A DNA stretch of 64,000 nucleotides, from contig NZ_CP042434.1 in the NCBI RefSeq assembly GCF_007971385.1, forward strand, positions 1,736,001 to 1,800,000, given 5' to 3'. Positions within the stretch are counted from its first letter, which is position 1; the number at the start of each line of letters is the position of its first letter. This document shows, in pieces, positions 1 to 64,000 of this stretch. Under the pieces are notes generated by a model that saw only the letters and a list, made by a program, of their open reading frames with translations, ran no database searches and was not told where the DNA came from. This DNA is from Arachidicoccus ginsenosidivorans. Lineage in GTDB: Bacteria; Bacteroidota; Bacteroidia; Chitinophagales; Chitinophagaceae. Both the position numbers and the translations under genes were made by a program.

Positions 1-150
1 TGGCCCCTTATATCCGGCCAGTTTCTGCGGATTATACCGGATAGAAGTATTGGCAGGATGATTCTTATGGGCATCTATAAAGGAACGCTTATGGAACCCT
101 GCCTTCCCTTCCAGGGATGCTATCAGGCCTTCTGGTATTGATAAGGACAC
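1..150 (-). CDS. rRNA cytosine-C5-methyltransferase (NOL1/NOP2/Sun-like), N-terminal fragment cut by window edge
   Basis: The reverse strand reads open from a GTG at 150 to the window edge, giving 50 residues with no stop. An in-frame stop lies five codons upstream of the GTG. The peptide contains a pattern of the type PEGLIASLEG, then a GF...SF...AH stretch, then TSIRYNPQK. This resembles the N-terminal extension of Bacteroidetes RsmB/RsmF-type RNA methyltransferases, which have a similar (V/T)SIRxNP segment before the catalytic domain. The catalytic domain lies outside the window, so SAM-binding and the catalytic Cys cannot be checked. The start codon is uncertain because an ATT/ATA lies just upstream. 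The family call rests on recognition of a short segment only. Confidence 0.45.
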   Translation of the reverse strand, partial: MSLSIPEGLIASLEGKAGFHKRSFIDAHKNHPANTSIRYNPQKLAGYKGP

Positions 151-274
151 GTTAATTATCGATTAATGGCCTCAAAAATAAGAAACTAACGTAGCATTTC
201 ATTTTGAAATCTTTGCGACCTGGCTTATCTTTAACCTTCAGTGACATTTTTTTAATCTTAAAACATAAATAATT

Positions 275-781
275 ATGCGAAAGTTATTTGTCATCCCTGC
301 CTTTTTACTGGTTGCTATGGTAGCCTGTAATTCTGGTACGGAGCAAAATGCAAATACAGACTCTACTGCCACCACAGAGCATCAAATGGATATGACCGCC
401 GGCGAAAATGTGGCTCCATTACCTGCTATTCCTGATGGGGCAAAAGTGTATTTTAAAAACGTAAAAGACGGTCAGAGCGTTTCCTCTCCATTAAAACTCG
501 AGTTTGGTGTCGATAATATGACGGTGACCAAAAAAGCGCCAGACGGGAAAATAGAAGAAGGAGTAGGTCATCACCATCTATTAATCGATGCAGGTGACTC
601 AATTCCAAGTGGAACTATTATTCCTGATGACAGCACGCATATACATTATGGTGGCGGACAGACGGAAGCAACTGTTAACCTGACTCCAGGTAAACACACG
701 CTGACCTTACAATTTGGTGATGCGATCCACCGTTCCTATGGTGCAGCGCTGGCAAATACAATTACGGTCGATGTTAAATAA
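275..781 (+). CDS. DUF4399 domain lipoprotein
   Basis: This 168-residue protein begins with a lipoprotein signal peptide ending in MVAC (lipidated Cys-18), followed by a low-complexity Asn/Thr-rich linker to about residue 45. The rest fits the DUF4399 family: a KVYFKNVKDG opening strand, a GVGHHHLLID segment near residue 100, and HIHYGGGQTE followed by PGKHTLTLQFGD near the C-terminus. The clustered histidines are typical of the family and could bind metal, but no reaction is established for DUF4399. The protein should sit in the periplasm or on the outer membrane. The gene is monocistronic, with a strong terminator 53 bp downstream. Start and stop are unambiguous. Confidence 0.85.
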   Translation: MRKLFVIPAFLLVAMVACNSGTEQNANTDSTATTEHQMDMTAGENVAPLPAIPDGAKVYFKNVKDGQSVSSPLKLEFGVDNMTVTKKAPDGKIEEGVGHHHLLIDAGDSIPSGTIIPDDSTHIHYGGGQTEATVNLTPGKHTLTLQFGDAIHRSYGAALANTITVDVK

Positions 782-833
782 AGATCATTGAACAACATAA
801 ATACATAGGTTCTTAAGGAACTTGCTATAAATG

Positions 834-878
834 GACCGGCGCTTCTTTTTAATTTAAAAAAAGGCGCCGGTCTTTTTT
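834..878 (+). terminator. Rho-independent terminator of the DUF4399 gene
   Basis: A perfect 9-bp GC-rich stem (GACCGGCGC / GCGCCGGTC), extended inward by A/T pairing, is followed directly by a run of six T. It lies 53 bp after the DUF4399 stop codon on the same strand. Confidence 0.9.
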
Positions 879-953
879 AAAACAGCAGGTTATGAGGCGA
901 TTCCACTAAACTGCTGTTAATAGTTGAAAAGCAATTCGTTTTGGTTGCGGACG

Positions 954-1073
954 CTAAGTCCAGTCAATATATTCATCAAAAGCATTCTCAATGGCTTTAA
1001 CGCCTCCATCAATTTCTAACTGCATGCAAGTTAACCAAGGTCCGGGTTTAAAAAATACCCTCCTGAGGGTATT
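954..1073 (-). pseudogene. Possible gene-tail remnant between 781 and 1107
   Basis: The intergenic stretch 879-1106 holds no full gene. On the reverse strand a stop-bounded reading frame of 39 codons contains FKPGPWLTCMQLEI and ends in EYIDWT before TAG. The KPGPWL string recalls the C-terminal part of CCA-adding/poly(A) polymerase-type nucleotidyltransferases, but the match is short and the 5' end has no start codon. I read it as a possible relic of a deleted gene. It could equally be a chance frame. Confidence 0.2.
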
Positions 1074-1075
1074 TT
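1052..1075. other. Perfect hairpin upstream of the sensor kinase
   Basis: AAAATACCCT and AGGGTATTTT form a perfect 10-bp stem around a 4-base loop, ending 31 bp before the kinase start codon. A T-run follows only on the minus strand, so as a terminator it would act leftward. A -7-like TATCTTTA lies between the hairpin and the start codon. Confidence 0.5.
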
Positions 1076-1106
1076 AGGCCCCCTACAATTTATTATCTTT
1101 ATCAAA

Positions 1107-4100
1107 ATGATAACGATGCGCTGTCGTGTAACCATATTACTGCTTTCCCTACTCATATTTTACCAAAATGGTCCTGCTCAGGCGCTCAAATCGGACACTT
1201 TTTCTGTTTTTACCTACGGCCAGGAGCAGGGGCTATCTCAGCTAAATGCCTTGGCCATGGACTTCGACAGTCTTGGATATCTATGGATAGGAACCGAAAA
1301 CGGACTGAATCGGTTCAATGGCTATTCCATGAAAACCTATATGGCTGGCGATAAAGTTGGCGATTTAATTGATGACCATATCCGCGCGATGTATTATGCT
1401 AAGGATACACTCTGGCTGGCAACCGACTCACATTCTCTTGTAGCTTACCTACCCAAAAAAAATAAATTTATCAATTTTTTGGACCAGTTGGACTTTAATC
1501 TACACCCTTATACCAAATACACCAATCTGTTATACCCCATTGACAACACCTACTTACTACTGGGAACCAATGGGAATTGTTTGTTATTCGACAGGCACAC
1601 CAAAAAGTTTACAATTATACCCCTACCTGCTAATGCCAAAAATGACTTTATTACCTCCTGTAGCCAACTCAACGAAGATCAACTGCTTATAGGCACCAAT
1701 AATCACGGTTTATTATTGCTGGATATTGCCAAAAGGTCAATACAAACCAGATCCGCATATAAACTCCTTACAAATGCCACCATTAATAGTATTTATCCCT
1801 ATTCTACAGATCTTTACTTAATAGCCACGGAAAACAGGCTTTACTGGCTTAATAGCAAAACCCAATCAATTAGCCTGGCGCTTAAGGATTTACATCTGCC
1901 AGAAATCACCTCCATTCAGCCTTGGGAGACCCAGGACGGCCAGCCAGCTGTTTTTCTGTCCGCTATTAATCATGGATATATCCTGAATCAGCAAAAGCAG
2001 GTAAAAAAAATCGTTTTCCAGAATCTTCAAAAAGAGAATTTATCTGCTGAAGTCAAAAAAATATTAAAGGATCCACAAGGTGGATTCTGGTTGGGTACAA
2101 ATGGACGGGGTGTCTTCTACTACCATCCTAGGTACAAGAAATTTACACCATTACGCATCAAAACCCCGGACGCCCCCAGACAAGACTTTATCAGCATTTT
2201 TAACTTTCTCAGAGTAGGCAACCGACTTTGGATGGCAACAGAGTTTGGGTTTGCAAGTTATAACCTGCAAACCCAATTATATAAATTTTATCCCAGCAGT
2301 GCACTGGAATATACCCTGGCAAAAGATGCCAATGGAACGATTTGGGGAGGAGGATTTGGACAGGGACTTGTCAGGTATGATCCTGAAAAGGACGGTTTTA
2401 TACCGGTTATCATCCCAATCGAAGACAAAGATGTCATACAGGTAACACCCATTGACAAGGACTTTATTTGGGTGCACACCTGGTCAAATGGCATATTCGC
2501 ATTCAACGTGCACACTCAGGCGGTCAGAAAACTGACTTTAAATAAAAATACACTGGTACGCTCCAGAACGAGTTTTAAAGATCACTTGGGCAACATCTGG
2601 ATCGGCAGTGATGACGGTATTTATAAAATCAAGGGGGATTCCATCCAGCACTTGCACAATCTTTCTAATGAGCGGGTTTTTGACATCACTGAAGATCCAT
2701 CGGGAAATATCTGGGTAGGAACCGCCAAGGGATTGAACAGGATCAGCCCACATACGGATTCCACCATATCCTATACAAAAGCCTCGGGCTTGCCCAATGA
2801 CTTTATTTACGGAGTGCTAGCTGAAGACAATGGCAACATTTGGTGTTCAACCAATTATGGCATCTCCAGATATAACCCGGCCACCAACAGATTCAGGAAT
2901 TACACTGAAACGGACGGATTACAAAATAATGAATTTAATGGTAAAGCAGCCTATAAGGATGATCAGGGCAACCTCTATTTTGGTGGCATGAATGGATTTA
3001 ACTTTTTCGATCCACGCACAATTTATACAAATAAACAGGTGGGCAAAACAGTTATTGAAGATATACAGGTATTCGGCAAATCTATTGCCCAAAACTTGCC
3101 TTACCTCAAAGCGTTAATTTTATCGCATGACCAGAATGTCATTAGTTTTGAATATACCGCCTTAAATTATCTCTGGGCCAATAAGAATCTCTATCAATTT
3201 ATGCTGGAAGGTTTTGATAAAGATTGGCGCAATGTTACCGATTTCAGAAGTACGACCTATACCAATCTTGATCCGGGCAATTACACTTTTAAAGTCAGGG
3301 GCAGCAATAATGATGGCGTGTGGGGTGCCGCTACTTCACTGAAAGTCATTATTAAAGGACCCTGGTACAAAAGTCTCTGGTTTAAGGTACTGCTAGCAGC
3401 CACCCTATTAATAATCATTCTGGGTGTTTTTATGTATAAAAGCTACCGACAAAAATTGGTCAATAAAAAACTATTGACAATGGTCGAAGATAGGACCTCC
3501 GCACTACAAAAAAGCAATCAAGAGCTCAATGAATCACTTGCCCTGTCTGAAAGACAGAAGGAGAATATCACCTTTTTGATGCGGGAGCTTAACCACCGGG
3601 TAAAAAACAACCTACAGATCATTACCAGCCTAATTGATATCCAGGATCTCAGCATTGCCAATCCCAAGGCAAAAAGTAAACTCAAGCTATTACAGAGCAG
3701 AATCTTTACGGTTTCCAGGATACATGATATTCTGACCAATACAGAAGAAAAGGAAGAAATCCGCATCGATCAGTTCTTACAACAACTGGCCAGCGAAATA
3801 ATTGCCTTTTCTGGCAAACCGATTGCTTTAACAGCCAGTTTAAGCCCTGTCAAATATCCCGTTGAAAAGCTGACATATTTGGGGCTAATTCTAAATGAAC
3901 TCATTACCAATTCAATCAAACATGCTTTTGGGCAAACTGCTCAGCCAGAAATTAGCATTCACCTTACTCGGCAAGCGGATAAACTCCAATTTATTTATAA
4001 AGATAATGGGACCGGTTTTAAAGTCGCCACCAATGAGGATAGCAACGAAAAAATGGGTGTCAATCTAGTCAAATTTCTGGCAAAGGAACTGAATGGTATC

Positions 4101-4175
4101 CTGGATTTCAGCCATTCCTGTCTGGCTGAAATCAGCCTTACTTTCGCCAACCAAACTAAAAATAATGAAAAGTAA
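1107..4175 (+). CDS. Two-component sensor histidine kinase with periplasmic beta-propeller (HisKA_2 type)
   Basis: The 1022-residue protein has a signal peptide, then a long series of Reg_prop-type propeller blades recognisable by repeated LWIGTENGLNRF / GNIWVGTAKGLNRI motifs. Next come a Y_Y_Y-like Ig domain (about 660-750), one transmembrane helix (about 755-775), a short coiled coil and a kinase core. The kinase carries LNHRVKNNLQII, placing the phospho-acceptor at His-830, which is characteristic of the HisKA_2 class. The N-box is LNELITNSIKHAF and the G-box has DNGTGF. The propeller usually senses an extracellular or periplasmic ligand, often a glycan. Unlike hybrid PUL regulators (HTCS), it lacks a fused receiver and AraC domain. 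The response regulator is the next gene, overlapping by 11 bp, so the pair is translationally coupled. The ligand cannot be told from sequence. Confidence 0.9.
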   Translation: MITMRCRVTILLLSLLIFYQNGPAQALKSDTFSVFTYGQEQGLSQLNALAMDFDSLGYLWIGTENGLNRFNGYSMKTYMAGDKVGDLIDDHIRAMYYAKDTLWLATDSHSLVAYLPKKNKFINFLDQLDFNLHPYTKYTNLLYPIDNTYLLLGTNGNCLLFDRHTKKFTIIPLPANAKNDFITSCSQLNEDQLLIGTNNHGLLLLDIAKRSIQTRSAYKLLTNATINSIYPYSTDLYLIATENRLYWLNSKTQSISLALKDLHLPEITSIQPWETQDGQPAVFLSAINHGYILNQQKQVKKIVFQNLQKENLSAEVKKILKDPQGGFWLGTNGRGVFYYHPRYKKFTPLRIKTPDAPRQDFISIFNFLRVGNRLWMATEFGFASYNLQTQLYKFYPSSALEYTLAKDANGTIWGGGFGQGLVRYDPEKDGFIPVIIPIEDKDVIQVTPIDKDFIWVHTWSNGIFAFNVHTQAVRKLTLNKNTLVRSRTSFKDHLGNIWIGSDDGIYKIKGDSIQHLHNLSNERVFDITEDPSGNIWVGTAKGLNRISPHTDSTISYTKASGLPNDFIYGVLAEDNGNIWCSTNYGISRYNPATNRFRNYTETDGLQNNEFNGKAAYKDDQGNLYFGGMNGFNFFDPRTIYTNKQVGKTVIEDIQVFGKSIAQNLPYLKALILSHDQNVISFEYTALNYLWANKNLYQFMLEGFDKDWRNVTDFRSTTYTNLDPGNYTFKVRGSNNDGVWGAATSLKVIIKGPWYKSLWFKVLLAATLLIIILGVFMYKSYRQKLVNKKLLTMVEDRTSALQKSNQELNESLALSERQKENITFLMRELNHRVKNNLQIITSLIDIQDLSIANPKAKSKLKLLQSRIFTVSRIHDILTNTEEKEEIRIDQFLQQLASEIIAFSGKPIALTASLSPVKYPVEKLTYLGLILNELITNSIKHAFGQTAQPEISIHLTRQADKLQFIYKDNGTGFKVATNEDSNEKMGVNLVKFLAKELNGILDFSHSCLAEISLTFANQTKNNEK

Positions 4176-4764
4176 AATCTTAATACTGGAGGACGAGACC
4201 ATTATTGCCCATGGCATCAAAATGCATTTGGATAATAATGGATATGATACAGATATTGCTTTAAACCCAACAGATGCCATTACCCTTGTACGCTCCGAAA
4301 ACTATACGGCTCTAATATGTGACATTAACCTTAAAGATAAAATTTCAGGAATCACCTTTGTAAAAGAATATGTAGACCCTAGTATTCCCGTTGTTTTCCT
4401 GACAGCTTACAACGATTTACAAACGATGAAAGAGGCAGAACTGGCCTCCCCGTTTGCCTATGTAACCAAACCTTTTGATAAGGATCACCTATTGATTACT
4501 TTAAATCTGGCGATTTCTAACTGTCGGAAAAAATTCCTCCATAAACTACCCGAAGATATTAATATAGACAAAATCAGTATGAGTATCCGTGAAATAGAAA
4601 TTATCCGTCTGCTTGCCCAAAGCAAAACTTCGGATGAGATTTCAGCGCAACTCTTTATCAGTCCTCAAACCGTGGCCACACACCGCAAGAACATTTTAAG
4701 AAAAACGGGTGCTAAGAGCATGATTGAGCTGGTTTCCCTGGCTATTGAGAAAGGGTGGATTTGA
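4165..4764 (+). CDS. Response regulator, receiver plus LuxR-type HTH
   Basis: I start this at the ATG at 4165, which gives MKSKILILEDE and lies inside the last codons of the kinase. A longer in-frame reading from 4093 would add 24 residues unlike a receiver domain. The product has 199 residues. The receiver spans about 1-115, with acidic residues E9/D10, phosphorylatable Asp-53 (LICDINLKD), Thr in FLTAYND and Lys in YVTKPFD. A GerE/LuxR winged HTH spans about 140-199 (REIEIIRLLAQ ... TVATHRKNILRK). It should be phosphorylated by the preceding kinase and act as a DNA-binding activator. Its targets are unknown. It is convergent with the alpha-galactoside PUL that starts 80 bp further on. Confidence 0.9.
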   Translation: MKSKILILEDETIIAHGIKMHLDNNGYDTDIALNPTDAITLVRSENYTALICDINLKDKISGITFVKEYVDPSIPVVFLTAYNDLQTMKEAELASPFAYVTKPFDKDHLLITLNLAISNCRKKFLHKLPEDINIDKISMSIREIEIIRLLAQSKTSDEISAQLFISPQTVATHRKNILRKTGAKSMIELVSLAIEKGWI

Positions 4765-4845
4765 ATAAAAAAAGTGCAAAAAAGTCCCTTATTTATTTGG
4801 AGAAAATCAAAACATTCACAAGACTAATCAGCACCACTAAATGGG

Positions 4846-6998
4846 TCATAAATCCAGACAAAAAATTGCTGCATCCTTACCAGGCAACTGTATGGACACC
4901 TGCCCATCTGAAAAATCAGCCTTGGCTGTTGACGGCCCCATAATCATCTTACTGGATTTTGGACTTTTTATCCCCAGCCTCAAAAGGGATAATTTCATTG
5001 TCGTCTTATTTTCTCCGTAATTAAATACGCCCAAATACAATTTATTACCCATTCGTTTTTCAAAAACATTGCTGGGTGCTTTGCCCTTTTCTAATACCAC
5101 CGGTCTAAAAGGCTTACCGTCCTTACCGACAATAGCCAACAAGTCCTTGTTCTGCAATAACTTCATTGCGGTAGTGCGCCAAGGACCTCGTTTGCTATAA
5201 TCATCTCCTGTTATCAGGCTTCCTGTTACAACAGCTGATGCAAGTCTTGCACGATTCTCACCAATTGACGCGTCCTTAAAAACCACATGATCGGCATCCA
5301 TAAAATCATACATGTGGCCTTGCCACCAGCCATAGGTTACACTGTTTAAAGTATAAGCTGTTTCGGCGATCGATTTGAAAGCATCGCACGCAATTCGTCT
5401 CATGTGAACATATCTAGCCGTTGCCAGATTCGGAGAGATTGCGGCGTAGGTCAGCATTTTGTTATCCAACACACTATCCAGAAATGTCATGCCATTACAA
5501 AAAGCCTCCATCCCTGTTGTAACACGACTGTCATAATAATGATCTGCCTCTAAAGTAGCATGGCCCAGAAAATCTATTTTGATCATTTTAAAACCCAGAG
5601 ATTTAAAAAACTCAATATATTTTACAATCCGTGCACGCGTTCCAGGATGGGTGGGATCCATCGCACGGCCACCATCCACATCCAGCGGCTTCCCATTAAT
5701 ATAAGTCCATACATCCTTATAGCTGTAATCAGACCCTTCAACTTTACGATCACCCTGTTTACCCCAATCAGTAAAGGGGGCCCAGTAAATCCCAGGCTCA
5801 AACCCCTTAGCGTTACAATAACTTACAAAAGCCTTTAATTTATCGCTATTCCCATCTAATCCACCTTCTATCATTCGATCCCAAAAAGAATCAAGATCGA
5901 TAAACAATTTATGATCTTTTGTTCTATATAGCTTACATGAATCAGCAAAAAATCAATAACCCCTTTGGCAGAGGGCAAATCTATTTTATCCTGCAATACG
6001 CCCCAACTGTTCCATCCTACTGGAGTAGCGCCTTTCCATGGTGCTATGACTGGTGGCTCTGTCAATTTATTATTGGAGCCATAAATTTCCATACCGCTGC
6101 GCCAGTCATCAAAATAACCTACCATTATAAGGGGAGAAGAGATTATACCCTGCTCGGACTCTACCGTCCCGTGCGACCTTAGATCATGAGTCAGCTTCTG
6201 ATCGGTATACCCGCCAAAAGCAGTCAATTGGAAAGATCTGGCCGAATTACCCTGCAAATAAATACCAGATTTCCAGACTTTATGCTCCAACGAACCAACC
6301 ACAAGACCCTTTCTATTCTCATTAAATATAACCGATACCTCACTACTGGTAAATTTAAGGGAGTCTAAACGCTCGGTTTCATAAGTCGCCCACATATCAT
6401 TATCAAATGGGCTATGAAGGCCATAATTATCACCTCCCCAGTTCAGTGACACTTTAGCATTTACCAGAGGACTGCAATAATTTATTGAACGGCCGCATTG
6501 ATACACCTTCGTTCTGGCCAGAAAATAGTTCTTATCCTTAAAAGTCGTAAACGCTTGTTCTAATATTACGCCAGTCTTGTCCTTCCTGTAAATACAGTAA
6601 ACAGTCGCTGGCCCATAGGCGGTTTTAGTCCTGGATTTGGTAAAGTTACGATAGGTCGTATTGGTACTTTCAAACAAAGTATTCACTTTTCCAGTGGTGT
6701 CTATACCTCCCACTATTGCTCCTGCTTGCATCATTTGAATACCGCCCGAAAACAATGCATCATATTTCCCTGTGGCAAAATGGTAAACAATCTTGTTTTT
6801 AGTCCCAAAAGATATATTAAGTACAGTATCTCTATTACCTGGTAATGGACTTGCCATACCACAGTAAGATAAGAATAAAAATAAAACGACAAAAAATGTC
6901 ATTAACTGCTTGCCGCTTCCTTTTATCCTTTTACGATTTAAACTAAACGGGAACCTAGATAAAATCCCCCGATTACTTTTTATGATATTAGCTTCCAT
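4846..6998 (-). CDS. Alpha-galactosidase-like glycoside hydrolase (clan GH-D type), one apparent frameshift
   Basis: Two overlapping reverse frames form one protein. The first (from 6998) has a signal/membrane segment, a beta-rich N-terminal domain and the GWNSWG motif that opens the (beta/alpha)8 barrel. The second continues with FIDLDSFWD, EPGIYWAPFTDWG, KIDFLGH (likely nucleophile Asp) and a C-terminal beta domain. The break is at the six-A run 5947-5952 (T6 on the coding strand). A seventh T gives VIDFFADSCKL and a continuous product of 717 residues. This is the last gene of the PUL, 45 bp after an AraC gene, and should act in the periplasm on alpha-galactosides. The exact GH family is not certain. 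Internal MTFF is an alternative start close to the hydrophobic segment. Confidence 0.7.
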
Positions 6999-7043
6999 AA
7001 GAAATAGTTTAAGTAACTTATAAACAATAAAAATATCGAAGGA

Positions 7044-7940
7044 TTATGCCAAATGTCGCCTTGAGGCTTCTTTATACAAAACCGGAGATATTTTCATATG
7101 TTTTTTAAATTGTCTAGAAAAATAAAAAGGATCCTCATAGCCTATTGCCTCCGCAACATCTTTCACCTTCATATTTTCCAAATATAATAATTGACAGGCT
7201 TTCTGCATTTTTAATTGGATAAAATAATCCATAGGAGGCATACCCGTCGCTTTTTTAAAAATAGTAGAAAAATAAGAAGCAGATAACTGCAACCGCGCTG
7301 CCATCTCCTCTACGGTAAGCCGGGAATCAATCATTTTCTCCATATAACCAATAATTGCTTCAATGCAATTAAGGTCCTCATTTTGATTATTAATCGGCTC
7401 AGGATATAAAAATGAGGCCAAAAAATGATGGAGGCACAAATTTGCATGTCTCAGATTATCAATACTGAACCCACCGGTTAAGCAATTATACATCTCTTCC
7501 CATACAGACAGGCCTCTTTTGTTGAGCGCTAAAGTAACGGGGCCCCTATAACCAAAAATTTCTAAAGACTGGTTGAATAATTCAATATTGGGTCCGGTAA
7601 AATGGACCCAATAAATCGTCCAAGGCTCTTCATTATCAGCACCATAGGTCAATATATCGGAAGTCGCAGGCAAAATAAGGTACTGATTGGGCAAAATATC
7701 AAAATGATGACTGCCGATGGAACAATAACCTTTTCCATGCAGGCAATAAATTAAAATATTGTCCTTGCATCCATTAGCTCTTTGAATATAATGCCTTTTT
7801 GCATTTGGAAAATACCCTATATGTGTAATATAGAATTGATTGAAAGCCGGTGTCTTTTGACAAAAGGCTTCACATACGGCTTCTGGTAAATCGATCATTT
7901 TTTCACCTTCAAATCCATCTGTTCTATTATAATTTTCCAT
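7044..7940 (-). CDS. AraC family regulator (cupin sensor plus double HTH), PUL-embedded
   Basis: I start at the ATG at 7940 (MENYNRTD); the reading from 7949 would need a TTG. The product has 298 residues. An N-terminal AraC-binding cupin domain (about 40-160) contains ILIYCLHGKGYCSIG and PWTIYWVHFTGPN. The C-terminal AraC HTH pair (about 190-295) contains LTVEEMAARLQLS ... YFSTIFKK and IGYEDPFYFSRQFKKHM. It lies inside the alpha-galactoside operon, 60 bp after GH36 and 45 bp before the last hydrolase. That points to sugar-responsive control of this PUL, probably as an activator. Two paralogues with the same architecture lie at 18806 and 19744. Confidence 0.88.
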   Translation of the reverse strand: MENYNRTDGFEGEKMIDLPEAVCEAFCQKTPAFNQFYITHIGYFPNAKRHYIQRANGCKDNILIYCLHGKGYCSIGSHHFDILPNQYLILPATSDILTYGADNEEPWTIYWVHFTGPNIELFNQSLEIFGYRGPVTLALNKRGLSVWEEMYNCLTGGFSIDNLRHANLCLHHFLASFLYPEPINNQNEDLNCIEAIIGYMEKMIDSRLTVEEMAARLQLSASYFSTIFKKATGMPPMDYFIQLKMQKACQLLYLENMKVKDVAEAIGYEDPFYFSRQFKKHMKISPVLYKEASRRHLA

Positions 7941-8000
7941 AAAAATCAATTTAAAGAATCTTTTAAATGAATCACTTTCTATTTACTGCTTATCCAAATA

Positions 8001-10244
8001 TCAGGATTGAACCGCATCGGCAACCAATATCACACTTGACCTTGATGCGTCCACCTTGGGATTATAGCCAATGGTCATTAAAAAATCACCACTTAAAACA
8101 TCATCCCCCTTGAGGGTTGAGGTGGTTCCGGGGTAAAGATTAATTTCCCGAATTCGGTATTTACGATTAGGATCCAATCCTTTCCATTTGATTGGCGTAT
8201 GGCTTCCTGATCCATAGCGTGCATTTACCAGGTAATTAAAGATAACCCCATGCATTTTATCACGATCTACATACATTAAACTGGCTACATCATTTGTCCA
8301 GGGGCTTTGCAAACGATATTGATCCCCATGCCAAATGATATCCTTTATCTTATTATAATTAACTACTGAGGCCTGGCAAAAGTTCAAATCAGGGGCACTC
8401 AAATCATGAACAGGTATATCAAAACCCATTTTGCCCATCATAGCAACATCTACCCGGTACTTCAGTGGCTGTTTTCCCCAGTTGGTTACATGATTGGCAG
8501 TAGCAATAGCTGGATAGAAATAAGAATACTCCCACTGCATATAAATTCGTTCCAGTGGATCCGTATTATCACTAGGCCAAAATTCTGTAAAGTATTGCAA
8601 CGCACCATAATCTACGCGTCCACCACCACCAGAGCACAACATCATCGGTATTTTAGGATATTTAGCTCGGATCCGCTTGAGCACATTATATAACCCCTGC
8701 ACATAATCGATATATAGTCGCCCCTGCTGACTTTCATGCAAAGAATATGCGTTATAAATTACCGCATTACAATCCCACTTTATGTAAGCCAGACCAGGGT
8801 TCTGTGTAAACAATGTGTCCACTATGCGAAATATAAAATCCTGAACAGCAGGATTGGTTAAATCCAGTACCAGTTGATTTCTGAAATAATATTCCGGCCT
8901 TTTTGCTTGCTTAAGGACCCAGTCAGGATGCTGGTGATATAGGTCACTTTTTGGATTCACCATTTCTGGCTCTAACCAAATACCAAATTTAACCCCCATA
9001 TTGGTGGCTTCCTTCACAAGGCTTGCAATCCCATTGGGCAGCTTTTTACGATTCGCCTGCCAATCGCCCAACCCCGCATGGTCATTATTACGCGGATATG
9101 AATTCCCAAACCATCCATCGTCCAGTAAAAACAAGTCTACACCAAGACTTTTTGTGTCTTTTAAAAGAGAACGCAGTTTGTCTTCATTAAAGTCAAAATA
9201 AGTCGACTCCCAGTTATTCAATAAAGTAAGTCTTTGCCCATTGCCATCAAGGATTTTGTTATCTCTGGCCCATCTTTGTAATTGCCTGCTGGCTTGTCCT
9301 TGCCCTCTATCAGAGAAAGTGTACAAAAATTTTGCAGTCGTAAATAAACTATCCTTTGGTAAGTCAAAAGAAGAGGCGTAGTTATTGATGCCAGGAATGA
9401 CCCTTAAATTATTTAGATTATCGAGTTCAAGATCCACCCGAAAATTACCACTCCATTCAAGGGATCCGTAGATAACTTTGCCAGCATCTTCCCTAGCCTT
9501 CTGACCCAGTGCAATCATAAAAACCGGTGGCTGAAACAAATCTGCTCTACTCCCTAATTTGGAGTCTAAGGTTTTTATGCCATGTGTAATCAGGGTCTGC
9601 TCCGGCCTCATTTCTTTAGCCCAATCACCATGATAATGCGTCAACCAAAATTTACTACCTCTCAGATAAAGCCCTGCCGAAGCAAATTTATCCATCCTCA
9701 CAGAGCCTTTTTCCTCATGCATAATGTCGGCCCAGGTTTCCACCACATCTGTTGCAAAATAAGTCTTATAGAATAAATGAACTTCAAATGGATATACTTC
9801 ATCTTTAAGTATAATTTCTGTCAACTTAATGTCTTTATCCATTTGTTTTGTTTGCACACTTACAAACTTTAAATCCAACGACTGATTTCCATCTGCATGT
9901 CTGACAGAAATGGCTGGTTCAAAAAGATTTTGACTTCCTGAAGCGGGGTAAACAACATCTGATACTTCTGAATAGTCCGTTCCCTGACGATATTGACCAA
10001 TAATCTGATTATATTCTTTATTTTCAGGTAATTTGCTGCCCAGATATACCATATGCAGGCGGTTGTCTTTACCTACTTCAAATACGGTCGCACTGTGTGC
10101 TGTCTCGATGGGAATCAATTGAACACTCTCTGTTCTGTTTTTCCCATTATCGCCATTTTGCGCAAAAGACACCTTTACGCTGACAACAGAAAGCAGCATG
10201 CATAACACAGGCAAAAAGTGAAAATGGATTTTTTTATTCATCAT
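8001..10244 (-). CDS. GH36 alpha-galactosidase
   Basis: The 747-residue protein has a signal peptide ending near SFAQ, an N-terminal beta-sandwich (about 40-340) and a (beta/alpha)8 barrel. The family motifs are in order: FLLDDGWFG, IWLEPEMVNP, YIKWDCN with catalytic nucleophile Asp-491, CSGGGGR, and FWPSDNTDP with acid/base Asp-559. A C-terminal beta domain follows. The length is typical of bacterial GH36 enzymes. It hydrolyses terminal alpha-1,6-galactose from raffinose-type sugars or galactomannan side chains by a retaining mechanism, most likely in the periplasm. It sits between GH97 (65 bp upstream) and the AraC gene (60 bp downstream) on the same strand. There are no internal defects. 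Confidence 0.95.
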   Translation of the reverse strand: MMNKKIHFHFLPVLCMLLSVVSVKVSFAQNGDNGKNRTESVQLIPIETAHSATVFEVGKDNRLHMVYLGSKLPENKEYNQIIGQYRQGTDYSEVSDVVYPASGSQNLFEPAISVRHADGNQSLDLKFVSVQTKQMDKDIKLTEIILKDEVYPFEVHLFYKTYFATDVVETWADIMHEEKGSVRMDKFASAGLYLRGSKFWLTHYHGDWAKEMRPEQTLITHGIKTLDSKLGSRADLFQPPVFMIALGQKAREDAGKVIYGSLEWSGNFRVDLELDNLNNLRVIPGINNYASSFDLPKDSLFTTAKFLYTFSDRGQGQASRQLQRWARDNKILDGNGQRLTLLNNWESTYFDFNEDKLRSLLKDTKSLGVDLFLLDDGWFGNSYPRNNDHAGLGDWQANRKKLPNGIASLVKEATNMGVKFGIWLEPEMVNPKSDLYHQHPDWVLKQAKRPEYYFRNQLVLDLTNPAVQDFIFRIVDTLFTQNPGLAYIKWDCNAVIYNAYSLHESQQGRLYIDYVQGLYNVLKRIRAKYPKIPMMLCSGGGGRVDYGALQYFTEFWPSDNTDPLERIYMQWEYSYFYPAIATANHVTNWGKQPLKYRVDVAMMGKMGFDIPVHDLSAPDLNFCQASVVNYNKIKDIIWHGDQYRLQSPWTNDVASLMYVDRDKMHGVIFNYLVNARYGSGSHTPIKWKGLDPNRKYRIREINLYPGTTSTLKGDDVLSGDFLMTIGYNPKVDASRSSVILVADAVQS

Positions 10245-10309
10245 ATATTTTTTAATTAGCTATTACAGCGTCTGGTTATACATTAATATTAAAATACTAA
10301 AAATATATT

Positions 10310-12415
10310 TTAGTTTGAGGGAACAATAATTATGGCAGTACCACCGCCTGATGCCAGATGGATTTTGTATTTTGTGCTCCTACTCACTTCCATCTTTTGC
10401 ACCACATAGTCTGTCGCATCCTGATTGGCATTTGGCCCATCTTTTAAAATCGTCGCAACAAATTTTTTCCCTTTAGGCAAAAAGGAAAGATCTATTAGCA
10501 AATCCCGTGGATCCCAATTCGTCATAGCTCCAACAAACCAACGATTTCCCGAACGCTTGGCAAGCGCTGCAAAATTGCCCAGTGACCCTGCCAATACTTT
10601 GGTATCATCAAATGTTGTGGGTACAGCTGCAAGAAATTTCAGTACTTCACCCGACTTTTCATAAGCGCTGGGCGCATCGCATAACATGGCCAGCGGCTGG
10701 TCAAAGATCACATACATAGCAAGTTCATGACACCTGGTACCCATAGCGGAGGGCAGACCTGCACCTATGGGTTTGAAAGCCGATTTAGTCTTGTTGCGCA
10801 ATGCACCAGGTGTATAGTCCATTGAGCCTGCAAGCATCCTAATAAAAGGTATCGTCAAATGATGGTTAGGGTTAGCTGTTGTATCCCATTTATCACACTC
10901 AGCTCCCCGGACAGCTTCATAATTAACGATATTTGGATAGGTACGCTCCAGTCCAGACGGTTTGGTACAACCATGGAAATCAATCAGCAGGTGGCGCTTA
11001 GCTGCCTCTGCTGCTATTTGCTCCATCCACTTAGCGGCTACCTGATCATCTCTGTCAAAAAAATCAACTTTTAATCCAGCAATACCCAGACCAGCCAAAT
11101 AATCCAGATTACCAGGAAGGTCTTTAAGCAAGGAACTGGCAACACACCAAAGAAATACACCCACATGCTTTGATGTTGCCCTGTTGATGACTTCTTTAAT
11201 ATCTATTTTAGGATTTGGCCGCTTAACATCATAAACATTTGACCAACCAGCATCAATCATCAAATACTCCAATCCATTTTTTGCCGCAAAATCAACATAA
11301 TAATTATATAAAGCTGTATTGCGGTTATTCATACCTGAAGGCAGCTCTACTCCGGGAAGTATTGCATCATGCCACCATTCCCAGGTAGCTTTGCCCGGTT
11401 TAATCCACCTAGTGTCTTTCAATTTATCTGAATCCGCTAATAAATAAATTAGTTTATTGGTCAAAAGGCTGCCATCATTATTTGTGGCAATCAAAACGCG
11501 CCACGGAAAGGCATGCTTTCCTGGTGTTTTCGCTATATAGTTTTCCCTTTCTTTTACGACGGATACAAAATCTCCCCAGCTTCCCATAACCGTCTTTTTA
11601 GGATAAGCCGCCCAATATCCACAAAGCAGATTGCCTTTTCTGCGTAAATACATTCCTGGATAAGACCTAACATTTGACTCCGTAATTATTATTCTGCAAG
11701 ATGGTTGCTTTAGCGTGAATAATGCCGGTGTAATTGCACGCATGCTATCCGGAATGTCTCCAATGGAAGGATAGGTATGATAGGGTAATTCCCAGGCTGT
11801 CAGATTATCAGTCATTGCAATGTCCGCAGATGCATCTCCAGCCAATTGAAAGTCTGTTTTTTCTCCCAATACTTTAAGTGAATCAGTAAAATCTGTTTTA
11901 AATCGATAGGCAACTCCTTGATTATAAGCCCGAAATACAAGACTGTAATTTTCAGTAAAATCAATGGTCAATTCATTATATTGATCAGCAATTTGATCAA
12001 AATCCCCGTACACAGGGTAGACCGTATTGGCGACCTTTTTATAATTACTTTTAATTACCTGTGCATTCTTACCTAAAACGCTTTGTGTACTTCCTGTTGA
12101 TAATGCCAAGCTAATACCAGGAGAGCTGAGCACCTTAGTCCCTTTATAGAAAAGCTGATAAGTCACATTCTTATTAATATTAATTAAGAGACGATAATTC
12201 TTATCAGGAGACAGAAGTTTAAATTGTTTGGCAACTGGAGCTTGTATTATTTGTGCGGGGTGAGGAGCGGAATGCATAATTAATCTAGCCTTCGATTGAA
12301 ACGAAAAGATTAAAACACCCCCTATTAAGCAAAGCGTTTTCCCTAAAGAACTGGATAGCTCAAGTACAGCCAATACCTTTCTGCTTTTGCCAAATTGACG
12401 AATTAAATGCTTCAT
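10310..12415 (-). CDS. GH97 glycoside hydrolase, probable retaining alpha-galactosidase
   Basis: The product has 701 residues with an N-terminal membrane/signal segment (residues ~25-45), the GH97 N-terminal beta-sandwich (SPDKNYRLL, GVAYRFKTDF), a catalytic barrel (WEWWHDA, EYLMIDAGWS, FLWCVASS, KVDFFDRDDQ, LIDFHGCTKP, NYEAVRGAE) and a C-terminal beta domain. GH97 contains inverting alpha-glucosidases such as SusB and retaining alpha-galactosidases. The Asp in KVDFFDRDDQ (Asp-451) matches the nucleophile position of the retaining group, and the neighbourhood (GH36, GalM) favours alpha-galactosidase. Substrate specificity is inferred. It is 32 bp downstream of the epimerase gene, in the same operon. 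Confidence 0.9.
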   Translation of the reverse strand: MKHLIRQFGKSRKVLAVLELSSSLGKTLCLIGGVLIFSFQSKARLIMHSAPHPAQIIQAPVAKQFKLLSPDKNYRLLININKNVTYQLFYKGTKVLSSPGISLALSTGSTQSVLGKNAQVIKSNYKKVANTVYPVYGDFDQIADQYNELTIDFTENYSLVFRAYNQGVAYRFKTDFTDSLKVLGEKTDFQLAGDASADIAMTDNLTAWELPYHTYPSIGDIPDSMRAITPALFTLKQPSCRIIITESNVRSYPGMYLRRKGNLLCGYWAAYPKKTVMGSWGDFVSVVKERENYIAKTPGKHAFPWRVLIATNNDGSLLTNKLIYLLADSDKLKDTRWIKPGKATWEWWHDAILPGVELPSGMNNRNTALYNYYVDFAAKNGLEYLMIDAGWSNVYDVKRPNPKIDIKEVINRATSKHVGVFLWCVASSLLKDLPGNLDYLAGLGIAGLKVDFFDRDDQVAAKWMEQIAAEAAKRHLLIDFHGCTKPSGLERTYPNIVNYEAVRGAECDKWDTTANPNHHLTIPFIRMLAGSMDYTPGALRNKTKSAFKPIGAGLPSAMGTRCHELAMYVIFDQPLAMLCDAPSAYEKSGEVLKFLAAVPTTFDDTKVLAGSLGNFAALAKRSGNRWFVGAMTNWDPRDLLIDLSFLPKGKKFVATILKDGPNANQDATDYVVQKMEVSRSTKYKIHLASGGGTAIIIVPSN

Positions 12416-12447
12416 AATTACCGAATCTCAATAATCCCTTTTAAGTG

Positions 12448-13605
12448 TTAATTTGATTTACTTTCCACAGAAAATTTAAAAATTATAAATTCCTTGTATG
12501 GTTTATCTTTTTCAATAATCGCTGGAGGAAAACCCATTTGATTTGGACTGTCTGGATAATATTGGCACTCAAGGGCTACACCATCAAAACCTTTATAGCA
12601 CCGACCAATATAACCCGGCAATTCACTTGTAAGACCGTCACCTGTATAAACCAGTAAACCAGGATAACTTGTCTCCACTTCCAATTGCCTGCCACTTTCG
12701 TCACATATTAACCTGCACGCCAGCGGCTTATCTTCAGCCTTTAATTCAAAACAACAATTAATCCCTTCAAAATGTCGAAATATCTCTGGTTGTATAAATT
12801 CTTTATGAGCCTGCCACGAATCCTTCCTACTTTCAGCCATAAATGCAGGTCTTACTGCGTCTTTTCTCCCCTTGCACTGGTTAAAAATAAGTCCAGACAC
12901 CTCCTCGTGCTCCACGGGGATCCTCCTGCCGGTCGGGATAAAATCATCAGAGACCTCCAATGCCTTCCGTGCATTTATTTCTAAGTGGTGCCCCAGGCAA
13001 TTCATAGAAGGATCAATTCCCATCATCCTGCCTGAAAGGTTAAAATAGCTGTGGTTGGTTAGATTAAGAATACCTTTTTGATCCGATCTTGCCTCATAAT
13101 GAATTGCCAACTTATCACTTTGCTCCGCCCAACAGTATGTTATTTTCAATTGAAGGTTTCCTGGAAAACCACCATTGCCATGCCTATCTTCCAGGCTAAA
13201 TATCACTTGACAACCTGGTTCACTTAAATGCGTATTCTCTGAGATTTCTGTAACCCCGAACACGCGGTGATCAAAACCTGACCCCCCACTATGATTACTA
13301 TTTTTCCCTTCATTGGCTTCCAATGTCCAAATTTGATCATCCAACTTGAACCTGGCATCTGCGATTCTATTGGCAAATCTTCCAATAGTAGCACCCATAT
13401 ATTGCTTATCCTGCAAATAAGCCGTCAATGTATCAAAACCTAATACGACATCTTCAATACATCCCATTTTATCAGGCACTTTTATCCTGACAATCCTGGC
13501 CCCATAATTGGTCAATTGAACGATGCTGCCGGCGGCATTTTTAAGCGTATATAGATAAATATCATTTCCTAACAGCGTACCCCACCGTTCTTTTATTATT
13601 TCCAT
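12448..13605 (-). CDS. galM: Aldose 1-epimerase (galactose mutarotase)
   Basis: This 385-residue protein fits the GalM family: TNYGARIVRIKVPDK, MGATIGRFANRIADARF with the conserved Asn-Arg, the HSGGSGFDHRVF substrate-binding segment, TNHSYFNLSG with the conserved His, and YTGDGL near the C-terminus. It interconverts the alpha and beta anomers of galactose or glucose, so that sugar released by the neighbouring galactosidases can enter the Leloir pathway. I see no clear signal peptide, so it is probably cytoplasmic. It starts 5 bp after the SusD stop codon, which implies co-transcription. No frame problems are visible. Confidence 0.93.
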   Translation of the reverse strand: MEIIKERWGTLLGNDIYLYTLKNAAGSIVQLTNYGARIVRIKVPDKMGCIEDVVLGFDTLTAYLQDKQYMGATIGRFANRIADARFKLDDQIWTLEANEGKNSNHSGGSGFDHRVFGVTEISENTHLSEPGCQVIFSLEDRHGNGGFPGNLQLKITYCWAEQSDKLAIHYEARSDQKGILNLTNHSYFNLSGRMMGIDPSMNCLGHHLEINARKALEVSDDFIPTGRRIPVEHEEVSGLIFNQCKGRKDAVRPAFMAESRKDSWQAHKEFIQPEIFRHFEGINCCFELKAEDKPLACRLICDESGRQLEVETSYPGLLVYTGDGLTSELPGYIGRCYKGFDGVALECQYYPDSPNQMGFPPAIIEKDKPYKEFIIFKFSVESKSN

Positions 13606-13610
13606 AAATA

Positions 13611-15167
13611 TTAATGGTTATAGCCAGGATTTTGGTCAGTATCTGGAATATCTGAATTTTGAAGTATTTCTGTTAATGGAATAGGATATAGTTCATTATA
13701 GGTCTGAATGGTACCACTTTCCTTGGCCCACTTGTTTCTTGCTTTGATCAAATCAACAAATTTTCCAGAACGAATCAAATCCATTCTTCTCCAACCCTCA
13801 AAACACAATTCCCGCATTCTTTCATCCAATATCTGCGTCCTGAATTCCTCTTGACTCATCGATGCACTCCAACGGTCTGCATCGGGGAGCGTACCACCGA
13901 AGGCACGTTTGCGAACCTGATCATTGACAATCGCTACAGCATCAGCCGTATTGCCGAGTTCATTCAGACATTCAGCATAGTTCAATAAAATATCCGCATA
14001 TCTCAAGTAAAAAACATCTTTTCCTGAATACCAGAAACTTAATACACCCTGCGTTCTTGGATCTTCATATTTTTTTACGTGTGGATCCAATTCATCTCCG
14101 CCAAATCCTGCTGGAATGGTTGGATGTATACTGTCATGATAGGTGAAATCATACCGTATACTTGCATCCTTTCTGACGTCACCAGTTTCCCAAATCCCCC
14201 CGTCTTTCTTATCGCTATAACAATATTTAGTCGGCACCAATAAATCATAACCTCCAAAATAACAATTGCCATCAATATTTGCGAGCGCCCTTGAACCCAT
14301 CTGCCATTGGATCTGATTATTATCTGGATATACGTTATTAAACTGAAATTCATAAATAGATTCCGTCGAATTGGGTTTGGAAGGATCAAATAAGTCAGCA
14401 AAATTGGCCACCAACTGATATTTATGTGAATCAATTACCTGTTTAAAATAGCCTGCAGCCTTATTGAAATCCCTAAATCCAGAAGAATCAGGTGCATACA
14501 AATAGACCTTACCCAATAAAGATAGGGCCGCATATTTTGTAATATTCTTTTTATCCGCCTGTGTCTCGGGTAAATCCTCTACCGCGGTAGTCAGATCCGT
14601 CGTAATTTGAGTATAAATATCCTTCAGCGGCTGCCTTCCTGTACCCAGTTCATTCAATTTTGCAGCATCAATTATGGGAATGCGACCCCAATACTGCGTC
14701 AGTTCAAACATCATTGCAGCCCTGATAAAGCTCGCCTCACCCAGAAGTTCTTTTCGTTTTCCTCCATTGGAACTGTCTTTGAGGTTTTCCAAGGCAAAAA
14801 CTGCCTGGGCAGCGGCCGATACAATTGGCCAACGTGGATTCCACTGGCCGGTTAAAGCATTGTTGCTTGCGGCTAGATAGCTGCCATATTTATCCAAAGC
14901 AGACTGATCCGGATCAGTCATGACCTGATAAGCACCCTGCTGAGTCTCATCTGTACCCAATTGGAAGACGAACCCACCTCTATCCTTATGAATATCCCGC
15001 CAATTAGTCAATAGACCTGACAACAAAGGCTCGATATTCTCCAGTTTGGAATATACCTGTTGCTGAGTCAATGCTGTTTCTGGTTCCCTGTCTAAGAACT
15101 TATTGCAGGAGATACACCCAAATAACAATGCAATAAATAAACTATATGGTATTATGTTCCGTTTCAT
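13611..15167 (-). CDS. SusD/RagB-family outer-membrane lipoprotein
   Basis: The 518-residue protein has a lipoprotein signal (LFGCISC, lipidated at Cys-18 or Cys-21) followed by NKFLDREPETALT, the usual start of mature SusD proteins. Tetratricopeptide-like helices follow (FIRAAMMFELTQYWGRIPII, KYAALSLLGKVYLYA). The C-terminal part carries LRYADILLNYAECLNELG and FEGWRRMDLIRSGKF, both standard for SusD. It caps the SusC channel and binds the oligosaccharide at the cell surface. It is 25 bp downstream of the SusC gene and 5 bp upstream of galM, as expected for the alpha-galactoside importer. Confidence 0.95.
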   Translation of the reverse strand: MKRNIIPYSLFIALLFGCISCNKFLDREPETALTQQQVYSKLENIEPLLSGLLTNWRDIHKDRGGFVFQLGTDETQQGAYQVMTDPDQSALDKYGSYLAASNNALTGQWNPRWPIVSAAAQAVFALENLKDSSNGGKRKELLGEASFIRAAMMFELTQYWGRIPIIDAAKLNELGTGRQPLKDIYTQITTDLTTAVEDLPETQADKKNITKYAALSLLGKVYLYAPDSSGFRDFNKAAGYFKQVIDSHKYQLVANFADLFDPSKPNSTESIYEFQFNNVYPDNNQIQWQMGSRALANIDGNCYFGGYDLLVPTKYCYSDKKDGGIWETGDVRKDASIRYDFTYHDSIHPTIPAGFGGDELDPHVKKYEDPRTQGVLSFWYSGKDVFYLRYADILLNYAECLNELGNTADAVAIVNDQVRKRAFGGTLPDADRWSASMSQEEFRTQILDERMRELCFEGWRRMDLIRSGKFVDLIKARNKWAKESGTIQTYNELYPIPLTEILQNSDIPDTDQNPGYNH

Positions 15168-15192
15168 GATTACGTGTTTAGAATGAATGGAA

Positions 15193-18100
15193 TTAGAACG
15201 CCAGATTTAATCCGACCACAATGGACTTTGAATTAGGATAGTCATCACCTGTTTCTGGATCAAAACCTTTATCCTTTGTCCAAAGTAGAAGGTTGGTACC
15301 TGAAATATAAAGTCGAAGGTTATCTAAAAAACTGGGTCTTAACTTACTGCTGAAGGTATAGGAAAATGTACAGGTGGCTAATCTGATAAATGAAGCATCC
15401 TGGACACCCAGGTCTACATTTCCATAAGAGTAAACGGACTCCCCATAAGCAACTCTTGGGATCAGGGTATTGGTATTTTCCGGCGTCCAGCGATTTAATA
15501 AATCATCGGATGCAGCACTCATGCCCGTGGATCCAATCAGGCTGTTATACAAATAGCTGATTCGTTTGCCACCTTCAGAATAATTAAAAAATGCATTAAA
15601 CGCCCAGCCTTTATAACTAAGTGTTGTACCAAATCCACCATAATATTTAGGATCCAGTGTCCCTACGACCGTGCGGTCATTATCATCAATGATATTATTA
15701 CCGTCCAGATCCTCTGGAATTATATCACCGGGGTGGATTGTCCGTCCGCCATAATCTACGTTTTTAATCTGATCCATATCAGAGGCTTGCGCGATCTTTT
15801 TAAATTTATATAAATAGATCGAATTTACTGGCTGACCCAAAAACAGATTTCCAGTTGGCTGAATCTCTACGCCTGTGTAACCACCCTTATTGTAAATTGC
15901 ATCCACATCTGCATAAAGTGCGGTAACCTTGTTCTTGGAAGAGGATATGGAGAAATTCACATTCCAGTTTAAACCAGTACCCTTGAGTATGGCATAATCC
16001 AGTGAGAATTCAACTCCCTTATTGGTTAATTCTCCAACATTTGCAACCGTATTGGTAAAGCCAGTTACTGTAGAAAGTGTTTTATTCATCAATAGATTGC
16101 TGTTATTGATCTTAAAATAATCAAAAGAAGCATTCAATCTATTATTCAAATAGCTCATATCTACCCCAAGGTTTAATTGTTTTTGGCGTTCCCATTGCAG
16201 ATCAGGGTTGCCCAAACGACCATCAGATACATAAACAAACTGACCATTTGTCGTAGTTGGCCTGTACAAGCTATACATGGCATAATTGTGGATATTCTGA
16301 TTGCCAGCAATTCCATAACCTGCCTTGATCTTAAATTGATTAACCCAATTAAAATCGTTCATGAAATCCTCCTTAGCCATATCCCAGGCAACGGCAATAG
16401 AGGGGAAAGTCCCCCATTTGTGATCCGGTCCAAATTTAGAAGAACCATCATAACGCACAGTGGCGGTTGCAAAATATTTCTGATCATAATTATAATCAGC
16501 TCTTGCATAGAAGGACATTAATGAAGTGGTAACAAAATCAGAGGCTAAGACTGTCTGGTCTTTAGAATAGGCGCCATTGAGAAATTTATACCCAAAATCA
16601 TCATTGGGGAAGCCATGTGCTTGAATATCATTATAATTACTTGTGTTTTTCTGAATAGACATACCGCCTAGCAGATTCAGCCTGTGGGCACCCATATGCA
16701 AATCATAGGTAGCCGTATTGTCCCACTGAAGGTTCAAGGTTTCACTCTTATAATGTTCAGCACTGCCGTGGTAACTGTTACGTAAGTCTTGACCAGTATG
16801 TGCAGGAACATATTTATATTGCTGCTGGTCCATATTATCAATGGAGAAGGTTGATCTTAGAACCAAATCCTTTACAGGCGTAACAGAAATATAGTTACTG
16901 GAAAGCACACGAGTCAAATATTGTTTATTTAAAATATTCAGACTCAGTAAGGGATTATATTGATCCTGGTTTTTAATATCCGACCATTTAAGGTAGGCAA
17001 GATCTGTTGTATCTATAGCCAAAAGTGGATTTGCGCCAAGTGCAGCACTAAAGACACTACCATCTACTACATTTTCCGTCGTTTTTGAAAAAGTTGTATG
17101 GGTGCCAATCTTTAACCATGATTTTACATTTTGTTCTAAATTAACTCGACCGCTATAACGCTGATAATCTGACTTTTGCATCAATCCATTTTGGTCCGTA
17201 TAATTTAAACTAACCAAATAAGTCCCTTTTTCAGTCCCACCGGAAAAACTGATGGTGTGATTTTGTTTAAAACCAGTTCTTGTTACCCTGTCCAGCCAGT
17301 CATAAGAATCTCCATTCCTGTAAGCAGCTAATTCATAAGCACCAAAGGCAATAGAGCTATCACTTAATAAATAACGATTAATATAATCCTGGCGATCCGC
17401 ATCCGGGTTTTTGTCCATGTAGGCGTTAGCATAAGCATCCACACGTAAATCAAAAATATCATGCCCATTCATTAAATCCAGCTTTTTGCTAAATGAGTCC
17501 CATGCGACCCAACTATCATAAGAGACTTTACCTACACCTCTATGCCCAGATTTTGTGGTCACCAAAACAACACCATTGGCCCCCTAGAGCCATAAATAGC
17601 AGTCGCAGAAGCGTCTTTTAAAACAGTTACACTTTCTATATCATCTGGATTTAGCGTGTTATACCCCCATCGATAATGGTACCATCAACGACAAAAATCG
17701 GGCTCGTCCCATATTGGATCGAATTTATACCACGGATCTGAATGCTTGCACCACTACCTGGTTGAGCACTGGATTTGACATAAACGCCTGGCAATTTGCC
17801 TTGAATCGCCTGATTGATGTCAGTAGTTGGTGTAGCAGCAATTTGATCAGCAGAAATAGTTGCCACCGCTCCGGTCAAATCACTTTTTTTCATAATAGCT
17901 CCAGCTACTACCACAACATCCATCGTACCAGAAACACTAACCAGCGAAACATTTAATTGTTCCAGTCCAGTAACTGGCTTTTCCAATGTTTCAAAGCCAA
18001 CATAAGAGAACACCAAAGTCGCATCATTATTAACTGTAATCTTATAATGTCCCTGGTCGTCAGTTATTGTGCCTTTAGTTGTACCTTTTATCATCACCGA

Positions 18101-18274
18101 AGCGCCATCTATTGGCAGTCCCGAATCTTTATTAGTGACAATTCCTTGAACTGTCATAGCATTCTGTCCATAACCTATTAACGAGCAAAGTAAAATCAGC
18201 GTCATTAAAAAAAAGCCTTTCTGAAATGCAATAATCCGAATCTTGTTTTTACAAGGATTGCTTAGATATTTCAT
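15193..18274 (-). CDS. SusC/RagA-family TonB-dependent receptor, two apparent frameshifts
   Basis: The N-terminal part (from 18274) has a signal peptide (LCSLIGYGQ), a carboxypeptidase-regulatory-like domain (VQGIVTNKDSGLPIDGASV ... FSYVGFE) and the plug (TTDINQAIQGKLPGVYV, IQIRGINSI, FVVDGTIIDGG). It breaks at the five-C run 17664-17668, then again at the five-C run 17580-17584. One extra G on the coding strand at each site restores YNTLNPDDIES ... LKDASATAIYGSRGANGVV and leads into TTKSGHRG and the beta-barrel. The corrected product has 1027 residues, ending in GLNLAF as SusC barrels do. It transports oligosaccharides across the outer membrane with the SusD protein encoded 25 bp downstream. 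It heads the alpha-galactoside operon. Confidence 0.9.
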
Positions 18275-18805
18275 GATATAATCTATAAGTGAAGGAATAA
18301 ATAATCAGCCTGCCCCTATCCACAAATAGAGGCATCATATAATTAATCGCTTTTTAGGAATGTTTGACAAAACTACCTCCTTCAATTAAACAATAAAATG
18401 GATATTTCAATAAAAAGGATGGATATTTTGCTTATTTAGAAAATCCGCATCAAACCAAATCAAAATTGTGGCCCGGTTGAGTTTTCAAATTATTATAAAA
18501 CCTGTCCTAGGCATAAAGCCCTCAATTGTTGGTTTTCTTTAAGTATTTAAATATGATATTACTTCGTTATAACTAGCGCCTATTATTCACAAGCAAATTG
18601 ACTTAGAAGTCACTGGCAGCAATTATTTAGAAAAATCATCTTTTCACATTCAGCCTTGCAGTCTCTAAGAACATAAATTGCGCATTATTGGTAAAAAAGC
18701 AATAGCATTTAAACATGATGCATCATAAACTTTCATTTTCATACCAAATAATACCCCATCTTTGAACAAATAAATGTAAATTTATAAAGCATAAACAAGG
18801 ACAAT
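18275..18805. other. Divergent intergenic region (PUL and AraC promoters expected)
   Basis: This 531-bp AT-rich stretch separates the SusC start (minus strand) from an AraC start (plus strand). I see no reading frame, RNA gene or terminator in it. By position it must hold the promoter of the alpha-galactoside operon and of the AraC gene. No perfect TAnnTTTG element stood out. CATCTTTG near 18760 is the closest on the plus strand. Confidence 0.5.
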
Positions 18806-19711
18806 ATGATTAATCATCAACATTCCCCATTTCCGTCATTGGAGGAGGGATTTATCGGTCAGAAAAGAATCGTATTACCTCCAGATATACAAACAAAAGA
18901 GGCGCAAAACAAACTAATCCAACAATTTTATCTAACGGCAATTGGTTACTATCCTAATGCCAAACACCATAAAATCCACAGGCCGGAAGGGGCCCCCGAT
19001 TTTATATTTATTTATTGTGCAACAGGAGAAGGATCTATAATCATCAATGGTTTACAATACGAGCTAACACCAAACACCTATTTTATACTTCCACCAAATA
19101 CTCAACATCAGTATAATAGCAGTGCGGATTCTCCCTGGACCATTTATTGGGCGCATTTTAATGGACCAACCGCAAAGGCTCTTGTTAAGCGCAGTATCGG
19201 GTCCAATAAAGAATTGCAGATCAAACATTTTGCATTTAATGAACAAATATTCCATTTGTTCGATCAGACCATGTCCATGTTTGAGCATAATTATACGACT
19301 GCTCAACTTGAAATCACAAACCTCAATTTTCTACATTTCCTGTCCAGATTCATTTACCATGAGCAAATAAATCATAATATTTACGATAATGACAATATCA
19401 GTCAATCCATTCAGTATATGAAAGACAACCTGTCTAAGTCACTTACGCTCGACGAACTTGCATTCAAATCAGGACTTTCAGCCTCCCATTTTGCATTATT
19501 ATTTAAGAAGAAAATGGGGCTTCCTCCCATCCATTATTTCAACCAGCTTAAAATTCAAAAGTCTTGTCAGTATTTATATTTCACAAAAACCTCCATAAAA
19601 ATAATATGTCAGGAGCTCGGCTTTGACGACCCTTATTATTTTTCAAGGTTATTTAAGAAATGTATGGGTGTATCACCTTATCATTATCGAAAAACCCACA
19701 ACCCGGACTAA
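18806..19711 (+). CDS. AraC family regulator (cupin sensor plus double HTH), divergent from SusC
   Basis: The 301-residue protein has an N-terminal cupin sensor domain (about 50-170) with the shared signatures FYLTAIGYYPNAKHH, FIFIYCATGEG and PWTIYWAHFNGPT. The C-terminal AraC HTH pair (about 200-300) has LTLDELAFKSGLS, FALLFKKKMGLPPIHYF and LGFDDPYYFSRLFKKCMG. It faces away from the alpha-galactoside SusC gene across 531 bp, the usual place for a PUL activator. It ends 32 bp from the stop of the next AraC gene, with which it is convergent. Confidence 0.88.
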   Translation: MINHQHSPFPSLEEGFIGQKRIVLPPDIQTKEAQNKLIQQFYLTAIGYYPNAKHHKIHRPEGAPDFIFIYCATGEGSIIINGLQYELTPNTYFILPPNTQHQYNSSADSPWTIYWAHFNGPTAKALVKRSIGSNKELQIKHFAFNEQIFHLFDQTMSMFEHNYTTAQLEITNLNFLHFLSRFIYHEQINHNIYDNDNISQSIQYMKDNLSKSLTLDELAFKSGLSASHFALLFKKKMGLPPIHYFNQLKIQKSCQYLYFTKTSIKIICQELGFDDPYYFSRLFKKCMGVSPYHYRKTHNPD

Positions 19712-19743
19712 CCTATAAAATATAATTATATTATCTGCTTCTA

Positions 19744-20694
19744 TTAAACTGCCATTAGTGAATGCTTAATCCCCAGGCCAATTGTAGGAACCCCCGTATT
19801 TCTCTGTGCAGACCTGTGCAAGGATTTATAGGCTAATGGAGATACGCGCATATGTTTTTTAAAAAGACGTGAAAAATGAAAAGGATCATCATAACCAATC
19901 GCATCCGCGACTTCCTTCACTTTCAGACCTCTTTCCTTGAGTAAGGAACAGGCACTTTGTAATTTCAATTGAATAAAGTACTCTAAAGGTGCAAGACCCA
20001 TGGCTTTTCTGAATAAGGACGAAAAATAAGAAACGGACAAATGATGACGTTCCGCTAGATCCTCCACTGAAAGTTTTTCGTGAATCATTTTTTTCATGTA
20101 GTTTACCGTTTCACTGATCCAGTGTTCACTCTGATCCTTTTGATCCTCTTGAGCAGGAAATAGAAAAGATCCAAGAAAGTGATATAAACAAAAATTTGCC
20201 TGTAAATAATTGGAATAAGTACGAGGCTTATTCAGCAAATGATACATTTCTTCCCATAAATCGATTCCTTTTTGATTGCCCCCTACATCCGTTGGGGAGA
20301 TAAACGGATCCAAACCAAAGGAATCATTGAATGAGTGGATATTCTGGCCATCAAAATGTGCTATGTAAACACCCCAAAATCCATCATCTTGCGCACCATA
20401 TTCCACCCTTAAGCCCGTTGCAGGAATCAACACATATTGATTAGGGTTGATGCAATGGACTCGATCTCCAATGCTGAACCATCCGCATCCACTAGTGCAA
20501 TACAGCAGAATATTAAAACTTATGCCATTTTGAAAAATCTGGTGGTGATTAAAGGCTTTAGGTAAATTTGCCAGATACGTGACAAAGAATTGACTTACAA
20601 AAGAATTTTCAGCTACAAAATCCACGTATACATCATTAGTAAACTGAATGGCTCTTTCGAATGGCTGTTGCGCTGCATTTTGATTTGTATTCAT
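19744..20694 (-). CDS. AraC family regulator (third paralogue)
   Basis: I prefer the ATG at 20694 (MNTNQNAAQ, AGG 5-8 bases upstream); an in-frame ATG at 20739 would add 15 residues. The product has 316 residues. The cupin sensor contains FFVTYLANLPKAF, ILLYCTSGCGWFSIG and VYIAHFDGQN. The C-terminal HTH pair contains LSVEDLAERHHLS, YFSSLFRKAMGLAPLEYF and IGYDDPFHFSRLFKKHM. The tail carries a 25-residue extension beyond the HTH. It is convergent with the preceding AraC gene. A (CTATC) tandem repeat sits upstream. It could serve either PUL. Confidence 0.87.
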   Translation of the reverse strand: MNTNQNAAQQPFERAIQFTNDVYVDFVAENSFVSQFFVTYLANLPKAFNHHQIFQNGISFNILLYCTSGCGWFSIGDRVHCINPNQYVLIPATGLRVEYGAQDDGFWGVYIAHFDGQNIHSFNDSFGLDPFISPTDVGGNQKGIDLWEEMYHLLNKPRTYSNYLQANFCLYHFLGSFLFPAQEDQKDQSEHWISETVNYMKKMIHEKLSVEDLAERHHLSVSYFSSLFRKAMGLAPLEYFIQLKLQSACSLLKERGLKVKEVADAIGYDDPFHFSRLFKKHMRVSPLAYKSLHRSAQRNTGVPTIGLGIKHSLMAV

Positions 20695-20777
20695 TGAACC
20701 TAAATTTAAAATATTAAACGAGTCCCGCAAACTCAGCATATTTGGGCTGAGATAATCATGATCGCATTAAACATTTT

Positions 20778-20801
20778 CTATCCTATCCTATCCTATCCTA
20801 C
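20778..20801. repeat. CTATC tandem repeat (about 4.6 copies) upstream of an AraC gene
   Basis: Four consecutive CTATC units followed by CTAC lie 84 bp upstream of the preferred AraC start codon (39 bp upstream of the alternative start). Copy number in such 5-bp repeats can vary by slippage, and it would change promoter spacing if it lies between promoter elements. That role is a guess. Confidence 0.7.
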
Positions 20802-20926
20802 TCACAAATGTAAACAGAAAAAGTTAAAGCGGCCAAAAAAAATTTAGGAAATTAACAATCAACCATTTAAGGCCTAAAATCCCTTCATTCTAAGATATTA
20901 GACATTGAAAAATTATCAAAAACTAT

Positions 20927-21943
20927 TTATAAGGAGGTGCGTCTGATGAGTACTGTCGGAATGATCTCTCTGATTGGTTCGCGATTTAACACAAAATCAG
21001 CGGCCTTTTTGGCCATTAACGGAAAATCTGTAGAATAAGTGGTGATTCCATCACAAATTATCTCTTTTACAATATCATCGTTATGTGACAGAATGCCTAC
21101 GTCTTTTCCGATAACAAGGTTTTGGAGTTTACAATCTTTCAACATAGCCCACAACTCTGTATTATTGATGGTAAAATACACACCACCCTTCTTTAAAGAA
21201 CCTGGGATATATTCAGCACAAATTTCATGAGGAATAGCAAAGTCGCGAACAAATTTATTAAATGCCTTTAAAATTTCAATAGGTGTATCAGAGGCCGGCC
21301 GGTGATAATAAAACATCTTTTTAAATTTCCGTATGGTGTCTGCCAACTCTGAAAAAGCAAGATAGCTTGCTTTTTTAAATTCTTGAGTTACATAATTAAA
21401 GTCCACATCCAGCTTTTCATACCGATCTATCATCAAAAACTTATCCATTGGCAAGGTCATGAGGATATCTGCAGTTTTCTCATTAGGAATCGGCGCTACA
21501 ACATACATTCCATATTTCCCTCTGATTGACGCGATGACATTCTCGAAAACCATTATATTATTGTGATGGAAAAAGACGTCTATCTGTATGTTTTCTCCCA
21601 GGCGATTACGGAAGGTTTTATAGAAGGTCTCTTGAAAAGTATCAAAAGCAAACAAAACTAAAGCAACCCTAAGTTCTTGCTGTACATTTTTATTCGAAAC
21701 AAAAAAACCAACCCGGTTTTTAGATTCTACAACTCCTCTGCGAACCAATTCTTTATAACCTTTTGCAATCGTTTCTCTAGCATAATTTGTTTCCTTCATA
21801 AACTCATTTACTGAAGGTAGCTTATCCCCTTGTACAAGCGATTTATTATGAATCGCATTTAAAATACCTTGTATAAACTGTTCATGTTTAGACATATCCA
21901 ACACATTACTCAGTTTACGAAATTCTTTAAATACATCTTCCAT
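20927..21943 (-). CDS. GntR family regulator with periplasmic-binding-protein-like sensor domain
   Basis: The 338-residue protein starts with a GntR winged HTH (about 15-85: SLVQGDKLPSVNEFMKETN, ARETIAKGYKELVRRGVVES). A LacI/PBP1-like effector domain (about 95-335) follows, with YVVAPIPNEKTADIL, FLMIDRY and a closing IPTVLIRRTSL. This GntR-plus-LacI-like sensor architecture is used by Bacteroidetes regulators of sugar catabolism, including the FucR group. With two fucosidase genes in the adjacent PUL, a fucose-responsive role is a reasonable inference but not shown. The gene is 191 bp downstream of a sodium:solute symporter gene on the same strand, and the gap holds repeated operator-like sites. 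Confidence 0.88.
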   Translation of the reverse strand: MEDVFKEFRKLSNVLDMSKHEQFIQGILNAIHNKSLVQGDKLPSVNEFMKETNYARETIAKGYKELVRRGVVESKNRVGFFVSNKNVQQELRVALVLFAFDTFQETFYKTFRNRLGENIQIDVFFHHNNIMVFENVIASIRGKYGMYVVAPIPNEKTADILMTLPMDKFLMIDRYEKLDVDFNYVTQEFKKASYLAFSELADTIRKFKKMFYYHRPASDTPIEILKAFNKFVRDFAIPHEICAEYIPGSLKKGGVYFTINNTELWAMLKDCKLQNLVIGKDVGILSHNDDIVKEIICDGITTYSTDFPLMAKKAADFVLNREPIREIIPTVLIRRTSL

Positions 21944-22019
21944 CTATAAGAGGTGTTCCATTACGTTAAAATTAAATTCCAAGATTGCATCAGTAACGAT
22001 TTAATTAGATCATTACTAT

Positions 22020-22048
22020 TATACTACTCTATACTACTCAAAAGTATA
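22020..22048. promoter_or_regulatory. Candidate operator in front of the GntR gene
   Basis: Two back-to-back copies of TATACTACTC (22020-22039) overlap an inverted repeat TATACT-N7-AGTATA (22030-22048). The site lies 77-105 bp upstream of the GntR start codon, where an autoregulatory operator would be expected. Binding by this regulator is inferred from position only. Confidence 0.4.
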
Positions 22049-22134
22049 AAAAACATTTGAAGACCGCCTATTTTTTTTAAACACTTAAAATTACCAATGC
22101 CTGAACGTAGAAACAATCGGATTTAATGTCCCTA

Positions 22135-23748
22135 CTATTGGGAGGCAATCCCCAACGGTGAAAACAATACAAAGATGGCCAACATAAGCAAAATGAGTAT
22201 AATCGAAAAAACATGGCGTCCTTTCCAGGGCTGAATAGAAACAAAATTATTAAGTTGCTGTTTATAAGGAACTTGCAATGGATAGATCTTACCAATAATT
22301 AACATAATAATGCATGTTATCCCAAACAAAATCGCCAAAAGGTGTAAAAAATGGATTTTGACAGGTAATATGGTTTCTAATACACCATAACTCACCGTAA
22401 AAAACAACAACCCGAATTTTGCTGCTATTGGTGGCACTTTTTTGGTAAGGAAACCCACTACAATAATTGTAAATATGGGTAAACTGAAAAAGCCATTAAC
22501 GGTTTGAACATAATTATAAAAACCATTCTTGGCAAAAAAGATAAAAGGAGCAATGCTTACCGCACAAAAACAAACCAATAATTCAAATCGTTTGGCCATT
22601 TTTAGCAATTGTCCTTCTGTTATCTGATCCCCCTTTTTTTCTAGCCAGGGTTTATATATGTTTAAGGTAAATAAAGTCGAAGCGCTATTTAAGCCCGCAT
22701 TAAAAGTGGTCAAACTGGCGCCAAAAACAATGGCTGCCAGATATCCTATCAAATATGGCGGGGAAGTCAGCCGGACAAGAGCAGGGAACACAGAGGCCGT
22801 ATTATCCAACCTAAACAAGAGATGGACAGCAATTAATCCAGGTATATTCAACATCAAAATAGATAAAATTTTACCAAAACAAGCAACTACAATTCCCTTT
22901 TGACAAGTGGCCAGATCCTTTGATGCAAGTACCTGTTGAACAATATATTGCTCAGTGCCCCAATAGTACAGGTTCATTAAAAGCATTCCAGTAAATAATG
23001 TAGCAAAAGGGACGGAATCACTTTGGCTACCAATACTATTTAAATGATTTGTCTTACTTGCTAATATTGATTCAATACCCTGATGCCAATCGCCATTGCC
23101 CAAATATTTAAGCGCAAAATAGGGCAAGGCAATGCCACCTACGAAAATGCCGATTCCTAATAAGGTATCTGAAACAGCAATGGCCCTTATACCACCTAAA
23201 ACAGCATATAGACAACCAACTAGCCCCATAAACCAAATAATAATCCACAGAGAAGCCCAATAATCCATATGCCATACCTCAGACAACTTAAATAAACCAT
23301 TAAAAGCTACCGCTCCGGTATACAATACAGACGGCAGAAGATTAACTACATAACTTATTAGAAATATAGTTGTTACAACTCTTTTGGTACTTTTATCATA
23401 TCTAGCCTCCAAATAATCAGGTGTAGTTGTTATACCAGTCTTTAAATAAATAGGCATAAAGAATTCTGACACAACAAGCATGGCTAAAACAGAGGTCAGC
23501 CCCCATGCCATTACAGACATGTTATTCGTATATACCAACTCATTCTCCCCTATTATGGTGGCTGTATTGATGTTGGAAAACAAAAGCGCCCCTCCAATCA
23601 ACATAAAATTAAGGCTACGGTTAGCCAAAAACAGCGAATTAACAGTTTTAATTTTATGCCTTTTTATCTTATGCCATGCCAATAATGCAGTAAAAGATAA
23701 AAAGATCAGGAAAACAGAAAAAGAAAGCCAATCCATATTATTTATCAA
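22135..23748 (-). CDS. Sodium:solute symporter family (SSS/SLC5) transporter, probable sugar importer
   Basis: The 537-residue protein is hydrophobic throughout, with about 13-14 predicted membrane helices. It carries SSS family features: NINTATIIGENELVY near helix 1, YLEARYDKSTKRV, GGIRAIAVSDTLLGIGIF, and YWGTEQYIVQQVLASKD in the central core. It should import a sugar or related solute with Na+ across the inner membrane. A second ATG (MDWLSF) 12 bp downstream is an alternative start. It lies between the GntR gene and the second PUL and is divergent from the latter, so monosaccharide uptake for that PUL is the likely role. Confidence 0.9.
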   Translation of the reverse strand: MINNMDWLSFSVFLIFLSFTALLAWHKIKRHKIKTVNSLFLANRSLNFMLIGGALLFSNINTATIIGENELVYTNNMSVMAWGLTSVLAMLVVSEFFMPIYLKTGITTTPDYLEARYDKSTKRVVTTIFLISYVVNLLPSVLYTGAVAFNGLFKLSEVWHMDYWASLWIIIWFMGLVGCLYAVLGGIRAIAVSDTLLGIGIFVGGIALPYFALKYLGNGDWHQGIESILASKTNHLNSIGSQSDSVPFATLFTGMLLMNLYYWGTEQYIVQQVLASKDLATCQKGIVVACFGKILSILMLNIPGLIAVHLLFRLDNTASVFPALVRLTSPPYLIGYLAAIVFGASLTTFNAGLNSASTLFTLNIYKPWLEKKGDQITEGQLLKMAKRFELLVCFCAVSIAPFIFFAKNGFYNYVQTVNGFFSLPIFTIIVVGFLTKKVPPIAAKFGLLFFTVSYGVLETILPVKIHFLHLLAILFGITCIIMLIIGKIYPLQVPYKQQLNNFVSIQPWKGRHVFSIILILLMLAIFVLFSPLGIASQ

Positions 23749-24618
23749 TGAGTTTAGTAAAATAAATCATTCTTAAAATAAAAATAAAATAAAAAGTAAG
23801 TCAGTATACACAATTTCTCATTCAGCAAAAATTGTAGCCATGGATTAAATTTATAATATGCATCCTGCATTAATTTTTCAATGCAATTACAACAATCATA
23901 TTTTTTCAAACTACTAATATTTTGCTGTTCAATTCTCCTGAAAAATGACATTTTTTATTAAGTGTTTCAATTTCTGAACTCACTTAGAGCATCTCCCATT
24001 AAAGGCCAAAATAATAACAAATATTAATAACTTAATACAAAAGCAAAAAATATATACAATTAAAAGCAAGATTCTTAAGTGAAAACGAAAAAAATCACCT
24101 CATCAGGCAAAACATAAATTTAACAAGAATGGCTACGATCTTCAGAACAAAAAAAATAAACACAGAATAATCCATTAAAATAATCGAATTAGCCATTTTT
24201 AATACAATGTCTGTAGGATACCTTCGATCTGTAAAAGAAACCTTAATAAAAATATGTATCCATTTTTAATCACTCAACTAAAGGTAATTGAGAATTTGCG
24301 TAAAATGTAATATGAGAATAAAAAGTTGGAAATAGTTCTTTATGTAAAATCAATTGAATACCAAGTTTATACAATCACCGGCCGAAAGAAAAAACTAAAA
24401 TGGCAATTATTAAGAATAATGAGAATCCTTTTTATAGAGAAAACTAACCATATTAAATGCGAGATATTGAATACACAGAAAATCTTTTGCTAAGGATTAA
24501 AAATTAGCGTTTGAGACAGAAGTCTCAATGATCCACCTCAAATAAAACACCATTTTTATAATACAAAACAAATTAATCAAAAAAGAGCAAATTGTATAAT
24601 TATTAAAACAAACTGAAA
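23749..24618. other. AT-rich divergent intergenic region between symporter and second SusC
   Basis: The 870 bp contain no credible gene and no RNA gene that I recognise. The sequence is strongly AT-rich with many A-runs. It must carry the promoter of the 24619-39428 PUL operon and that of the symporter. I could not identify a convincing TAnnTTTG element on either strand, nor copies of the TATACTACTC motif found upstream of the GntR gene. Confidence 0.5.
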
Positions 24619-27600
24619 ATGCTGAAATTATTCAAGAAATATTTTGGATACCAAAACAACTTGCTTGTTCTGACAAAGCAAAATAATTGCCTTCACGTAT
24701 TTACTATTAAAAAAGGTAGACTAATTATGTCTTCCCTGTTTATTTTCATGTTGCTACTAACAATTCAGAGTTCCGCACAAAATACCAGCAAACAAAAAAT
24801 AATAACAATTACAGGAGTCGTAACAGATTCTACTGGAAGGGAGTTACAAGGAGTGAGCGTAATAAACAAAGCAAAAAAGAATAGTGGGACATTTACGGAT
24901 ACTCATGGAAAATATGTATTAGATGTCACCCCTGGCTCTCCAATTACATTTTCTTATGTTGGCTACACAGATCAACAAACAATTGCATCCGACACCATGC
25001 ATGTGCTGAATATTGTTTTAAAGGCAGTAGCCTCCAATATTTCAGATGTCGTCGTAACGGCCTTTGGTAGAAAGGAAAGAAGAGAAGCAGTAGTAGGCTC
25101 TGTTACAACCATTAACCCAGCTGAACTCAAGATTCCAGCCAGCAACCTTACCAATGCATTAGCAGGTAAAGTAGCAGGTGTCATCGCTTATCAACGAAGT
25201 GGACAACCGGGGTTTGATAATTCCAACTTCTTTGTCCGCGGTGTTACAACAAATGGCTATAGTGCAAATCCTTTGATATTGGTTGACAATATTGAGTTGA
25301 GTGCAAATGATTTGGCCCGGTTACAAGTTGATGATATAGCCAGCTTTTCGATCTTGAAAGACGCAAGCGCAGCTGCACTCTATGGGGCTAGAGGGGCAAA
25401 TGGTGTTATTTTAATTACTACCAAAGAGGGAAAAATAGGGAAAGCAAGTATTAATTTACGTGTAGAGAGTTCTATTTCAAAACCAACAAAAAATCTTAAA
25501 CTCTCAGACCCAATTACTTATATGAATGAGTACAATGAAGCAGTAACCACCAGATTCCCTTTACAAACACCTGCCTTTACGCCTAATCAAATATTAAATA
25601 CAAAAGGCACACTAAGCCATGCACCTGGCAGCAGCCCATATATCTATCCAGCTGTAGATTGGATGAAAACGTTATTCAAAAGCCAGACAACAACTGATCG
25701 CGCAAACTTCAGTGCAAATGGGGGTAGCCAATTTGCCAAATATTACATTGCAGGTTCCTATTCCCGAGATAATGGTATCTTAGAAGTTAACCCGATTAAT
25801 AACTTCAATTCTGGGATAAAGTTTGAGAATTACCAACTTAGAGCCAATGTAAATTTTGCCGTGACCACTACAACCAATGTAGAAGTTAGACTATGGGGCA
25901 ACTTTAATGATTATACGGGACCAATTACCAGTAATTCGGATGGATTTGCAACGGACCTTTACTCTAAAGCATTACATACCAGCCCAGTAGCATTTCCAGC
26001 TTATTACCTGCCAGACAGCGCAAATCTATTAACAAAGCATATTCTATTTGGTAATAACACAAGCGTAAATGGAAATTTATTAGATAATCCTTATGCTGAT
26101 TTAATGCGTGGATACAAAAATTCTTCAGAATCCAGGCTTTCTGCTCAATTTGAGTTGAATCAAAAATTAGATTTTATCACAAAAGGACTGAGTTTCAAAG
26201 GTATATTCAGTACAAACAGATATTCCTATTTTGATATTACAAGGCAATATGCTCCATTTTATTATGATATAAGCAGTTTTAATCCACATACGAATGAGTA
26301 TGTACTTAATTGGATAAATAGTGAACCAGGCCAAGCTAGAGAGTTTCTAGATTATTCTGCGGGGCCTAAAACAGTTACCTCCTATATATACTTACAAGGA
26401 ACATTGGATTACAGTCGAACATTTGACAAACACAATATTGGCGCCACCCTCATAGGAACAAGAGAACAAACTCAATATGGCGACGCAGGTGACTTATTAG
26501 GGTCCCTTCCATATAGAAATTTAGGCATTTCCGGTAGAGCATCATATTCCTATGATAACCGCTATTTTGTCGAATTTAATTTTGGTTATAATGGCTCCGA
26601 AAGATTCGCTGAAGAACATCGCTTCGGCTTCTTCCCTACCATTGGAGCCGGATGGGTTATTTCAAATGAAAAATTTTGGCAGGGAGGAATTGCTGATATT
26701 ATCACCAGACTAAAAATCAGGGGTAGCTATGGAATGGTTGGTAATGACAATATCGGTAGCCAAAGGTTCTTTTATCTTTCAAACGTTTCTCCTGATGGCG
26801 GACCTGGTGCCTCCTTTGGAACCTCAAATGGTTTTTCCCTAAATGGAACAACTATTACAGCTTATCCCAATCCTGATATTACATGGGAAAAATCAAGAAA
26901 ATCAAATTTGGCTCTTGAAATGACTTTACTTAAGCGATTAAATATAACAGCTGAAATTTACCATGAATATAGGTACGATATTCTAAACAGCAGGGGCTAT
27001 ATTCCAGTAACCGCCGGATTCGAAACATCGGCAGCCGCCAATTTACTAGCCAATATTGGCAAGGTATCATCTCAAGGGCTGGACTTGAATTTGGACTACA
27101 AACAGAATTTTACAAAAGACTTCTGGGCTCAGGCCATGGGGAATTTAACGATCACCTCCAACAAATTAATATACGACGAAGAGCCTGATTATAGATACGC
27201 TTATCAGTTTGGCTATGGACTACCCTTAAATCAACCACGTGGTTATATTGCCGAAAGGCTGTTTGTGGATGACAAAGAGGCGCAAAATTCACCTGACCAA
27301 TCCTTTGGAGGAACCATTCCGGTTATGGGTGGTGATATAAAATATAGAGATGTCAATGGCGACGGCGTCATTGACGCTGATGATCAGGTGCCGATAGGAT
27401 TACCCACGGTTCCACAAATCATATACGGATTTGGTTTTTCAGTAGGATATAAAAGCTTTGATTTAAGCTTGTTTTTTCAAGGATTAGCCAGAGAGTCCTT
27501 CTTTATTGATCAAAATGCCACGGCTCCCTTTATAAACAATTCTCAATTATTACAGGAATATGCAAACAACCATTGGACCGAAGAAAACCAGAACCTTTAC

Positions 27601-27888
27601 GCTTTATGGCCTCGTCTGTCTCCAGTAGAAATTCCAAATAATAACCAAAATAGTACCTGGTGGCTTAGAGACGGAAGTTTTTTAAGACTAAAATCAGCTG
27701 AAGTCGGCTATACGCTTCCCACAAAATGGACGAAGCACGCAGCGATAAAAAATCTGCGCATCTATTTTAGCGGATTGAACCTGTTGACATTAAGTAGCTT
27801 TAAAATGTGGGATCCTGAATTATCAGGAAACGGATTTTCTTATCCTGTACAAAAAGTTATTAATCTAGGCATCAATATGAATTTCTAA
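24619..27888 (+). CDS. SusC/RagA-family TonB-dependent receptor (second PUL)
   Basis: The 1089-residue protein is intact. It has a long N-terminal leader with a hydrophobic signal (about 37-54, ending near QSSAQ), a carboxypeptidase-regulatory-like domain (ITGVVTDSTGRELQGVSV ... FSYVGYTD), then the plug (LTNALAGKVAGVIAYQ, FFVRGVTT, FSILKDASAAALYGARG, ANGVILITTKEGK) and a 22-strand-type barrel ending in NLGINMNF. It is the outer-membrane oligosaccharide channel for the fucosyl-glycan PUL and works with the SusD protein encoded 19 bp downstream. The extended N-terminus before the signal is longer than usual; the internal ATG at MSSLF is an alternative start. Confidence 0.95.
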   Translation: MLKLFKKYFGYQNNLLVLTKQNNCLHVFTIKKGRLIMSSLFIFMLLLTIQSSAQNTSKQKIITITGVVTDSTGRELQGVSVINKAKKNSGTFTDTHGKYVLDVTPGSPITFSYVGYTDQQTIASDTMHVLNIVLKAVASNISDVVVTAFGRKERREAVVGSVTTINPAELKIPASNLTNALAGKVAGVIAYQRSGQPGFDNSNFFVRGVTTNGYSANPLILVDNIELSANDLARLQVDDIASFSILKDASAAALYGARGANGVILITTKEGKIGKASINLRVESSISKPTKNLKLSDPITYMNEYNEAVTTRFPLQTPAFTPNQILNTKGTLSHAPGSSPYIYPAVDWMKTLFKSQTTTDRANFSANGGSQFAKYYIAGSYSRDNGILEVNPINNFNSGIKFENYQLRANVNFAVTTTTNVEVRLWGNFNDYTGPITSNSDGFATDLYSKALHTSPVAFPAYYLPDSANLLTKHILFGNNTSVNGNLLDNPYADLMRGYKNSSESRLSAQFELNQKLDFITKGLSFKGIFSTNRYSYFDITRQYAPFYYDISSFNPHTNEYVLNWINSEPGQAREFLDYSAGPKTVTSYIYLQGTLDYSRTFDKHNIGATLIGTREQTQYGDAGDLLGSLPYRNLGISGRASYSYDNRYFVEFNFGYNGSERFAEEHRFGFFPTIGAGWVISNEKFWQGGIADIITRLKIRGSYGMVGNDNIGSQRFFYLSNVSPDGGPGASFGTSNGFSLNGTTITAYPNPDITWEKSRKSNLALEMTLLKRLNITAEIYHEYRYDILNSRGYIPVTAGFETSAAANLLANIGKVSSQGLDLNLDYKQNFTKDFWAQAMGNLTITSNKLIYDEEPDYRYAYQFGYGLPLNQPRGYIAERLFVDDKEAQNSPDQSFGGTIPVMGGDIKYRDVNGDGVIDADDQVPIGLPTVPQIIYGFGFSVGYKSFDLSLFFQGLARESFFIDQNATAPFINNSQLLQEYANNHWTEENQNLYALWPRLSPVEIPNNNQNSTWWLRDGSFLRLKSAEVGYTLPTKWTKHAAIKNLRIYFSGLNLLTLSSFKMWDPELSGNGFSYPVQKVINLGINMNF

Positions 27889-27907
27889 GACTAAAAAAAA
27901 CATTGAT

Positions 27908-29851
27908 ATGAAATTATATATAAAAATGATATTCATCTCCCTCTCATTCACAATGATAGGTTCATGCAAGAAATACTTGGACGTTACTCCCGATAATGTG
28001 GCAACATTGAATAGTTCATTTAGTAATGCCAATGAAACACAGGCTTATCTCTTTGGTTGTTATCATTATTTGCAAGCAATGGGCGATGTGTTAGGTAATC
28101 CAGGCTTTACAACTTCTGGAGAAGTCATCTATCCAATCAACCTACCCAGTGGAACAGCTTTACAAGGATCTGCACAAGGCTTCACATTAATGCAGGGTAC
28201 ACAAAATGAACAAAATCCAATTTATAATTATTGGGATGGTTATAATTATGGTCAAAGATTATGGGAAGGCATCAGAAAATGTAATACATTCCTTGACAAC
28301 GTTGATCAACCACTCGATCTAACTAAAGATGACAAAAAACGTTGGGTCGCGGAAGCAAAGTTTTTAAAGGCCTATTATCATTATTGGCTAATACGCATGT
28401 ATGGAGCAATCCCCATCGCAGATAAAGCCTTGCCTATAAATTCTACTTCTGAGGAAGTCAGACAAAAACAACAACCTGTTGACTCTTGCTTTCAGTACGT
28501 TGTCAATTTGTTAGATGAGGCCATCCCGGATTTGCCGCCTTCTATTCAAAACGGCATTTCAGAAGCTGGAAGAATAACACAAGTCATTGCCTTAGCTGTC
28601 AAAGCTGAAGTACTTGCTACGGAAGCGAGCCCTTTATATAATGGCAATCCAGATTATGCTAGCTTTAAAAATATTGACGGAACTCCCTTATTCTCTCAAA
28701 CAAAAGATAATACTAAATGGAAAGCTGCAGCCGACGCCTGTGATTCAGCTATAATCGCAACCCAACGTTATGGAGCACAATTATATACGTTCGTACCTAA
28801 ATCTGGCATTACACATATGTCCGATCAGACCAAAGAGATATTAACATTACAGGGCGCATTCAATGACAGTTGGAATACAGAGCAAATTTGGACAATAAAC
28901 AATACATTTGGGTATCAGATATACGCCTGTCCTAGAGTCAATGACAATGCAATAACCGTGTATAATTTCTTTTCATCCTTTGGTGTCCCGATGGCTGAAA
29001 CAGAATTATTTTATTCAAATCATGGTGTTCCGATTAATGAAGACCGAACTTTCGATTATGCTGGCAGACATAAAGTTGTCCAGGGTGATGATGCAAATAT
29101 GTATTATGTCAAAAAGGGGTATAATACCAATAAAGGTAATTTAAATAGGGAGCCAAGATACTATGCAGACATTTCATTTGATGGAGGCGTTTGGTTTGGG
29201 TTTGGTAATACAGATGACAATAATCCAAATTATATTAATGCAGTAAATGGCCCAGCTGCTCCTTTAGACCCATTAAGTTATAATCCAACAGGTTATTGGC
29301 CGAAAAAACTCACCCCTTATCAAACTACAGCGACAGGTGGTGCCAATTCAACTTTCCAATCCCAGAATTACTATTGGCCTTTTATGCGTCTTACTGGACT
29401 TTGGCTTTTATATGCGGAATGCCTAAATGAGGTCAACGGTCCTGGCCCTGATGTTTATAAATGGATAGATAAGGTTAGAGAAAGAGCAGGATTACCAGGT
29501 GTAGTTGAAGCATGGTCCAAATACTCAAATAATCCAAATAAACCATTGACAAAGGACGGATTACGACAAATCATTCATCAAGAAAGAAGAATAGAATTAG
29601 CATTTGAAGGACAGGCTGGCTGGGATTTGAGAAGATGGAAGGAATTACAAACAGTACTAACCAGTCCATTCCAGGGGTGGAATACCCGTTCACAACAAAG
29701 GACAACTGCCTCTTATTATAATATACAAAATTACTATCAACCACAATTTGGGATAGCAGATTACTTTTTCCCAATTCAAAAATATGATTTGCTGACTAAC
29801 CCAAATCTGGTTCAAACTCCCTATTGGCAGGGATATTCCCAAAACAATTAA
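27908..29851 (+). CDS. SusD/RagB-family outer-membrane lipoprotein (second PUL)
   Basis: The 647-residue protein begins with a lipoprotein signal (MIGSC, lipid on Cys-20) followed by KKYLDVTPDNVATLNSSF. SusD helical repeats are visible (RWVAEAKFLKAYYHYWLIR, GAIPIADKALP), and the C-terminal segment contains LTGLWLLYAECLNEVNGPG, YKWIDKVRERAGLPGV and FEGQAGWDLRRWKELQ. It is longer than average (about 500-600), with extra loops between 280 and 480 that may shape the glycan site. It binds the glycan at the surface and delivers it to the adjacent SusC. The DUF4959 gene follows after 23 bp. Confidence 0.95.
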   Translation: MKLYIKMIFISLSFTMIGSCKKYLDVTPDNVATLNSSFSNANETQAYLFGCYHYLQAMGDVLGNPGFTTSGEVIYPINLPSGTALQGSAQGFTLMQGTQNEQNPIYNYWDGYNYGQRLWEGIRKCNTFLDNVDQPLDLTKDDKKRWVAEAKFLKAYYHYWLIRMYGAIPIADKALPINSTSEEVRQKQQPVDSCFQYVVNLLDEAIPDLPPSIQNGISEAGRITQVIALAVKAEVLATEASPLYNGNPDYASFKNIDGTPLFSQTKDNTKWKAAADACDSAIIATQRYGAQLYTFVPKSGITHMSDQTKEILTLQGAFNDSWNTEQIWTINNTFGYQIYACPRVNDNAITVYNFFSSFGVPMAETELFYSNHGVPINEDRTFDYAGRHKVVQGDDANMYYVKKGYNTNKGNLNREPRYYADISFDGGVWFGFGNTDDNNPNYINAVNGPAAPLDPLSYNPTGYWPKKLTPYQTTATGGANSTFQSQNYYWPFMRLTGLWLLYAECLNEVNGPGPDVYKWIDKVRERAGLPGVVEAWSKYSNNPNKPLTKDGLRQIIHQERRIELAFEGQAGWDLRRWKELQTVLTSPFQGWNTRSQQRTTASYYNIQNYYQPQFGIADYFFPIQKYDLLTNPNLVQTPYWQGYSQNN

Positions 29852-29874
29852 TAGGACTATTTAAATTAAATATC

Positions 29875-31151
29875 ATGGCATTAACTTCTTTAAATAATAA
29901 AATCGCATCCACCATTTGCGTGATGGCACTTGCAATCAGCTTTTCATGCAAAAAGTCGGACGGTTATAATAGTATAGTCTCGAAAGACCTCACTAAGCCG
30001 GGAACCGTCTCAAATATAAAAGTGGCAAACTTTAATGGTGGGGCATATATAACATATAGTCTTCCAGAAAGCAAAAATATACTATATGTCCAGGCAACTT
30101 ATAAAATTAATGATAGCACTACCCAACAGTCAAAATCGTCATATTATTCGGATAGTATCAAAGTGGAAGGGTTTTCGCAGAGCAAAGACTACGATGTTGT
30201 ACTAAGAACTGTTTCTCGTGCAAATGTTCCTTCAGATTCAGTAGTAATAAAGGTTCATCCTGATACGCCTCCTTATTTATTAACTTACAAAACAATTGCA
30301 TTAAAACCAGATTTTGGAGGTGTAAACATTAAAGCAACTAATAATACAGAATCCAATATTGGAATTGTAACACTCCTGCCCAGTGCCATAACAAACAGAA
30401 ATGAAATCATAGATCAAAAATACACAAATACAGAAACAATAGATTATAGTTTAAGAGGCTATGATACACTCCCTAAAAAATTCGGGGTATATGTCACAGA
30501 CAAATGGGGCAATAGATCAGATACATTATCTGTCACTATCCACCCCATTTTTGAAACCATAATGAACAAAACTTTTTTCTCCGCCTATGTATTACCCACA
30601 GATGTGCCTAATTATCAAAATGGATTATTTAATCTTTCCAATCTTTGGGACAACAATTTTGGGGAATTCACATACAATACCCAGCAACCCATATTAGCAA
30701 CAGACGCAAAACCATTTATATGGCCCGCATGGGCGACTTTTGACATGGGACAAACAGCAAAACTTAGTAGATACGTCGTCTGGGACAGAATTGGTGACAA
30801 CAATGAATTCGTATGGACTTCGGGAGCCCCAGAAACATGGGTAATGTGGGGACGGGCAGACACGCCACAAGATGAATTAATGCCCGCGGATACTACAGAA
30901 TTACCGCCCGTAGGAGAAATGACTCCAGGGGCTGGATTAACCTCGGCATATTCCATGCACCTCCTCGGCCAGCCCACAACCCTTTAACAAATGCAGATAT
31001 TGATCTTTGGAAAGCAGGACTTGAATTCCCGTTTTCGATCGACCTTCCTAAAGTAAGATATATAAGGTTCGAGTGTTTTAATACAATGGGCGGTACGAAC
31101 AATTATTATAATATGAATGAGATGTCCATTTATGGCAATCCCAACTTATAA
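29875..31151 (+). CDS. DUF4959/DUF5126/DUF5000 surface glycan-binding-type lipoprotein, one apparent frameshift
   Basis: I start at the ATG at 29875, which gives a lipoprotein signal ending ISFSC (Cys-25); the frame also opens 51 bp earlier, overlapping SusD. Domains in order are a DUF4959-like fibronectin fold (PGTVSNIKVANFNGGAYITY), a DUF5126-like domain (about 130-230, KFGVYVTDKWGNRSDTL) and a DUF5000/F5-8-type C domain (about 240 on, ATFDMGQTAKLSRYVVWDR). The frame breaks at the four-G run 30928-30931. A fifth G gives PGGWINLGIFHAPP and continues to VRYIRFECFN ... MSIYGNPNL before the stop at 31149. The corrected length is 425 residues. It is typically encoded directly after SusD and probably helps bind glycan at the surface. 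Confidence 0.85.
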
Positions 31152-31195
31152 TACAAAACAAATAAGAATTCCATTTGATCAAATAAAAAAGGATA

Positions 31196-32416
31196 ATGAA
31201 AAATAATAATATATATTATAGTGTGCTTTTAATTTTGATAATTACACTCGGTTGTTCAAGATCTCCAACGGATTATGAGTCATTCTTAAATGGAGAAGAA
31301 TTAGTTTATCCTGGTGTAATTTCAAATCCTGCAGTATTATCAGGCAACAACCGCGTAATGCTCACATGGCATCCAAATCCCGATCCAAGTGTTACAAAGT
31401 ATGTAGTATACTGGAACAACTACGCTGATTCTATGACCGTACCAGCGACCTCACACAATCCAACAGATACAATAAGATGCCTGATAAATAATTTAGAAGA
31501 ATATAATTACACCTTCTTTATCAATTCATACGATAATGCCAATAACAAGTCCATCGTGACCGAAGTGGATAATGCCAGGGTTTACGGGAAAATTTATCAA
31601 GCAAGTTTACAAAACAGGCCAATTAATCTGGACACTCCCTATATCGTACAACCTGACCAAAAATCTGTTTTACTCAATTTTTTAACACCTGACACACTAA
31701 ATATAAATACACTTATAACTTACACGAATACTTCTGGTGCAACAATAAAACAAAGTCTCGCACCCAATAGCAATAACTTCTTACTCTCTGATTATAAATT
31801 TGGAACCAATGTAACCTATCAATCGTCGTTCATTCCTAGTCGCAGTGCAATAGACACTTTTATAACGCTTAGGCCAGACACAATCCCCACGATTTATAAA
31901 TATGTCGAATGTGATAAAAAGTTATTTTCAGCGCTAAATTTGCCACATGACATTCATGACTATTATTACGGCACCTCTTTTGCATCAATTTGGGACGGAT
32001 CAACCAATATAAAAGGTTATCCAGATGCCTTTTGCTCTGATGGAGAGGAACCTCTTTCCAATCATTTTAGTATCGACCTTGGTGCCACCTACGACAATAT
32101 TGCCAGAATACAGGAAATTGGAAGAAATTGTTGTGACAATCCGATTGATTTTGAAATTTGGGGGATTGCAGATACGAGCAATGCCGTTTCACAATTACCT
32201 GGGAATGATGGTAATTGGAAAAATGATATATTGTCAAAAGGATGGACCTTACTAGGCGAAGTAAATAGAAGTGATGATGGCAGTGCCCCTATTACTGCGA
32301 ATCTTATTGAAAACCCACCACCTGTCCGCTATATTATGATCCGCGTATCAAAAACAGCTGGAGGGGGCTCAGGCGTAAATCTTAGCCAGATAACTTTTTG
32401 GTATAACCAAAATTAA
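31196..32416 (+). CDS. DUF4998 plus F5/8-type C domain lipoprotein
   Basis: The 406-residue protein has a lipoprotein signal (ITLGC, Cys-20). A DUF4998 region follows (about 25-230) that begins YESFLNGEELVYPGVISNP and contains a fibronectin-like strand set (NNRVMLTWHPNPDPSVTKY). The C-terminal third (about 260-406) looks like a discoidin/F5-8 domain (FSIDLGATYDNIARIQEIG, RYIMIRVSKTAGGG). DUF4959 and DUF4998 proteins are commonly encoded in tandem after SusC/SusD. Their likely role is accessory glycan binding on the cell surface. The gene is intact, 44 bp after the DUF4959 gene and 64 bp before GH95. Confidence 0.87.
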   Translation: MKNNNIYYSVLLILIITLGCSRSPTDYESFLNGEELVYPGVISNPAVLSGNNRVMLTWHPNPDPSVTKYVVYWNNYADSMTVPATSHNPTDTIRCLINNLEEYNYTFFINSYDNANNKSIVTEVDNARVYGKIYQASLQNRPINLDTPYIVQPDQKSVLLNFLTPDTLNINTLITYTNTSGATIKQSLAPNSNNFLLSDYKFGTNVTYQSSFIPSRSAIDTFITLRPDTIPTIYKYVECDKKLFSALNLPHDIHDYYYGTSFASIWDGSTNIKGYPDAFCSDGEEPLSNHFSIDLGATYDNIARIQEIGRNCCDNPIDFEIWGIADTSNAVSQLPGNDGNWKNDILSKGWTLLGEVNRSDDGSAPITANLIENPPPVRYIMIRVSKTAGGGSGVNLSQITFWYNQN

Positions 32417-32480
32417 AAATCTGCAACTGAAAAAATAGACTGCTAATTTTGAGCCCTATTTATCAATTAAAAAAATATTA

Positions 32481-34816
32481 ATGGAATTTATCAAAAAAAA
32501 ATAATACTGATTTTCCTGTTTTTTGTTTCTTACAATTCTTATGCTCAAAATCCATTGCAACTCTGGTATAACCATCCAGCAATGACATGGGAAGGCACCC
32601 TTCCATTAGGCAATGGCCGTTTGGGTATGACACCCGATGGCGGAGTGGAAAAGGAGCACGTCGTTTTAAATGACATCAGTCTATGGTCTGGATCACCTCA
32701 GGATGCCAATAATTATGATGCACATAAATATTTGCCCAAAATACGTGAACTACTATTTGAAGGTAAAAATGAAGAAGCACAAAAACTGGTAGATCAACAT
32801 TTTGTATGCCTTGGACCTGGTTCAGGTGGTCCACAATGGGGTTGTTTTCAAACACTAGGCAATATCGATATTGATTTTACTTATCCGGGTTCAAAAACCA
32901 CCAAAGTCAATTACAAAAACTATAAGCGAAGCCTTTCCCTAGACAGTGCCATTGCGACCAATACATATGAAGTAGATGGCGTTAAATATAAAAAAGAATA
33001 TTTTACCTCTTTTGGAACCGATGTGGACATTATTAGAATTACAACAAATAAATTACGTCAGATCAATTGTAGTATTGAAATAAGCCGTTCAGAAAGAGCC
33101 AAAGTTTCTACCAAGAATAATATATTACAAATGGAAGGGCAATTAGATAATGGCACTGATGGAAAAGGCATGCAATATCTGGCCAAAGTAAAAGCTGTAG
33201 CTAAGGGAGGAACTCAATACACAAAAGGCAATCGCTTAATTGTCAAAAACGCTAATGAATTAATCATTTACATTTCAGAAAAGACAAATTACAAAAATCC
33301 AACTTTTCGAAAAGACGTCGATGAATTAATGGCTAAAGCTATCAGCACTCCATACAAAAAAGAAAAAAGGCAACACATCGAAACTTTTCAAAAGTTATAT
33401 AAAAGAGTTTATGTGAATCTTGGCCCAAACAACAAGAATAATATTCCTACAGATCAACGACTAATAGAATTTCAGAAAGATCCAAAAGCAGATAATGGAA
33501 TGGCTGTTTTATTTTATCAATTCGGCAGATATTTATCGATCAGCAGTACAAGAGTAGGATTATTGCCTCCCAACTTACAAGGCCTCTGGGCCAATCAGAT
33601 CCACACGCCATGGAATGGTGATTATCATCTGGATGTCAATGTACAAATGAACCACTGGGGAACAGATGTATCTAATCTATCCGAATTGGACCTTCCTTTG
33701 ACAGCTCTGGTAAAAGCATTGGTCCCCAATGGCGAAAAAACAGCAAAGGCCTATTATAATGCAGAGGGTTGGGTAGCACATGTTATTACTAATTTATGGC
33801 AATTCACTGAACCCGGGGAGAGTGCCTCATGGGGTGTAACAAAATGCGGTTCGGGTTGGCTTTGCGATAATCTTTGGCAACATTATGCCTTCACCAATGA
33901 CACGAGTTATTTAAGAAAGATATATCCAATTTTAAAAGGGTCAGCATTATTTTATAAAAGTATGTTGGTTCGTGATCCCAAAACAAAATGGCTGGTAACA
34001 TCTCCGTCGTCATCACCGGAAAATAGTTTCGTCATGCCAGATGGCCACAACGTCAGCATCTGCATGGGACCCACAATTGATAACCAAATCATAAGAGAAC
34101 TTTATGACAATGTAATAACAGCGACAAAGATTTTTAATATCGATAAATCCTTCAGAGATACACTAGAACAACAACTCACACAATTACCTCCTGCAGGAAG
34201 AATCTCACCAGACGGAAGGATTATGGAATGGTTGGAAGATTACAAAGAATCCGACCTACACCACCGCCACATTTCTCATCTGTATGGTCTTTATCCGGCA
34301 AACCAAATCACACCAGATAGTACGCCTGATCTGGCAGAAGCTGCCAGGAAGACACTAGAGGTTCGCGGTGACGACGGGCCAGGATGGTCCATCGCTTATA
34401 AAATGCTAATGTGGTCTCGTTTATATGACGGTAATAGAGCATATAAACTATTTATTAACCTCATGCGTCCAACTACATCTACAGAAATCAATTATGGCGC
34501 CGGCGGTGGAATTTATCCCAATTTGTTTTCAGCCGGCCCCCCATTCCAGATCGATGCCAACTTTGGGGGATGCGCAGCAGTCGCTGAAATGTTGCTTCAA
34601 AGCCATGCTGGTTATATTAATTTATTACCTGCAATCCCGGACGAATGGAAGCCCGCAGGAGAAGTCCGCGGATTAAAAGCAAGAGGCAATTTCACCGTTG
34701 ATTTTAAATGGGAAAATGGGAAAATAACCACCTTCCGAATATATTCCCCTACCCGTCAGCAAGTTAAGGTAAAGATTAACGGGATTGTAAAAACCGTTTT
34801 ATCAAGGAAACTTTAA
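32481..34816 (+). CDS. GH95 alpha-L-fucosidase, one apparent frameshift in the signal peptide
   Basis: The body reads uninterrupted from 32555. The upstream ATG at 32481 starts MEFIKKK and enters a nine-A run (32493-32501). A tenth A puts IILIFLFFVSYNSYAQ, a textbook signal peptide, in frame with NPLQLWYNHPAMTWEG. I therefore start at 32481 (778 residues). Family motifs are EGTLPLGNGRLG, LNDISLWSG, LPPNLQGLWAN, WNGDYHLDVNVQMNHW (conserved Asn pair), SPSSSPENSF and PFQIDANFGG. GH95 enzymes are inverting and release terminal alpha-1,2-linked fucose (some act on alpha-L-galactose). With GH29 and GH92 nearby, the target is a fucosylated glycan. Confidence 0.92.
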
Positions 34817-34891
34817 AATAAATACACAACTAAAATCGGAAATTATCAATTTTCAACAAATTGAAACCTGACAAAAATTAATACATAACCT

Positions 34892-34942
34892 TTATAACGT
34901 CTTTGGCGAGGACAAGAATTGTTCTCGCCAAAGACGTTATAA
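34892..34942 (+). other. Long perfect hairpin between GH95 and GH92
   Basis: A perfect 19-bp stem (left arm 34892-34910, right arm 34924-34942) encloses a 13-base loop that can itself pair ACAA/TTGT. It sits in the 211-bp gap inside the PUL operon. No T-run follows on the plus strand, so it may be an mRNA-stabilising or processing structure, or a weak terminator that lowers expression of GH92 and the esterase. Confidence 0.8.
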
Positions 34943-35027
34943 GACTCAAAAATACAAAAGCAAATTAACACCCAAATCATAATTGGGATTTCTTCCCAAA
35001 AAACGAAAGACATCTAAATAAATCTGA

Positions 35028-37307
35028 ATGAAATCAACCATGAAATTCCTCTCCAAAAAAATCTTATTTATTTGCGGACTGAGTTGGAGCACAATGCTCC
35101 TTTCCCAATCTTCCACGGTCACTCAATATGTCAATCCATTCATCGGCACAGGTGCTGTTAACGGATCCAGCCTTTCAGGAAATAATTTTCCAGGTGCTAC
35201 CACTCCATTTGGTATGGTACAATTAAGCCCAGATACCAAAGAAGCGCCCGATTGGTCTGTCGCATCAGGTTATAATTACAACGATAAATCAATTTATGGT
35301 TTCAGTCACACACACCTAAGTGGCACCGGAGTCGGAGACCTTTTTGATATTAGCTTAATGCCTTATTCCAGACAAAGAAAATACCCGATTTATTCCAGAT
35401 TCGATCATGAAGAGGAAAACGCTAAACCTGGATATTATCAGGTAAATCTACTCGAAGATCAAATTAAGGTAGAACTTACAGCAACGCAACATGCTGGATT
35501 TCAAAAGTATACCTATCATAAGGATAGCGCAGAATTTGTACTTTTAGACTTGGATCATTCAATGCCCAAAGGTAGCTGGGGATGTCGTATCATTGCCGCT
35601 CAGATTAAGATTATCGATAAACATACAATAGAAGGTTTTCGTATCATTACTGGCTGGGTACCCCTACGCAAAATCTATTTTTATGCGCAGTTCTCCAAAC
35701 CGATCATTCGCCAAAAGCTCCAAAATGGTTCTACTTTATACAAAAATCAGTCTATAATCAATGGCACGGATTTAAAAGCCTATTTGAAATTTGAAAAAAA
35801 TAGCAATCCTTTATTAGTCAAATTAGCACTCTCTCCTGTCAGCACGGAGAATGCAAAGGCCAATTTAGAAGCAGAAATTCCCAACTGGGATATAAATAAC
35901 ACCACCGAACAGGCAAATAATCTTTGGCAGAAGGAATTAGGCAAAATACAAATTGAAGGAACAGAAAAGCAAAAGCGCATATTCTACACAGCTATGTACC
36001 ACGCCTTCACACAACCCAATAAATTATCTGACGTAAATGGAGATTATATGGCGGCAGACTATACCACGAGAAATGAACCAAATGGCTATTATTCAACATT
36101 TTCGCTGTGGGATATGTACCGGGCGGCTGCACCATTATATACAATATTACAGCCTAAAAAAACGTCGGCCTTTGTCAATAGCATGATTGACCATTATAAG
36201 GAATTTGGATTGCTGCCCATTTGGGGACTTTGGGGCCAGGAAAATTATTGTATGATTGGCAACCATGCCATCCCGGTAGTGGTGAATGCTGTGTTGAACC
36301 ATCTTCCGGGAATCAATCCAAAGGCAGCTTACGAAGCCGTTAAAAATTCCTCTTTGACAAGTCACATCAATGCGCCCTTCGATATATGGGAAAACTACCA
36401 TTATATGCCAGAAAACCTGCAATCACAATCCGTATCCATCACACTGGAAATGAGCTATGATGATTGGTGTGTTGCCCAACTAGCCCAGCGACTAGGAAAG
36501 ACTGAGGATTATAAACATTTTATGGATCGATCTAAATATTACAAAAATCTTTATGACGCTAATAGTGGATTTTTCAGAGCTAAAAATGATAAAAAAGCGT
36601 GGATAGAACCCTTCTCACCCTTAAATTATGGCGCAAATGGTGGCAATCCATACACGGAAGGAAACGCTTGGCAATATCTCTGGTATGTACCTCAAGATAT
36701 CCCTTCCCTGATCTCCTTAATTGGCGGGAAATCTATGTTTATCAAACGGTTAGATTCTCTTTTCACATTAAAAGATAGTACAGTAAAATTAAATAATAAT
36801 GCATCGGGCCTAATAGGCCAATATGCCCATGGTAATGAGCCAAGTCACCATATTGCCTATTTATACGATTATGCCGGCGTTCCTTGGAAAACACAATTCT
36901 ATACCCATAAAATCTTACAGGAAATGTACAATGACTCCTTTTCTGGGTATGCCGGTAATGAAGACTGTGGCCAAATGGCCTCATGGTATATATTCAGTGC
37001 AATGGGCTTTTATCCCGTAAATCCAGCCAACGGTATATTTGCTATCGGCTCTCCACTTTTGCAACAGGCTACTATAAACCTTCCAAGCGGCAAAACATTT
37101 ACTGTGAATGCAAAAAATGTTTCAAATGAAAACATATATATCCAATCAGCCACATTAAACGGCCGGCCTTTTACACATACATATTTAACTATTCATAATA
37201 TACAAAACGGAGGAAAATTGGTGTTTATTATGGGTGATAAACCAAACAAAAAATGGGGCACCAACAAAGAGGATATTCCTCCATACTCGATTTTCAACAA
37301 AAATTAA
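35028..37307 (+). CDS. GH92 family alpha-mannosidase
   Basis: The 759-residue protein has a signal peptide (MKFLSKKILFICGLSW ... LLSQ). It shows GH92 motifs from the start of the mature chain: YVNPFIGTG, NNFPGATTPFGMVQLSPDT, YGFSHTHLSGTG, then FSLWDMYRAAAPL in the linker region. The barrel has LPIWGLWGQENYCMIGNHA and GNEDCGQMASWYIFSAMGFYPVNP near the C-terminus. GH92 enzymes are calcium-dependent inverting exo-mannosidases. The usual substrates are alpha-1,2/1,3/1,6-mannosides of N-glycan or yeast-mannan type. It probably acts in the periplasm on the glycan imported by the upstream SusC/D pair. The gene is intact. The linkage specificity cannot be read from sequence. Confidence 0.9.
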   Translation: MKSTMKFLSKKILFICGLSWSTMLLSQSSTVTQYVNPFIGTGAVNGSSLSGNNFPGATTPFGMVQLSPDTKEAPDWSVASGYNYNDKSIYGFSHTHLSGTGVGDLFDISLMPYSRQRKYPIYSRFDHEEENAKPGYYQVNLLEDQIKVELTATQHAGFQKYTYHKDSAEFVLLDLDHSMPKGSWGCRIIAAQIKIIDKHTIEGFRIITGWVPLRKIYFYAQFSKPIIRQKLQNGSTLYKNQSIINGTDLKAYLKFEKNSNPLLVKLALSPVSTENAKANLEAEIPNWDINNTTEQANNLWQKELGKIQIEGTEKQKRIFYTAMYHAFTQPNKLSDVNGDYMAADYTTRNEPNGYYSTFSLWDMYRAAAPLYTILQPKKTSAFVNSMIDHYKEFGLLPIWGLWGQENYCMIGNHAIPVVVNAVLNHLPGINPKAAYEAVKNSSLTSHINAPFDIWENYHYMPENLQSQSVSITLEMSYDDWCVAQLAQRLGKTEDYKHFMDRSKYYKNLYDANSGFFRAKNDKKAWIEPFSPLNYGANGGNPYTEGNAWQYLWYVPQDIPSLISLIGGKSMFIKRLDSLFTLKDSTVKLNNNASGLIGQYAHGNEPSHHIAYLYDYAGVPWKTQFYTHKILQEMYNDSFSGYAGNEDCGQMASWYIFSAMGFYPVNPANGIFAIGSPLLQQATINLPSGKTFTVNAKNVSNENIYIQSATLNGRPFTHTYLTIHNIQNGGKLVFIMGDKPNKKWGTNKEDIPPYSIFNKN

Positions 37308-37448
37308 TTGATAAAATGGCTACCTTGGCTCATAGTATGGCAAAAGCGCTAGAATTTGTGATTTAGTCAACCCTATACCTACTTTCAAATTTTGAAACTA
37401 ATAAATCTCAGATTAACAAAACGAATATAAATTAAGAATTATACAATC

Positions 37449-39428
37449 ATGAACAAAAAATTTAAATACTTATTGTTTATAGCGCTAGGCTATTCCGCAA
37501 GCACTTTTGGACAAATAGTCATGCCCAAAATCTTTAACGACAATATGGTTTTGCAAAGAGACCAGCCGTTAAAAATTTGGGGTTCAGCTAGTAAAGGAGA
37601 ATCTGTTCAGGTATCCTTTCATGGCCATAGCATTAAAACAACCGCAAATAATGAGGGAAAATGGGCCGTTACGTTCAAGGCGATGCCTTATGGAGGCCCA
37701 TTTCAGATGAAAATCAAAGGAAAAACAAACAGCATCGAATTTAAAAACATATTACTGGGCGATATATGGATTTGCGGTGGCCAGTCAAATATGGAATTCC
37801 CAATATCCGGGTGGACAAATGTAAAAAATTATAAAGAGGAAATCGCTAGTGCAAACCATCCTAATATTAGACTATTCACTGTCGAAAAAGACATTCGCAC
37901 CACGCCAGCCGCAGAAATAAAGGGCGGCAAATGGGAGCAGTGCAGCCCGGCAACCATCAGTCCATTTTCTGCAGTTGGCTATTTTTTTGGAAGAGATTTG
38001 TATAATAAATTGCACGTGCCTATAGGCCTAATCAATTCCAACTGGGGCGGCACCGATATTGAAACATGGATAAGCCGTTCGAGTCTGGACACAAGTAAGG
38101 AATATAAAAATGCAGTATCATCTCTTCCACAATTAAGTCTCGATTCTCTGCGAGCTATTCAGCAATCAGAATTATTAAACACGGTTAAGAAACTTCAAGG
38201 AGGATTGCCCAAAAAAGCGGATATTGCACAATGGAGAAATCCACAATTCAATAATAAACAATGGCCAACAATGCAATTGCCTGGCGTCTGGGAAGATCAG
38301 CAATTAGGTAAAAATTTTGATGGACAAGTTTGGTTTAGAAAGGAAATTACGATTGACGCAATTTCAAATAAGGACACTGCAACATTATCCCTATGTATGA
38401 TCGATGACAATGACGAAACTTACATTAATGGTGTCAAGATCGGCAGTACAGAAGGTTATAATGTAATGCGTTCCTATAAAATAAAGCCCGGTATCCTTCA
38501 TACAGGGAAAAACACAATCATCATCCATGTTACCGATGGCGGTGGTAATGGCGGAGTATATGGCTCTTCAAAAGATTTAAATTTAAACTTTAATAACACC
38601 ACAATCAATTTGTCGGGACCTTGGACCTTTCAGGTAGCCGCTATTAATTTAGGAGGAGGTTCTTTTGGCCCCAATAGTTATCCTTCCTTGCTATATAACG
38701 CCATGATAAATCCACTCATAAAGTTCAAAATTAAAGGGGTTATATGGTACCAGGGAGAAAACAATGCAATAAGAGGTTATCAGTATCGAAAAGCCATGCC
38801 CTTGCTAATAAAAGACTGGCGAAATCATTGGAAAGAAGGGAACTTTCCATTTTATTTCGTTCAGATCTCTACATATAATGCCAACAATGGCAATAGCAAT
38901 AAAGGTAGCGCCTGGGCAGAATTAAGAGAATCACAAACGAAGACGTTATCAAAAGTACCCAATGTCGGCATGGCGGTAACTACAGATATTGGCGACCCCA
39001 ATAATATACATCCAACCAACAAGCAGGATGTTGGTAAACGGCTTACCGCATTGGCACTGAAAAATACTTATCATTTTAATATCACCGCCTCCGGGCCAAT
39101 GTATAAAAGTATGCAGGTTCACGGAAATAAAATCATCCTGTCCTTTTCAGATATCGGCCATGGATTATACATTAAAGGCAGCACACTTAATGGCTTTGAA
39201 ATAGCCGGAAAAGATCGGCATTTTTACCCGGCGCAAGCAACCCTAACAGGTCAAAATGTAATGGTCCACTCAGATAAGGTAAATAGTCCTGTGGCCGTTC
39301 GCTACGGATGGGCGGATGATGCGAGTGCGGCCAACCTTTACAATAAAGATCTGTTTCCTGCTGTACCTTTCCGAACCGATACATGGCCTGCTATCACAAA
39401 AGACATCAAATACCATATAGCGCTTTGA
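37449..39428 (+). CDS. Sialate O-acetylesterase-type carbohydrate esterase (SASA family)
   Basis: The 659-residue protein has a signal peptide ending near STFGQ. An N-terminal Ig-like strand set (FNDNMVLQRDQPLKIWG) precedes the SGNH-type esterase core with IWICGGQSNMEFPI (catalytic Ser in GQSNME). A jelly-roll insert (about 255-400, WFRKEITI, ICMIDDND-type strand) follows, and the core resumes with GVIWYQGENNA and DIGDPNNIHPTNKQDVG (catalytic Asp/His region). It removes O-acetyl groups from sialic acids or from plant-type glycans. Sialic acid itself is not suggested by any neighbour, so general glycan deacetylation is the safer reading. It is the last gene of the plus-strand PUL operon and is intact. 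Confidence 0.9.
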   Translation: MNKKFKYLLFIALGYSASTFGQIVMPKIFNDNMVLQRDQPLKIWGSASKGESVQVSFHGHSIKTTANNEGKWAVTFKAMPYGGPFQMKIKGKTNSIEFKNILLGDIWICGGQSNMEFPISGWTNVKNYKEEIASANHPNIRLFTVEKDIRTTPAAEIKGGKWEQCSPATISPFSAVGYFFGRDLYNKLHVPIGLINSNWGGTDIETWISRSSLDTSKEYKNAVSSLPQLSLDSLRAIQQSELLNTVKKLQGGLPKKADIAQWRNPQFNNKQWPTMQLPGVWEDQQLGKNFDGQVWFRKEITIDAISNKDTATLSLCMIDDNDETYINGVKIGSTEGYNVMRSYKIKPGILHTGKNTIIIHVTDGGGNGGVYGSSKDLNLNFNNTTINLSGPWTFQVAAINLGGGSFGPNSYPSLLYNAMINPLIKFKIKGVIWYQGENNAIRGYQYRKAMPLLIKDWRNHWKEGNFPFYFVQISTYNANNGNSNKGSAWAELRESQTKTLSKVPNVGMAVTTDIGDPNNIHPTNKQDVGKRLTALALKNTYHFNITASGPMYKSMQVHGNKIILSFSDIGHGLYIKGSTLNGFEIAGKDRHFYPAQATLTGQNVMVHSDKVNSPVAVRYGWADDASAANLYNKDLFPAVPFRTDTWPAITKDIKYHIAL

Positions 39429-39530
39429 TAAATTAAAACAGCCCAGTTGTTATACTTTTGGTCACATGACATTTACCACTTAAATTGTCATTATCCATAA
39501 ATTGGCATAATCAACTATGAATAATGGGAG

Positions 39531-39590
39531 CTAGCAAGTCGTTTAAGATCCATCTTAATCGTCTTTTTAGCTCCCATTATACTTAAATCA
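39531..39590. terminator. Terminator-like hairpin between convergent genes
   Basis: ATAATGGGAGCTA and TAGCTCCCATTAT form a perfect 13-bp stem, with an inner TAAGAT/ATCTTA pairing. It lies between the esterase stop (39428, plus) and the DUF5107 gene stop (39604, minus). That suits a bidirectional terminator, although no long T-run follows. The rest of 39429-39603 holds nothing else I recognise. Confidence 0.6.
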
Positions 39591-39603
39591 ACCTTCAGAT
39601 TGT

Positions 39604-42600
39604 TTATAGTAGGGCATTTTGTTTCAGTAATTCGGCATGGACAATCGCCCCAACATGGGTGTTATCCGCCTTCAATACCTCTTTAAAACAAAATTCAGCC
39701 CGTTCATACTGCTCCAATCCCAGATGTCCCAGTCCTTGCAGATAATAGCAATTTAACCGGTTTCTAAAAGAAAGGTCTTCATCAAATATCAGCAAATTAG
39801 GTAAGGAGACCGCAAAATATTCAATTTCAATTTGGTCATTTTCATGAGCTTTGCCATGAGCTACCAATTGATTGAACAGCTGCTTCGCCTGAACCTTATC
39901 GCCCAGTTTTTGCCAGGCCAGGCCTTGGTAATATAGCTTATCGGGTTGCTGATCATTATAATACATCGCGTTTGCCAGTGTGATCTTACCTTTTGTAGCC
40001 GCTTTAAAATATTCATTTGCTTTATCTTCGCTTCCGCTTCTTTCATAAGCAATACCCATCCAATAAAAAATATCATTTTCCAATGTGCCGAACAACTTAC
40101 CTTCTCCTAGGTTATGAGGATAATGCTGTGCAGTCTTCAGAAGTTCAATAGCCTGATCCATTTCGGACGCTAGGATACACTGTTTAGCCTCTTCAACCAA
40201 AGCCAAAACATATTGTCCAGAGACCTTTCCTTCGCCACCCTCCCAAGGATGAAACTTGCGTGACATTAACATATCCAATGCCTTTCTATGGCTGCCCATT
40301 AAATTATACAATGTAACGTATTCTAAATAGGTATCATCACGTTGCAGTGTCAGCTCCTCATTTTTACATAAAAAGTTCAATCTTTCACCAAGCGGCACAT
40401 TTAATCGTTTATACAATTGGTCGAGTTCCATAAATACCCTGGCATCCATGGTATCCAGGTTAAATGCACGCTCAAAATAGATCTTTGCCCGCTTAGGATT
40501 ATTACGCTTATTAAAAAATGCGATACCCAGATTTCGCTGTACTGTAGGGAAAGATGGATCTAATCTGGCAGAGAGTAACCAATAATCAATTGCCTTTTCA
40601 TATTGCCTTTTATCATAAAACAGATTTCCAAGATAATAAGCGGCCTTTGCGTCAGAAGGGTTTTGAAGGATCGCATATTCCAATACCACAATATCCTGTA
40701 AACGGTTAGGAAAACATAGATAAGAATCTGCCTTATTCGCCTTTTCAAAATAAACACGTGATTTTTCTTTGGCAACCTCATCACCTGGTTGTAACCAGGC
40801 GTAACTGCATCCCAGATAGTAATAAATCATCGGACTAACAACATGCGTGGAACGCTGTTCTAGTAAGGTGAATAAAGCGATTGCTGCTTTATACATGCCA
40901 GCGTCCATAAAATCAAGCCCATATTCCATAAAGTTACGATCATCACCTCGGGACAGCTGCCATAGCCGACCAAGTTCCTCCTCCGCATCACTTTTACGCT
41001 CCATTTGTTTCAATAATGCGATATAGACAACGCTCGCCCCCAGATTAAACAAATCCTGCTCAAAGGCAGTTATCAGTATATTTTCCGCTTCTGCAATCAA
41101 GCCTTGCTTTTTCAAGGCCATTGCTAACAAGGTATAGGCTTTACTATGGTGTGCATTATTATCAATGGCCAACCCAGCATGCATGGCCGCTAGTTCAAAA
41201 TGGCCCCGCATCATATCAATTTGAGCCACAGCAAAGTAGCCTGCTTCCTTCCATGCTTTATTCCAGGTTGATTTAAAGAATGCATCATAAGCCTCATCTA
41301 TCCGGTTTAAATAACGAAGCGCCAGACCATAGTGATAATACGGTTCACCGTCATAGGGGTTGGGATTACGCTGCGTAATTGTTCTAATTGCCGCTTCAAA
41401 ATAAGGTAGACTTTGGGCAAAACGTCCACGGCGAAGATACCAAAGGCCAAGTGCTGTATTATTACGAATATCCGTTGAGTCGCGGCGTAGTGCCTCTTCA
41501 TAATAGGGAACCGGGTTGTATGTAGCGTGACGATATTGTTCCAGATGCTGGCCGGTCAGAAATAGCTGTTCAGTTGATTCAATTTCTTTTGGAAGCAGCG
41601 CCGCCTTTGCCGCTTCCGGTATTGGCTTACTCTTCTCACTTATTTTGCCAGGTAAAAGCTAAGCACTGTATGCCCGTTACCGTTTTTAATATGAACGGCT
41701 ACCTTGTCTTGCTCATAGTTTTCAGTAAAAGGAATTGATACATTGAAAATATTTTCCGGATCCAGGTCAACAGTGGTATTCAATCTACTTTCGCCATTAT
41801 AGGTCAGCATTAGTTGTAAACCAGACTGCTTAGCAGTCGCAAATAGTTTAATCGTCAGCTGATCATCTTGAGCCTCTAAGGCCAATAAAAGATCTTTGGT
41901 CGCATTCTTGACTATACCCAGCTCTCTGTACGGCAAAAAATATTGTGAAAAGGTTTTAGACTCATAGGGCATAATCCAGGAAAAATCTGGCTGGTTGTCT
42001 GTATACATTCCAGTCATCAGTTCAATGTAAGGGCCATCTTCGTCTGTCAGATTCCGATCCCAGGCCTGTCCAAAATCACTGTGTCCCCAGGTCCATTGTT
42101 TTTTACCTGGAGAGACATGATGGTCTGCTACATGTAACAGGCCAGCACCAGTATCATGTTCATAGCCTCCTACAAAATCATAGGCCGAGTTAACAGCCAT
42201 ATAAGAAGTAGGCACCGGAATATTCTTATAAAAAGAAATATCTGTTCCTGGCGCGTAGTTCACTTTATAATAAGTACCAGTAGCAATAGGAAAATCTGAA
42301 ACATCTCGTTTTCCATGATCAAAAACAGCGTTCACGTCAGAAGGGAAAACAGATTGATAAAAATCATTCACCTTGACCGCAGGATTTGCCCACCAAAGAA
42401 AAGTCTGTGGAAGGGCAGATCTGTTGTATAAAGTCGCATTAATTTCAATATAAGCACGCCCGGGATAAAGCGTAAAAGCCACCATTGCCTTTGTGTGAAA
42501 CATTTTTTCTACCTCATTGATATACACTATTTTGCTCCCATCAGCTCCCTCACCTATCTCAAAATCAACGGCTTCAAAAGTGCTTGGGCGGTGATGCTGC

Positions 42601-42964
42601 GGCCAGTTAAACTCAATGCCACCTGATATCCAGGGGCCTGTTAATCCTACAAGCGCCGGTTTAATAACCTGATTGTAATAAATAAAATGCCGGTCGGCAA
42701 TTTTATCATACGCCATTTGGATTCTTCCCCCAACTCTGGTAATATCAGGACCTTTATATATTCATTCTCCAAGTAAAGCCCTATATATTGCGCATCTTGC
42801 TTTGTATCTAAAATTTTCTCAATAACTGCATTAGGATAAACCACACCGCTACTACCCTGATAAACTCTTTTCTCAAAGAACATAGGATTCTTTTCAGGCT
42901 TGCCTACGCCATAAGTGGGGATTGTTACCATCTCCTTCCACACCTTTACCGCTTCTTGTTCCAT
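39604..42964 (-). CDS. DUF5107 domain protein with C-terminal TPR array, two apparent frameshifts
   Basis: Three reverse frames join into one 1120-residue protein. From 42964 the DUF5107 domain starts MEQEAVKVWKEMVTIPTYGV and breaks at the five-C run 42727-42731. A sixth G on the coding strand gives LPELGGRIQMAYDK and continues through the beta-rich domain (FLWWANPAVKVND, WTWGHSDFGQAWDRN). It breaks again at the four-T run 41643-41646, where an extra A gives YLAKISEKSK. After that an open frame carries at least ten tetratricopeptide repeats to the stop. I see no signal peptide, so it is probably cytoplasmic. DUF5107-TPR proteins occur in PULs but have no established activity; the aldose-epimerase-like look of DUF5107 suggests sugar binding. 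The sugar-porter gene lies 40 bp upstream in the same direction. Confidence 0.85.
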
Positions 42965-43004
42965 AAATATGCTATTAATTTCTTTTAACGTCTTATAATG
43001 TCAT

Positions 43005-44330
43005 TTAATGTCTAATCAAATTTTGATCTAGTTCTTCCAGTGTCTTCCCCTTGGTCTCTTTTACTTTAAAGAGTATAAAAAGGAATCCTATCAAGCAAAC
43101 AACTGCATAGATATAAAAGGTTTTATCGCCTAAATGATCAAATAACACGGGGAAAGTAAACACTAAAATAAAATACGCAACCCATAAGCCTATAACCGCA
43201 ATTGAAATCCCTGCATCCCGGATACTGGTTGGAAAGATCTCCGAAATTAAAACCCAGGTAACCGGCGCAAGAGACATGGCATATACGCCTATAGCCGCCA
43301 GCAAGAACCAGGAAACTTCAGCAGAACCAGCTCCCAAGAGCTGTACAATCAAGACATAGAGTATCGCCAGACCGCCAGCGCCAAAAAGCATGAGCGGTTT
43401 ACGGCCAAGTTTATCCACGAATAACATGGCCGCAATAGTAAAGACCAGATTCACTCCTCCAATAAATACGGTTTGCAATAATTGATCATCCGTTGATGCG
43501 CCAATACTTTCAAAAATTTTGGGTGCGTAATTAAATACAGTATTAATACCACAAAATTGTTGAAAGGCAGCAAGCCCTATACCGATTAATAAAACAGGCA
43601 AAAAGGCTCTTTTCAACAAAACATTATAGTTGATTTTTTGAGAACCCCCACTCAGACCTCCTTTGATTTGGCGGATCGTATCCTCTGCATAGGATCCGGC
43701 GCCAATCCTTGACAAAACAGAGCGGGCTATTTCTTCCAGTCCATTTTTAACCAACCATCTTGGACTCTCTGGTAGAAAATAGGCACCCAACCAAAATAAA
43801 CAAGAGGGTACCGCCCCCAGACCAAACATCCACCGCCAGGCATCGGCCCCTTCATTTCTTAGCCAGTAATTGACAAGATTCGTGATCAGTATCCCAAGTA
43901 CTACTGTAAGCTGATTAATAGCGACCATTCGGCCCCTATATTTTGCGGGCGCAATTTCAGCGATATACATTGGGGAGAGCATGGAAGCCATCCCCACTCC
44001 AGTACCCGCTACAAAACGAGCCACAACAAAAAATAACCTTCCCGGCGCAAAGGCCATTGCTAAAGAGGAGATGGCGAATATCTCGGCAGCCAGCAACATT
44101 CCTGGTCGCCGACCATACTGGTCTGCGACCTTACCGGCAGCAAAACAACCTAAAATAGCCCCCAAAGCAAGACAGCCTGTTGCAAATCCCTCCCACGTCG
44201 GATCCAGATTAAACTGCTGTTGTAAAAAGGGCAGTGCCCCGGAAATCACTGCGAAGTCAAATCCAAATAAGTAACCGCCTAAGGCAGAAATAAAAGAGAT
44301 CCGCAAAACAAACCTATGGTGAAACTTCAT
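43005..44330 (-). CDS. MFS sugar porter family transporter
   Basis: The 441-residue protein has 12 predicted membrane helices and the sugar-porter signatures: GYLFGFDFAVISGALPF in helix 1, the DQYGRRPG loop between helices 2 and 3, PESPRWLV after helix 6, QQFCGINTVFNYAP in helix 7, DKLGRKP between helices 8 and 9, and PVTWVLISEIFPTSIRDAG in helix 10. It should import a monosaccharide such as fucose, xylose or galactose by proton symport across the inner membrane. It lies 40 bp upstream of the DUF5107 gene and forms an operon with it, divergent from the GH29 fucosidase gene. The gene is intact. Confidence 0.93.
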   Translation of the reverse strand: MKFHHRFVLRISFISALGGYLFGFDFAVISGALPFLQQQFNLDPTWEGFATGCLALGAILGCFAAGKVADQYGRRPGMLLAAEIFAISSLAMAFAPGRLFFVVARFVAGTGVGMASMLSPMYIAEIAPAKYRGRMVAINQLTVVLGILITNLVNYWLRNEGADAWRWMFGLGAVPSCLFWLGAYFLPESPRWLVKNGLEEIARSVLSRIGAGSYAEDTIRQIKGGLSGGSQKINYNVLLKRAFLPVLLIGIGLAAFQQFCGINTVFNYAPKIFESIGASTDDQLLQTVFIGGVNLVFTIAAMLFVDKLGRKPLMLFGAGGLAILYVLIVQLLGAGSAEVSWFLLAAIGVYAMSLAPVTWVLISEIFPTSIRDAGISIAVIGLWVAYFILVFTFPVLFDHLGDKTFYIYAVVCLIGFLFILFKVKETKGKTLEELDQNLIRH

Positions 44331-44868
44331 AAAATAGATTATTTACTGATAGTGCAGATTTGTATTAGGACGATACCTTCGCTTATGGTATAATCCCATC
44401 AATTATAGAATATGTATCATTTGTACAAGCGAAATTAAACTGAATTCATCATGTAATAAATGGATTAAATGGATAATTCAATGGACAATTTTACGATTCG
44501 GGAGACTTCTGGAGGAGGCAAATCACCTTAAACAATAGAATCCTACTAAAATGACTAAATCTACCCCCTAATCCTCCATCAAAGCGATTTATTGAAGCAG
44601 AGTCTCGCACGTCTGTTAGCAACCAACGGTTTTAACCAGCAATTTTTCTGATTACCTATAAAATACTGTACTAAAAAGAATAAAAAGTTAGCAACTTTTG
44701 TTGTTATTTTAGCTCCTCTTTCTTTGCCTAAACCACTTCAATAACTAATTATCAAAGACTTATAATACTAAAAACACCCATCCATCACACAAGTCTTTCT
44801 ATAGCTTTCAGCTCCAGGCCAAAAACAGCTTATATTTGTTAGCTATTGACAAAACATTAAAATAGATC
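44331..44868. other. Divergent intergenic region between sugar porter and GH29
   Basis: In these 538 bp I see no gene or RNA. The GH29-proximal end holds a good -7 element, listed separately. The porter promoter on the minus strand was not identified. Confidence 0.5.
44831..44838 (+). promoter_or_regulatory. Bacteroidetes-type -7 element (TATATTTG) of the GH29 gene
   Basis: TATATTTG matches the TAnnTTTG consensus exactly and lies 30 bp upstream of the GH29 start codon, predicting a short leader of about 24 bases. No clear -33 TTG is present at the expected spacing. Confidence 0.5.
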
Positions 44869-46205
44869 ATGAAAAAAGCCTTTGTAATAGCATCCCTGCT
44901 GTGTTGCCTTTTTGTAACCAGCCAAGCACAATTCCAATCATATACCCCTACTCAGTCCAATTTGGAAGCCAGAGAGTGGTTCCAGAATAATAAATTCGGC
45001 ATGTTTATCCATTGGGGCCTTTACAGTATTTTGGGTGACGGTGAATGGGCAATGAATATCCAGAATATCCATGTCAAGGATTATAATAAACTGGAGGGCT
45101 TTTTCAACCCTGTTTCCTTTAATGCCCATGACTGGGTCGCTAAAGCCAAAAATGCTGGCATGAAGTACATCACCTTGGTTACCCGCCATCATGACGGCTT
45201 TAGTATGTGGGATACCAAGTATTCTGATTTTAATATTATGCATACCCCCTATCATAAGGATATCGTAAAAGAAATTGCAGACCAGTGCCACAAACAAGGC
45301 TTAAAAATCTTTTTTTATTATTCGCTGCTAGATTGGCGAAGAACCGATTATTCATACTGGACAGGCAGAACCGGCAAGGGTACTGGCAGAACGGAAAAAG
45401 GCAATTGGCTGGATTATATTCAGTTTATGAAAAACCAGCTCACAGAACTATTAACCAATTATGGCAAAGTCAGTGGTATCTGGTTTGACGGCTATTGGGA
45501 TCAAATGCCCGAAGAAAGCAAGGATAGGAAAGATTCAACCTTTATCGACTGGCATATTCAGGAACTATATACGCTGATCCATAAATTGCAGCCAGACTGT
45601 ATGATCGGCAACAACCATCATATGACACCGATCCCCGGAGAAGACTTCCAAATGTTTGAAAGAGATATCCCTGGTCAGAATGCGCATGGCCTAAGCTTTC
45701 AAAAGGTCTCTCAACTTCCCCTGGAAACCTGCGCGACTTTAAATGACTCATGGGGTTTTACCTTAAAAGACGATCATTACAAAACACTTCCTGAGTTTGT
45801 TGGCATGCTGGCTGGTGCCGCCTGCAGTAACGCTAACTTGTTGATGAATATCGGACCTATGCCCAATGGGTTATTTGCGAAGCCTTTCAATAAGGCACTG
45901 GACAGTATGGGCACCTGGATCAAGACCTATGGTGAAAGTATCTATGGCACAAGAGGCGGTTATATCGGCCTTCAAAAATGGGGCGGAATCACTCAAAAAA
46001 CAGGAAAAGTATATTTACATATTCTAAAGCCACAGGATACACCGGTTACGCTTACAGGGTTCCCTCACAAAAAATAAAGGCGTCTTATCTATTGCGGGAC
46101 AAAACCCCCATCAAGGTTTCTCTAAAATCCGGCGCCCTTACCTTTACCACTCCTCAGGTTTCCGAGGCTGATCCAGATGCAGTGATTGTTCTGGAAGTAG
46201 AATAA
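44869..46205 (+). CDS. GH29 alpha-L-fucosidase, one apparent frameshift near the C-terminus
   Basis: The protein has a signal peptide (LLCCLFVTSQAQ) and the GH29 barrel: NKFGMFIHWGLYSILG, YITLVTRHHDGFSMWDTKY, KIFFYYSLLDWRR and GIWFDGYWDQ, whose Asp-207 matches the catalytic nucleophile, then NDSWGF. The frame stops at 46077 just after a six-A run (46069-46074). A seventh A continues into KIKASYLLRDKTPIKVS and ends at 46205, adding the beta-domain C-terminus and giving 445 residues, a usual GH29 length. It is a retaining exo-fucosidase acting on alpha-1,3/1,4/1,6 (or broader) linkages, and complements the GH95 enzyme. It is probably periplasmic. Confidence 0.92.
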
Positions 46206-46240
46206 ATAGCAAGCCGCTGATAATTAGCTTAATAACCTTA

Positions 46241-46277
46241 TAGGCATGTCTGATAACACAGACATGCCTATTTTTTT
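46241..46277 (+). terminator. Rho-independent terminator after GH29
   Basis: A perfect 10-bp stem (TAGGCATGTC / GACATGCCTA) with a 10-base loop is followed by seven T. It begins 36 bp after the corrected GH29 stop codon, which supports 46205 as the real gene end. Confidence 0.92.
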
Positions 46278-46302
46278 CAATATGCCTCCTATTGCTTAAT
46301 TT

Positions 46303-46310
46303 TACATTTG
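46303..46310 (+). promoter_or_regulatory. -7 element (TACATTTG) of the polysaccharide deacetylase gene
   Basis: TACATTTG matches TAnnTTTG and lies just after the GH29 terminator. Transcription would begin near 46316, which excludes the TTG at 46308 as start codon of the next gene and points to the TTG at 46347. Confidence 0.5.
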
Positions 46311-46346
46311 AGTTATCCAGATATCCCAACAATAAAACACCGAACC

Positions 46347-46991
46347 TTGTATCTGATCAAAACAAATTTCCTTTTTAAGCTAATATATCCTGGCAGGATC
46401 TGGAAATTACCCCCCACAACTGCACCAGATGGGAAAAAGGCCCTCTATCTCAGTTTTGATGATGGTCCGCATCCAGAGGCCACTGTCTTTGCCTTGGAAA
46501 CCCTGAAAGCATTTAATGCCAAAGCCACCTTCTTTTGCCTTGGAAAGAACGTTAGAGATTATAAGGATATTTTTCAGCAAATATTAAATGAAGGGCACAC
46601 AGTAGGCAATCACAGTTTTAATCACCTGAATGGCTGGAAAACAAAAACAAATGATTATCTAGCAGATATAAAGCTGGCCGGCACCCTGATAGACTCCCCT
46701 TTATTCAGACCGCCCTATGGCCGGATGAGTAAAAGCCAGCAAGCCGCGCTACAACAAACATCTCCTGAAACCCGTATTGTTATGTGGGATTTATTGAGCG
46801 GAGACTTTGACATAAATATCACCCCTGAAAAATGCTGGCATAACGTCCAGAAAAATACCCGTCCAGGTTCCATTATTGTCTTTCATGATAGTACCAAGGC
46901 TTTTGAAAGAATGCGATTTGCCTTACCGGCCACTTTGGAATATTTTTCCAGGCAGGGCTACGTATTTAAACCGATACCTATGGAAAAATAA
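46347..46991 (+). CDS. Polysaccharide deacetylase (CE4/NodB homology domain)
   Basis: The catalytic NodB domain carries all five CE4 motifs in order: LSFDDGPHPE (metal-binding Asp pair), GNHSFNH (His-x3-His), RPPYG, MWDLLSGDFD and IIVFHDS. It is likely a metal-dependent deacetylase of cell-wall or envelope polysaccharide. No ATG is available. I choose the TTG at 46347 (reading LYLIKTNFLFKLIYPG), because family members start with a similar Tyr-Leu-(I/V)-Lys segment and because the candidate promoter covers the more upstream TTG at 46308. The product is then 214 residues. It has no signal peptide, though the hydrophobic N-terminus could anchor it. It stands alone between the GH29 terminator and a convergent TonB receptor gene. 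Confidence 0.85.
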   Translation: MYLIKTNFLFKLIYPGRIWKLPPTTAPDGKKALYLSFDDGPHPEATVFALETLKAFNAKATFFCLGKNVRDYKDIFQQILNEGHTVGNHSFNHLNGWKTKTNDYLADIKLAGTLIDSPLFRPPYGRMSKSQQAALQQTSPETRIVMWDLLSGDFDINITPEKCWHNVQKNTRPGSIIVFHDSTKAFERMRFALPATLEYFSRQGYVFKPIPMEK

Positions 46992-47014
46992 GAAATTACC
47001 TTATTTATTCACGC

Positions 47015-49542
47015 TTACCAATCAACAGCGATCTTAAAATTCACTAACCTGGGTGTCAACCTATTAGGCAAGGCATACGTATCATTTTTAAAATCCTTGA
47101 GCAGCATGTAGCTGATTGTATTATCCCTGTTAATCAGGTTAAAGATTTCAAAACTGGCCCAAATATGTTGTACCCCTTTAAAAGGCGCATGCTTTTTACG
47201 AGGTTTACTGCCATCCAGTAGCAGTGCACTAAAGCCAATATCCATTCTAAGATAAGCCGGTATTTCCAGCGCATTGCGATAACGGGTACTGCCAGGGATA
47301 TTAAAAGGCAGATTAGTGCCGTAAATGGTATTTAGATAAACTTTAAAGTTTTTATCAGTAGATAAATAATCCTGGAAGAACATACCAAAAGTAATCAAGC
47401 GGTCGGTTGGCCTTCTTAGCCAACCGACCTGGTGACTAGCTGAGTCCGTAGCTACTTTGTCTACAGATGAAGCTGTTATTAATTCACCGGATTGGTTATA
47501 ATAGTTTTCATAACTAAGACCATCGATCTTTTCTTTTGTCTGCATGATCCCCAGGCTCAGCCAACTATCCGCCCCCTTCACAAATTGCGTAAATAGCCTG
47601 GTCTCCAGGCCGGCAACATACGCTTTGGCATTATTTTGACCGTAATATTGGATCCTTACATTATCAATATCATAAGGGATAACATCATATAAATGCTTAT
47701 AATAGAGTTCCGAGGTAAGTCTGGCGGGCCTGTTAAATAATCTCATCTGATAATCCAGACCCAAAACACCCTGCATGCTTTTTGCGCTTTTATCCCTTTA
47801 TTGAGCGAACCATCCATTGTCACCATTTCTCTATAAAACGCAGGCTGGGCATACATGCCTGCGGAAGCCTTAAAGACTACATCTCGTTTCCAACCACCAG
47901 GCTTGAAGGAAAAACCCGCCCTCGGAGAGATTAAAAATTCATCATTCAGATCATTGTAATTTGCCCGAACACCATATTGCAGCGTATATACACTAGTCTT
48001 GCCAAAATGAACATTATCCTGCAGATAACCACTGACCCTTTGTATATTAAACTTATCCCGACTGTTCATATAAGAACTTAAATCCAACTCCGATCCCCCT
48101 ACCGGTAGACTATAGCCCGCCGAATCACTATAATTCCATTGATTGATCTTACTGTCTATCATCTGCCTTTGAAGTGCTGCGCCCCATTGCAAATAATGCG
48201 CCCCTCCCTTCCAGCTACCCTGGTGTTGCAAGCTAAAGACATTAATATGCAGATTGTTCCTGGCATAACTTTGATTCACACCCATGCCCAGCAAATTATC
48301 CGGGTCGTCCAATATATTGCCGTTTTCGTCCCGCTCACCAAATTCATACGCACCCACAATATCTTGACTTTGCTTTTCTTTATCTTGGTAATAACTGGCC
48401 ATAACCTTTAATTCAGTATGGTCATTGGGTGTGATTACCCCGGTCAGCCCTGCAAACCCTGTACTGTAATAATCCCGCTCGCTTCCTTCAAAATCAATAT
48501 TTACACCATAGTTTGCTACATAATAAGGAGAAAAGACACTTGCTGTGAGTTTTGTCTGTTCTGGATAGAACAAGAATTTTGTTTTATTATAATCCCCCAA
48601 GAACTCCATCCTGAAGGCAGGACTGAACCGATAGACAAATAATCCCTGGAGATCCGAGGAAGAAGGAATGTAGTTGCCAGCGGTAGCCTGACTTTTTACC
48701 ACATTTCGGTTCGTCTTATTGCGTAAGCCCACCAAATAGGTAAATTTCTGATTGTCAGAGACGCCCTTCAGGCTTAAACTCTGCTCCAGTAGGCTCAGAT
48801 AGGCAGATCCCCCGTTTTTTTCAGGTTGCTGATATTGAACATCCAGGACGGAACTCAGTTTATCCCCATATTTCGCCTGGAATCCTCCGGTATAAAACCG
48901 AACATTATCCGTAAGATCGGCATTGATAAAACTCAGGCCTTCTTGTTGGCCTGAACTTACCAGAAAGGGTCGATAAATCTCAAATCCATTCACATATACC
49001 AGATTCTCATCATAATTTCCGCCTCTAACCGAGTATTGAGAGGTAAGCTCATTATTGCTTCCCACAAAAGTCTTGAGCAGTCCTTCGATCCCTCCTACAG
49101 CAGAAGGATTCACCCTGGCCTGGCTGGCATCTACAGCAATCAGCCCAGTTTCTTCTCTTTTTTTATCTGCCGTTACCCTTACATCTTCCAAACCTTTTTG
49201 TTGTTCCACCAATATGATCGTATCCAGACCAGCTGTTTTCCCCTCCCGAAAAATCACTTTTTGGAATCCAGCAAGATTCATCCCTTTAAAGACCACCCGT
49301 ACCGGCATTTTAACAGGAATCCGCAGGTGGAAAACACCATGACTATCCGTATTTGTACCCGTTGATTTATCCGCTAAGTGAACAAACACATTTTCCAGGG
49401 GTTCTTTTGATTTACTTAGAATAATCCCATCATAATCTGTAAAGGCCTTTTGAGCATATAAGCAGGTTCCATTTATAGAACCCAGCACCAAGGTGATAGA
49501 AAATATAAATAGATAAGTTAGCGGCGCTTTTGTTTTTATCAC
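47015..49542 (-). CDS. TonB-dependent receptor (non-SusC type), one apparent frameshift
   Basis: The frame from 49542 has a signal peptide (ending near CLYAQ), a carboxypeptidase-regulatory-like domain (IILSKSKEPLENVFVHLAD), and a plug (VGGIEGLLKTFVGSNNELTSQYSVRGGNYDENLVYVNGFE, seen in pieces), followed by barrel strands. It breaks at the five-T run 47779-47783. A sixth A on the coding strand gives KAQKSMQGVLGLDYQ and continues to NFKIAVDW at the C-terminus. The corrected length is 842 residues. Unlike SusC it has no SusD partner and lacks the GARGANGV plug motif. The ligand is unknown; siderophore, cofactor or peptide transport are possible. It is convergent with the deacetylase gene. Confidence 0.88.
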
Positions 49543-49814
49543 TTGAGCAGAATAATTTAGCTTAAATTAGGTAATAAATATTGGTGAATCACATTGATTC
49601 GTAGTTAATAACGCCCAGATGGACCTCAGTATTTTGCAGGGCACCTGCATATTTGAAATTCCTTGGCAATTACCAACATTTTAAGTAAATCTTGCTACTC
49701 AATTTTGTTATTTATAAAACTTAATTTACTTTAGCTGAGTCATTGCCCAAAGGGTAAAAGGGACTTGGCTTCGCAATTGTATTTTGCATCAATCGTATTG
49801 CCTTAAGATACGTT

Positions 49815-49839
49815 CCTCACTCATGAAGTGAGGTTTTTT
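49815..49839 (+). terminator. Orphan Rho-independent terminator in 49543-50030
   Basis: CCTCACT / AGTGAGG form a 7-bp stem with loop CATGA, followed by six T on the plus strand. No protein gene on the plus strand ends near it, because the flanking genes are both on the minus strand. It may end a small RNA transcribed from roughly 49700. The rest of the 488-bp gap shows nothing else recognisable. Confidence 0.7.
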
Positions 49840-50030
49840 ATGTCCTTTTGTATTCTGCATCCCACTTTTTAAATCTATTTACCTCCATCTAAATAATAGC
49901 AACTGTTCATTTTACTTAAATTCTTATCCCGGATACCCTTATCTAACATATTTACTGAACCTGATTTACCTTTTAATAATAAACATATGCTAAATAGGCT
50001 AAATAGGTTACAATAATTTCTAATATCCTA

Positions 50031-51354
50031 TTATGCATATTTTTTATAATCAAATAATCTAAGCTCTTTGGCTTTGGCAGCCGTCAGGCTGACGACGCCC
50101 AGCGTAAGGCACCCGCCAACAATAATTGCCCTGATCGTTCCCAGCCAGTGAGCCATAACACCACTTTCAAAATCGCCCAATTCATTGGAAGAGCTGACGA
50201 ACATCGTATTGACCGCCGCAACTCGGCCCCGCATTTCATCTGGGGTTACCAATTGCAAAATTGTCCCTCGAACGACCACACTGACTGCATCAAACATCCC
50301 TGAGGCCACTAGGGCAATGGATGCCAGGTAGATATCCCTGGAGAGTCCAAAACAATAATAGACAGGCCGAATCCTGCACAACACCAAAGTAATTTTTTGC
50401 CTGGTTTGGTATTTAGGGGCAGATAAGCCAGTAAAATGAGTGTCAGGATGGAGCCAATACCCGGTGCAGCCCTTAAAAAACCATATTCTGTTTCTGTCAT
50501 CCGGTGAATTTCTACAAAGGCCGGTAGCAAAGCCACCGCGCCTCCAAACAACACCGTAAACATATCCAACGCCTGGGCGCCCAAAAGTGCCGGCGTTTTC
50601 AAAATAAACTTTACGCCTAGAGACAAGCTTTGTAATATAGGCTCTTTCGCTTTTTTTAGGATTGGTTTGGCTTTTATTATACAAACAGGAATCAATAACA
50701 GGGCTTCTACCAGAAAAATCAGAAACATGGAACCCGTTACTCCTGGTATTGCTGTTACACTGCCGGATGCACGAACCATATCTATGGGACTTCCCGATAA
50801 TATACCCATTACTGCGTTAATTGCCCCAAATGACAGCGGCCCGACCACTGAACCAATCTTGAAAGCCATTGAACTCCAGCTGGTGGCATTGGGGTAATGC
50901 TCTCTTGGGGTTAACTGTCCGAGCAGCGCAAAGGCAGAAGGACTGATAAACGCCCTAAGTACGCCTCCAAAAAAATCAGTGCGAAGATAAAATTCAGTGT
51001 CCAGTCCAGGCCTAAATGCTGTAAGGAAAAAGCAGTCGATAGATAGAATAATCCACCACCTAAACAGATATAGCCTATCAAACATATCAGCAGCATTTTT
51101 CTTTTCTCATGCAGATCTACAAAATGGCCAGAGAACATAGAAAATACAATAGCAGGAATGACCTCCGCCAGACCGATTAGTCCCATTTTAAGGTTACTGC
51201 CTGTTAAATGGTAGACCCAATAGTATATAGCTGTGGACTGTAAATTAAGTGCAAAATAAATCCCAAACCGAAAGAGCAGAAAACAAATAAATTCTTTGTT
51301 TTTTAGCACTGGGTTTTTCTCATAAAATCCGCCGGAGCCCATGTTTTTTGCCAT
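50031..51354 (-). CDS. MFS transporter (EntS/MFS_3-like exporter), two apparent frameshifts
   Basis: Three reverse frames join into a 441-residue membrane protein. The first, from 51354 (MAKNMGSGGFYEKNP), runs through FLLFRFGIYFALNLQ and the FSGHFVDLHEKRK loop to the seven-A run 50969-50975. An extra T on the coding strand gives LIFFGGVLRAFISPSAFALL. The middle part runs to the four-A run 50349-50352, where an extra T gives IIVFGLSRDIYLA. The end contains RGTILQLVTPDEMRGRVAAVN and SSNELGDFESG, diagnostic for this exporter subfamily. About 11-12 helices result. The substrate is unknown; relatives export siderophores or drugs. It starts 22 bp downstream of the deoxynucleoside kinase gene in the same direction. 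Confidence 0.86.
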
Positions 51355-51376
51355 ATATTACGTATTGCGAGTGAAA

Positions 51377-52005
51377 TTAAGGAAGATTAAGCCGATGTAC
51401 GCCCTCAGAATAATCCTTATCCAAGGCATCTAAAATCACTTGTAAATGCCTTGCATCTTCTAAAAAATCGGCATTAGAGGCATCCACCATCAAAGTTATG
51501 CCCTTTCTTTGCTGAATATAACTCAGATAAGACTGCTGTATAGATTGCAGATAACTATCCGGTATTGCCTGTTCATAGGACCGGTTTCTTTTTTGAATAT
51601 TTTGCTGCAGCTTTGCTACTGGCGCCTGCAAGTAGATCAGAATATCAGGAAAGACCAATTGTTGGTGAATAATATCAAAAAGCCTTTTATAGAGCTGATA
51701 TTCCTGATCAGCCAGTGTAACTTTCGCAAACAACAGGCATTTGATAAACAGATAATCTGAGACAGTTGTCTGATGGAACATATCCGGTTCCAGCATGGCA
51801 CTTAGCTGCTTGAAACGTTCAGCCATAAAAACAGTTCTAAAGGAAATCCATACCTGTCAGGATCAGCATAGAATTTAGGCAAAAAGGGATTATCTGAAAA
51901 TTCCTCCAGAACCAGACGCGCATTTAATTGTTTGGCTAGTAGCGTGGATAAGGTGGTTTTCCCGGCACCTATATTGCCTTCTATCGTGATTAATCTATAC
52001 TTCAT
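51377..52005 (-). CDS. Deoxynucleoside kinase family protein, one apparent frameshift
   Basis: From 52005 the N-terminus carries the P-loop GNIGAGKTT at residues 10-18, LEEFSDNPFLPKFYADP and YGFPLELF. It breaks at the five-A run 51827-51831. A sixth T on the coding strand gives ELFFMAERFKQLSAML and continues through FHQTTVSDYLFIKCLLFAKVTL, LIYLQAPVAKLQQNIQKRNR (lid region) and a short C-terminus. The corrected length of 209 residues fits Bacteroidetes deoxyadenosine/deoxyguanosine-type kinases, which phosphorylate deoxynucleosides in the cytoplasm for salvage. The substrate is not resolved. It is the first gene of a two-gene operon with the MFS exporter. Confidence 0.9.
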
Positions 52006-52141
52006 GGATCAGTAGGCAAAAGTAAATGTTTATCAGGAAATTGTCGGCAATTGTTGTAAAGTGAACAAGTAGCCGTTTCTTAAAAAAGACAAAAATGTCT
52101 TTTTATTTTTTCTAAAACACGCAGGAAGCATATTATTTTGG

Positions 52142-52149
52142 TAATTTTG
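52142..52149 (+). promoter_or_regulatory. -7 element (TAATTTTG) of the DUF983 gene
   Basis: TAATTTTG matches TAnnTTTG and lies 22 bp upstream of the DUF983 start codon, predicting a leader of about 16 bases. Confidence 0.5.
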
Positions 52150-52171
52150 CAAAATAAAATCTAAAAGTACT

Positions 52172-52660
52172 ATGGAAGCGGATCATCAACAACCAAACGA
52201 AGAAGAAAAAGCGCCCAATTACTTCGTCAGTGCAATACAGTGTAAATGCCCAAGATGCCGCCGAGGTGATCTTTTCGTGACTAAAAACCATTATGCCCTG
52301 AAAAACAGTAAATTCATGCGCATGAATGAAAAGTGCCCGGTATGTGGCCAGGCAACGGAATTAGAAGTAGGATTTTATTATGGCACCAGCTATGTAGCCT
52401 ATGCTTTAACGGTAGCCTTTTCCGTAGCTACCTTTATAGCCTGGAAGGTATTTTTCGGAATTTCCTTTGATATTAATGATAATAATATATTTTGGTGGTT
52501 TGGTGTCAATGCCGTCTTATTGATCCTTTTTCAACCCTTCTTTATGCGCACAGCAAGAAGTTTCTGGTTAAGTTTCTATGTCAAATACAATAAAAACTGG
52601 CGTACGGAAAAACCTGAAGAATATGAGCGGTTAAATAAAGATTTCTCCAATGGCTGGTAA
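52172..52660 (+). CDS. DUF983 domain membrane protein with zinc-ribbon-like motif
   Basis: The 162-residue protein has an N-terminal cytoplasmic segment with two paired cysteine motifs, CKCPRCRRGDLF (about residues 24-35) and KCPVCG (about 53-58), which look like a zinc ribbon. Two membrane helices follow (about 70-95 and 108-125: VAYALTVAFSVATFIAW and FGVNAVLLILFQPFF). The C-terminus is short and charged. This is the DUF983 family layout. No function is established. It is a single gene with its own promoter element and a downstream terminator. Confidence 0.88.
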   Translation: MEADHQQPNEEEKAPNYFVSAIQCKCPRCRRGDLFVTKNHYALKNSKFMRMNEKCPVCGQATELEVGFYYGTSYVAYALTVAFSVATFIAWKVFFGISFDINDNNIFWWFGVNAVLLILFQPFFMRTARSFWLSFYVKYNKNWRTEKPEEYERLNKDFSNGW

Positions 52661-52783
52661 GCTCAGGGCTGAGGCTGTAAAAATAAGTGGCCAGTTATCC
52701 ACTTAGGTGATTTAGGGTAGAAAATATTGTTATTTTTACCCATATGTATTGTTCTGTTTATGTATTTTATATTTCATTGCTGT

Positions 52784-52819
52784 AAAAAAGCGAATGCGAG
52801 GTACCGCATTCGCTTTTTT
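52784..52819 (+). terminator. Rho-independent terminator downstream of DUF983
   Basis: A perfect 15-bp stem (AAAAAAGCGAATGCG / CGCATTCGCTTTTTT) with loop AGGTAC ends in six T that are part of the right arm. It can work on both strands. The rest of 52661-53092 shows no gene. Confidence 0.92.
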
Positions 52820-53092
52820 ATGTGGTATAATTTTACACGCCCATGAGCGTGCCAATCAACATTACTATTACAATTAATATTTTTACTTGATTAGTTGCTT
52901 TTTTTGCGCAGAATATTCGGTGTTGGCAAAAGTGTAATCTATATCGAAGCCCAAATTTTTAAATGGGTAAAAATTTACGACGCTAACTATCTTGTTAACA
53001 AGAAAATTTTTATTAACTTCGTAATAGCTATAAATAAATGATTTACAGTAATACAATTACCCTTATTTGTTAATCAACATTCAACCAAGACC

Positions 53093-54808
53093 ATGAAACT
53101 AAAAAACGGACTACTGCTGCTGATGTTATTTTTGTTTTTTATGCATGTCTCAATAAGGATGTTAGCTACTTAAAAAATGATCCATCTGAAAGAATTTCAG
53201 CAAAACAGTGGTTTAAAAAAAACGGCGGAAAATACAAGGATGGCGCAATGCTTATTCAGGGGGCCCAAAGGAGTTTTTATGGTTAAGTTGGATTGGTCAA
53301 AAGCTGAAAATGTGTCCTGGCATAATAAATCATTTCTAGATGTACCCTATTACTTAGATAATGGACAAAGGTATGTTCCAGGAGCGGATGGGAATGGGAC
53401 CGCATCATTTAATTTGGTCATTCATTTGTATAAGAATGGAGATTACCGTGCTGCCATTAGAACAACCAGTTATGACGGCCTTTCTTACGAAACCAGTACC
53501 AAAGTTGTCCAATTCTACGAAATGCTAGATGGCAGGCCAATGAATATATGGTATAAGGATGCAAGAAGGCAGAAAATCGTTAGTGCCACACAAATTAATA
53601 TCTCCAAGGAGGAATATCAATTAATAAAGCGAAAAATGAGTCATAGACTCCTCTCTTCAAAAGTACCAGGTAATTCTAGAACAAATTCATTCGCAGGATC
53701 AGTTGATGCTAATATGAATATACAGTCTGAAGCAGGTAGTGGGAGTAACACATATGATTCAGCCAATTGTACTATTACAGAAACAACGACCTATTACGAT
53801 TGTTCTGGAAACGGAAATCCGGGCTCGGCAGGTGAAGGTGAATACGCTGATCCGGTCGTCGTAGCTGTTTGTCCATTTGTAACACATACAATTGTCTGTG
53901 TGGGTGAAACGCCAGGTAACACAGGTGGTGGTGGTGGACCAAGCACTGGTGGTTCAGGAACAAGCGGAGGATCGAATGGTGATAACAATGAAAGTCCTGA
54001 TGATTGCAATGATGAAGCGCCACCACCGCCGCCACCACCGCCGTCAGTAAATCCAGACGGCACGACGGCACCGCCATATGAGTCGCCGACCCCATGTGAG
54101 TTATTTCTACCAGAGGAACCTCCCAAACCTGATCCATGTGCAACCGCAAAAGCACAAATTGCAGAAAAGCGAACAAAATTAAAAGCATTTATTGATGGCC
54201 TAAAAGCAGTTAAAGAAGCAGCAGCAATTGACGGAAAAGAGCACAGCATTGCTATTAATCAAAATACAGATGGAACGATTACGGTAACACCAGTTAGCCA
54301 AGGGGCAGATTTCTCCGTAAACTCAAATTTGGGTAGCAAATCAATCGCTAACCTTCATAATCATCCGAATACATCACCACCATCTGCAGGTGATGTATAT
54401 TCCTTCATTCAAAACAATAGTATGCTTCCAAATTATACAACCAAATTTGTGGTCACCCAAGACGGATCAATATACGCCTTGATAATCACCAATCAATTAG
54501 CAGCTCAAGACTTTTCAGCCAAATATCCTAAATCCATATTACCAGGATCACCCCCTGAATTTACTGAAGTTGAAATTGACGGGGTCCGTCTGTTTGATGA
54601 ATATCAATTTAGTCGCGAATTTTTTAGAGGAGAAGATTTCACAAACACTGAAGCAAATGAAGGAGCTCTCGCCTATATTCTGGATTCTTTTAATGCAGGT
54701 ATAGCCCTATTAAAGATGAACGATGATGGCTCTTTCTCAAAAATTAATACAAAAAAGACAGGTGGTGAAGGACCTAATTCCACTTTTGTTAAAAATAAAT
54801 GTCAATAA
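53093..54808 (+). CDS. Secreted modular lipoprotein with Gly/Pro-rich linker and JAMM-like C-terminal domain (toxin-like), apparent frameshifts
   Basis: The ATG at 53093 begins a lipoprotein signal. An extra T in the six-T run 53135-53140 gives LFFYACLNKD (lipid on Cys-19) and leads into ERISAKQWFKKNGGKYKDG. A second break near 53259-53286 is solved either by one extra base, or by one missing G (five-G run 53259-53263) and one missing T (five-T run 53274-53278); the latter gives QGGPKEFFMVKLDWSKA. The product has about 572 residues. A beta-rich N-terminal domain runs to about 180, then come a Gly/Ser-rich stretch (GGGGGPSTGG), a Pro-run and a C-terminal domain. The last carries a candidate JAMM metal site: Glu in GKEHSIAI and LHNHPNTSPPSAGD (HxHP...SxxD). 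The C-terminus ends VKNKCQ. A conserved secretion module with a linker and a peptidase-like tip resembles polymorphic toxins. Function is not proven. Confidence 0.7.
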
Positions 54809-54823
54809 TATAAAATAAATCAA

Positions 54824-55243
54824 ATGAAAAACTCAATTCAAGCATTAACTGTTTTATTGATTCTATTAGTTTCATGTACAGGACGGGCACAAATGGTTAA
54901 GTCTGTAGACGAAATTGATAAACTGGACAGCAATAAATCCTACTTTATTGGCAAAAGTATCAAGCATTTGCTAAGCGAAATAAAGCCTGAAATAAAAATG
55001 GCAAAGTTTGTTCCAGGAACACCAGGCATTAATAGAAGCTCAATTACACTTTTTTTCATTCCAGTTAACAAATATAAACAGTATGCAAAAGACCATAAAC
55101 ATGAACCGTCCTACTTTAGGGTCACGGTCAAAGAGAATGATTTTGAGTATAATTGGAAAGGGCTGGAATGGACACCAGAAATGGAGAAAAAATTCGGCTG
55201 CTATATTGTACAAGGCATATTCGTCGCTAAGGGTAGAAAATAA
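54824..55243 (+). CDS. Small lipoprotein, array copy 1 (candidate immunity protein)
   Basis: The 139-residue protein has a lipoprotein signal ending LLVSC (Cys-18), then TGRAQMVKSVDEIDKL, KSYFIGKSIKHLLSEIKPEI, SSITLFFIPVNKYKQY, FRVTVKENDFEYNWKGLEW and a C-terminus in VAKGRK. It matches no family I recognise; the pattern suggests a small alpha/beta fold. It starts 15 bp after the large gene stops, so the two are co-transcribed and probably translationally linked. Position, size, envelope location and tandem duplication suggest an immunity or partner protein of the upstream secreted protein. That role is inferred. Confidence 0.8.
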   Translation: MKNSIQALTVLLILLVSCTGRAQMVKSVDEIDKLDSNKSYFIGKSIKHLLSEIKPEIKMAKFVPGTPGINRSSITLFFIPVNKYKQYAKDHKHEPSYFRVTVKENDFEYNWKGLEWTPEMEKKFGCYIVQGIFVAKGRK

Positions 55244-55516
55244 GCAATCAAGATAATAGGATCTTAAAGCAAATTAACCTTTATGGGAAATTTTCCGTTT
55301 TGGCTAAAACATTATAAACTATTTACTTGTCGACATAGCAAATTCAACTACACTGAGAGATGAAGAATATAAGTCAAAAGTCGAATTAAGTTATGGTTGC
55401 ACCCAATGAACGACGATGACACTTTCTCAAAAATTAAAATTAATACAAAAAAGACAGGAAGGAAGGACATAATTCAACTTTTGTTAAAAACAAATGCCGC
55501 CAATAAAATAAATCAA

Positions 55517-55935
55517 ATGAAAAGTTCAATTCAAACATTAACCATTTTATTGATTCTATTAGTTTCATGCACAGGACGGGCACAAATGGTTAAGTCATTA
55601 GATGAAATTGATAAACTGGACAGCAATAAATCCTACTTTATTGGTAAAAGTATTAAGTATTTGCTAAGCGAAATTAACCCTGAGATAAAGATGGCTAAGT
55701 TTGTGCCAGGAACACCAGGCATTTCTACAAGTTCAATTACACTTTTTTTATACCAGTTAACAAATATAAACAGTATGCAAAAGAACATAAACAAGAACCA
55801 TCTTATATTAGAGTCATAGTCAAAGAGAATGATTTTGAGTTTAATTGGAATGGATTAGAATGGACACCGGAGATGGCGAAAAAATATGGCAGTTATATCG
55901 TACACGGCGTAAGAGTCTTTAAGGGAGAAAAATAA
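55517..55935 (+). CDS. Small lipoprotein, array copy 2 (one apparent frameshift)
   Basis: This starts at the ATG at 55517 (MKSSIQTLT). The longer in-frame reading from 55397 includes the decayed tail of the large gene and is not a real N-terminus. The signal ends LLVSC. The frame breaks in the seven-T run 55743-55749. An eighth T restores LFFIPVNKYKQYAKEHKQ and runs to VFKGEK at 55935, giving exactly 139 residues like both sister copies. That agreement is good evidence that the break is not biological. It differs from copy 1 mainly in the C-terminal third (FEFNWNGLEW, MAKKYGSYIVHGVR). Confidence 0.78.
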
Positions 55936-56205
55936 GCAATCAAGAATATAGGATCTTAATGTAATTTAATCTTTATGGGAAATTGCCCGTTTTGGCTAAA
56001 ACATTATAAACTATCTACTTGTCGACATGGCAAATTCAACTACACCGGGAGATGATTAATATAAATCAAAAGTCGAATTAAGTTATGGTTGCACCCGATG
56101 AACGACGATGGCACTTTCTCAAAAATTATAATTAATATAAAAAAGACAGGAAGGAAGGACTTAATTCAACTTTTGTTAAAAACAAATGCCAGTAAAATAA
56201 ATCAA

Positions 56206-56625
56206 ATGAAAAGTTCAATTCAAGCTTTAACCATTTTATTGACTCTATTAGTTTCATGTACAGGACGGGCACAAATGGTTAAGTCTGTAGACGAAATTGA
56301 TAAACTGGACAGCAATAAATCTTACTTTATTGGTAAAAGTATCAAGCATTTGCTAAGCGAAATTAAGCCTGAGATAAAGATGGCTAAGTTTGTGCCAAAG
56401 GGTTCGGCTTCTAATAGAAGCACAATTACATTTTTTTTCATTCAAGTTGATAAATTTAAACAGTATGAAAAAACCCATAAACAACCACCATCCTATATTA
56501 GAGTCACAATCAAAGAGGAGGAGTTTGAATTTAATTGGAATGGATTAGAATGGACACCGGAAATGGCGAGAAAATACGGCAGCTATATTGTACATGGCAT
56601 AAGAGTCTTTAAGGGTGAAAAATAA
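56206..56625 (+). CDS. Small lipoprotein, array copy 3
   Basis: This starts at the ATG at 56206. The in-frame reading from 56089 again covers a decayed tail of the large gene. It is intact at 139 residues with signal LLVSC. The first 60 mature residues are nearly identical to copies 1 and 2. Divergence begins at KFVPKGSASNRSTITFFF and continues through KEEEFEFNWNGLEW. Variation concentrated in the second half, with a constant first half, is what one would expect if the second half contacts variable partners. It carries no neighbouring large gene of its own. Confidence 0.8.
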   Translation: MKSSIQALTILLTLLVSCTGRAQMVKSVDEIDKLDSNKSYFIGKSIKHLLSEIKPEIKMAKFVPKGSASNRSTITFFFIQVDKFKQYEKTHKQPPSYIRVTIKEEEFEFNWNGLEWTPEMARKYGSYIVHGIRVFKGEK

Positions 56626-56800
56626 GCAATCAAGATTAAAGGATCTTAATGCAATTTAATCTTTATGGAAAATTTTCCTTTTTAAATTAAACAATATAAA
56701 CAAATTATTTGTCGACCCAATAAATTCAATTACTATGGTAGATGATAATTATTACCCAAAAGTTGAATTCATTCATGGATGCCCCAGGCACTTAACGACC

Positions 56801-57340
56801 TAAGTGATCCGTGATTTGGTCTGGTATTGTTATTGTAAAGATTATCCAACAAAATATTGCATCATCATGGTTCTCAACTAGCGGGTGGATAAGAAAACAG
56901 CTAAGGAAGACACCATTCCAGCGCTATTATAGCATATTATAGTAGTAGTAGAAAAAAACCAGCATAGAACTGTTTAATGTCCATAACAGAAGCTACGCTG
57001 GGGTTTTAAAATAATTTATGCTGGACGGTTGAGGTAGCATCCAGGAAAGACAAGTGCCAAAATAGAGCAGGCAAACCGTGCCAAACTTTTTCTCTGATGA
57101 CCAATGTCACTCTGATCCTAATTAAAAGCCACCGCCCAGCGGAAAATGAAAGCGGTGGCACTCGGATTAATGCCAAGCGGAAAAGAAATATGGCGGTTTG
57201 GTAAAACGACCACCTTCTGGAAATTATACTAGGCGCATAAATTTTAATGTCTCAGCTCTTTTGGTAAGATACACTTTTAAATACCAGTATGCATAAAAAC
57301 CCGTTTATTCTAATTCCCTATAATTTCAGCCACACAGCTT
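56801..57340. other. Unassigned stretch after the array
   Basis: I find no credible gene here on either strand. An imperfect hairpin around 56957-57006 pairs AACCAGCATAG-type and CTACGCTGG-type arms, with an inner CTGTT/AACAG. It could be a terminator for the array or part of a decayed element. The remainder is short fragmented frames. Confidence 0.4.
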
Positions 57341-58927
57341 CTATGCCCAACTATCCATATGGGCATTTTTAAAATCAGCCACATATTTTTCCGGGATTTC
57401 TCCTCTCAGCATAGACCCTTTGGGCACCAGCGGGTAAATTTCTGCAAAAGAGCGCATTTCATTTAAGAAGACTCGTCTGTATATATGTGAGCGGGTTAAT
57501 TGCTTGTAATGATCAATACCACAAGCTCCAATTAATTCTACAAAAGTCTTCAACATGCTTTTGTGGTAGTTGGCGACCCTGTATTTCTTATCATTTACAT
57601 CCAGACCGACCACGAGTGCCGGATCCTGCGTCGCCACACCTGTCGGGCATTTATTGGTATTGCAAAGTAGCGCCTGAATACAACCAAGGGCCATCATCAT
57701 TGCACGGGCAGAATTACAAGCATCTGCTCCCAGGGCGATTGCCCTAACAATATGAAACCCTGAAAGAACTTTGCCAGAAGCGATCAGCTTAATGTGGTGC
57801 CTGATATCCAGACCGGTCAGTATATTATCTACAAAAGCCAGTCCGTCTAGTAAAGGTACACCGACATAATTGGAGAATTCCTGAGGCGCCGCACCGGTTC
57901 CGCCTTCGGCTCCATCCACCGTAATAAAGTCCGGATATATATCCAGCTCAATCATTGCCTTGCATACAGCTATAAATTCACTTTTACGACCGATACATAA
58001 CTTAAAGCCTACAGGTTTCCCACCGGACAGGTCTCTGAGTTCCTTTAAGAAAAGAACCATTTCCCGAGGTGTATTAAAAGCAGAGTGAAAAGGTGGGGAA
58101 GCAACGACCGTTCCAGGAGTAATATGCCTGATTTTCGCAATCTCCGGCGTATTTTTAGAGGCGGGTAATATACCTCCATGTCCAGGTTTTGCTCCTTGGG
58201 ATACCTTAAGTTCGATCATTTTAACCGTCTCGTATTTAGATTTCTCTGCATACAATTCTCTGGAAAAAGTGCCATCATCATTACGACAGCCAAAATAGCC
58301 TGTTCCGATTTGCCAGATCAGATCTCCGCCATGTTTAAGATGGAAAGGACTGATGCCGCCTTCACCAGTATTATGGGCAAACCCTCCGATTTTAGCACCA
58401 CCGTTGAGCGCCTCAATTGCATTGGAGCTAAGTGAGCCATAACTCATGGCAGAAACATTAAAGATACTGCCATTATAAGGTTGCAGGCAATCTTTATTGC
58501 CGAAGGTTACTCTGGGGCTCGTATCCAATTTATTAAAGTCTTTGGGGGAGATAGAATGCATGATCCACTCATAACCTTCTGCATAGACATCCAACTGTGT
58601 ACCAAATGGCATCGTATCTGTTTCCAGTTTAGCCCTTTGATAAATACTGGACCGGTCAATACGGTTGATGGGTTTGCCATCAGTATCAGATTCCACAAAG
58701 TATTGATAGATTTTTGGACGGATATCCTCCATCCAATAACGTAACCGACCCACCAAGGGAAAGGTTCGCATAATGGAATGACGCTTTTGCGTCATATCAT
58801 AATAGCCTTGAATCGTCAGTAAAACAAAGATTCCAAATAAAACCCACCACCAGTGATTCACAAATAAAGAAAGTGCCAAAGCAATGATCAGCGCAATGAC
58901 AGAACCTATCACAAATATTTTACGCAT
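57341..58927 (-). CDS. FMN-binding glutamate synthase family protein
   Basis: The 528-residue protein has two N-terminal membrane helices (about 5-45: IGSVIALIIALALSLF, WWVLFGIFVLLTI), then the glutamate-synthase FMN/Fe-S-type barrel. Motifs include MSYGSLSSNAIEALNGGAKI, HNTGEGGISPFHLKHGGD, SQGAKPGHGGILP, FITVDGAEGGTGAAP, LIASGKVLSGFHIVRAIALG, and CNTNKCPTGVATQDP with clustered cysteines. It lacks the glutaminase domain of true GltB. Stand-alone membrane-anchored versions are common in Bacteroidetes, and their reaction is not settled. The gene is intact and appears monocistronic. Confidence 0.92.
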   Translation of the reverse strand: MRKIFVIGSVIALIIALALSLFVNHWWWVLFGIFVLLTIQGYYDMTQKRHSIMRTFPLVGRLRYWMEDIRPKIYQYFVESDTDGKPINRIDRSSIYQRAKLETDTMPFGTQLDVYAEGYEWIMHSISPKDFNKLDTSPRVTFGNKDCLQPYNGSIFNVSAMSYGSLSSNAIEALNGGAKIGGFAHNTGEGGISPFHLKHGGDLIWQIGTGYFGCRNDDGTFSRELYAEKSKYETVKMIELKVSQGAKPGHGGILPASKNTPEIAKIRHITPGTVVASPPFHSAFNTPREMVLFLKELRDLSGGKPVGFKLCIGRKSEFIAVCKAMIELDIYPDFITVDGAEGGTGAAPQEFSNYVGVPLLDGLAFVDNILTGLDIRHHIKLIASGKVLSGFHIVRAIALGADACNSARAMMMALGCIQALLCNTNKCPTGVATQDPALVVGLDVNDKKYRVANYHKSMLKTFVELIGACGIDHYKQLTRSHIYRRVFLNEMRSFAEIYPLVPKGSMLRGEIPEKYVADFKNAHMDSWA

Positions 58928-59105
58928 GTCGATTTTGATAATTTAAAGCGCTAAATTACACCTTTTTATAGCATCTGGCCTATAAAAACAAAAGATCGTT
59001 AGTTTTTAACCAAGCCTTAGTATTCTTAAATTGATTTTAAACCCTTTGGGCTACAGACAAAAGTTCGGCTGATAATACGTGGCCTCGAAACATTTGAAGC
59101 GATTT

Positions 59106-59714
59106 TTATTCCTCCAACTGACCCGCACCCTGGCGCAGGACTTCATAGGGTTCCACCGTACAATCCACTACAGTAGATGGAACCATACTGCCAATTCCAC
59201 CATCTATAATAATATCAACCAAATCTTTAAAATTTTCATTCATTTCTTCTGGATCGGTATATTCTTCCACCATATCTCCCGGTAGGGAGGTTGACAAAAT
59301 TGGACCTCCCAGTTCAGCCAGTAGGGTTTGGCAGACGATATTATCCGGCACACGTAAACCAATTGTATTTTTTTTGGTCTGAAGGATTTTAGGAACTTCC
59401 TTACTGGCCGGCAATATAAAAGTAAAAGGACCAGGCAGATGACTTTTGAGTATCCTGTAAAGTGGCGTAGATATTGATTTTGTGAATTTACTTAAGTCAC
59501 TCAGGTCTTTGCAGATAAAACTCATCTGATTTTTATTGACCTTTGTTTGTTTGATGCGCGCAATCCGCTCTACGGCCTTATGTTGATAAATATCACAGCC
59601 CAGACCGTAGATTGTGTCCGTCGGGTATATGACAACGCCCCCATCACGCAGACACTCAGTGACGATTTTAACATTTCTTGGATTCGGATTATCTGGATGT
59701 AATTCTAAAAACAT
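59106..59714 (-). CDS. Sua5/YciO/YrdC family protein, YciO-like
   Basis: The 202-residue protein has the YrdC fold motifs: GGVVIYPTDTIYGLGCD, IKQTKVNKNQMSFICKDLS (nucleotide-binding Lys region), LPGPFTFILPASKEVPK, IGLRVPDN and GPILSTSLP, ending with STVVDCT. True L-threonylcarbamoyladenylate synthases make the precursor for tRNA t6A37. The pattern here (MSFICKDLS ... FTFILPASKEVP) is closer to YciO, whose physiological role is less clear. I therefore do not assign tsaC. It is divergent from the JmjC-like gene, 81 bp apart. Confidence 0.88.
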   Translation of the reverse strand: MFLELHPDNPNPRNVKIVTECLRDGGVVIYPTDTIYGLGCDIYQHKAVERIARIKQTKVNKNQMSFICKDLSDLSKFTKSISTPLYRILKSHLPGPFTFILPASKEVPKILQTKKNTIGLRVPDNIVCQTLLAELGGPILSTSLPGDMVEEYTDPEEMNENFKDLVDIIIDGGIGSMVPSTVVDCTVEPYEVLRQGAGQLEE

Positions 59715-59768
59715 ATCTAAAAATACATCATTTTTTAATTTTAGCGGCCAGATATTTGAGAATAGGAT

Positions 59769-59776
59769 TATTTTTG
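59769..59776 (+). promoter_or_regulatory. -7 element (TATTTTTG) of the JmjC-like gene
   Basis: TATTTTTG matches TAnnTTTG and lies 19 bp upstream of the start codon, predicting a leader of about 12 bases. Confidence 0.45.
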
Positions 59777-59795
59777 ACCATTAAAAAGATACGAA

Positions 59796-60686
59796 ATGCG
59801 GTTAAAAAGCATAGACACCGTGGCCAGTATCAGCCCGGAAGATTTTAAAAAGTATTTCTATAATACCAGAACGCCCCTCGTCATTAAAGACCTGGCTAAA
59901 TCCTGGCCTGCCTATCAGAAGTGGAACTGGGATTATTTTAAAGAAAAAGTAGGCCAAAAGGAAGTAGGCATATATAATAATATAAAAAGTGACGCCTATA
60001 CCCCGATTAATAAGGCGGATGACTATGTCAAATTTGGCGAATATATTGACATGATCCGTAAGGGGCCGGCTGAATGGCGTATTTTTTTATTTAATATCTT
60101 CAGCCATGCCCCTGAACTGGCCAGGGATTTTAACTGGCCTACCCATCTAATGAAAGGGTTTGTGAAAAGGGCGCCTATGTTATTTACAGGCGGACAAGGA
60201 GCTGTTACCCATATGCATTTTGACATTGACCTAAGTCATATTGTACACACACAGTTTATCGGCAGAAAAAGAGTGCTTTTATTTCCTTATGAGCAGCAGC
60301 ACCTGCTTTATCGGAAACCCTTTGAAGTATTAAGTCTGGCTGATTACTCCCACTATTACGATCCCGAAAAAAGCAAATTGGATTTTCAGAAATTCCCCGC
60401 CTTGCAATATGCGGAGGGCTATGATCTGACCTTAGAGCATGGCGATACTTTATTTATGCCCGCAGGTTACTGGCATCATATGGAATACCTGGATAGTGGA
60501 TTTGCCATGAGCCTTCGAGCCCTAAACAATGCCTTCTCTGGGAAGCTAAAAGGCGTCTGGAATATTGTGGGTATGCGTAATATTGACACCCTGATGAAAA
60601 AAATTCGTCCCCACCAGTGGTATGACTGGAAACAAAAACAAATTTTTGAACAATCAGAAAAGGAAATCCTGACCAAAGTAAGTTAA
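59796..60686 (+). CDS. Cupin-like / JmjC domain protein (putative Fe(II)/2-oxoglutarate oxygenase)
   Basis: The 296-residue protein opens with a Cupin_8-type region (FYNTRTPLVIKDLAKSWPA) typical of JmjC hydroxylases related to FIH. The metal triad candidates are HMHFD (first His and Asp) and the distal His in MPAGYWHHMEY. IGRKRVLLFPYEQQHLLY and GDTLFMPAG complete the jelly roll. Such proteins hydroxylate amino-acid side chains of proteins or tRNA; the substrate here is unknown. The gene is single, ends before a strong bidirectional terminator, and is intact. Confidence 0.87.
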   Translation: MRLKSIDTVASISPEDFKKYFYNTRTPLVIKDLAKSWPAYQKWNWDYFKEKVGQKEVGIYNNIKSDAYTPINKADDYVKFGEYIDMIRKGPAEWRIFLFNIFSHAPELARDFNWPTHLMKGFVKRAPMLFTGGQGAVTHMHFDIDLSHIVHTQFIGRKRVLLFPYEQQHLLYRKPFEVLSLADYSHYYDPEKSKLDFQKFPALQYAEGYDLTLEHGDTLFMPAGYWHHMEYLDSGFAMSLRALNNAFSGKLKGVWNIVGMRNIDTLMKKIRPHQWYDWKQKQIFEQSEKEILTKVS

Positions 60687-60782
60687 TGTGGATAAGTAGC
60701 GCCAATACCCTCCTCGTTAAATCCGGCACTTGGTAGCACCTAAAAGCACAAAACGAAGCCGGGATTACACTAATTCCCCAAT

Positions 60783-60836
60783 TTTAAAATAGACCAGGGT
60801 AGTCAGGAAATCCCGACTACCCTGGTCTATTTTAAA
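60783..60836. terminator. Bidirectional terminator between convergent genes
   Basis: A perfect 22-bp stem (arms 60783-60804 and 60815-60836), with an A/T-rich base and GC-rich core around CCAGGGTAGTC, lies between the JmjC-like gene (plus) and the ATL gene (minus). The outer TTTAAA on both sides lets it serve both strands. Confidence 0.92.
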
Positions 60837-60866
60837 TAATGCCACGATTTTGTTTGTACGTATTAA

Positions 60867-61262
60867 TCAAAGCGCAAGTTCTATGGCCGGATCCCAGAAT
60901 ACTTGCTTGAAATTACACACCTGATGATCTTCGACTTTAACACCTTCCTTTTCCAAAAGTAATTGCATCCTTTCCGGAGGAGAGAAATGTGCCCTGCCCG
61001 AAAGGAGTCCATTACGGTTCACTACCCGGTGCGCAGGTACTGGCTGCCCAGACTGAGTATGGGCACCGCTCATAGCCCACCCTACCATCCTGGCTGAGGA
61101 TTTTGCCCCCAGATAGGCTGCTATTGCCCCAAAAGAGGTGACACGTCCCTTTGGAATTTGTCTCGCGACATCCCAGACATCTTCAAAAAAATTGTGTTGT
61201 TTACCCTCAGACCCAGCAGTAGCGCCAGAAATAGGTAACTGTGTCTTGTTTTTCTTTTTCAT
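60867..61262 (-). CDS. Alkyltransferase-like (ATL) DNA-repair protein, MGMT family without active Cys
   Basis: The 131-residue protein has the MGMT/Ada C-terminal DNA-binding domain: VWDVARQIPKGRVTSFGAIAAYLG with the arginine-finger HTH, ARMVGWAMSGA, then PVPAHRVVNRNG. In methyltransferases the last motif is PCHRV with the acceptor Cys; here that Cys is Ala. This is the hallmark of ATL proteins, which bind O6-alkylguanine and hand it to nucleotide-excision repair instead of repairing it themselves. A basic N-terminal tail precedes the domain. It is 55 bp downstream of trmB on the same strand. Confidence 0.9.
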   Translation of the reverse strand: MKKKNKTQLPISGATAGSEGKQHNFFEDVWDVARQIPKGRVTSFGAIAAYLGAKSSARMVGWAMSGAHTQSGQPVPAHRVVNRNGLLSGRAHFSPPERMQLLLEKEGVKVEDHQVCNFKQVFWDPAIELAL

Positions 61263-61317
61263 AGCCAGAGAATTTGACCTTCTTGCCCTTTTAGCATTTT
61301 ACATCACGTTTCACCAT

Positions 61318-62051
61318 TTACTGCCTGAGTTTATCGGCCTTCTCATCCGCCTGCTTTTCTACTGCATCAAACAGCGCTCTAAGTACCTTATCCTTATCTA
61401 AAGGTAGCGGTTTATCCAATTGAAAGCAGAGATAATGTACTTTTTGCACTCCGGCTATATCCAGGCCCTCATAATGGGTTTTAATGGACAGGATCTCATT
61501 TGCTTTACCAAGCCCATAAATATCATCATAATCAGTGATAAGCATCAGTTCATATAATTCAATCACCGCTTTTGTAAAATTGTACAAATCCGGACTATCC
61601 GTTTTAAGGTGTACCCGACCCTTTTGAGCTAAAAATTGCTGATATAATCTTAGAAATCTTGGATGGGTCAGCCTTTTTTTCATTTTGGAGCTCCTCAGTT
61701 GTGGATCGGGGAAAGTGATCCAGATATCACTGATTTCATCTGGAGCAAAATAATTGGCCACTTGCTCAATCTGGGAACGAATAAAAGCAACGTTTTTGAG
61801 CCCTTCTTCCAGGGCTGTTTTTGCCCCTTTCCAGATGCGGTTACCCTTAATATCCATACCAATAAAGTTCCCTTCAGGATACATTCTGGCCAGTCCTACT
61901 GTATATTCCCCCTTCCGCAGCCTAGTTCCAGGGTAATAGGGTGCTGATTCCCAAAAAATGCATTCCATTTACCCGGCATATTGGGCGGATACTGCAATAC
62001 ATTGGAAAATGCCTTGATAGCCTCAAAACGCTCTAATTTATGTTTTCCCAT
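61318..62051 (-). CDS. trmB: tRNA (guanine-N7-)-methyltransferase TrmB, one apparent frameshift
   Basis: The ATG at 62051 begins MGKHKLERFEAIKAF, the usual Bacteroidetes TrmB N-terminus, and reads to LELGCG. It breaks at the five-C run 61908-61912. A sixth G on the coding strand gives LGCGRGEYTVGLA (SAM-binding motif I) and continues with FIGMDIKGNRIWKGA, DEISDIWITFPDPQ, KKRLTHPRFLRLY and HLKTDSPDLY. The corrected length is 244 residues. The enzyme makes m7G46 in the tRNA variable loop. It is the first gene of a pair with the ATL gene and is divergent from tatD across 62 bp. Confidence 0.93.
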
Positions 62052-62056
62052 GGGTG

Positions 62057-62064
62057 CAAAGGTA
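62057..62064 (-). promoter_or_regulatory. -7 element (TACCTTTG) of trmB
   Basis: On the minus strand TACCTTTG matches TAnnTTTG and ends only 5 bp before the trmB start codon. If real, the transcript would be leaderless or nearly so. Confidence 0.4.
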
Positions 62065-62101
62065 AAAAAGCCGCCAATAATCCCATTAAATTGTTTCGGC
62101 T

Positions 62102-62109
62102 TAATTTTG
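62102..62109 (+). promoter_or_regulatory. -7 element (TAATTTTG) of the tatD-like gene
   Basis: TAATTTTG matches TAnnTTTG and ends 4 bp before the start codon, again predicting a leaderless or nearly leaderless transcript. Confidence 0.4.
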
Positions 62110-62113
62110 CATT

Positions 62114-62884
62114 ATGCAATTAATAGATACACACACGCACCTTTATTCTGAAGAGTTTAAAAACGACCTTCCAGAAGTTATGCAACGGGCTGACAAAGCC
62201 AGCATTAAACAATTTTACCTCCCCGCAATAGATAGCAGCACTCATGAAGCGATGATAGCCTTGGAAGTAGCTTACCCTGACAGTTGCCACGCGATGATGG
62301 GACTGCACCCTTGCAGTGTGAAAGAGGACTTTCAAAAAGAACTCAATATCATCAAAGACTGGCTGGACAAAAGACCATTTGTAGCTATTGGTGAAATCGG
62401 ACTGGACTTTTATTGGGATAAAACCCATATCGAGCAGCAATACGAAGCCTTTAAGATTCAGATGGAGTGGGCGCTGGAAAGAGATTTACCAATTGCCATC
62501 CATGCCAGGGAGTCCCTGGATGAATGTATCGCCACCGTCAAACCCTTTTCTAAGAGAGGGCTTAAAGGCATTTTTCACTGTTTTGGTGGTACTACTGAGC
62601 AAGCAAAGGCGATCATAGATCTGAATTTTTACCTGGGAATAGGTGGGGTTTTCACCTTTAAAAAGGCCAATATGCCAGAAGTATTAAAAGATATCTCCCT
62701 GAATCATATTGTTTTAGAGACTGATGCGCCTTATTTAGCCCCTGTACCTTACCGAGGAAAAAGAAATGAATCCGCCTATTTGCTCTATGTTGCCGAGGCG
62801 CTGGCAAATTCAAAAGAAATTTCGCTGGAAGAACTGGCCAACATTACCACTGGCAATGCTAAAAAGATCTTTAAAGCCCAGTAA
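62114..62884 (+). CDS. TatD family metal-dependent hydrolase (3'-5' DNase type)
   Basis: The 256-residue TIM-barrel protein carries all TatD metal ligands: DTHTHLY at the N-terminus, GEIGLDFYWD, IHAR, FHCFGG, and ETDAPYLAPVPYRGKRNE. It should be a Mg2+-dependent exonuclease acting on DNA (or RNA) 3' ends in the cytoplasm. The start codon directly follows a promoter-like element, and no upstream in-frame alternative exists nearby. It is intact and divergent from trmB. Confidence 0.93.
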   Translation: MQLIDTHTHLYSEEFKNDLPEVMQRADKASIKQFYLPAIDSSTHEAMIALEVAYPDSCHAMMGLHPCSVKEDFQKELNIIKDWLDKRPFVAIGEIGLDFYWDKTHIEQQYEAFKIQMEWALERDLPIAIHARESLDECIATVKPFSKRGLKGIFHCFGGTTEQAKAIIDLNFYLGIGGVFTFKKANMPEVLKDISLNHIVLETDAPYLAPVPYRGKRNESAYLLYVAEALANSKEISLEELANITTGNAKKIFKAQ

Positions 62885-63135
62885 TAAATGCTTTACAGAT
62901 TAGCCATTTCTTAAAAACCCTTTTCTTAAAAAATAGATTCGACAGCATCGGCCCCATTAATTGCGGCAATGGCCGGTGCTAATCTATAGTATTGATTTTA
63001 AGTAGGCAGTTAAGATGGCAAGCACTAAATTCACTGTGATGATAGATCGAATGCGCCCAATTAAAATATAATCAATCGCTCCATTTAAATTAAACCAATT
63101 GATAATAGCAATACCCTTCTGACTGCATTAATCAG

Positions 63136-63170
63136 GCAATTATTAGCTGATTAAATCAGCTAATAATTGC
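63136..63170. other. 35-bp palindrome
   Basis: Two perfect 17-base arms (63136-63152 and 63154-63170, starting GCAATTATTAGCTGATT) flank a single central A. There is no T-run, and the centre is too tight for a good RNA hairpin, so a dimeric repressor site is as likely as a terminator of the tatD transcript. It lies about 130-160 bp upstream of the DUF4168 start codon. Confidence 0.8.
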
Positions 63171-63241
63171 TATTAACAACGAATTTGTTCTTTCTTACAG
63201 AAGCTCTAACAGTATAATGCCATGTTAGGCGCATTTATTGG

Positions 63242-63249
63242 TAGGTTTG
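63242..63249 (+). promoter_or_regulatory. -7 element (TAGGTTTG) of the DUF4168 gene
   Basis: TAGGTTTG matches TAnnTTTG and lies 48 bp upstream of the chosen start codon. It also overlaps the beginning of the longest in-frame reading (63238), which argues for the later ATG. Confidence 0.45.
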
Positions 63250-63297
63250 ATATTAGAAACGATTATTACTCAATTGAATAATCAAATAAAAACCTTT

Positions 63298-63861
63298 ATG
63301 AAATACACTATGAATTTAAAATTAATGATGAAAAAATGTGCGGTCGCTTCTGCACTGGGATTTTTTTTGTACGCGTTCGGTGGTACAACCACTGCAACGG
63401 CTCAAAATACAGTTCCACAACAACCCCAACAGCAGCCGGTCAAAACAGACTATTCGGATAGTATGCTTAAAGCCTTTCTGGATGTAAACATAAAACTTCA
63501 GCCCCTACAGCAAACAGCACAGCAACATATTGTAAAATCAATCGAATCCTCTGGCATTACTATTGACCGCTTTAGGGAAATTGCACAAGCGCAGCAAGAA
63601 GGTAAACAACAAACCTTATCGGCAAAAGACAGTACAGCCTTCAATAAAGCAGCGGAACAGGTAATGAAGGAAAAAGAAGCAGTAGATTCTCAGATGGCCA
63701 ACATTATCCAAAAGGAAGGAATGGATCTTCAAACATTTCAGGGAATCGCCATGGCTTATCAACAAAGCCCTGAAATCCAAGAAAAATTAAATAAAATGAT
63801 TAGCGCAAAACAACAAAATGTGGATTCCACCGCTGAGCAACCAGCCTCACCCACTAAATAA
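63298..63861 (+). CDS. DUF4168 domain secreted protein
   Basis: I start at the ATG at 63298 (MKYTMNLKLMMKK), which places the signal peptide (ALGFFLYAFGG ... TATAQ) correctly; the frame is open back to 63238 but that would prefix 20 odd residues. The 187-residue product has a Gln/Pro-rich linker after the signal. The DUF4168 helices follow (DSMLKAFLDVNIKLQPLQQ, ITIDRFREIAQAQQEGKQQ, GMDLQTFQGIAMAYQQSPE). No molecular function is known; helical periplasmic proteins of this family are widespread. The gene is followed by a strong terminator. Confidence 0.85.
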   Translation: MKYTMNLKLMMKKCAVASALGFFLYAFGGTTTATAQNTVPQQPQQQPVKTDYSDSMLKAFLDVNIKLQPLQQTAQQHIVKSIESSGITIDRFREIAQAQQEGKQQTLSAKDSTAFNKAAEQVMKEKEAVDSQMANIIQKEGMDLQTFQGIAMAYQQSPEIQEKLNKMISAKQQNVDSTAEQPASPTK

Positions 63862-63939
63862 TAAATAAATCTACAAGCCCATAAAATAGGTATTAGCTGA
63901 AAAAGTCGTTTTATTAAAAGCCGGCTAATCTAAAAAGAC

Positions 63940-63990
63940 AAAGACCAGTATTCCGTGAATAAAGTTAACCGGAATGCTGGTCTTTAATTT
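63940..63990 (+). terminator. Rho-independent terminator after the DUF4168 gene
   Basis: A 16-bp stem with one G-T pair (AAAGACCAGTATTCCG / CGGAATGCTGGTCTTT) and a 14-base loop is followed by AATTTTT, 79 bp after the stop codon. Confidence 0.88.
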
Positions 63991-64000
63991 TTCTTAGCCA

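What the first reader, a model, noticed from the sequence alone, without database searches (positions are those of the whole stretch)
55395..56205. Orphan C-terminal tails of the large gene precede lipoprotein copies 2 and 3
Upstream of copies 2 and 3 are about 90-bp sequences (from 55406 and 56098) matching the last 30 codons of the large gene (MNDDG.FSKI..KKTG...STFVKN), without any upstream body and in a disrupted frame. The duplication unit therefore spans the end of the tip domain plus its partner gene. This fits duplication or displacement of tip/partner cassettes, as in recombining polymorphic-toxin loci.
Basis: seen in the sequence. Interest (0 to 1): 0.6.

Follow-up and report, generated by a model that had tools for sequence, protein, structure and literature searches.

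The report
Immunity-gene array with toxin-tail scars
A bacterium carries a toxin-like gene followed by three tandem copies of its probable antidote gene, and each extra copy drags along a 30-codon scrap of the toxin gene's end, which records how the array was duplicated.

Summary
About 90-97 bp matching the large gene's last 30 codons precede partner copies 2 and 3, within three ~690-bp tandem units that also contain 160 bp of downstream flank. The large gene belongs to a lipoprotein, toxin-like family of Chitinophagaceae with exchangeable C-terminal tips; its tip is predicted to have a JAB/MPN metalloprotease fold. A same-genus genome has two genes with 99%-identical bodies, one with a JAB tip, one with Tox-MPTase3, followed by different small genes. 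But the tails are not alternative tips: they cover almost only the end after the JAB core, begin at the same base in both units, and share an insertion and a frameshift; this genome holds no second full tip. The pattern fits two successive tandem duplications of a probable immunity gene, with the left breakpoint inside the toxin's 3' end. The copies are mosaic, with pairwise dN/dS of 0.20-0.37. Tail-plus-partner scars recur in two other genomes. Displacement by a related module is not excluded for the first step; toxicity and immunity are untested. Single-base frameshifts here are unreliable: 5 of 9 comparable neighbouring genes are frameshifted in this assembly.

The parts
52661..57340 (.). 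interval of about 4.7 kb between a DUF983 gene and a glutamate-synthase-like gene, absent from two same-genus genomes where these genes are about 100 and 200 bp apart
53093..54808 (+). large gene: signal peptide and lipobox-like FYACLNKD (split over frames, two frame changes before 53290), Gly/Pro-rich body, C-terminal tip; open from 53177
   Evidence: body similar to the G390 gene, E=2e-5
54125..54805 (+). tip with predicted JAB/MPN fold and E, HxH, S, D motif
54716..54805 (+). tail 1: original last 30 codons of the large gene, tip residues 198-227
54824..55243 (+). partner copy 1, secreted/lipoprotein-like, probable immunity gene, 139 codons
55244..55405 (+). flank 1, no ORF of note, repeated
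55407..55503 (+). orphan tail 2
55517..55935 (+). partner copy 2; frame change at about 55750 after a T run, which may be a sequencing error
55936..56096 (+). flank 2
56099..56189 (+). orphan tail 3
56206..56625 (+). partner copy 3, intact, diverged in codons 61-95
56626..56786 (+). flank 3, the outermost and most divergent copy (76-77% to flanks 1 and 2); similarity ends where tails 2/3 begin in the other units

Best explanation
This is an array of three probable immunity genes behind a polymorphic-toxin-like lipoprotein gene with a JAB-fold tip. It arose by tandem duplication. A first event joined a point about 160 bp downstream of the partner gene to a point 90 bp before the end of the large gene, giving two units. 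Unequal crossing-over or a second duplication then gave three, copying the same junction. The orphan tails are passengers of the left breakpoint: 30 codons, no motif residue, frame broken before the second duplication. The partner copies kept protein-level constraint and exchanged segments. Shown by computation: the repeat structure, shared junction, mosaicism, dN/dS, predicted JAB fold, tip exchange in a same-genus genome. Inferred: that the tip is toxic, that the partner is its immunity protein, that extra copies widen or raise immunity.
For: Both junctions have the same breakpoint and J12 vs J23 (flank+tail) are 234/254 identical, while tail 1 is the odd one among tails and flank 3 the odd one among flanks, as duplication of a two-unit array predicts. 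Tails 2/3 share one insertion and one deletion. The copies are 77-80% identical in protein, and the next best match by score in 293 other family genomes is 38% identical (G235). dN/dS is 0.20, 0.37 and 0.35 for 1v2, 1v3 and 2v3. Mosaic order of variable sites: 62 runs against a mean of 89.9, 0 of 10000 shuffles as low. The partner follows a tip within 93 bp in 17 of 32 partner genes examined, and tip and partner distances correlate over 15 pairs (Mantel r 0.744, P 0.0002). Tip fold JAB/MPN. Body/tip exchange in G235.
Against: No assay of toxicity or immunity exists. The partner family has no convincing Pfam or NCBIfam match and its predicted model failed (pLDDT 38). The first step cannot be told from displacement by a closely related module, because no same-species genome is held. 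Tail divergence (about 11%) is lower than dS between the partner copies (0.32-0.44), so tails may be homogenised or mildly constrained. The Mantel test does not control for shared ancestry of the genomes. The fold assignment rests on one good model of five (pLDDT 77.7; the others 54-65) and Foldseek TM-scores of only 0.3-0.5, though the top-ranked matches are JAB/MPN proteins. The frame changes at the start of the large gene could mean a dead gene, though the assembly is error-prone.
Confidence: 0.7

Rival explanations
1. Displacement: a related tip+partner module recombined into the locus upstream of the old partner, removing the old tip except its 3' end and leaving tail + old partner as an orphan immunity gene; one unit was later duplicated.
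For: Published for other immunity arrays, with a stranded effector 3' end (PMC5361080, section 13). Single orphan tail + partner scars, with no other copy of the partner in the stretch examined, occur in G356 (L127) and G051 (L126), and a truncated tip + partner behind another toxin in G052/G202.
Against: Here the copies are much closer to each other than to anything else found, and the flank before each tail is a copy of the flank behind the last partner. It needs a duplication step anyway.
Confidence: 0.18
2. One reading: full alternative tips once stood in front of copies 2 and 3 and were deleted.
For: Tip-without-body modules exist in relatives (L103/L104).
Against: Would need deletions ending at the same base in both copies, or one deletion and then duplication; no trace of tip sequence upstream of the tails (SW 17-18, within shuffles); no second tip in the genome except a C-terminal scrap at C1:3913741.
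Confidence: 0.05
3. The tails are kept as homology arms: tail in front and flank behind make each partner gene a swappable cassette that can be moved to the position next to the toxin.
For: Tails are 89-96% identical; partner copies are mosaic; tail + partner recurs.
Against: Mosaic blocks can be explained by the gene's own homology; tails carry frame-breaking indels; tail identity is not clearly higher than that of the flank or the gene's 5' half.
Confidence: 0.08
4. The partner is not an immunity protein but an accessory lipoprotein (export, folding or anchoring of the large protein).
For: Secreted like the large protein; no known immunity domain found.
Against: It goes with the tip, not the body: the G235 genes share a body but are followed by different small genes; a partner occurs without its tip behind another toxin-like pair (L102).
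Confidence: 0.15
5. Assembly artefact.
For: The assembly is indel-rich: 5 of 9 genes matched by G018 ORFs change frame.
Against: Units 2 and 3 differ from unit 1 by 13% and 17%, far beyond collapsed or repeated reads.
Confidence: 0.02

Closest known systems
Polymorphic toxin systems with Tox-JAB-2/DUF4329 or Tox-JAB-1 tips and the lipoprotein immunity protein Imm65 (Zhang et al. 2012, PMC3482391; passages and section 26 read)
   Same: JAB-superfamily tip with E, HxH, S, D; gene for a small partner directly downstream; in Bacteroidetes; one immunity family there (Imm65) also carries a lipobox
   Different: The tip scores below Pfam's DUF4329 cut-off (19.3 vs 28.6 bits); carrier is a lipoprotein body, not the RHS repeats named for Tox-JAB-1; the YxC motif listed for Imm65 is absent from copies 1 and 3
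Tandem T7SS immunity genes esaG, tipC and tsaI (Garrett et al. 2022, PMC9484751; outline with abstract, and passages read)
   Same: Strings of non-identical paralogues behind a polymorphic toxin, similar-length conserved intergenic stretches and mosaic copies (esaG); a small pseudogene resembling part of the toxin sits at the tsaI locus
   Different: Firmicute T7SS, unrelated proteins; here the toxin scrap is part of each repeat unit
Vibrio T6SS immunity arrays by effector displacement (Kirchberger et al. 2017, PMC5361080; passages and section 13 read)
   Same: Orphan immunity genes and a stranded effector 3' end behind the active pair
   Different: Those arrays hold different immunity types close to genes of other strains and the authors argue against duplication; here the copies are each other's closest relatives among what was searched
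Orphan cdiA-CT/cdiI modules (Poole et al. 2011, PMC3150448; authors recalled; passages read)
   Same: Tip fragments without start followed by immunity genes behind the main locus
   Different: Those fragments usually keep the toxin region from VENN on; here only 30 codons, nearly all after the fold

Membership tests
polymorphic toxin system | same N-terminal body with exchanged C-terminal toxin domains | tested here: met
   met for the family in G235: 1089 bp 99.3% identical, tips JAB vs Tox-MPTase3; not observable for the window's own body, of which the genome has one copy
polymorphic toxin system | immunity-like gene directly downstream of the tip | tested here: met
   17 of 32 partner genes follow a tip within 93 bp; window copy 1 starts 15 bp after the large gene's stop
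polymorphic toxin system | secretion signal on the toxin | tested here: inconclusive
   signal peptide and lipobox visible by eye but split over two frames in this assembly; in one frame in relatives such as L025 and L111; no signal-peptide predictor was run
polymorphic toxin system | toxicity of tip, neutralisation by partner | not testable with these tools
   needs an assay
JAB/MPN superfamily | JAB fold and E, HxH, S, D residues | tested here: met
   AlphaFold2 pLDDT 77.7 for the best of five models; Foldseek's 13 matches at E<=0.001 are AMSH/sst2-type JAMM domains, best E 2.2e-4, TM-scores low (0.3-0.5); VIA Z 8.6 to RadC, rmsd 3.3, 107 aligned; HxH and D invariant, E and S nearly so in alignment A4, with one residue fewer between HxH and S than in the JAMM motif as I recall it
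Pfam DUF4329 (Tox-JAB-2) | score above Pfam cut-off | tested here: not met
   E=0.0011, 19.3 bits vs 28.6; 3 of 10 alignment members, the window's included, match at E<=0.5, best 0.00018
Imm65 | partner of Tox-JAB-1, lipobox, YxC motif (table in PMC3482391) | tested here: not met
   lipobox-like LVSC present, no YxC in copies 1 and 3 (sequences); no Imm family at E<=1 in Pfam
tandem immunity array by duplication (esaG-like) | tandem paralogues closer to each other than to other genomes' copies, with exchange between them | tested here: met
immunity array by effector displacement | array members closer to genes of other strains than to each other | tested here: inconclusive
   next best by score is 38% identity, but no same-species strain is held

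The most novel reading that the evidence does not exclude
The tail is a functional homology arm: tail in front and flank behind make each immunity gene a cassette, so the bacterium can add, drop or promote antidote copies to the place next to the toxin by recombination in a non-catalytic scrap of the toxin gene, without touching the toxin domain.
Probability: 0.1. Interest if true: 0.6.

Novelty: new member of a known kind. Interest (0 to 1): 0.36.

Why it matters
Orphan tails give a sequence record of how immunity arrays form: repeated toxin scraps with one fixed breakpoint point to duplication, a lone scrap to loss of a toxin with retention of its antidote. It also points to a Chitinophagaceae set of lipoprotein toxin-like genes with JAB tips and a partner family without a convincing Pfam or NCBIfam match. 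I met no paper describing it in six searches of an open-access library, which leaves out most subscription journals.

Tried and rejected
Looked for tip or other coding relics in the flanks: tblastx of 56626-57340, 52661-53092 and flank 1 against 45 loci gave nothing better than E=0.021. Looked for mobile-element borders of the 4.7-kb interval: no tRNA in 52000-58000, no shared direct word of 9 bases or more between 52640-52960 and 57080-57360. Looked for own promoters of copies 2 and 3: no match to TTTG-N(15-24)-TAnnTTTG (Bacteroidota consensus, recalled) in 53000-57340; TAnnTTTG alone occurs at 53127 and inside partner copies 2 and 3; sigma-70-like sites were fewer than in shuffles (9 vs mean 19.4). 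Partner fold: model unusable (pLDDT 38). Solved structures by sequence: none for the partner profile, and one chance-level row (E=0.8) for the tip profile. The genome-collection scan with the tip gave only 3 loci. The partner family is nearly confined to the family: in 348 genomes of the order (own family included), 11 matched, one of them (G431, E=4.3e-4) outside family f1. In-frame opening of tails 2/3 into the partner was considered as a fusion; set aside as likely chance, since it would bury the signal peptide; not tested.

Rows dropped before counts: partner hits of G206, G226, G291 and G365 (E 5.9e-4 to 9.4e-4) were not fetched with flanks, so 22 of the 26 matching genomes were examined, plus L018. 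Tip hits of G069, G084 and G365 and the second hit of G232 were not looked into. The 17 partner genes behind a tip include L103 and L104, near-identical loci from two genomes of one genus with a truncated tip. Of the 11 without a clear tip, L120 has a sub-threshold tip-like match in the adjacent ORF (domain E 0.076). In one search, 15 of the 17 adjacent pairs were used (L104, near-identical to L103, and L125, weak tip match, left out). The orphan-tail matches are individually weak (domain E 0.0017 to 0.18) and rest also on the DNA alignment (window) or on reading the translations (L126, L127).

Full report
What is there. Behind a large gene (open 53177-54808) stand three partner genes at 54824, 55517 and 56206. 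The three units repeat every 689-696 bp, depending on the block measured. Each unit is: the last 90 bp of the large gene, a short leader, the partner gene, and about 160 bp of flank.

How the repeats relate. Tails 2 and 3 are closest to each other (87/91) and share a 6-bp insertion and a 1-bp deletion against tail 1. Flanks 1 and 2 are closest to each other (146/161), while flank 3 is 76-77% to both. The two junctions, flank 1 to tail 2 and flank 2 to tail 3, have the same breakpoint and are 234/254 identical. Similarity of flank 3 to the others stops where the tails begin. This is what an old duplication would leave, with one breakpoint inside the large gene's 3' end and the other 160 bp behind the partner, followed by a second duplication of the resulting junction. 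Over the whole unit, units 2 and 3 are 86.8% and 82.5% identical to unit 1. The order of two-state sites along the unit is not random (62 runs, mean 89.9 in 10000 shuffles, none as low), so copies have probably exchanged segments. Compared pairwise the partner genes show dN/dS of 0.20 (1v2), 0.37 (1v3) and 0.35 (2v3); codons 61-95 are the diverged part of copy 3 (dN/dS 0.65-0.72 against the others).

Caution on frames. The genome is one contig of 5.77 Mb with completeness 94.71. Of 9 window genes matched by ORFs of same-genus G018, 5 change frame in the window; against G187 it is 4 of 8. I read this as sequencing error (inference). So the frame change in copy 2 (about 55750) and those at the start of the large gene prove nothing. 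The indels shared by tails 2 and 3 are more trustworthy because they occur twice.

What the genes are. The tip (54125-54805) folds in prediction as a JAB/MPN domain (best model pLDDT 77.7, pTM 0.78; the other four models 54-65). Foldseek's best PDB matches are AMSH and sst2, then proteasome and Rpn11 chains (best E 2.2e-4, TM-scores 0.3-0.5), and the closer structural look puts RadC first (Z 8.6, rmsd 3.3, 107 aligned). HxH and D are invariant and E and S nearly so in ten relatives. Pfam DUF4329, called Tox-JAB-2 in PMC3482391, is hit below its cut-off. Fold matches span residues 7-203; the tail is residues 198-227, of which 211-227 are below pLDDT 50. The orphan tails therefore encode nothing that could act as a tip. 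The partner has a signal-peptide-like start with a lipobox-like LVSC (by eye) and no convincing family match.

Surroundings in relatives. In G018 and G187 the flanking DUF983 and glutamate-synthase-like genes are about 100 and 200 bp apart, so the 4.7-kb interval was gained here or lost there. In same-genus G235 two large genes share 1089 bp at 99.3% including the lipoprotein body and linker, then switch abruptly: one has a JAB tip and the window-type partner, the other Tox-MPTase3 (E=3.9e-16) and other small genes behind it. The window's body resembles the G390 gene (E=2e-5) and not detectably G235's (best E 0.53), although the tips are 43% identical, so tips appear to move between bodies. 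The family is Chitinophagaceae: contig JAEUVI010000447.1, titled Chitinophagaceae, has the same length and match position as G142:C310 of the same family. Tips were found in 29 of 394 family genomes and partners in 26 of 394, the window's own included.

How often tails occur. Of 32 partner genes examined (33 matches, copy 2 being split), 17 follow a tip within 93 bp, 4 follow only a short tip end (window copies 2 and 3, L127 in G356, L126 in G051), and 11 have no clear tip upstream, two of these at contig ends. L118 shows another tandem partner pair, without tails between; L102 shows a JAB-type partner behind a different toxin-like pair. So orphan partners and toxin scraps recur, by more than one route.

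Reading. Most likely an immunity-gene array made by tandem duplication, with toxin-end passengers. Displacement by a related module could have made the first step. What is inferred and untested: toxicity, immunity, and the benefit of extra copies (wider range or dosage). In print, tandem immunity arrays with exchange (PMC9484751), effector 3' ends stranded in arrays (PMC5361080) and orphan tip/immunity modules (PMC3150448) are known, so the kind is known and this is a new member with an informative junction.

Noticed in passing
window 41566-52008: Several conserved genes change frame relative to intact homologues in G018 and G187 (e.g. TonB-receptor-like 47018-49575, MFS-transporter-like 50034-51357, nucleoside-kinase-like 51380-52008; names by reading the translations): indel-rich assembly.
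   Followed up: yes
L024 7712-8014 (own genome C1:3906000-3921000): Another orphan C-terminal piece of a tip-like protein, next to an AMP-nucleosidase-like ORF and followed by a DUF6705 gene (E=6.1e-13).
   Followed up: partly
L025 11356-17308 (G235): Two toxin-like genes with 99.3% identical bodies and different tips, a recent tip exchange or duplication with exchange.
   Followed up: yes
L103 and L104 around 7185-8090 and 7476-8381: A JAB tip of 161 codons without body and without the motif's first Glu, with its partner, directly behind an HExxH-tip gene and its partner.
   Followed up: partly
L102 3-2159 (G041): A toxin-like gene with a weakly C39-like tip (E=0.051) and a small gene behind it, followed by a lone JAB-type partner.
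   Followed up: no
window 55397-55819 and 56089-56625: Tails 2 and 3 are open in frame with the partner start, giving possible N-terminal extensions of about 40 residues.
   Followed up: no
L018 1262-7640: The closest search for related loci match lies beside transposase-like and group II intron reverse-transcriptase-like ORFs (names from reading the translations, not from a search).
   Followed up: no
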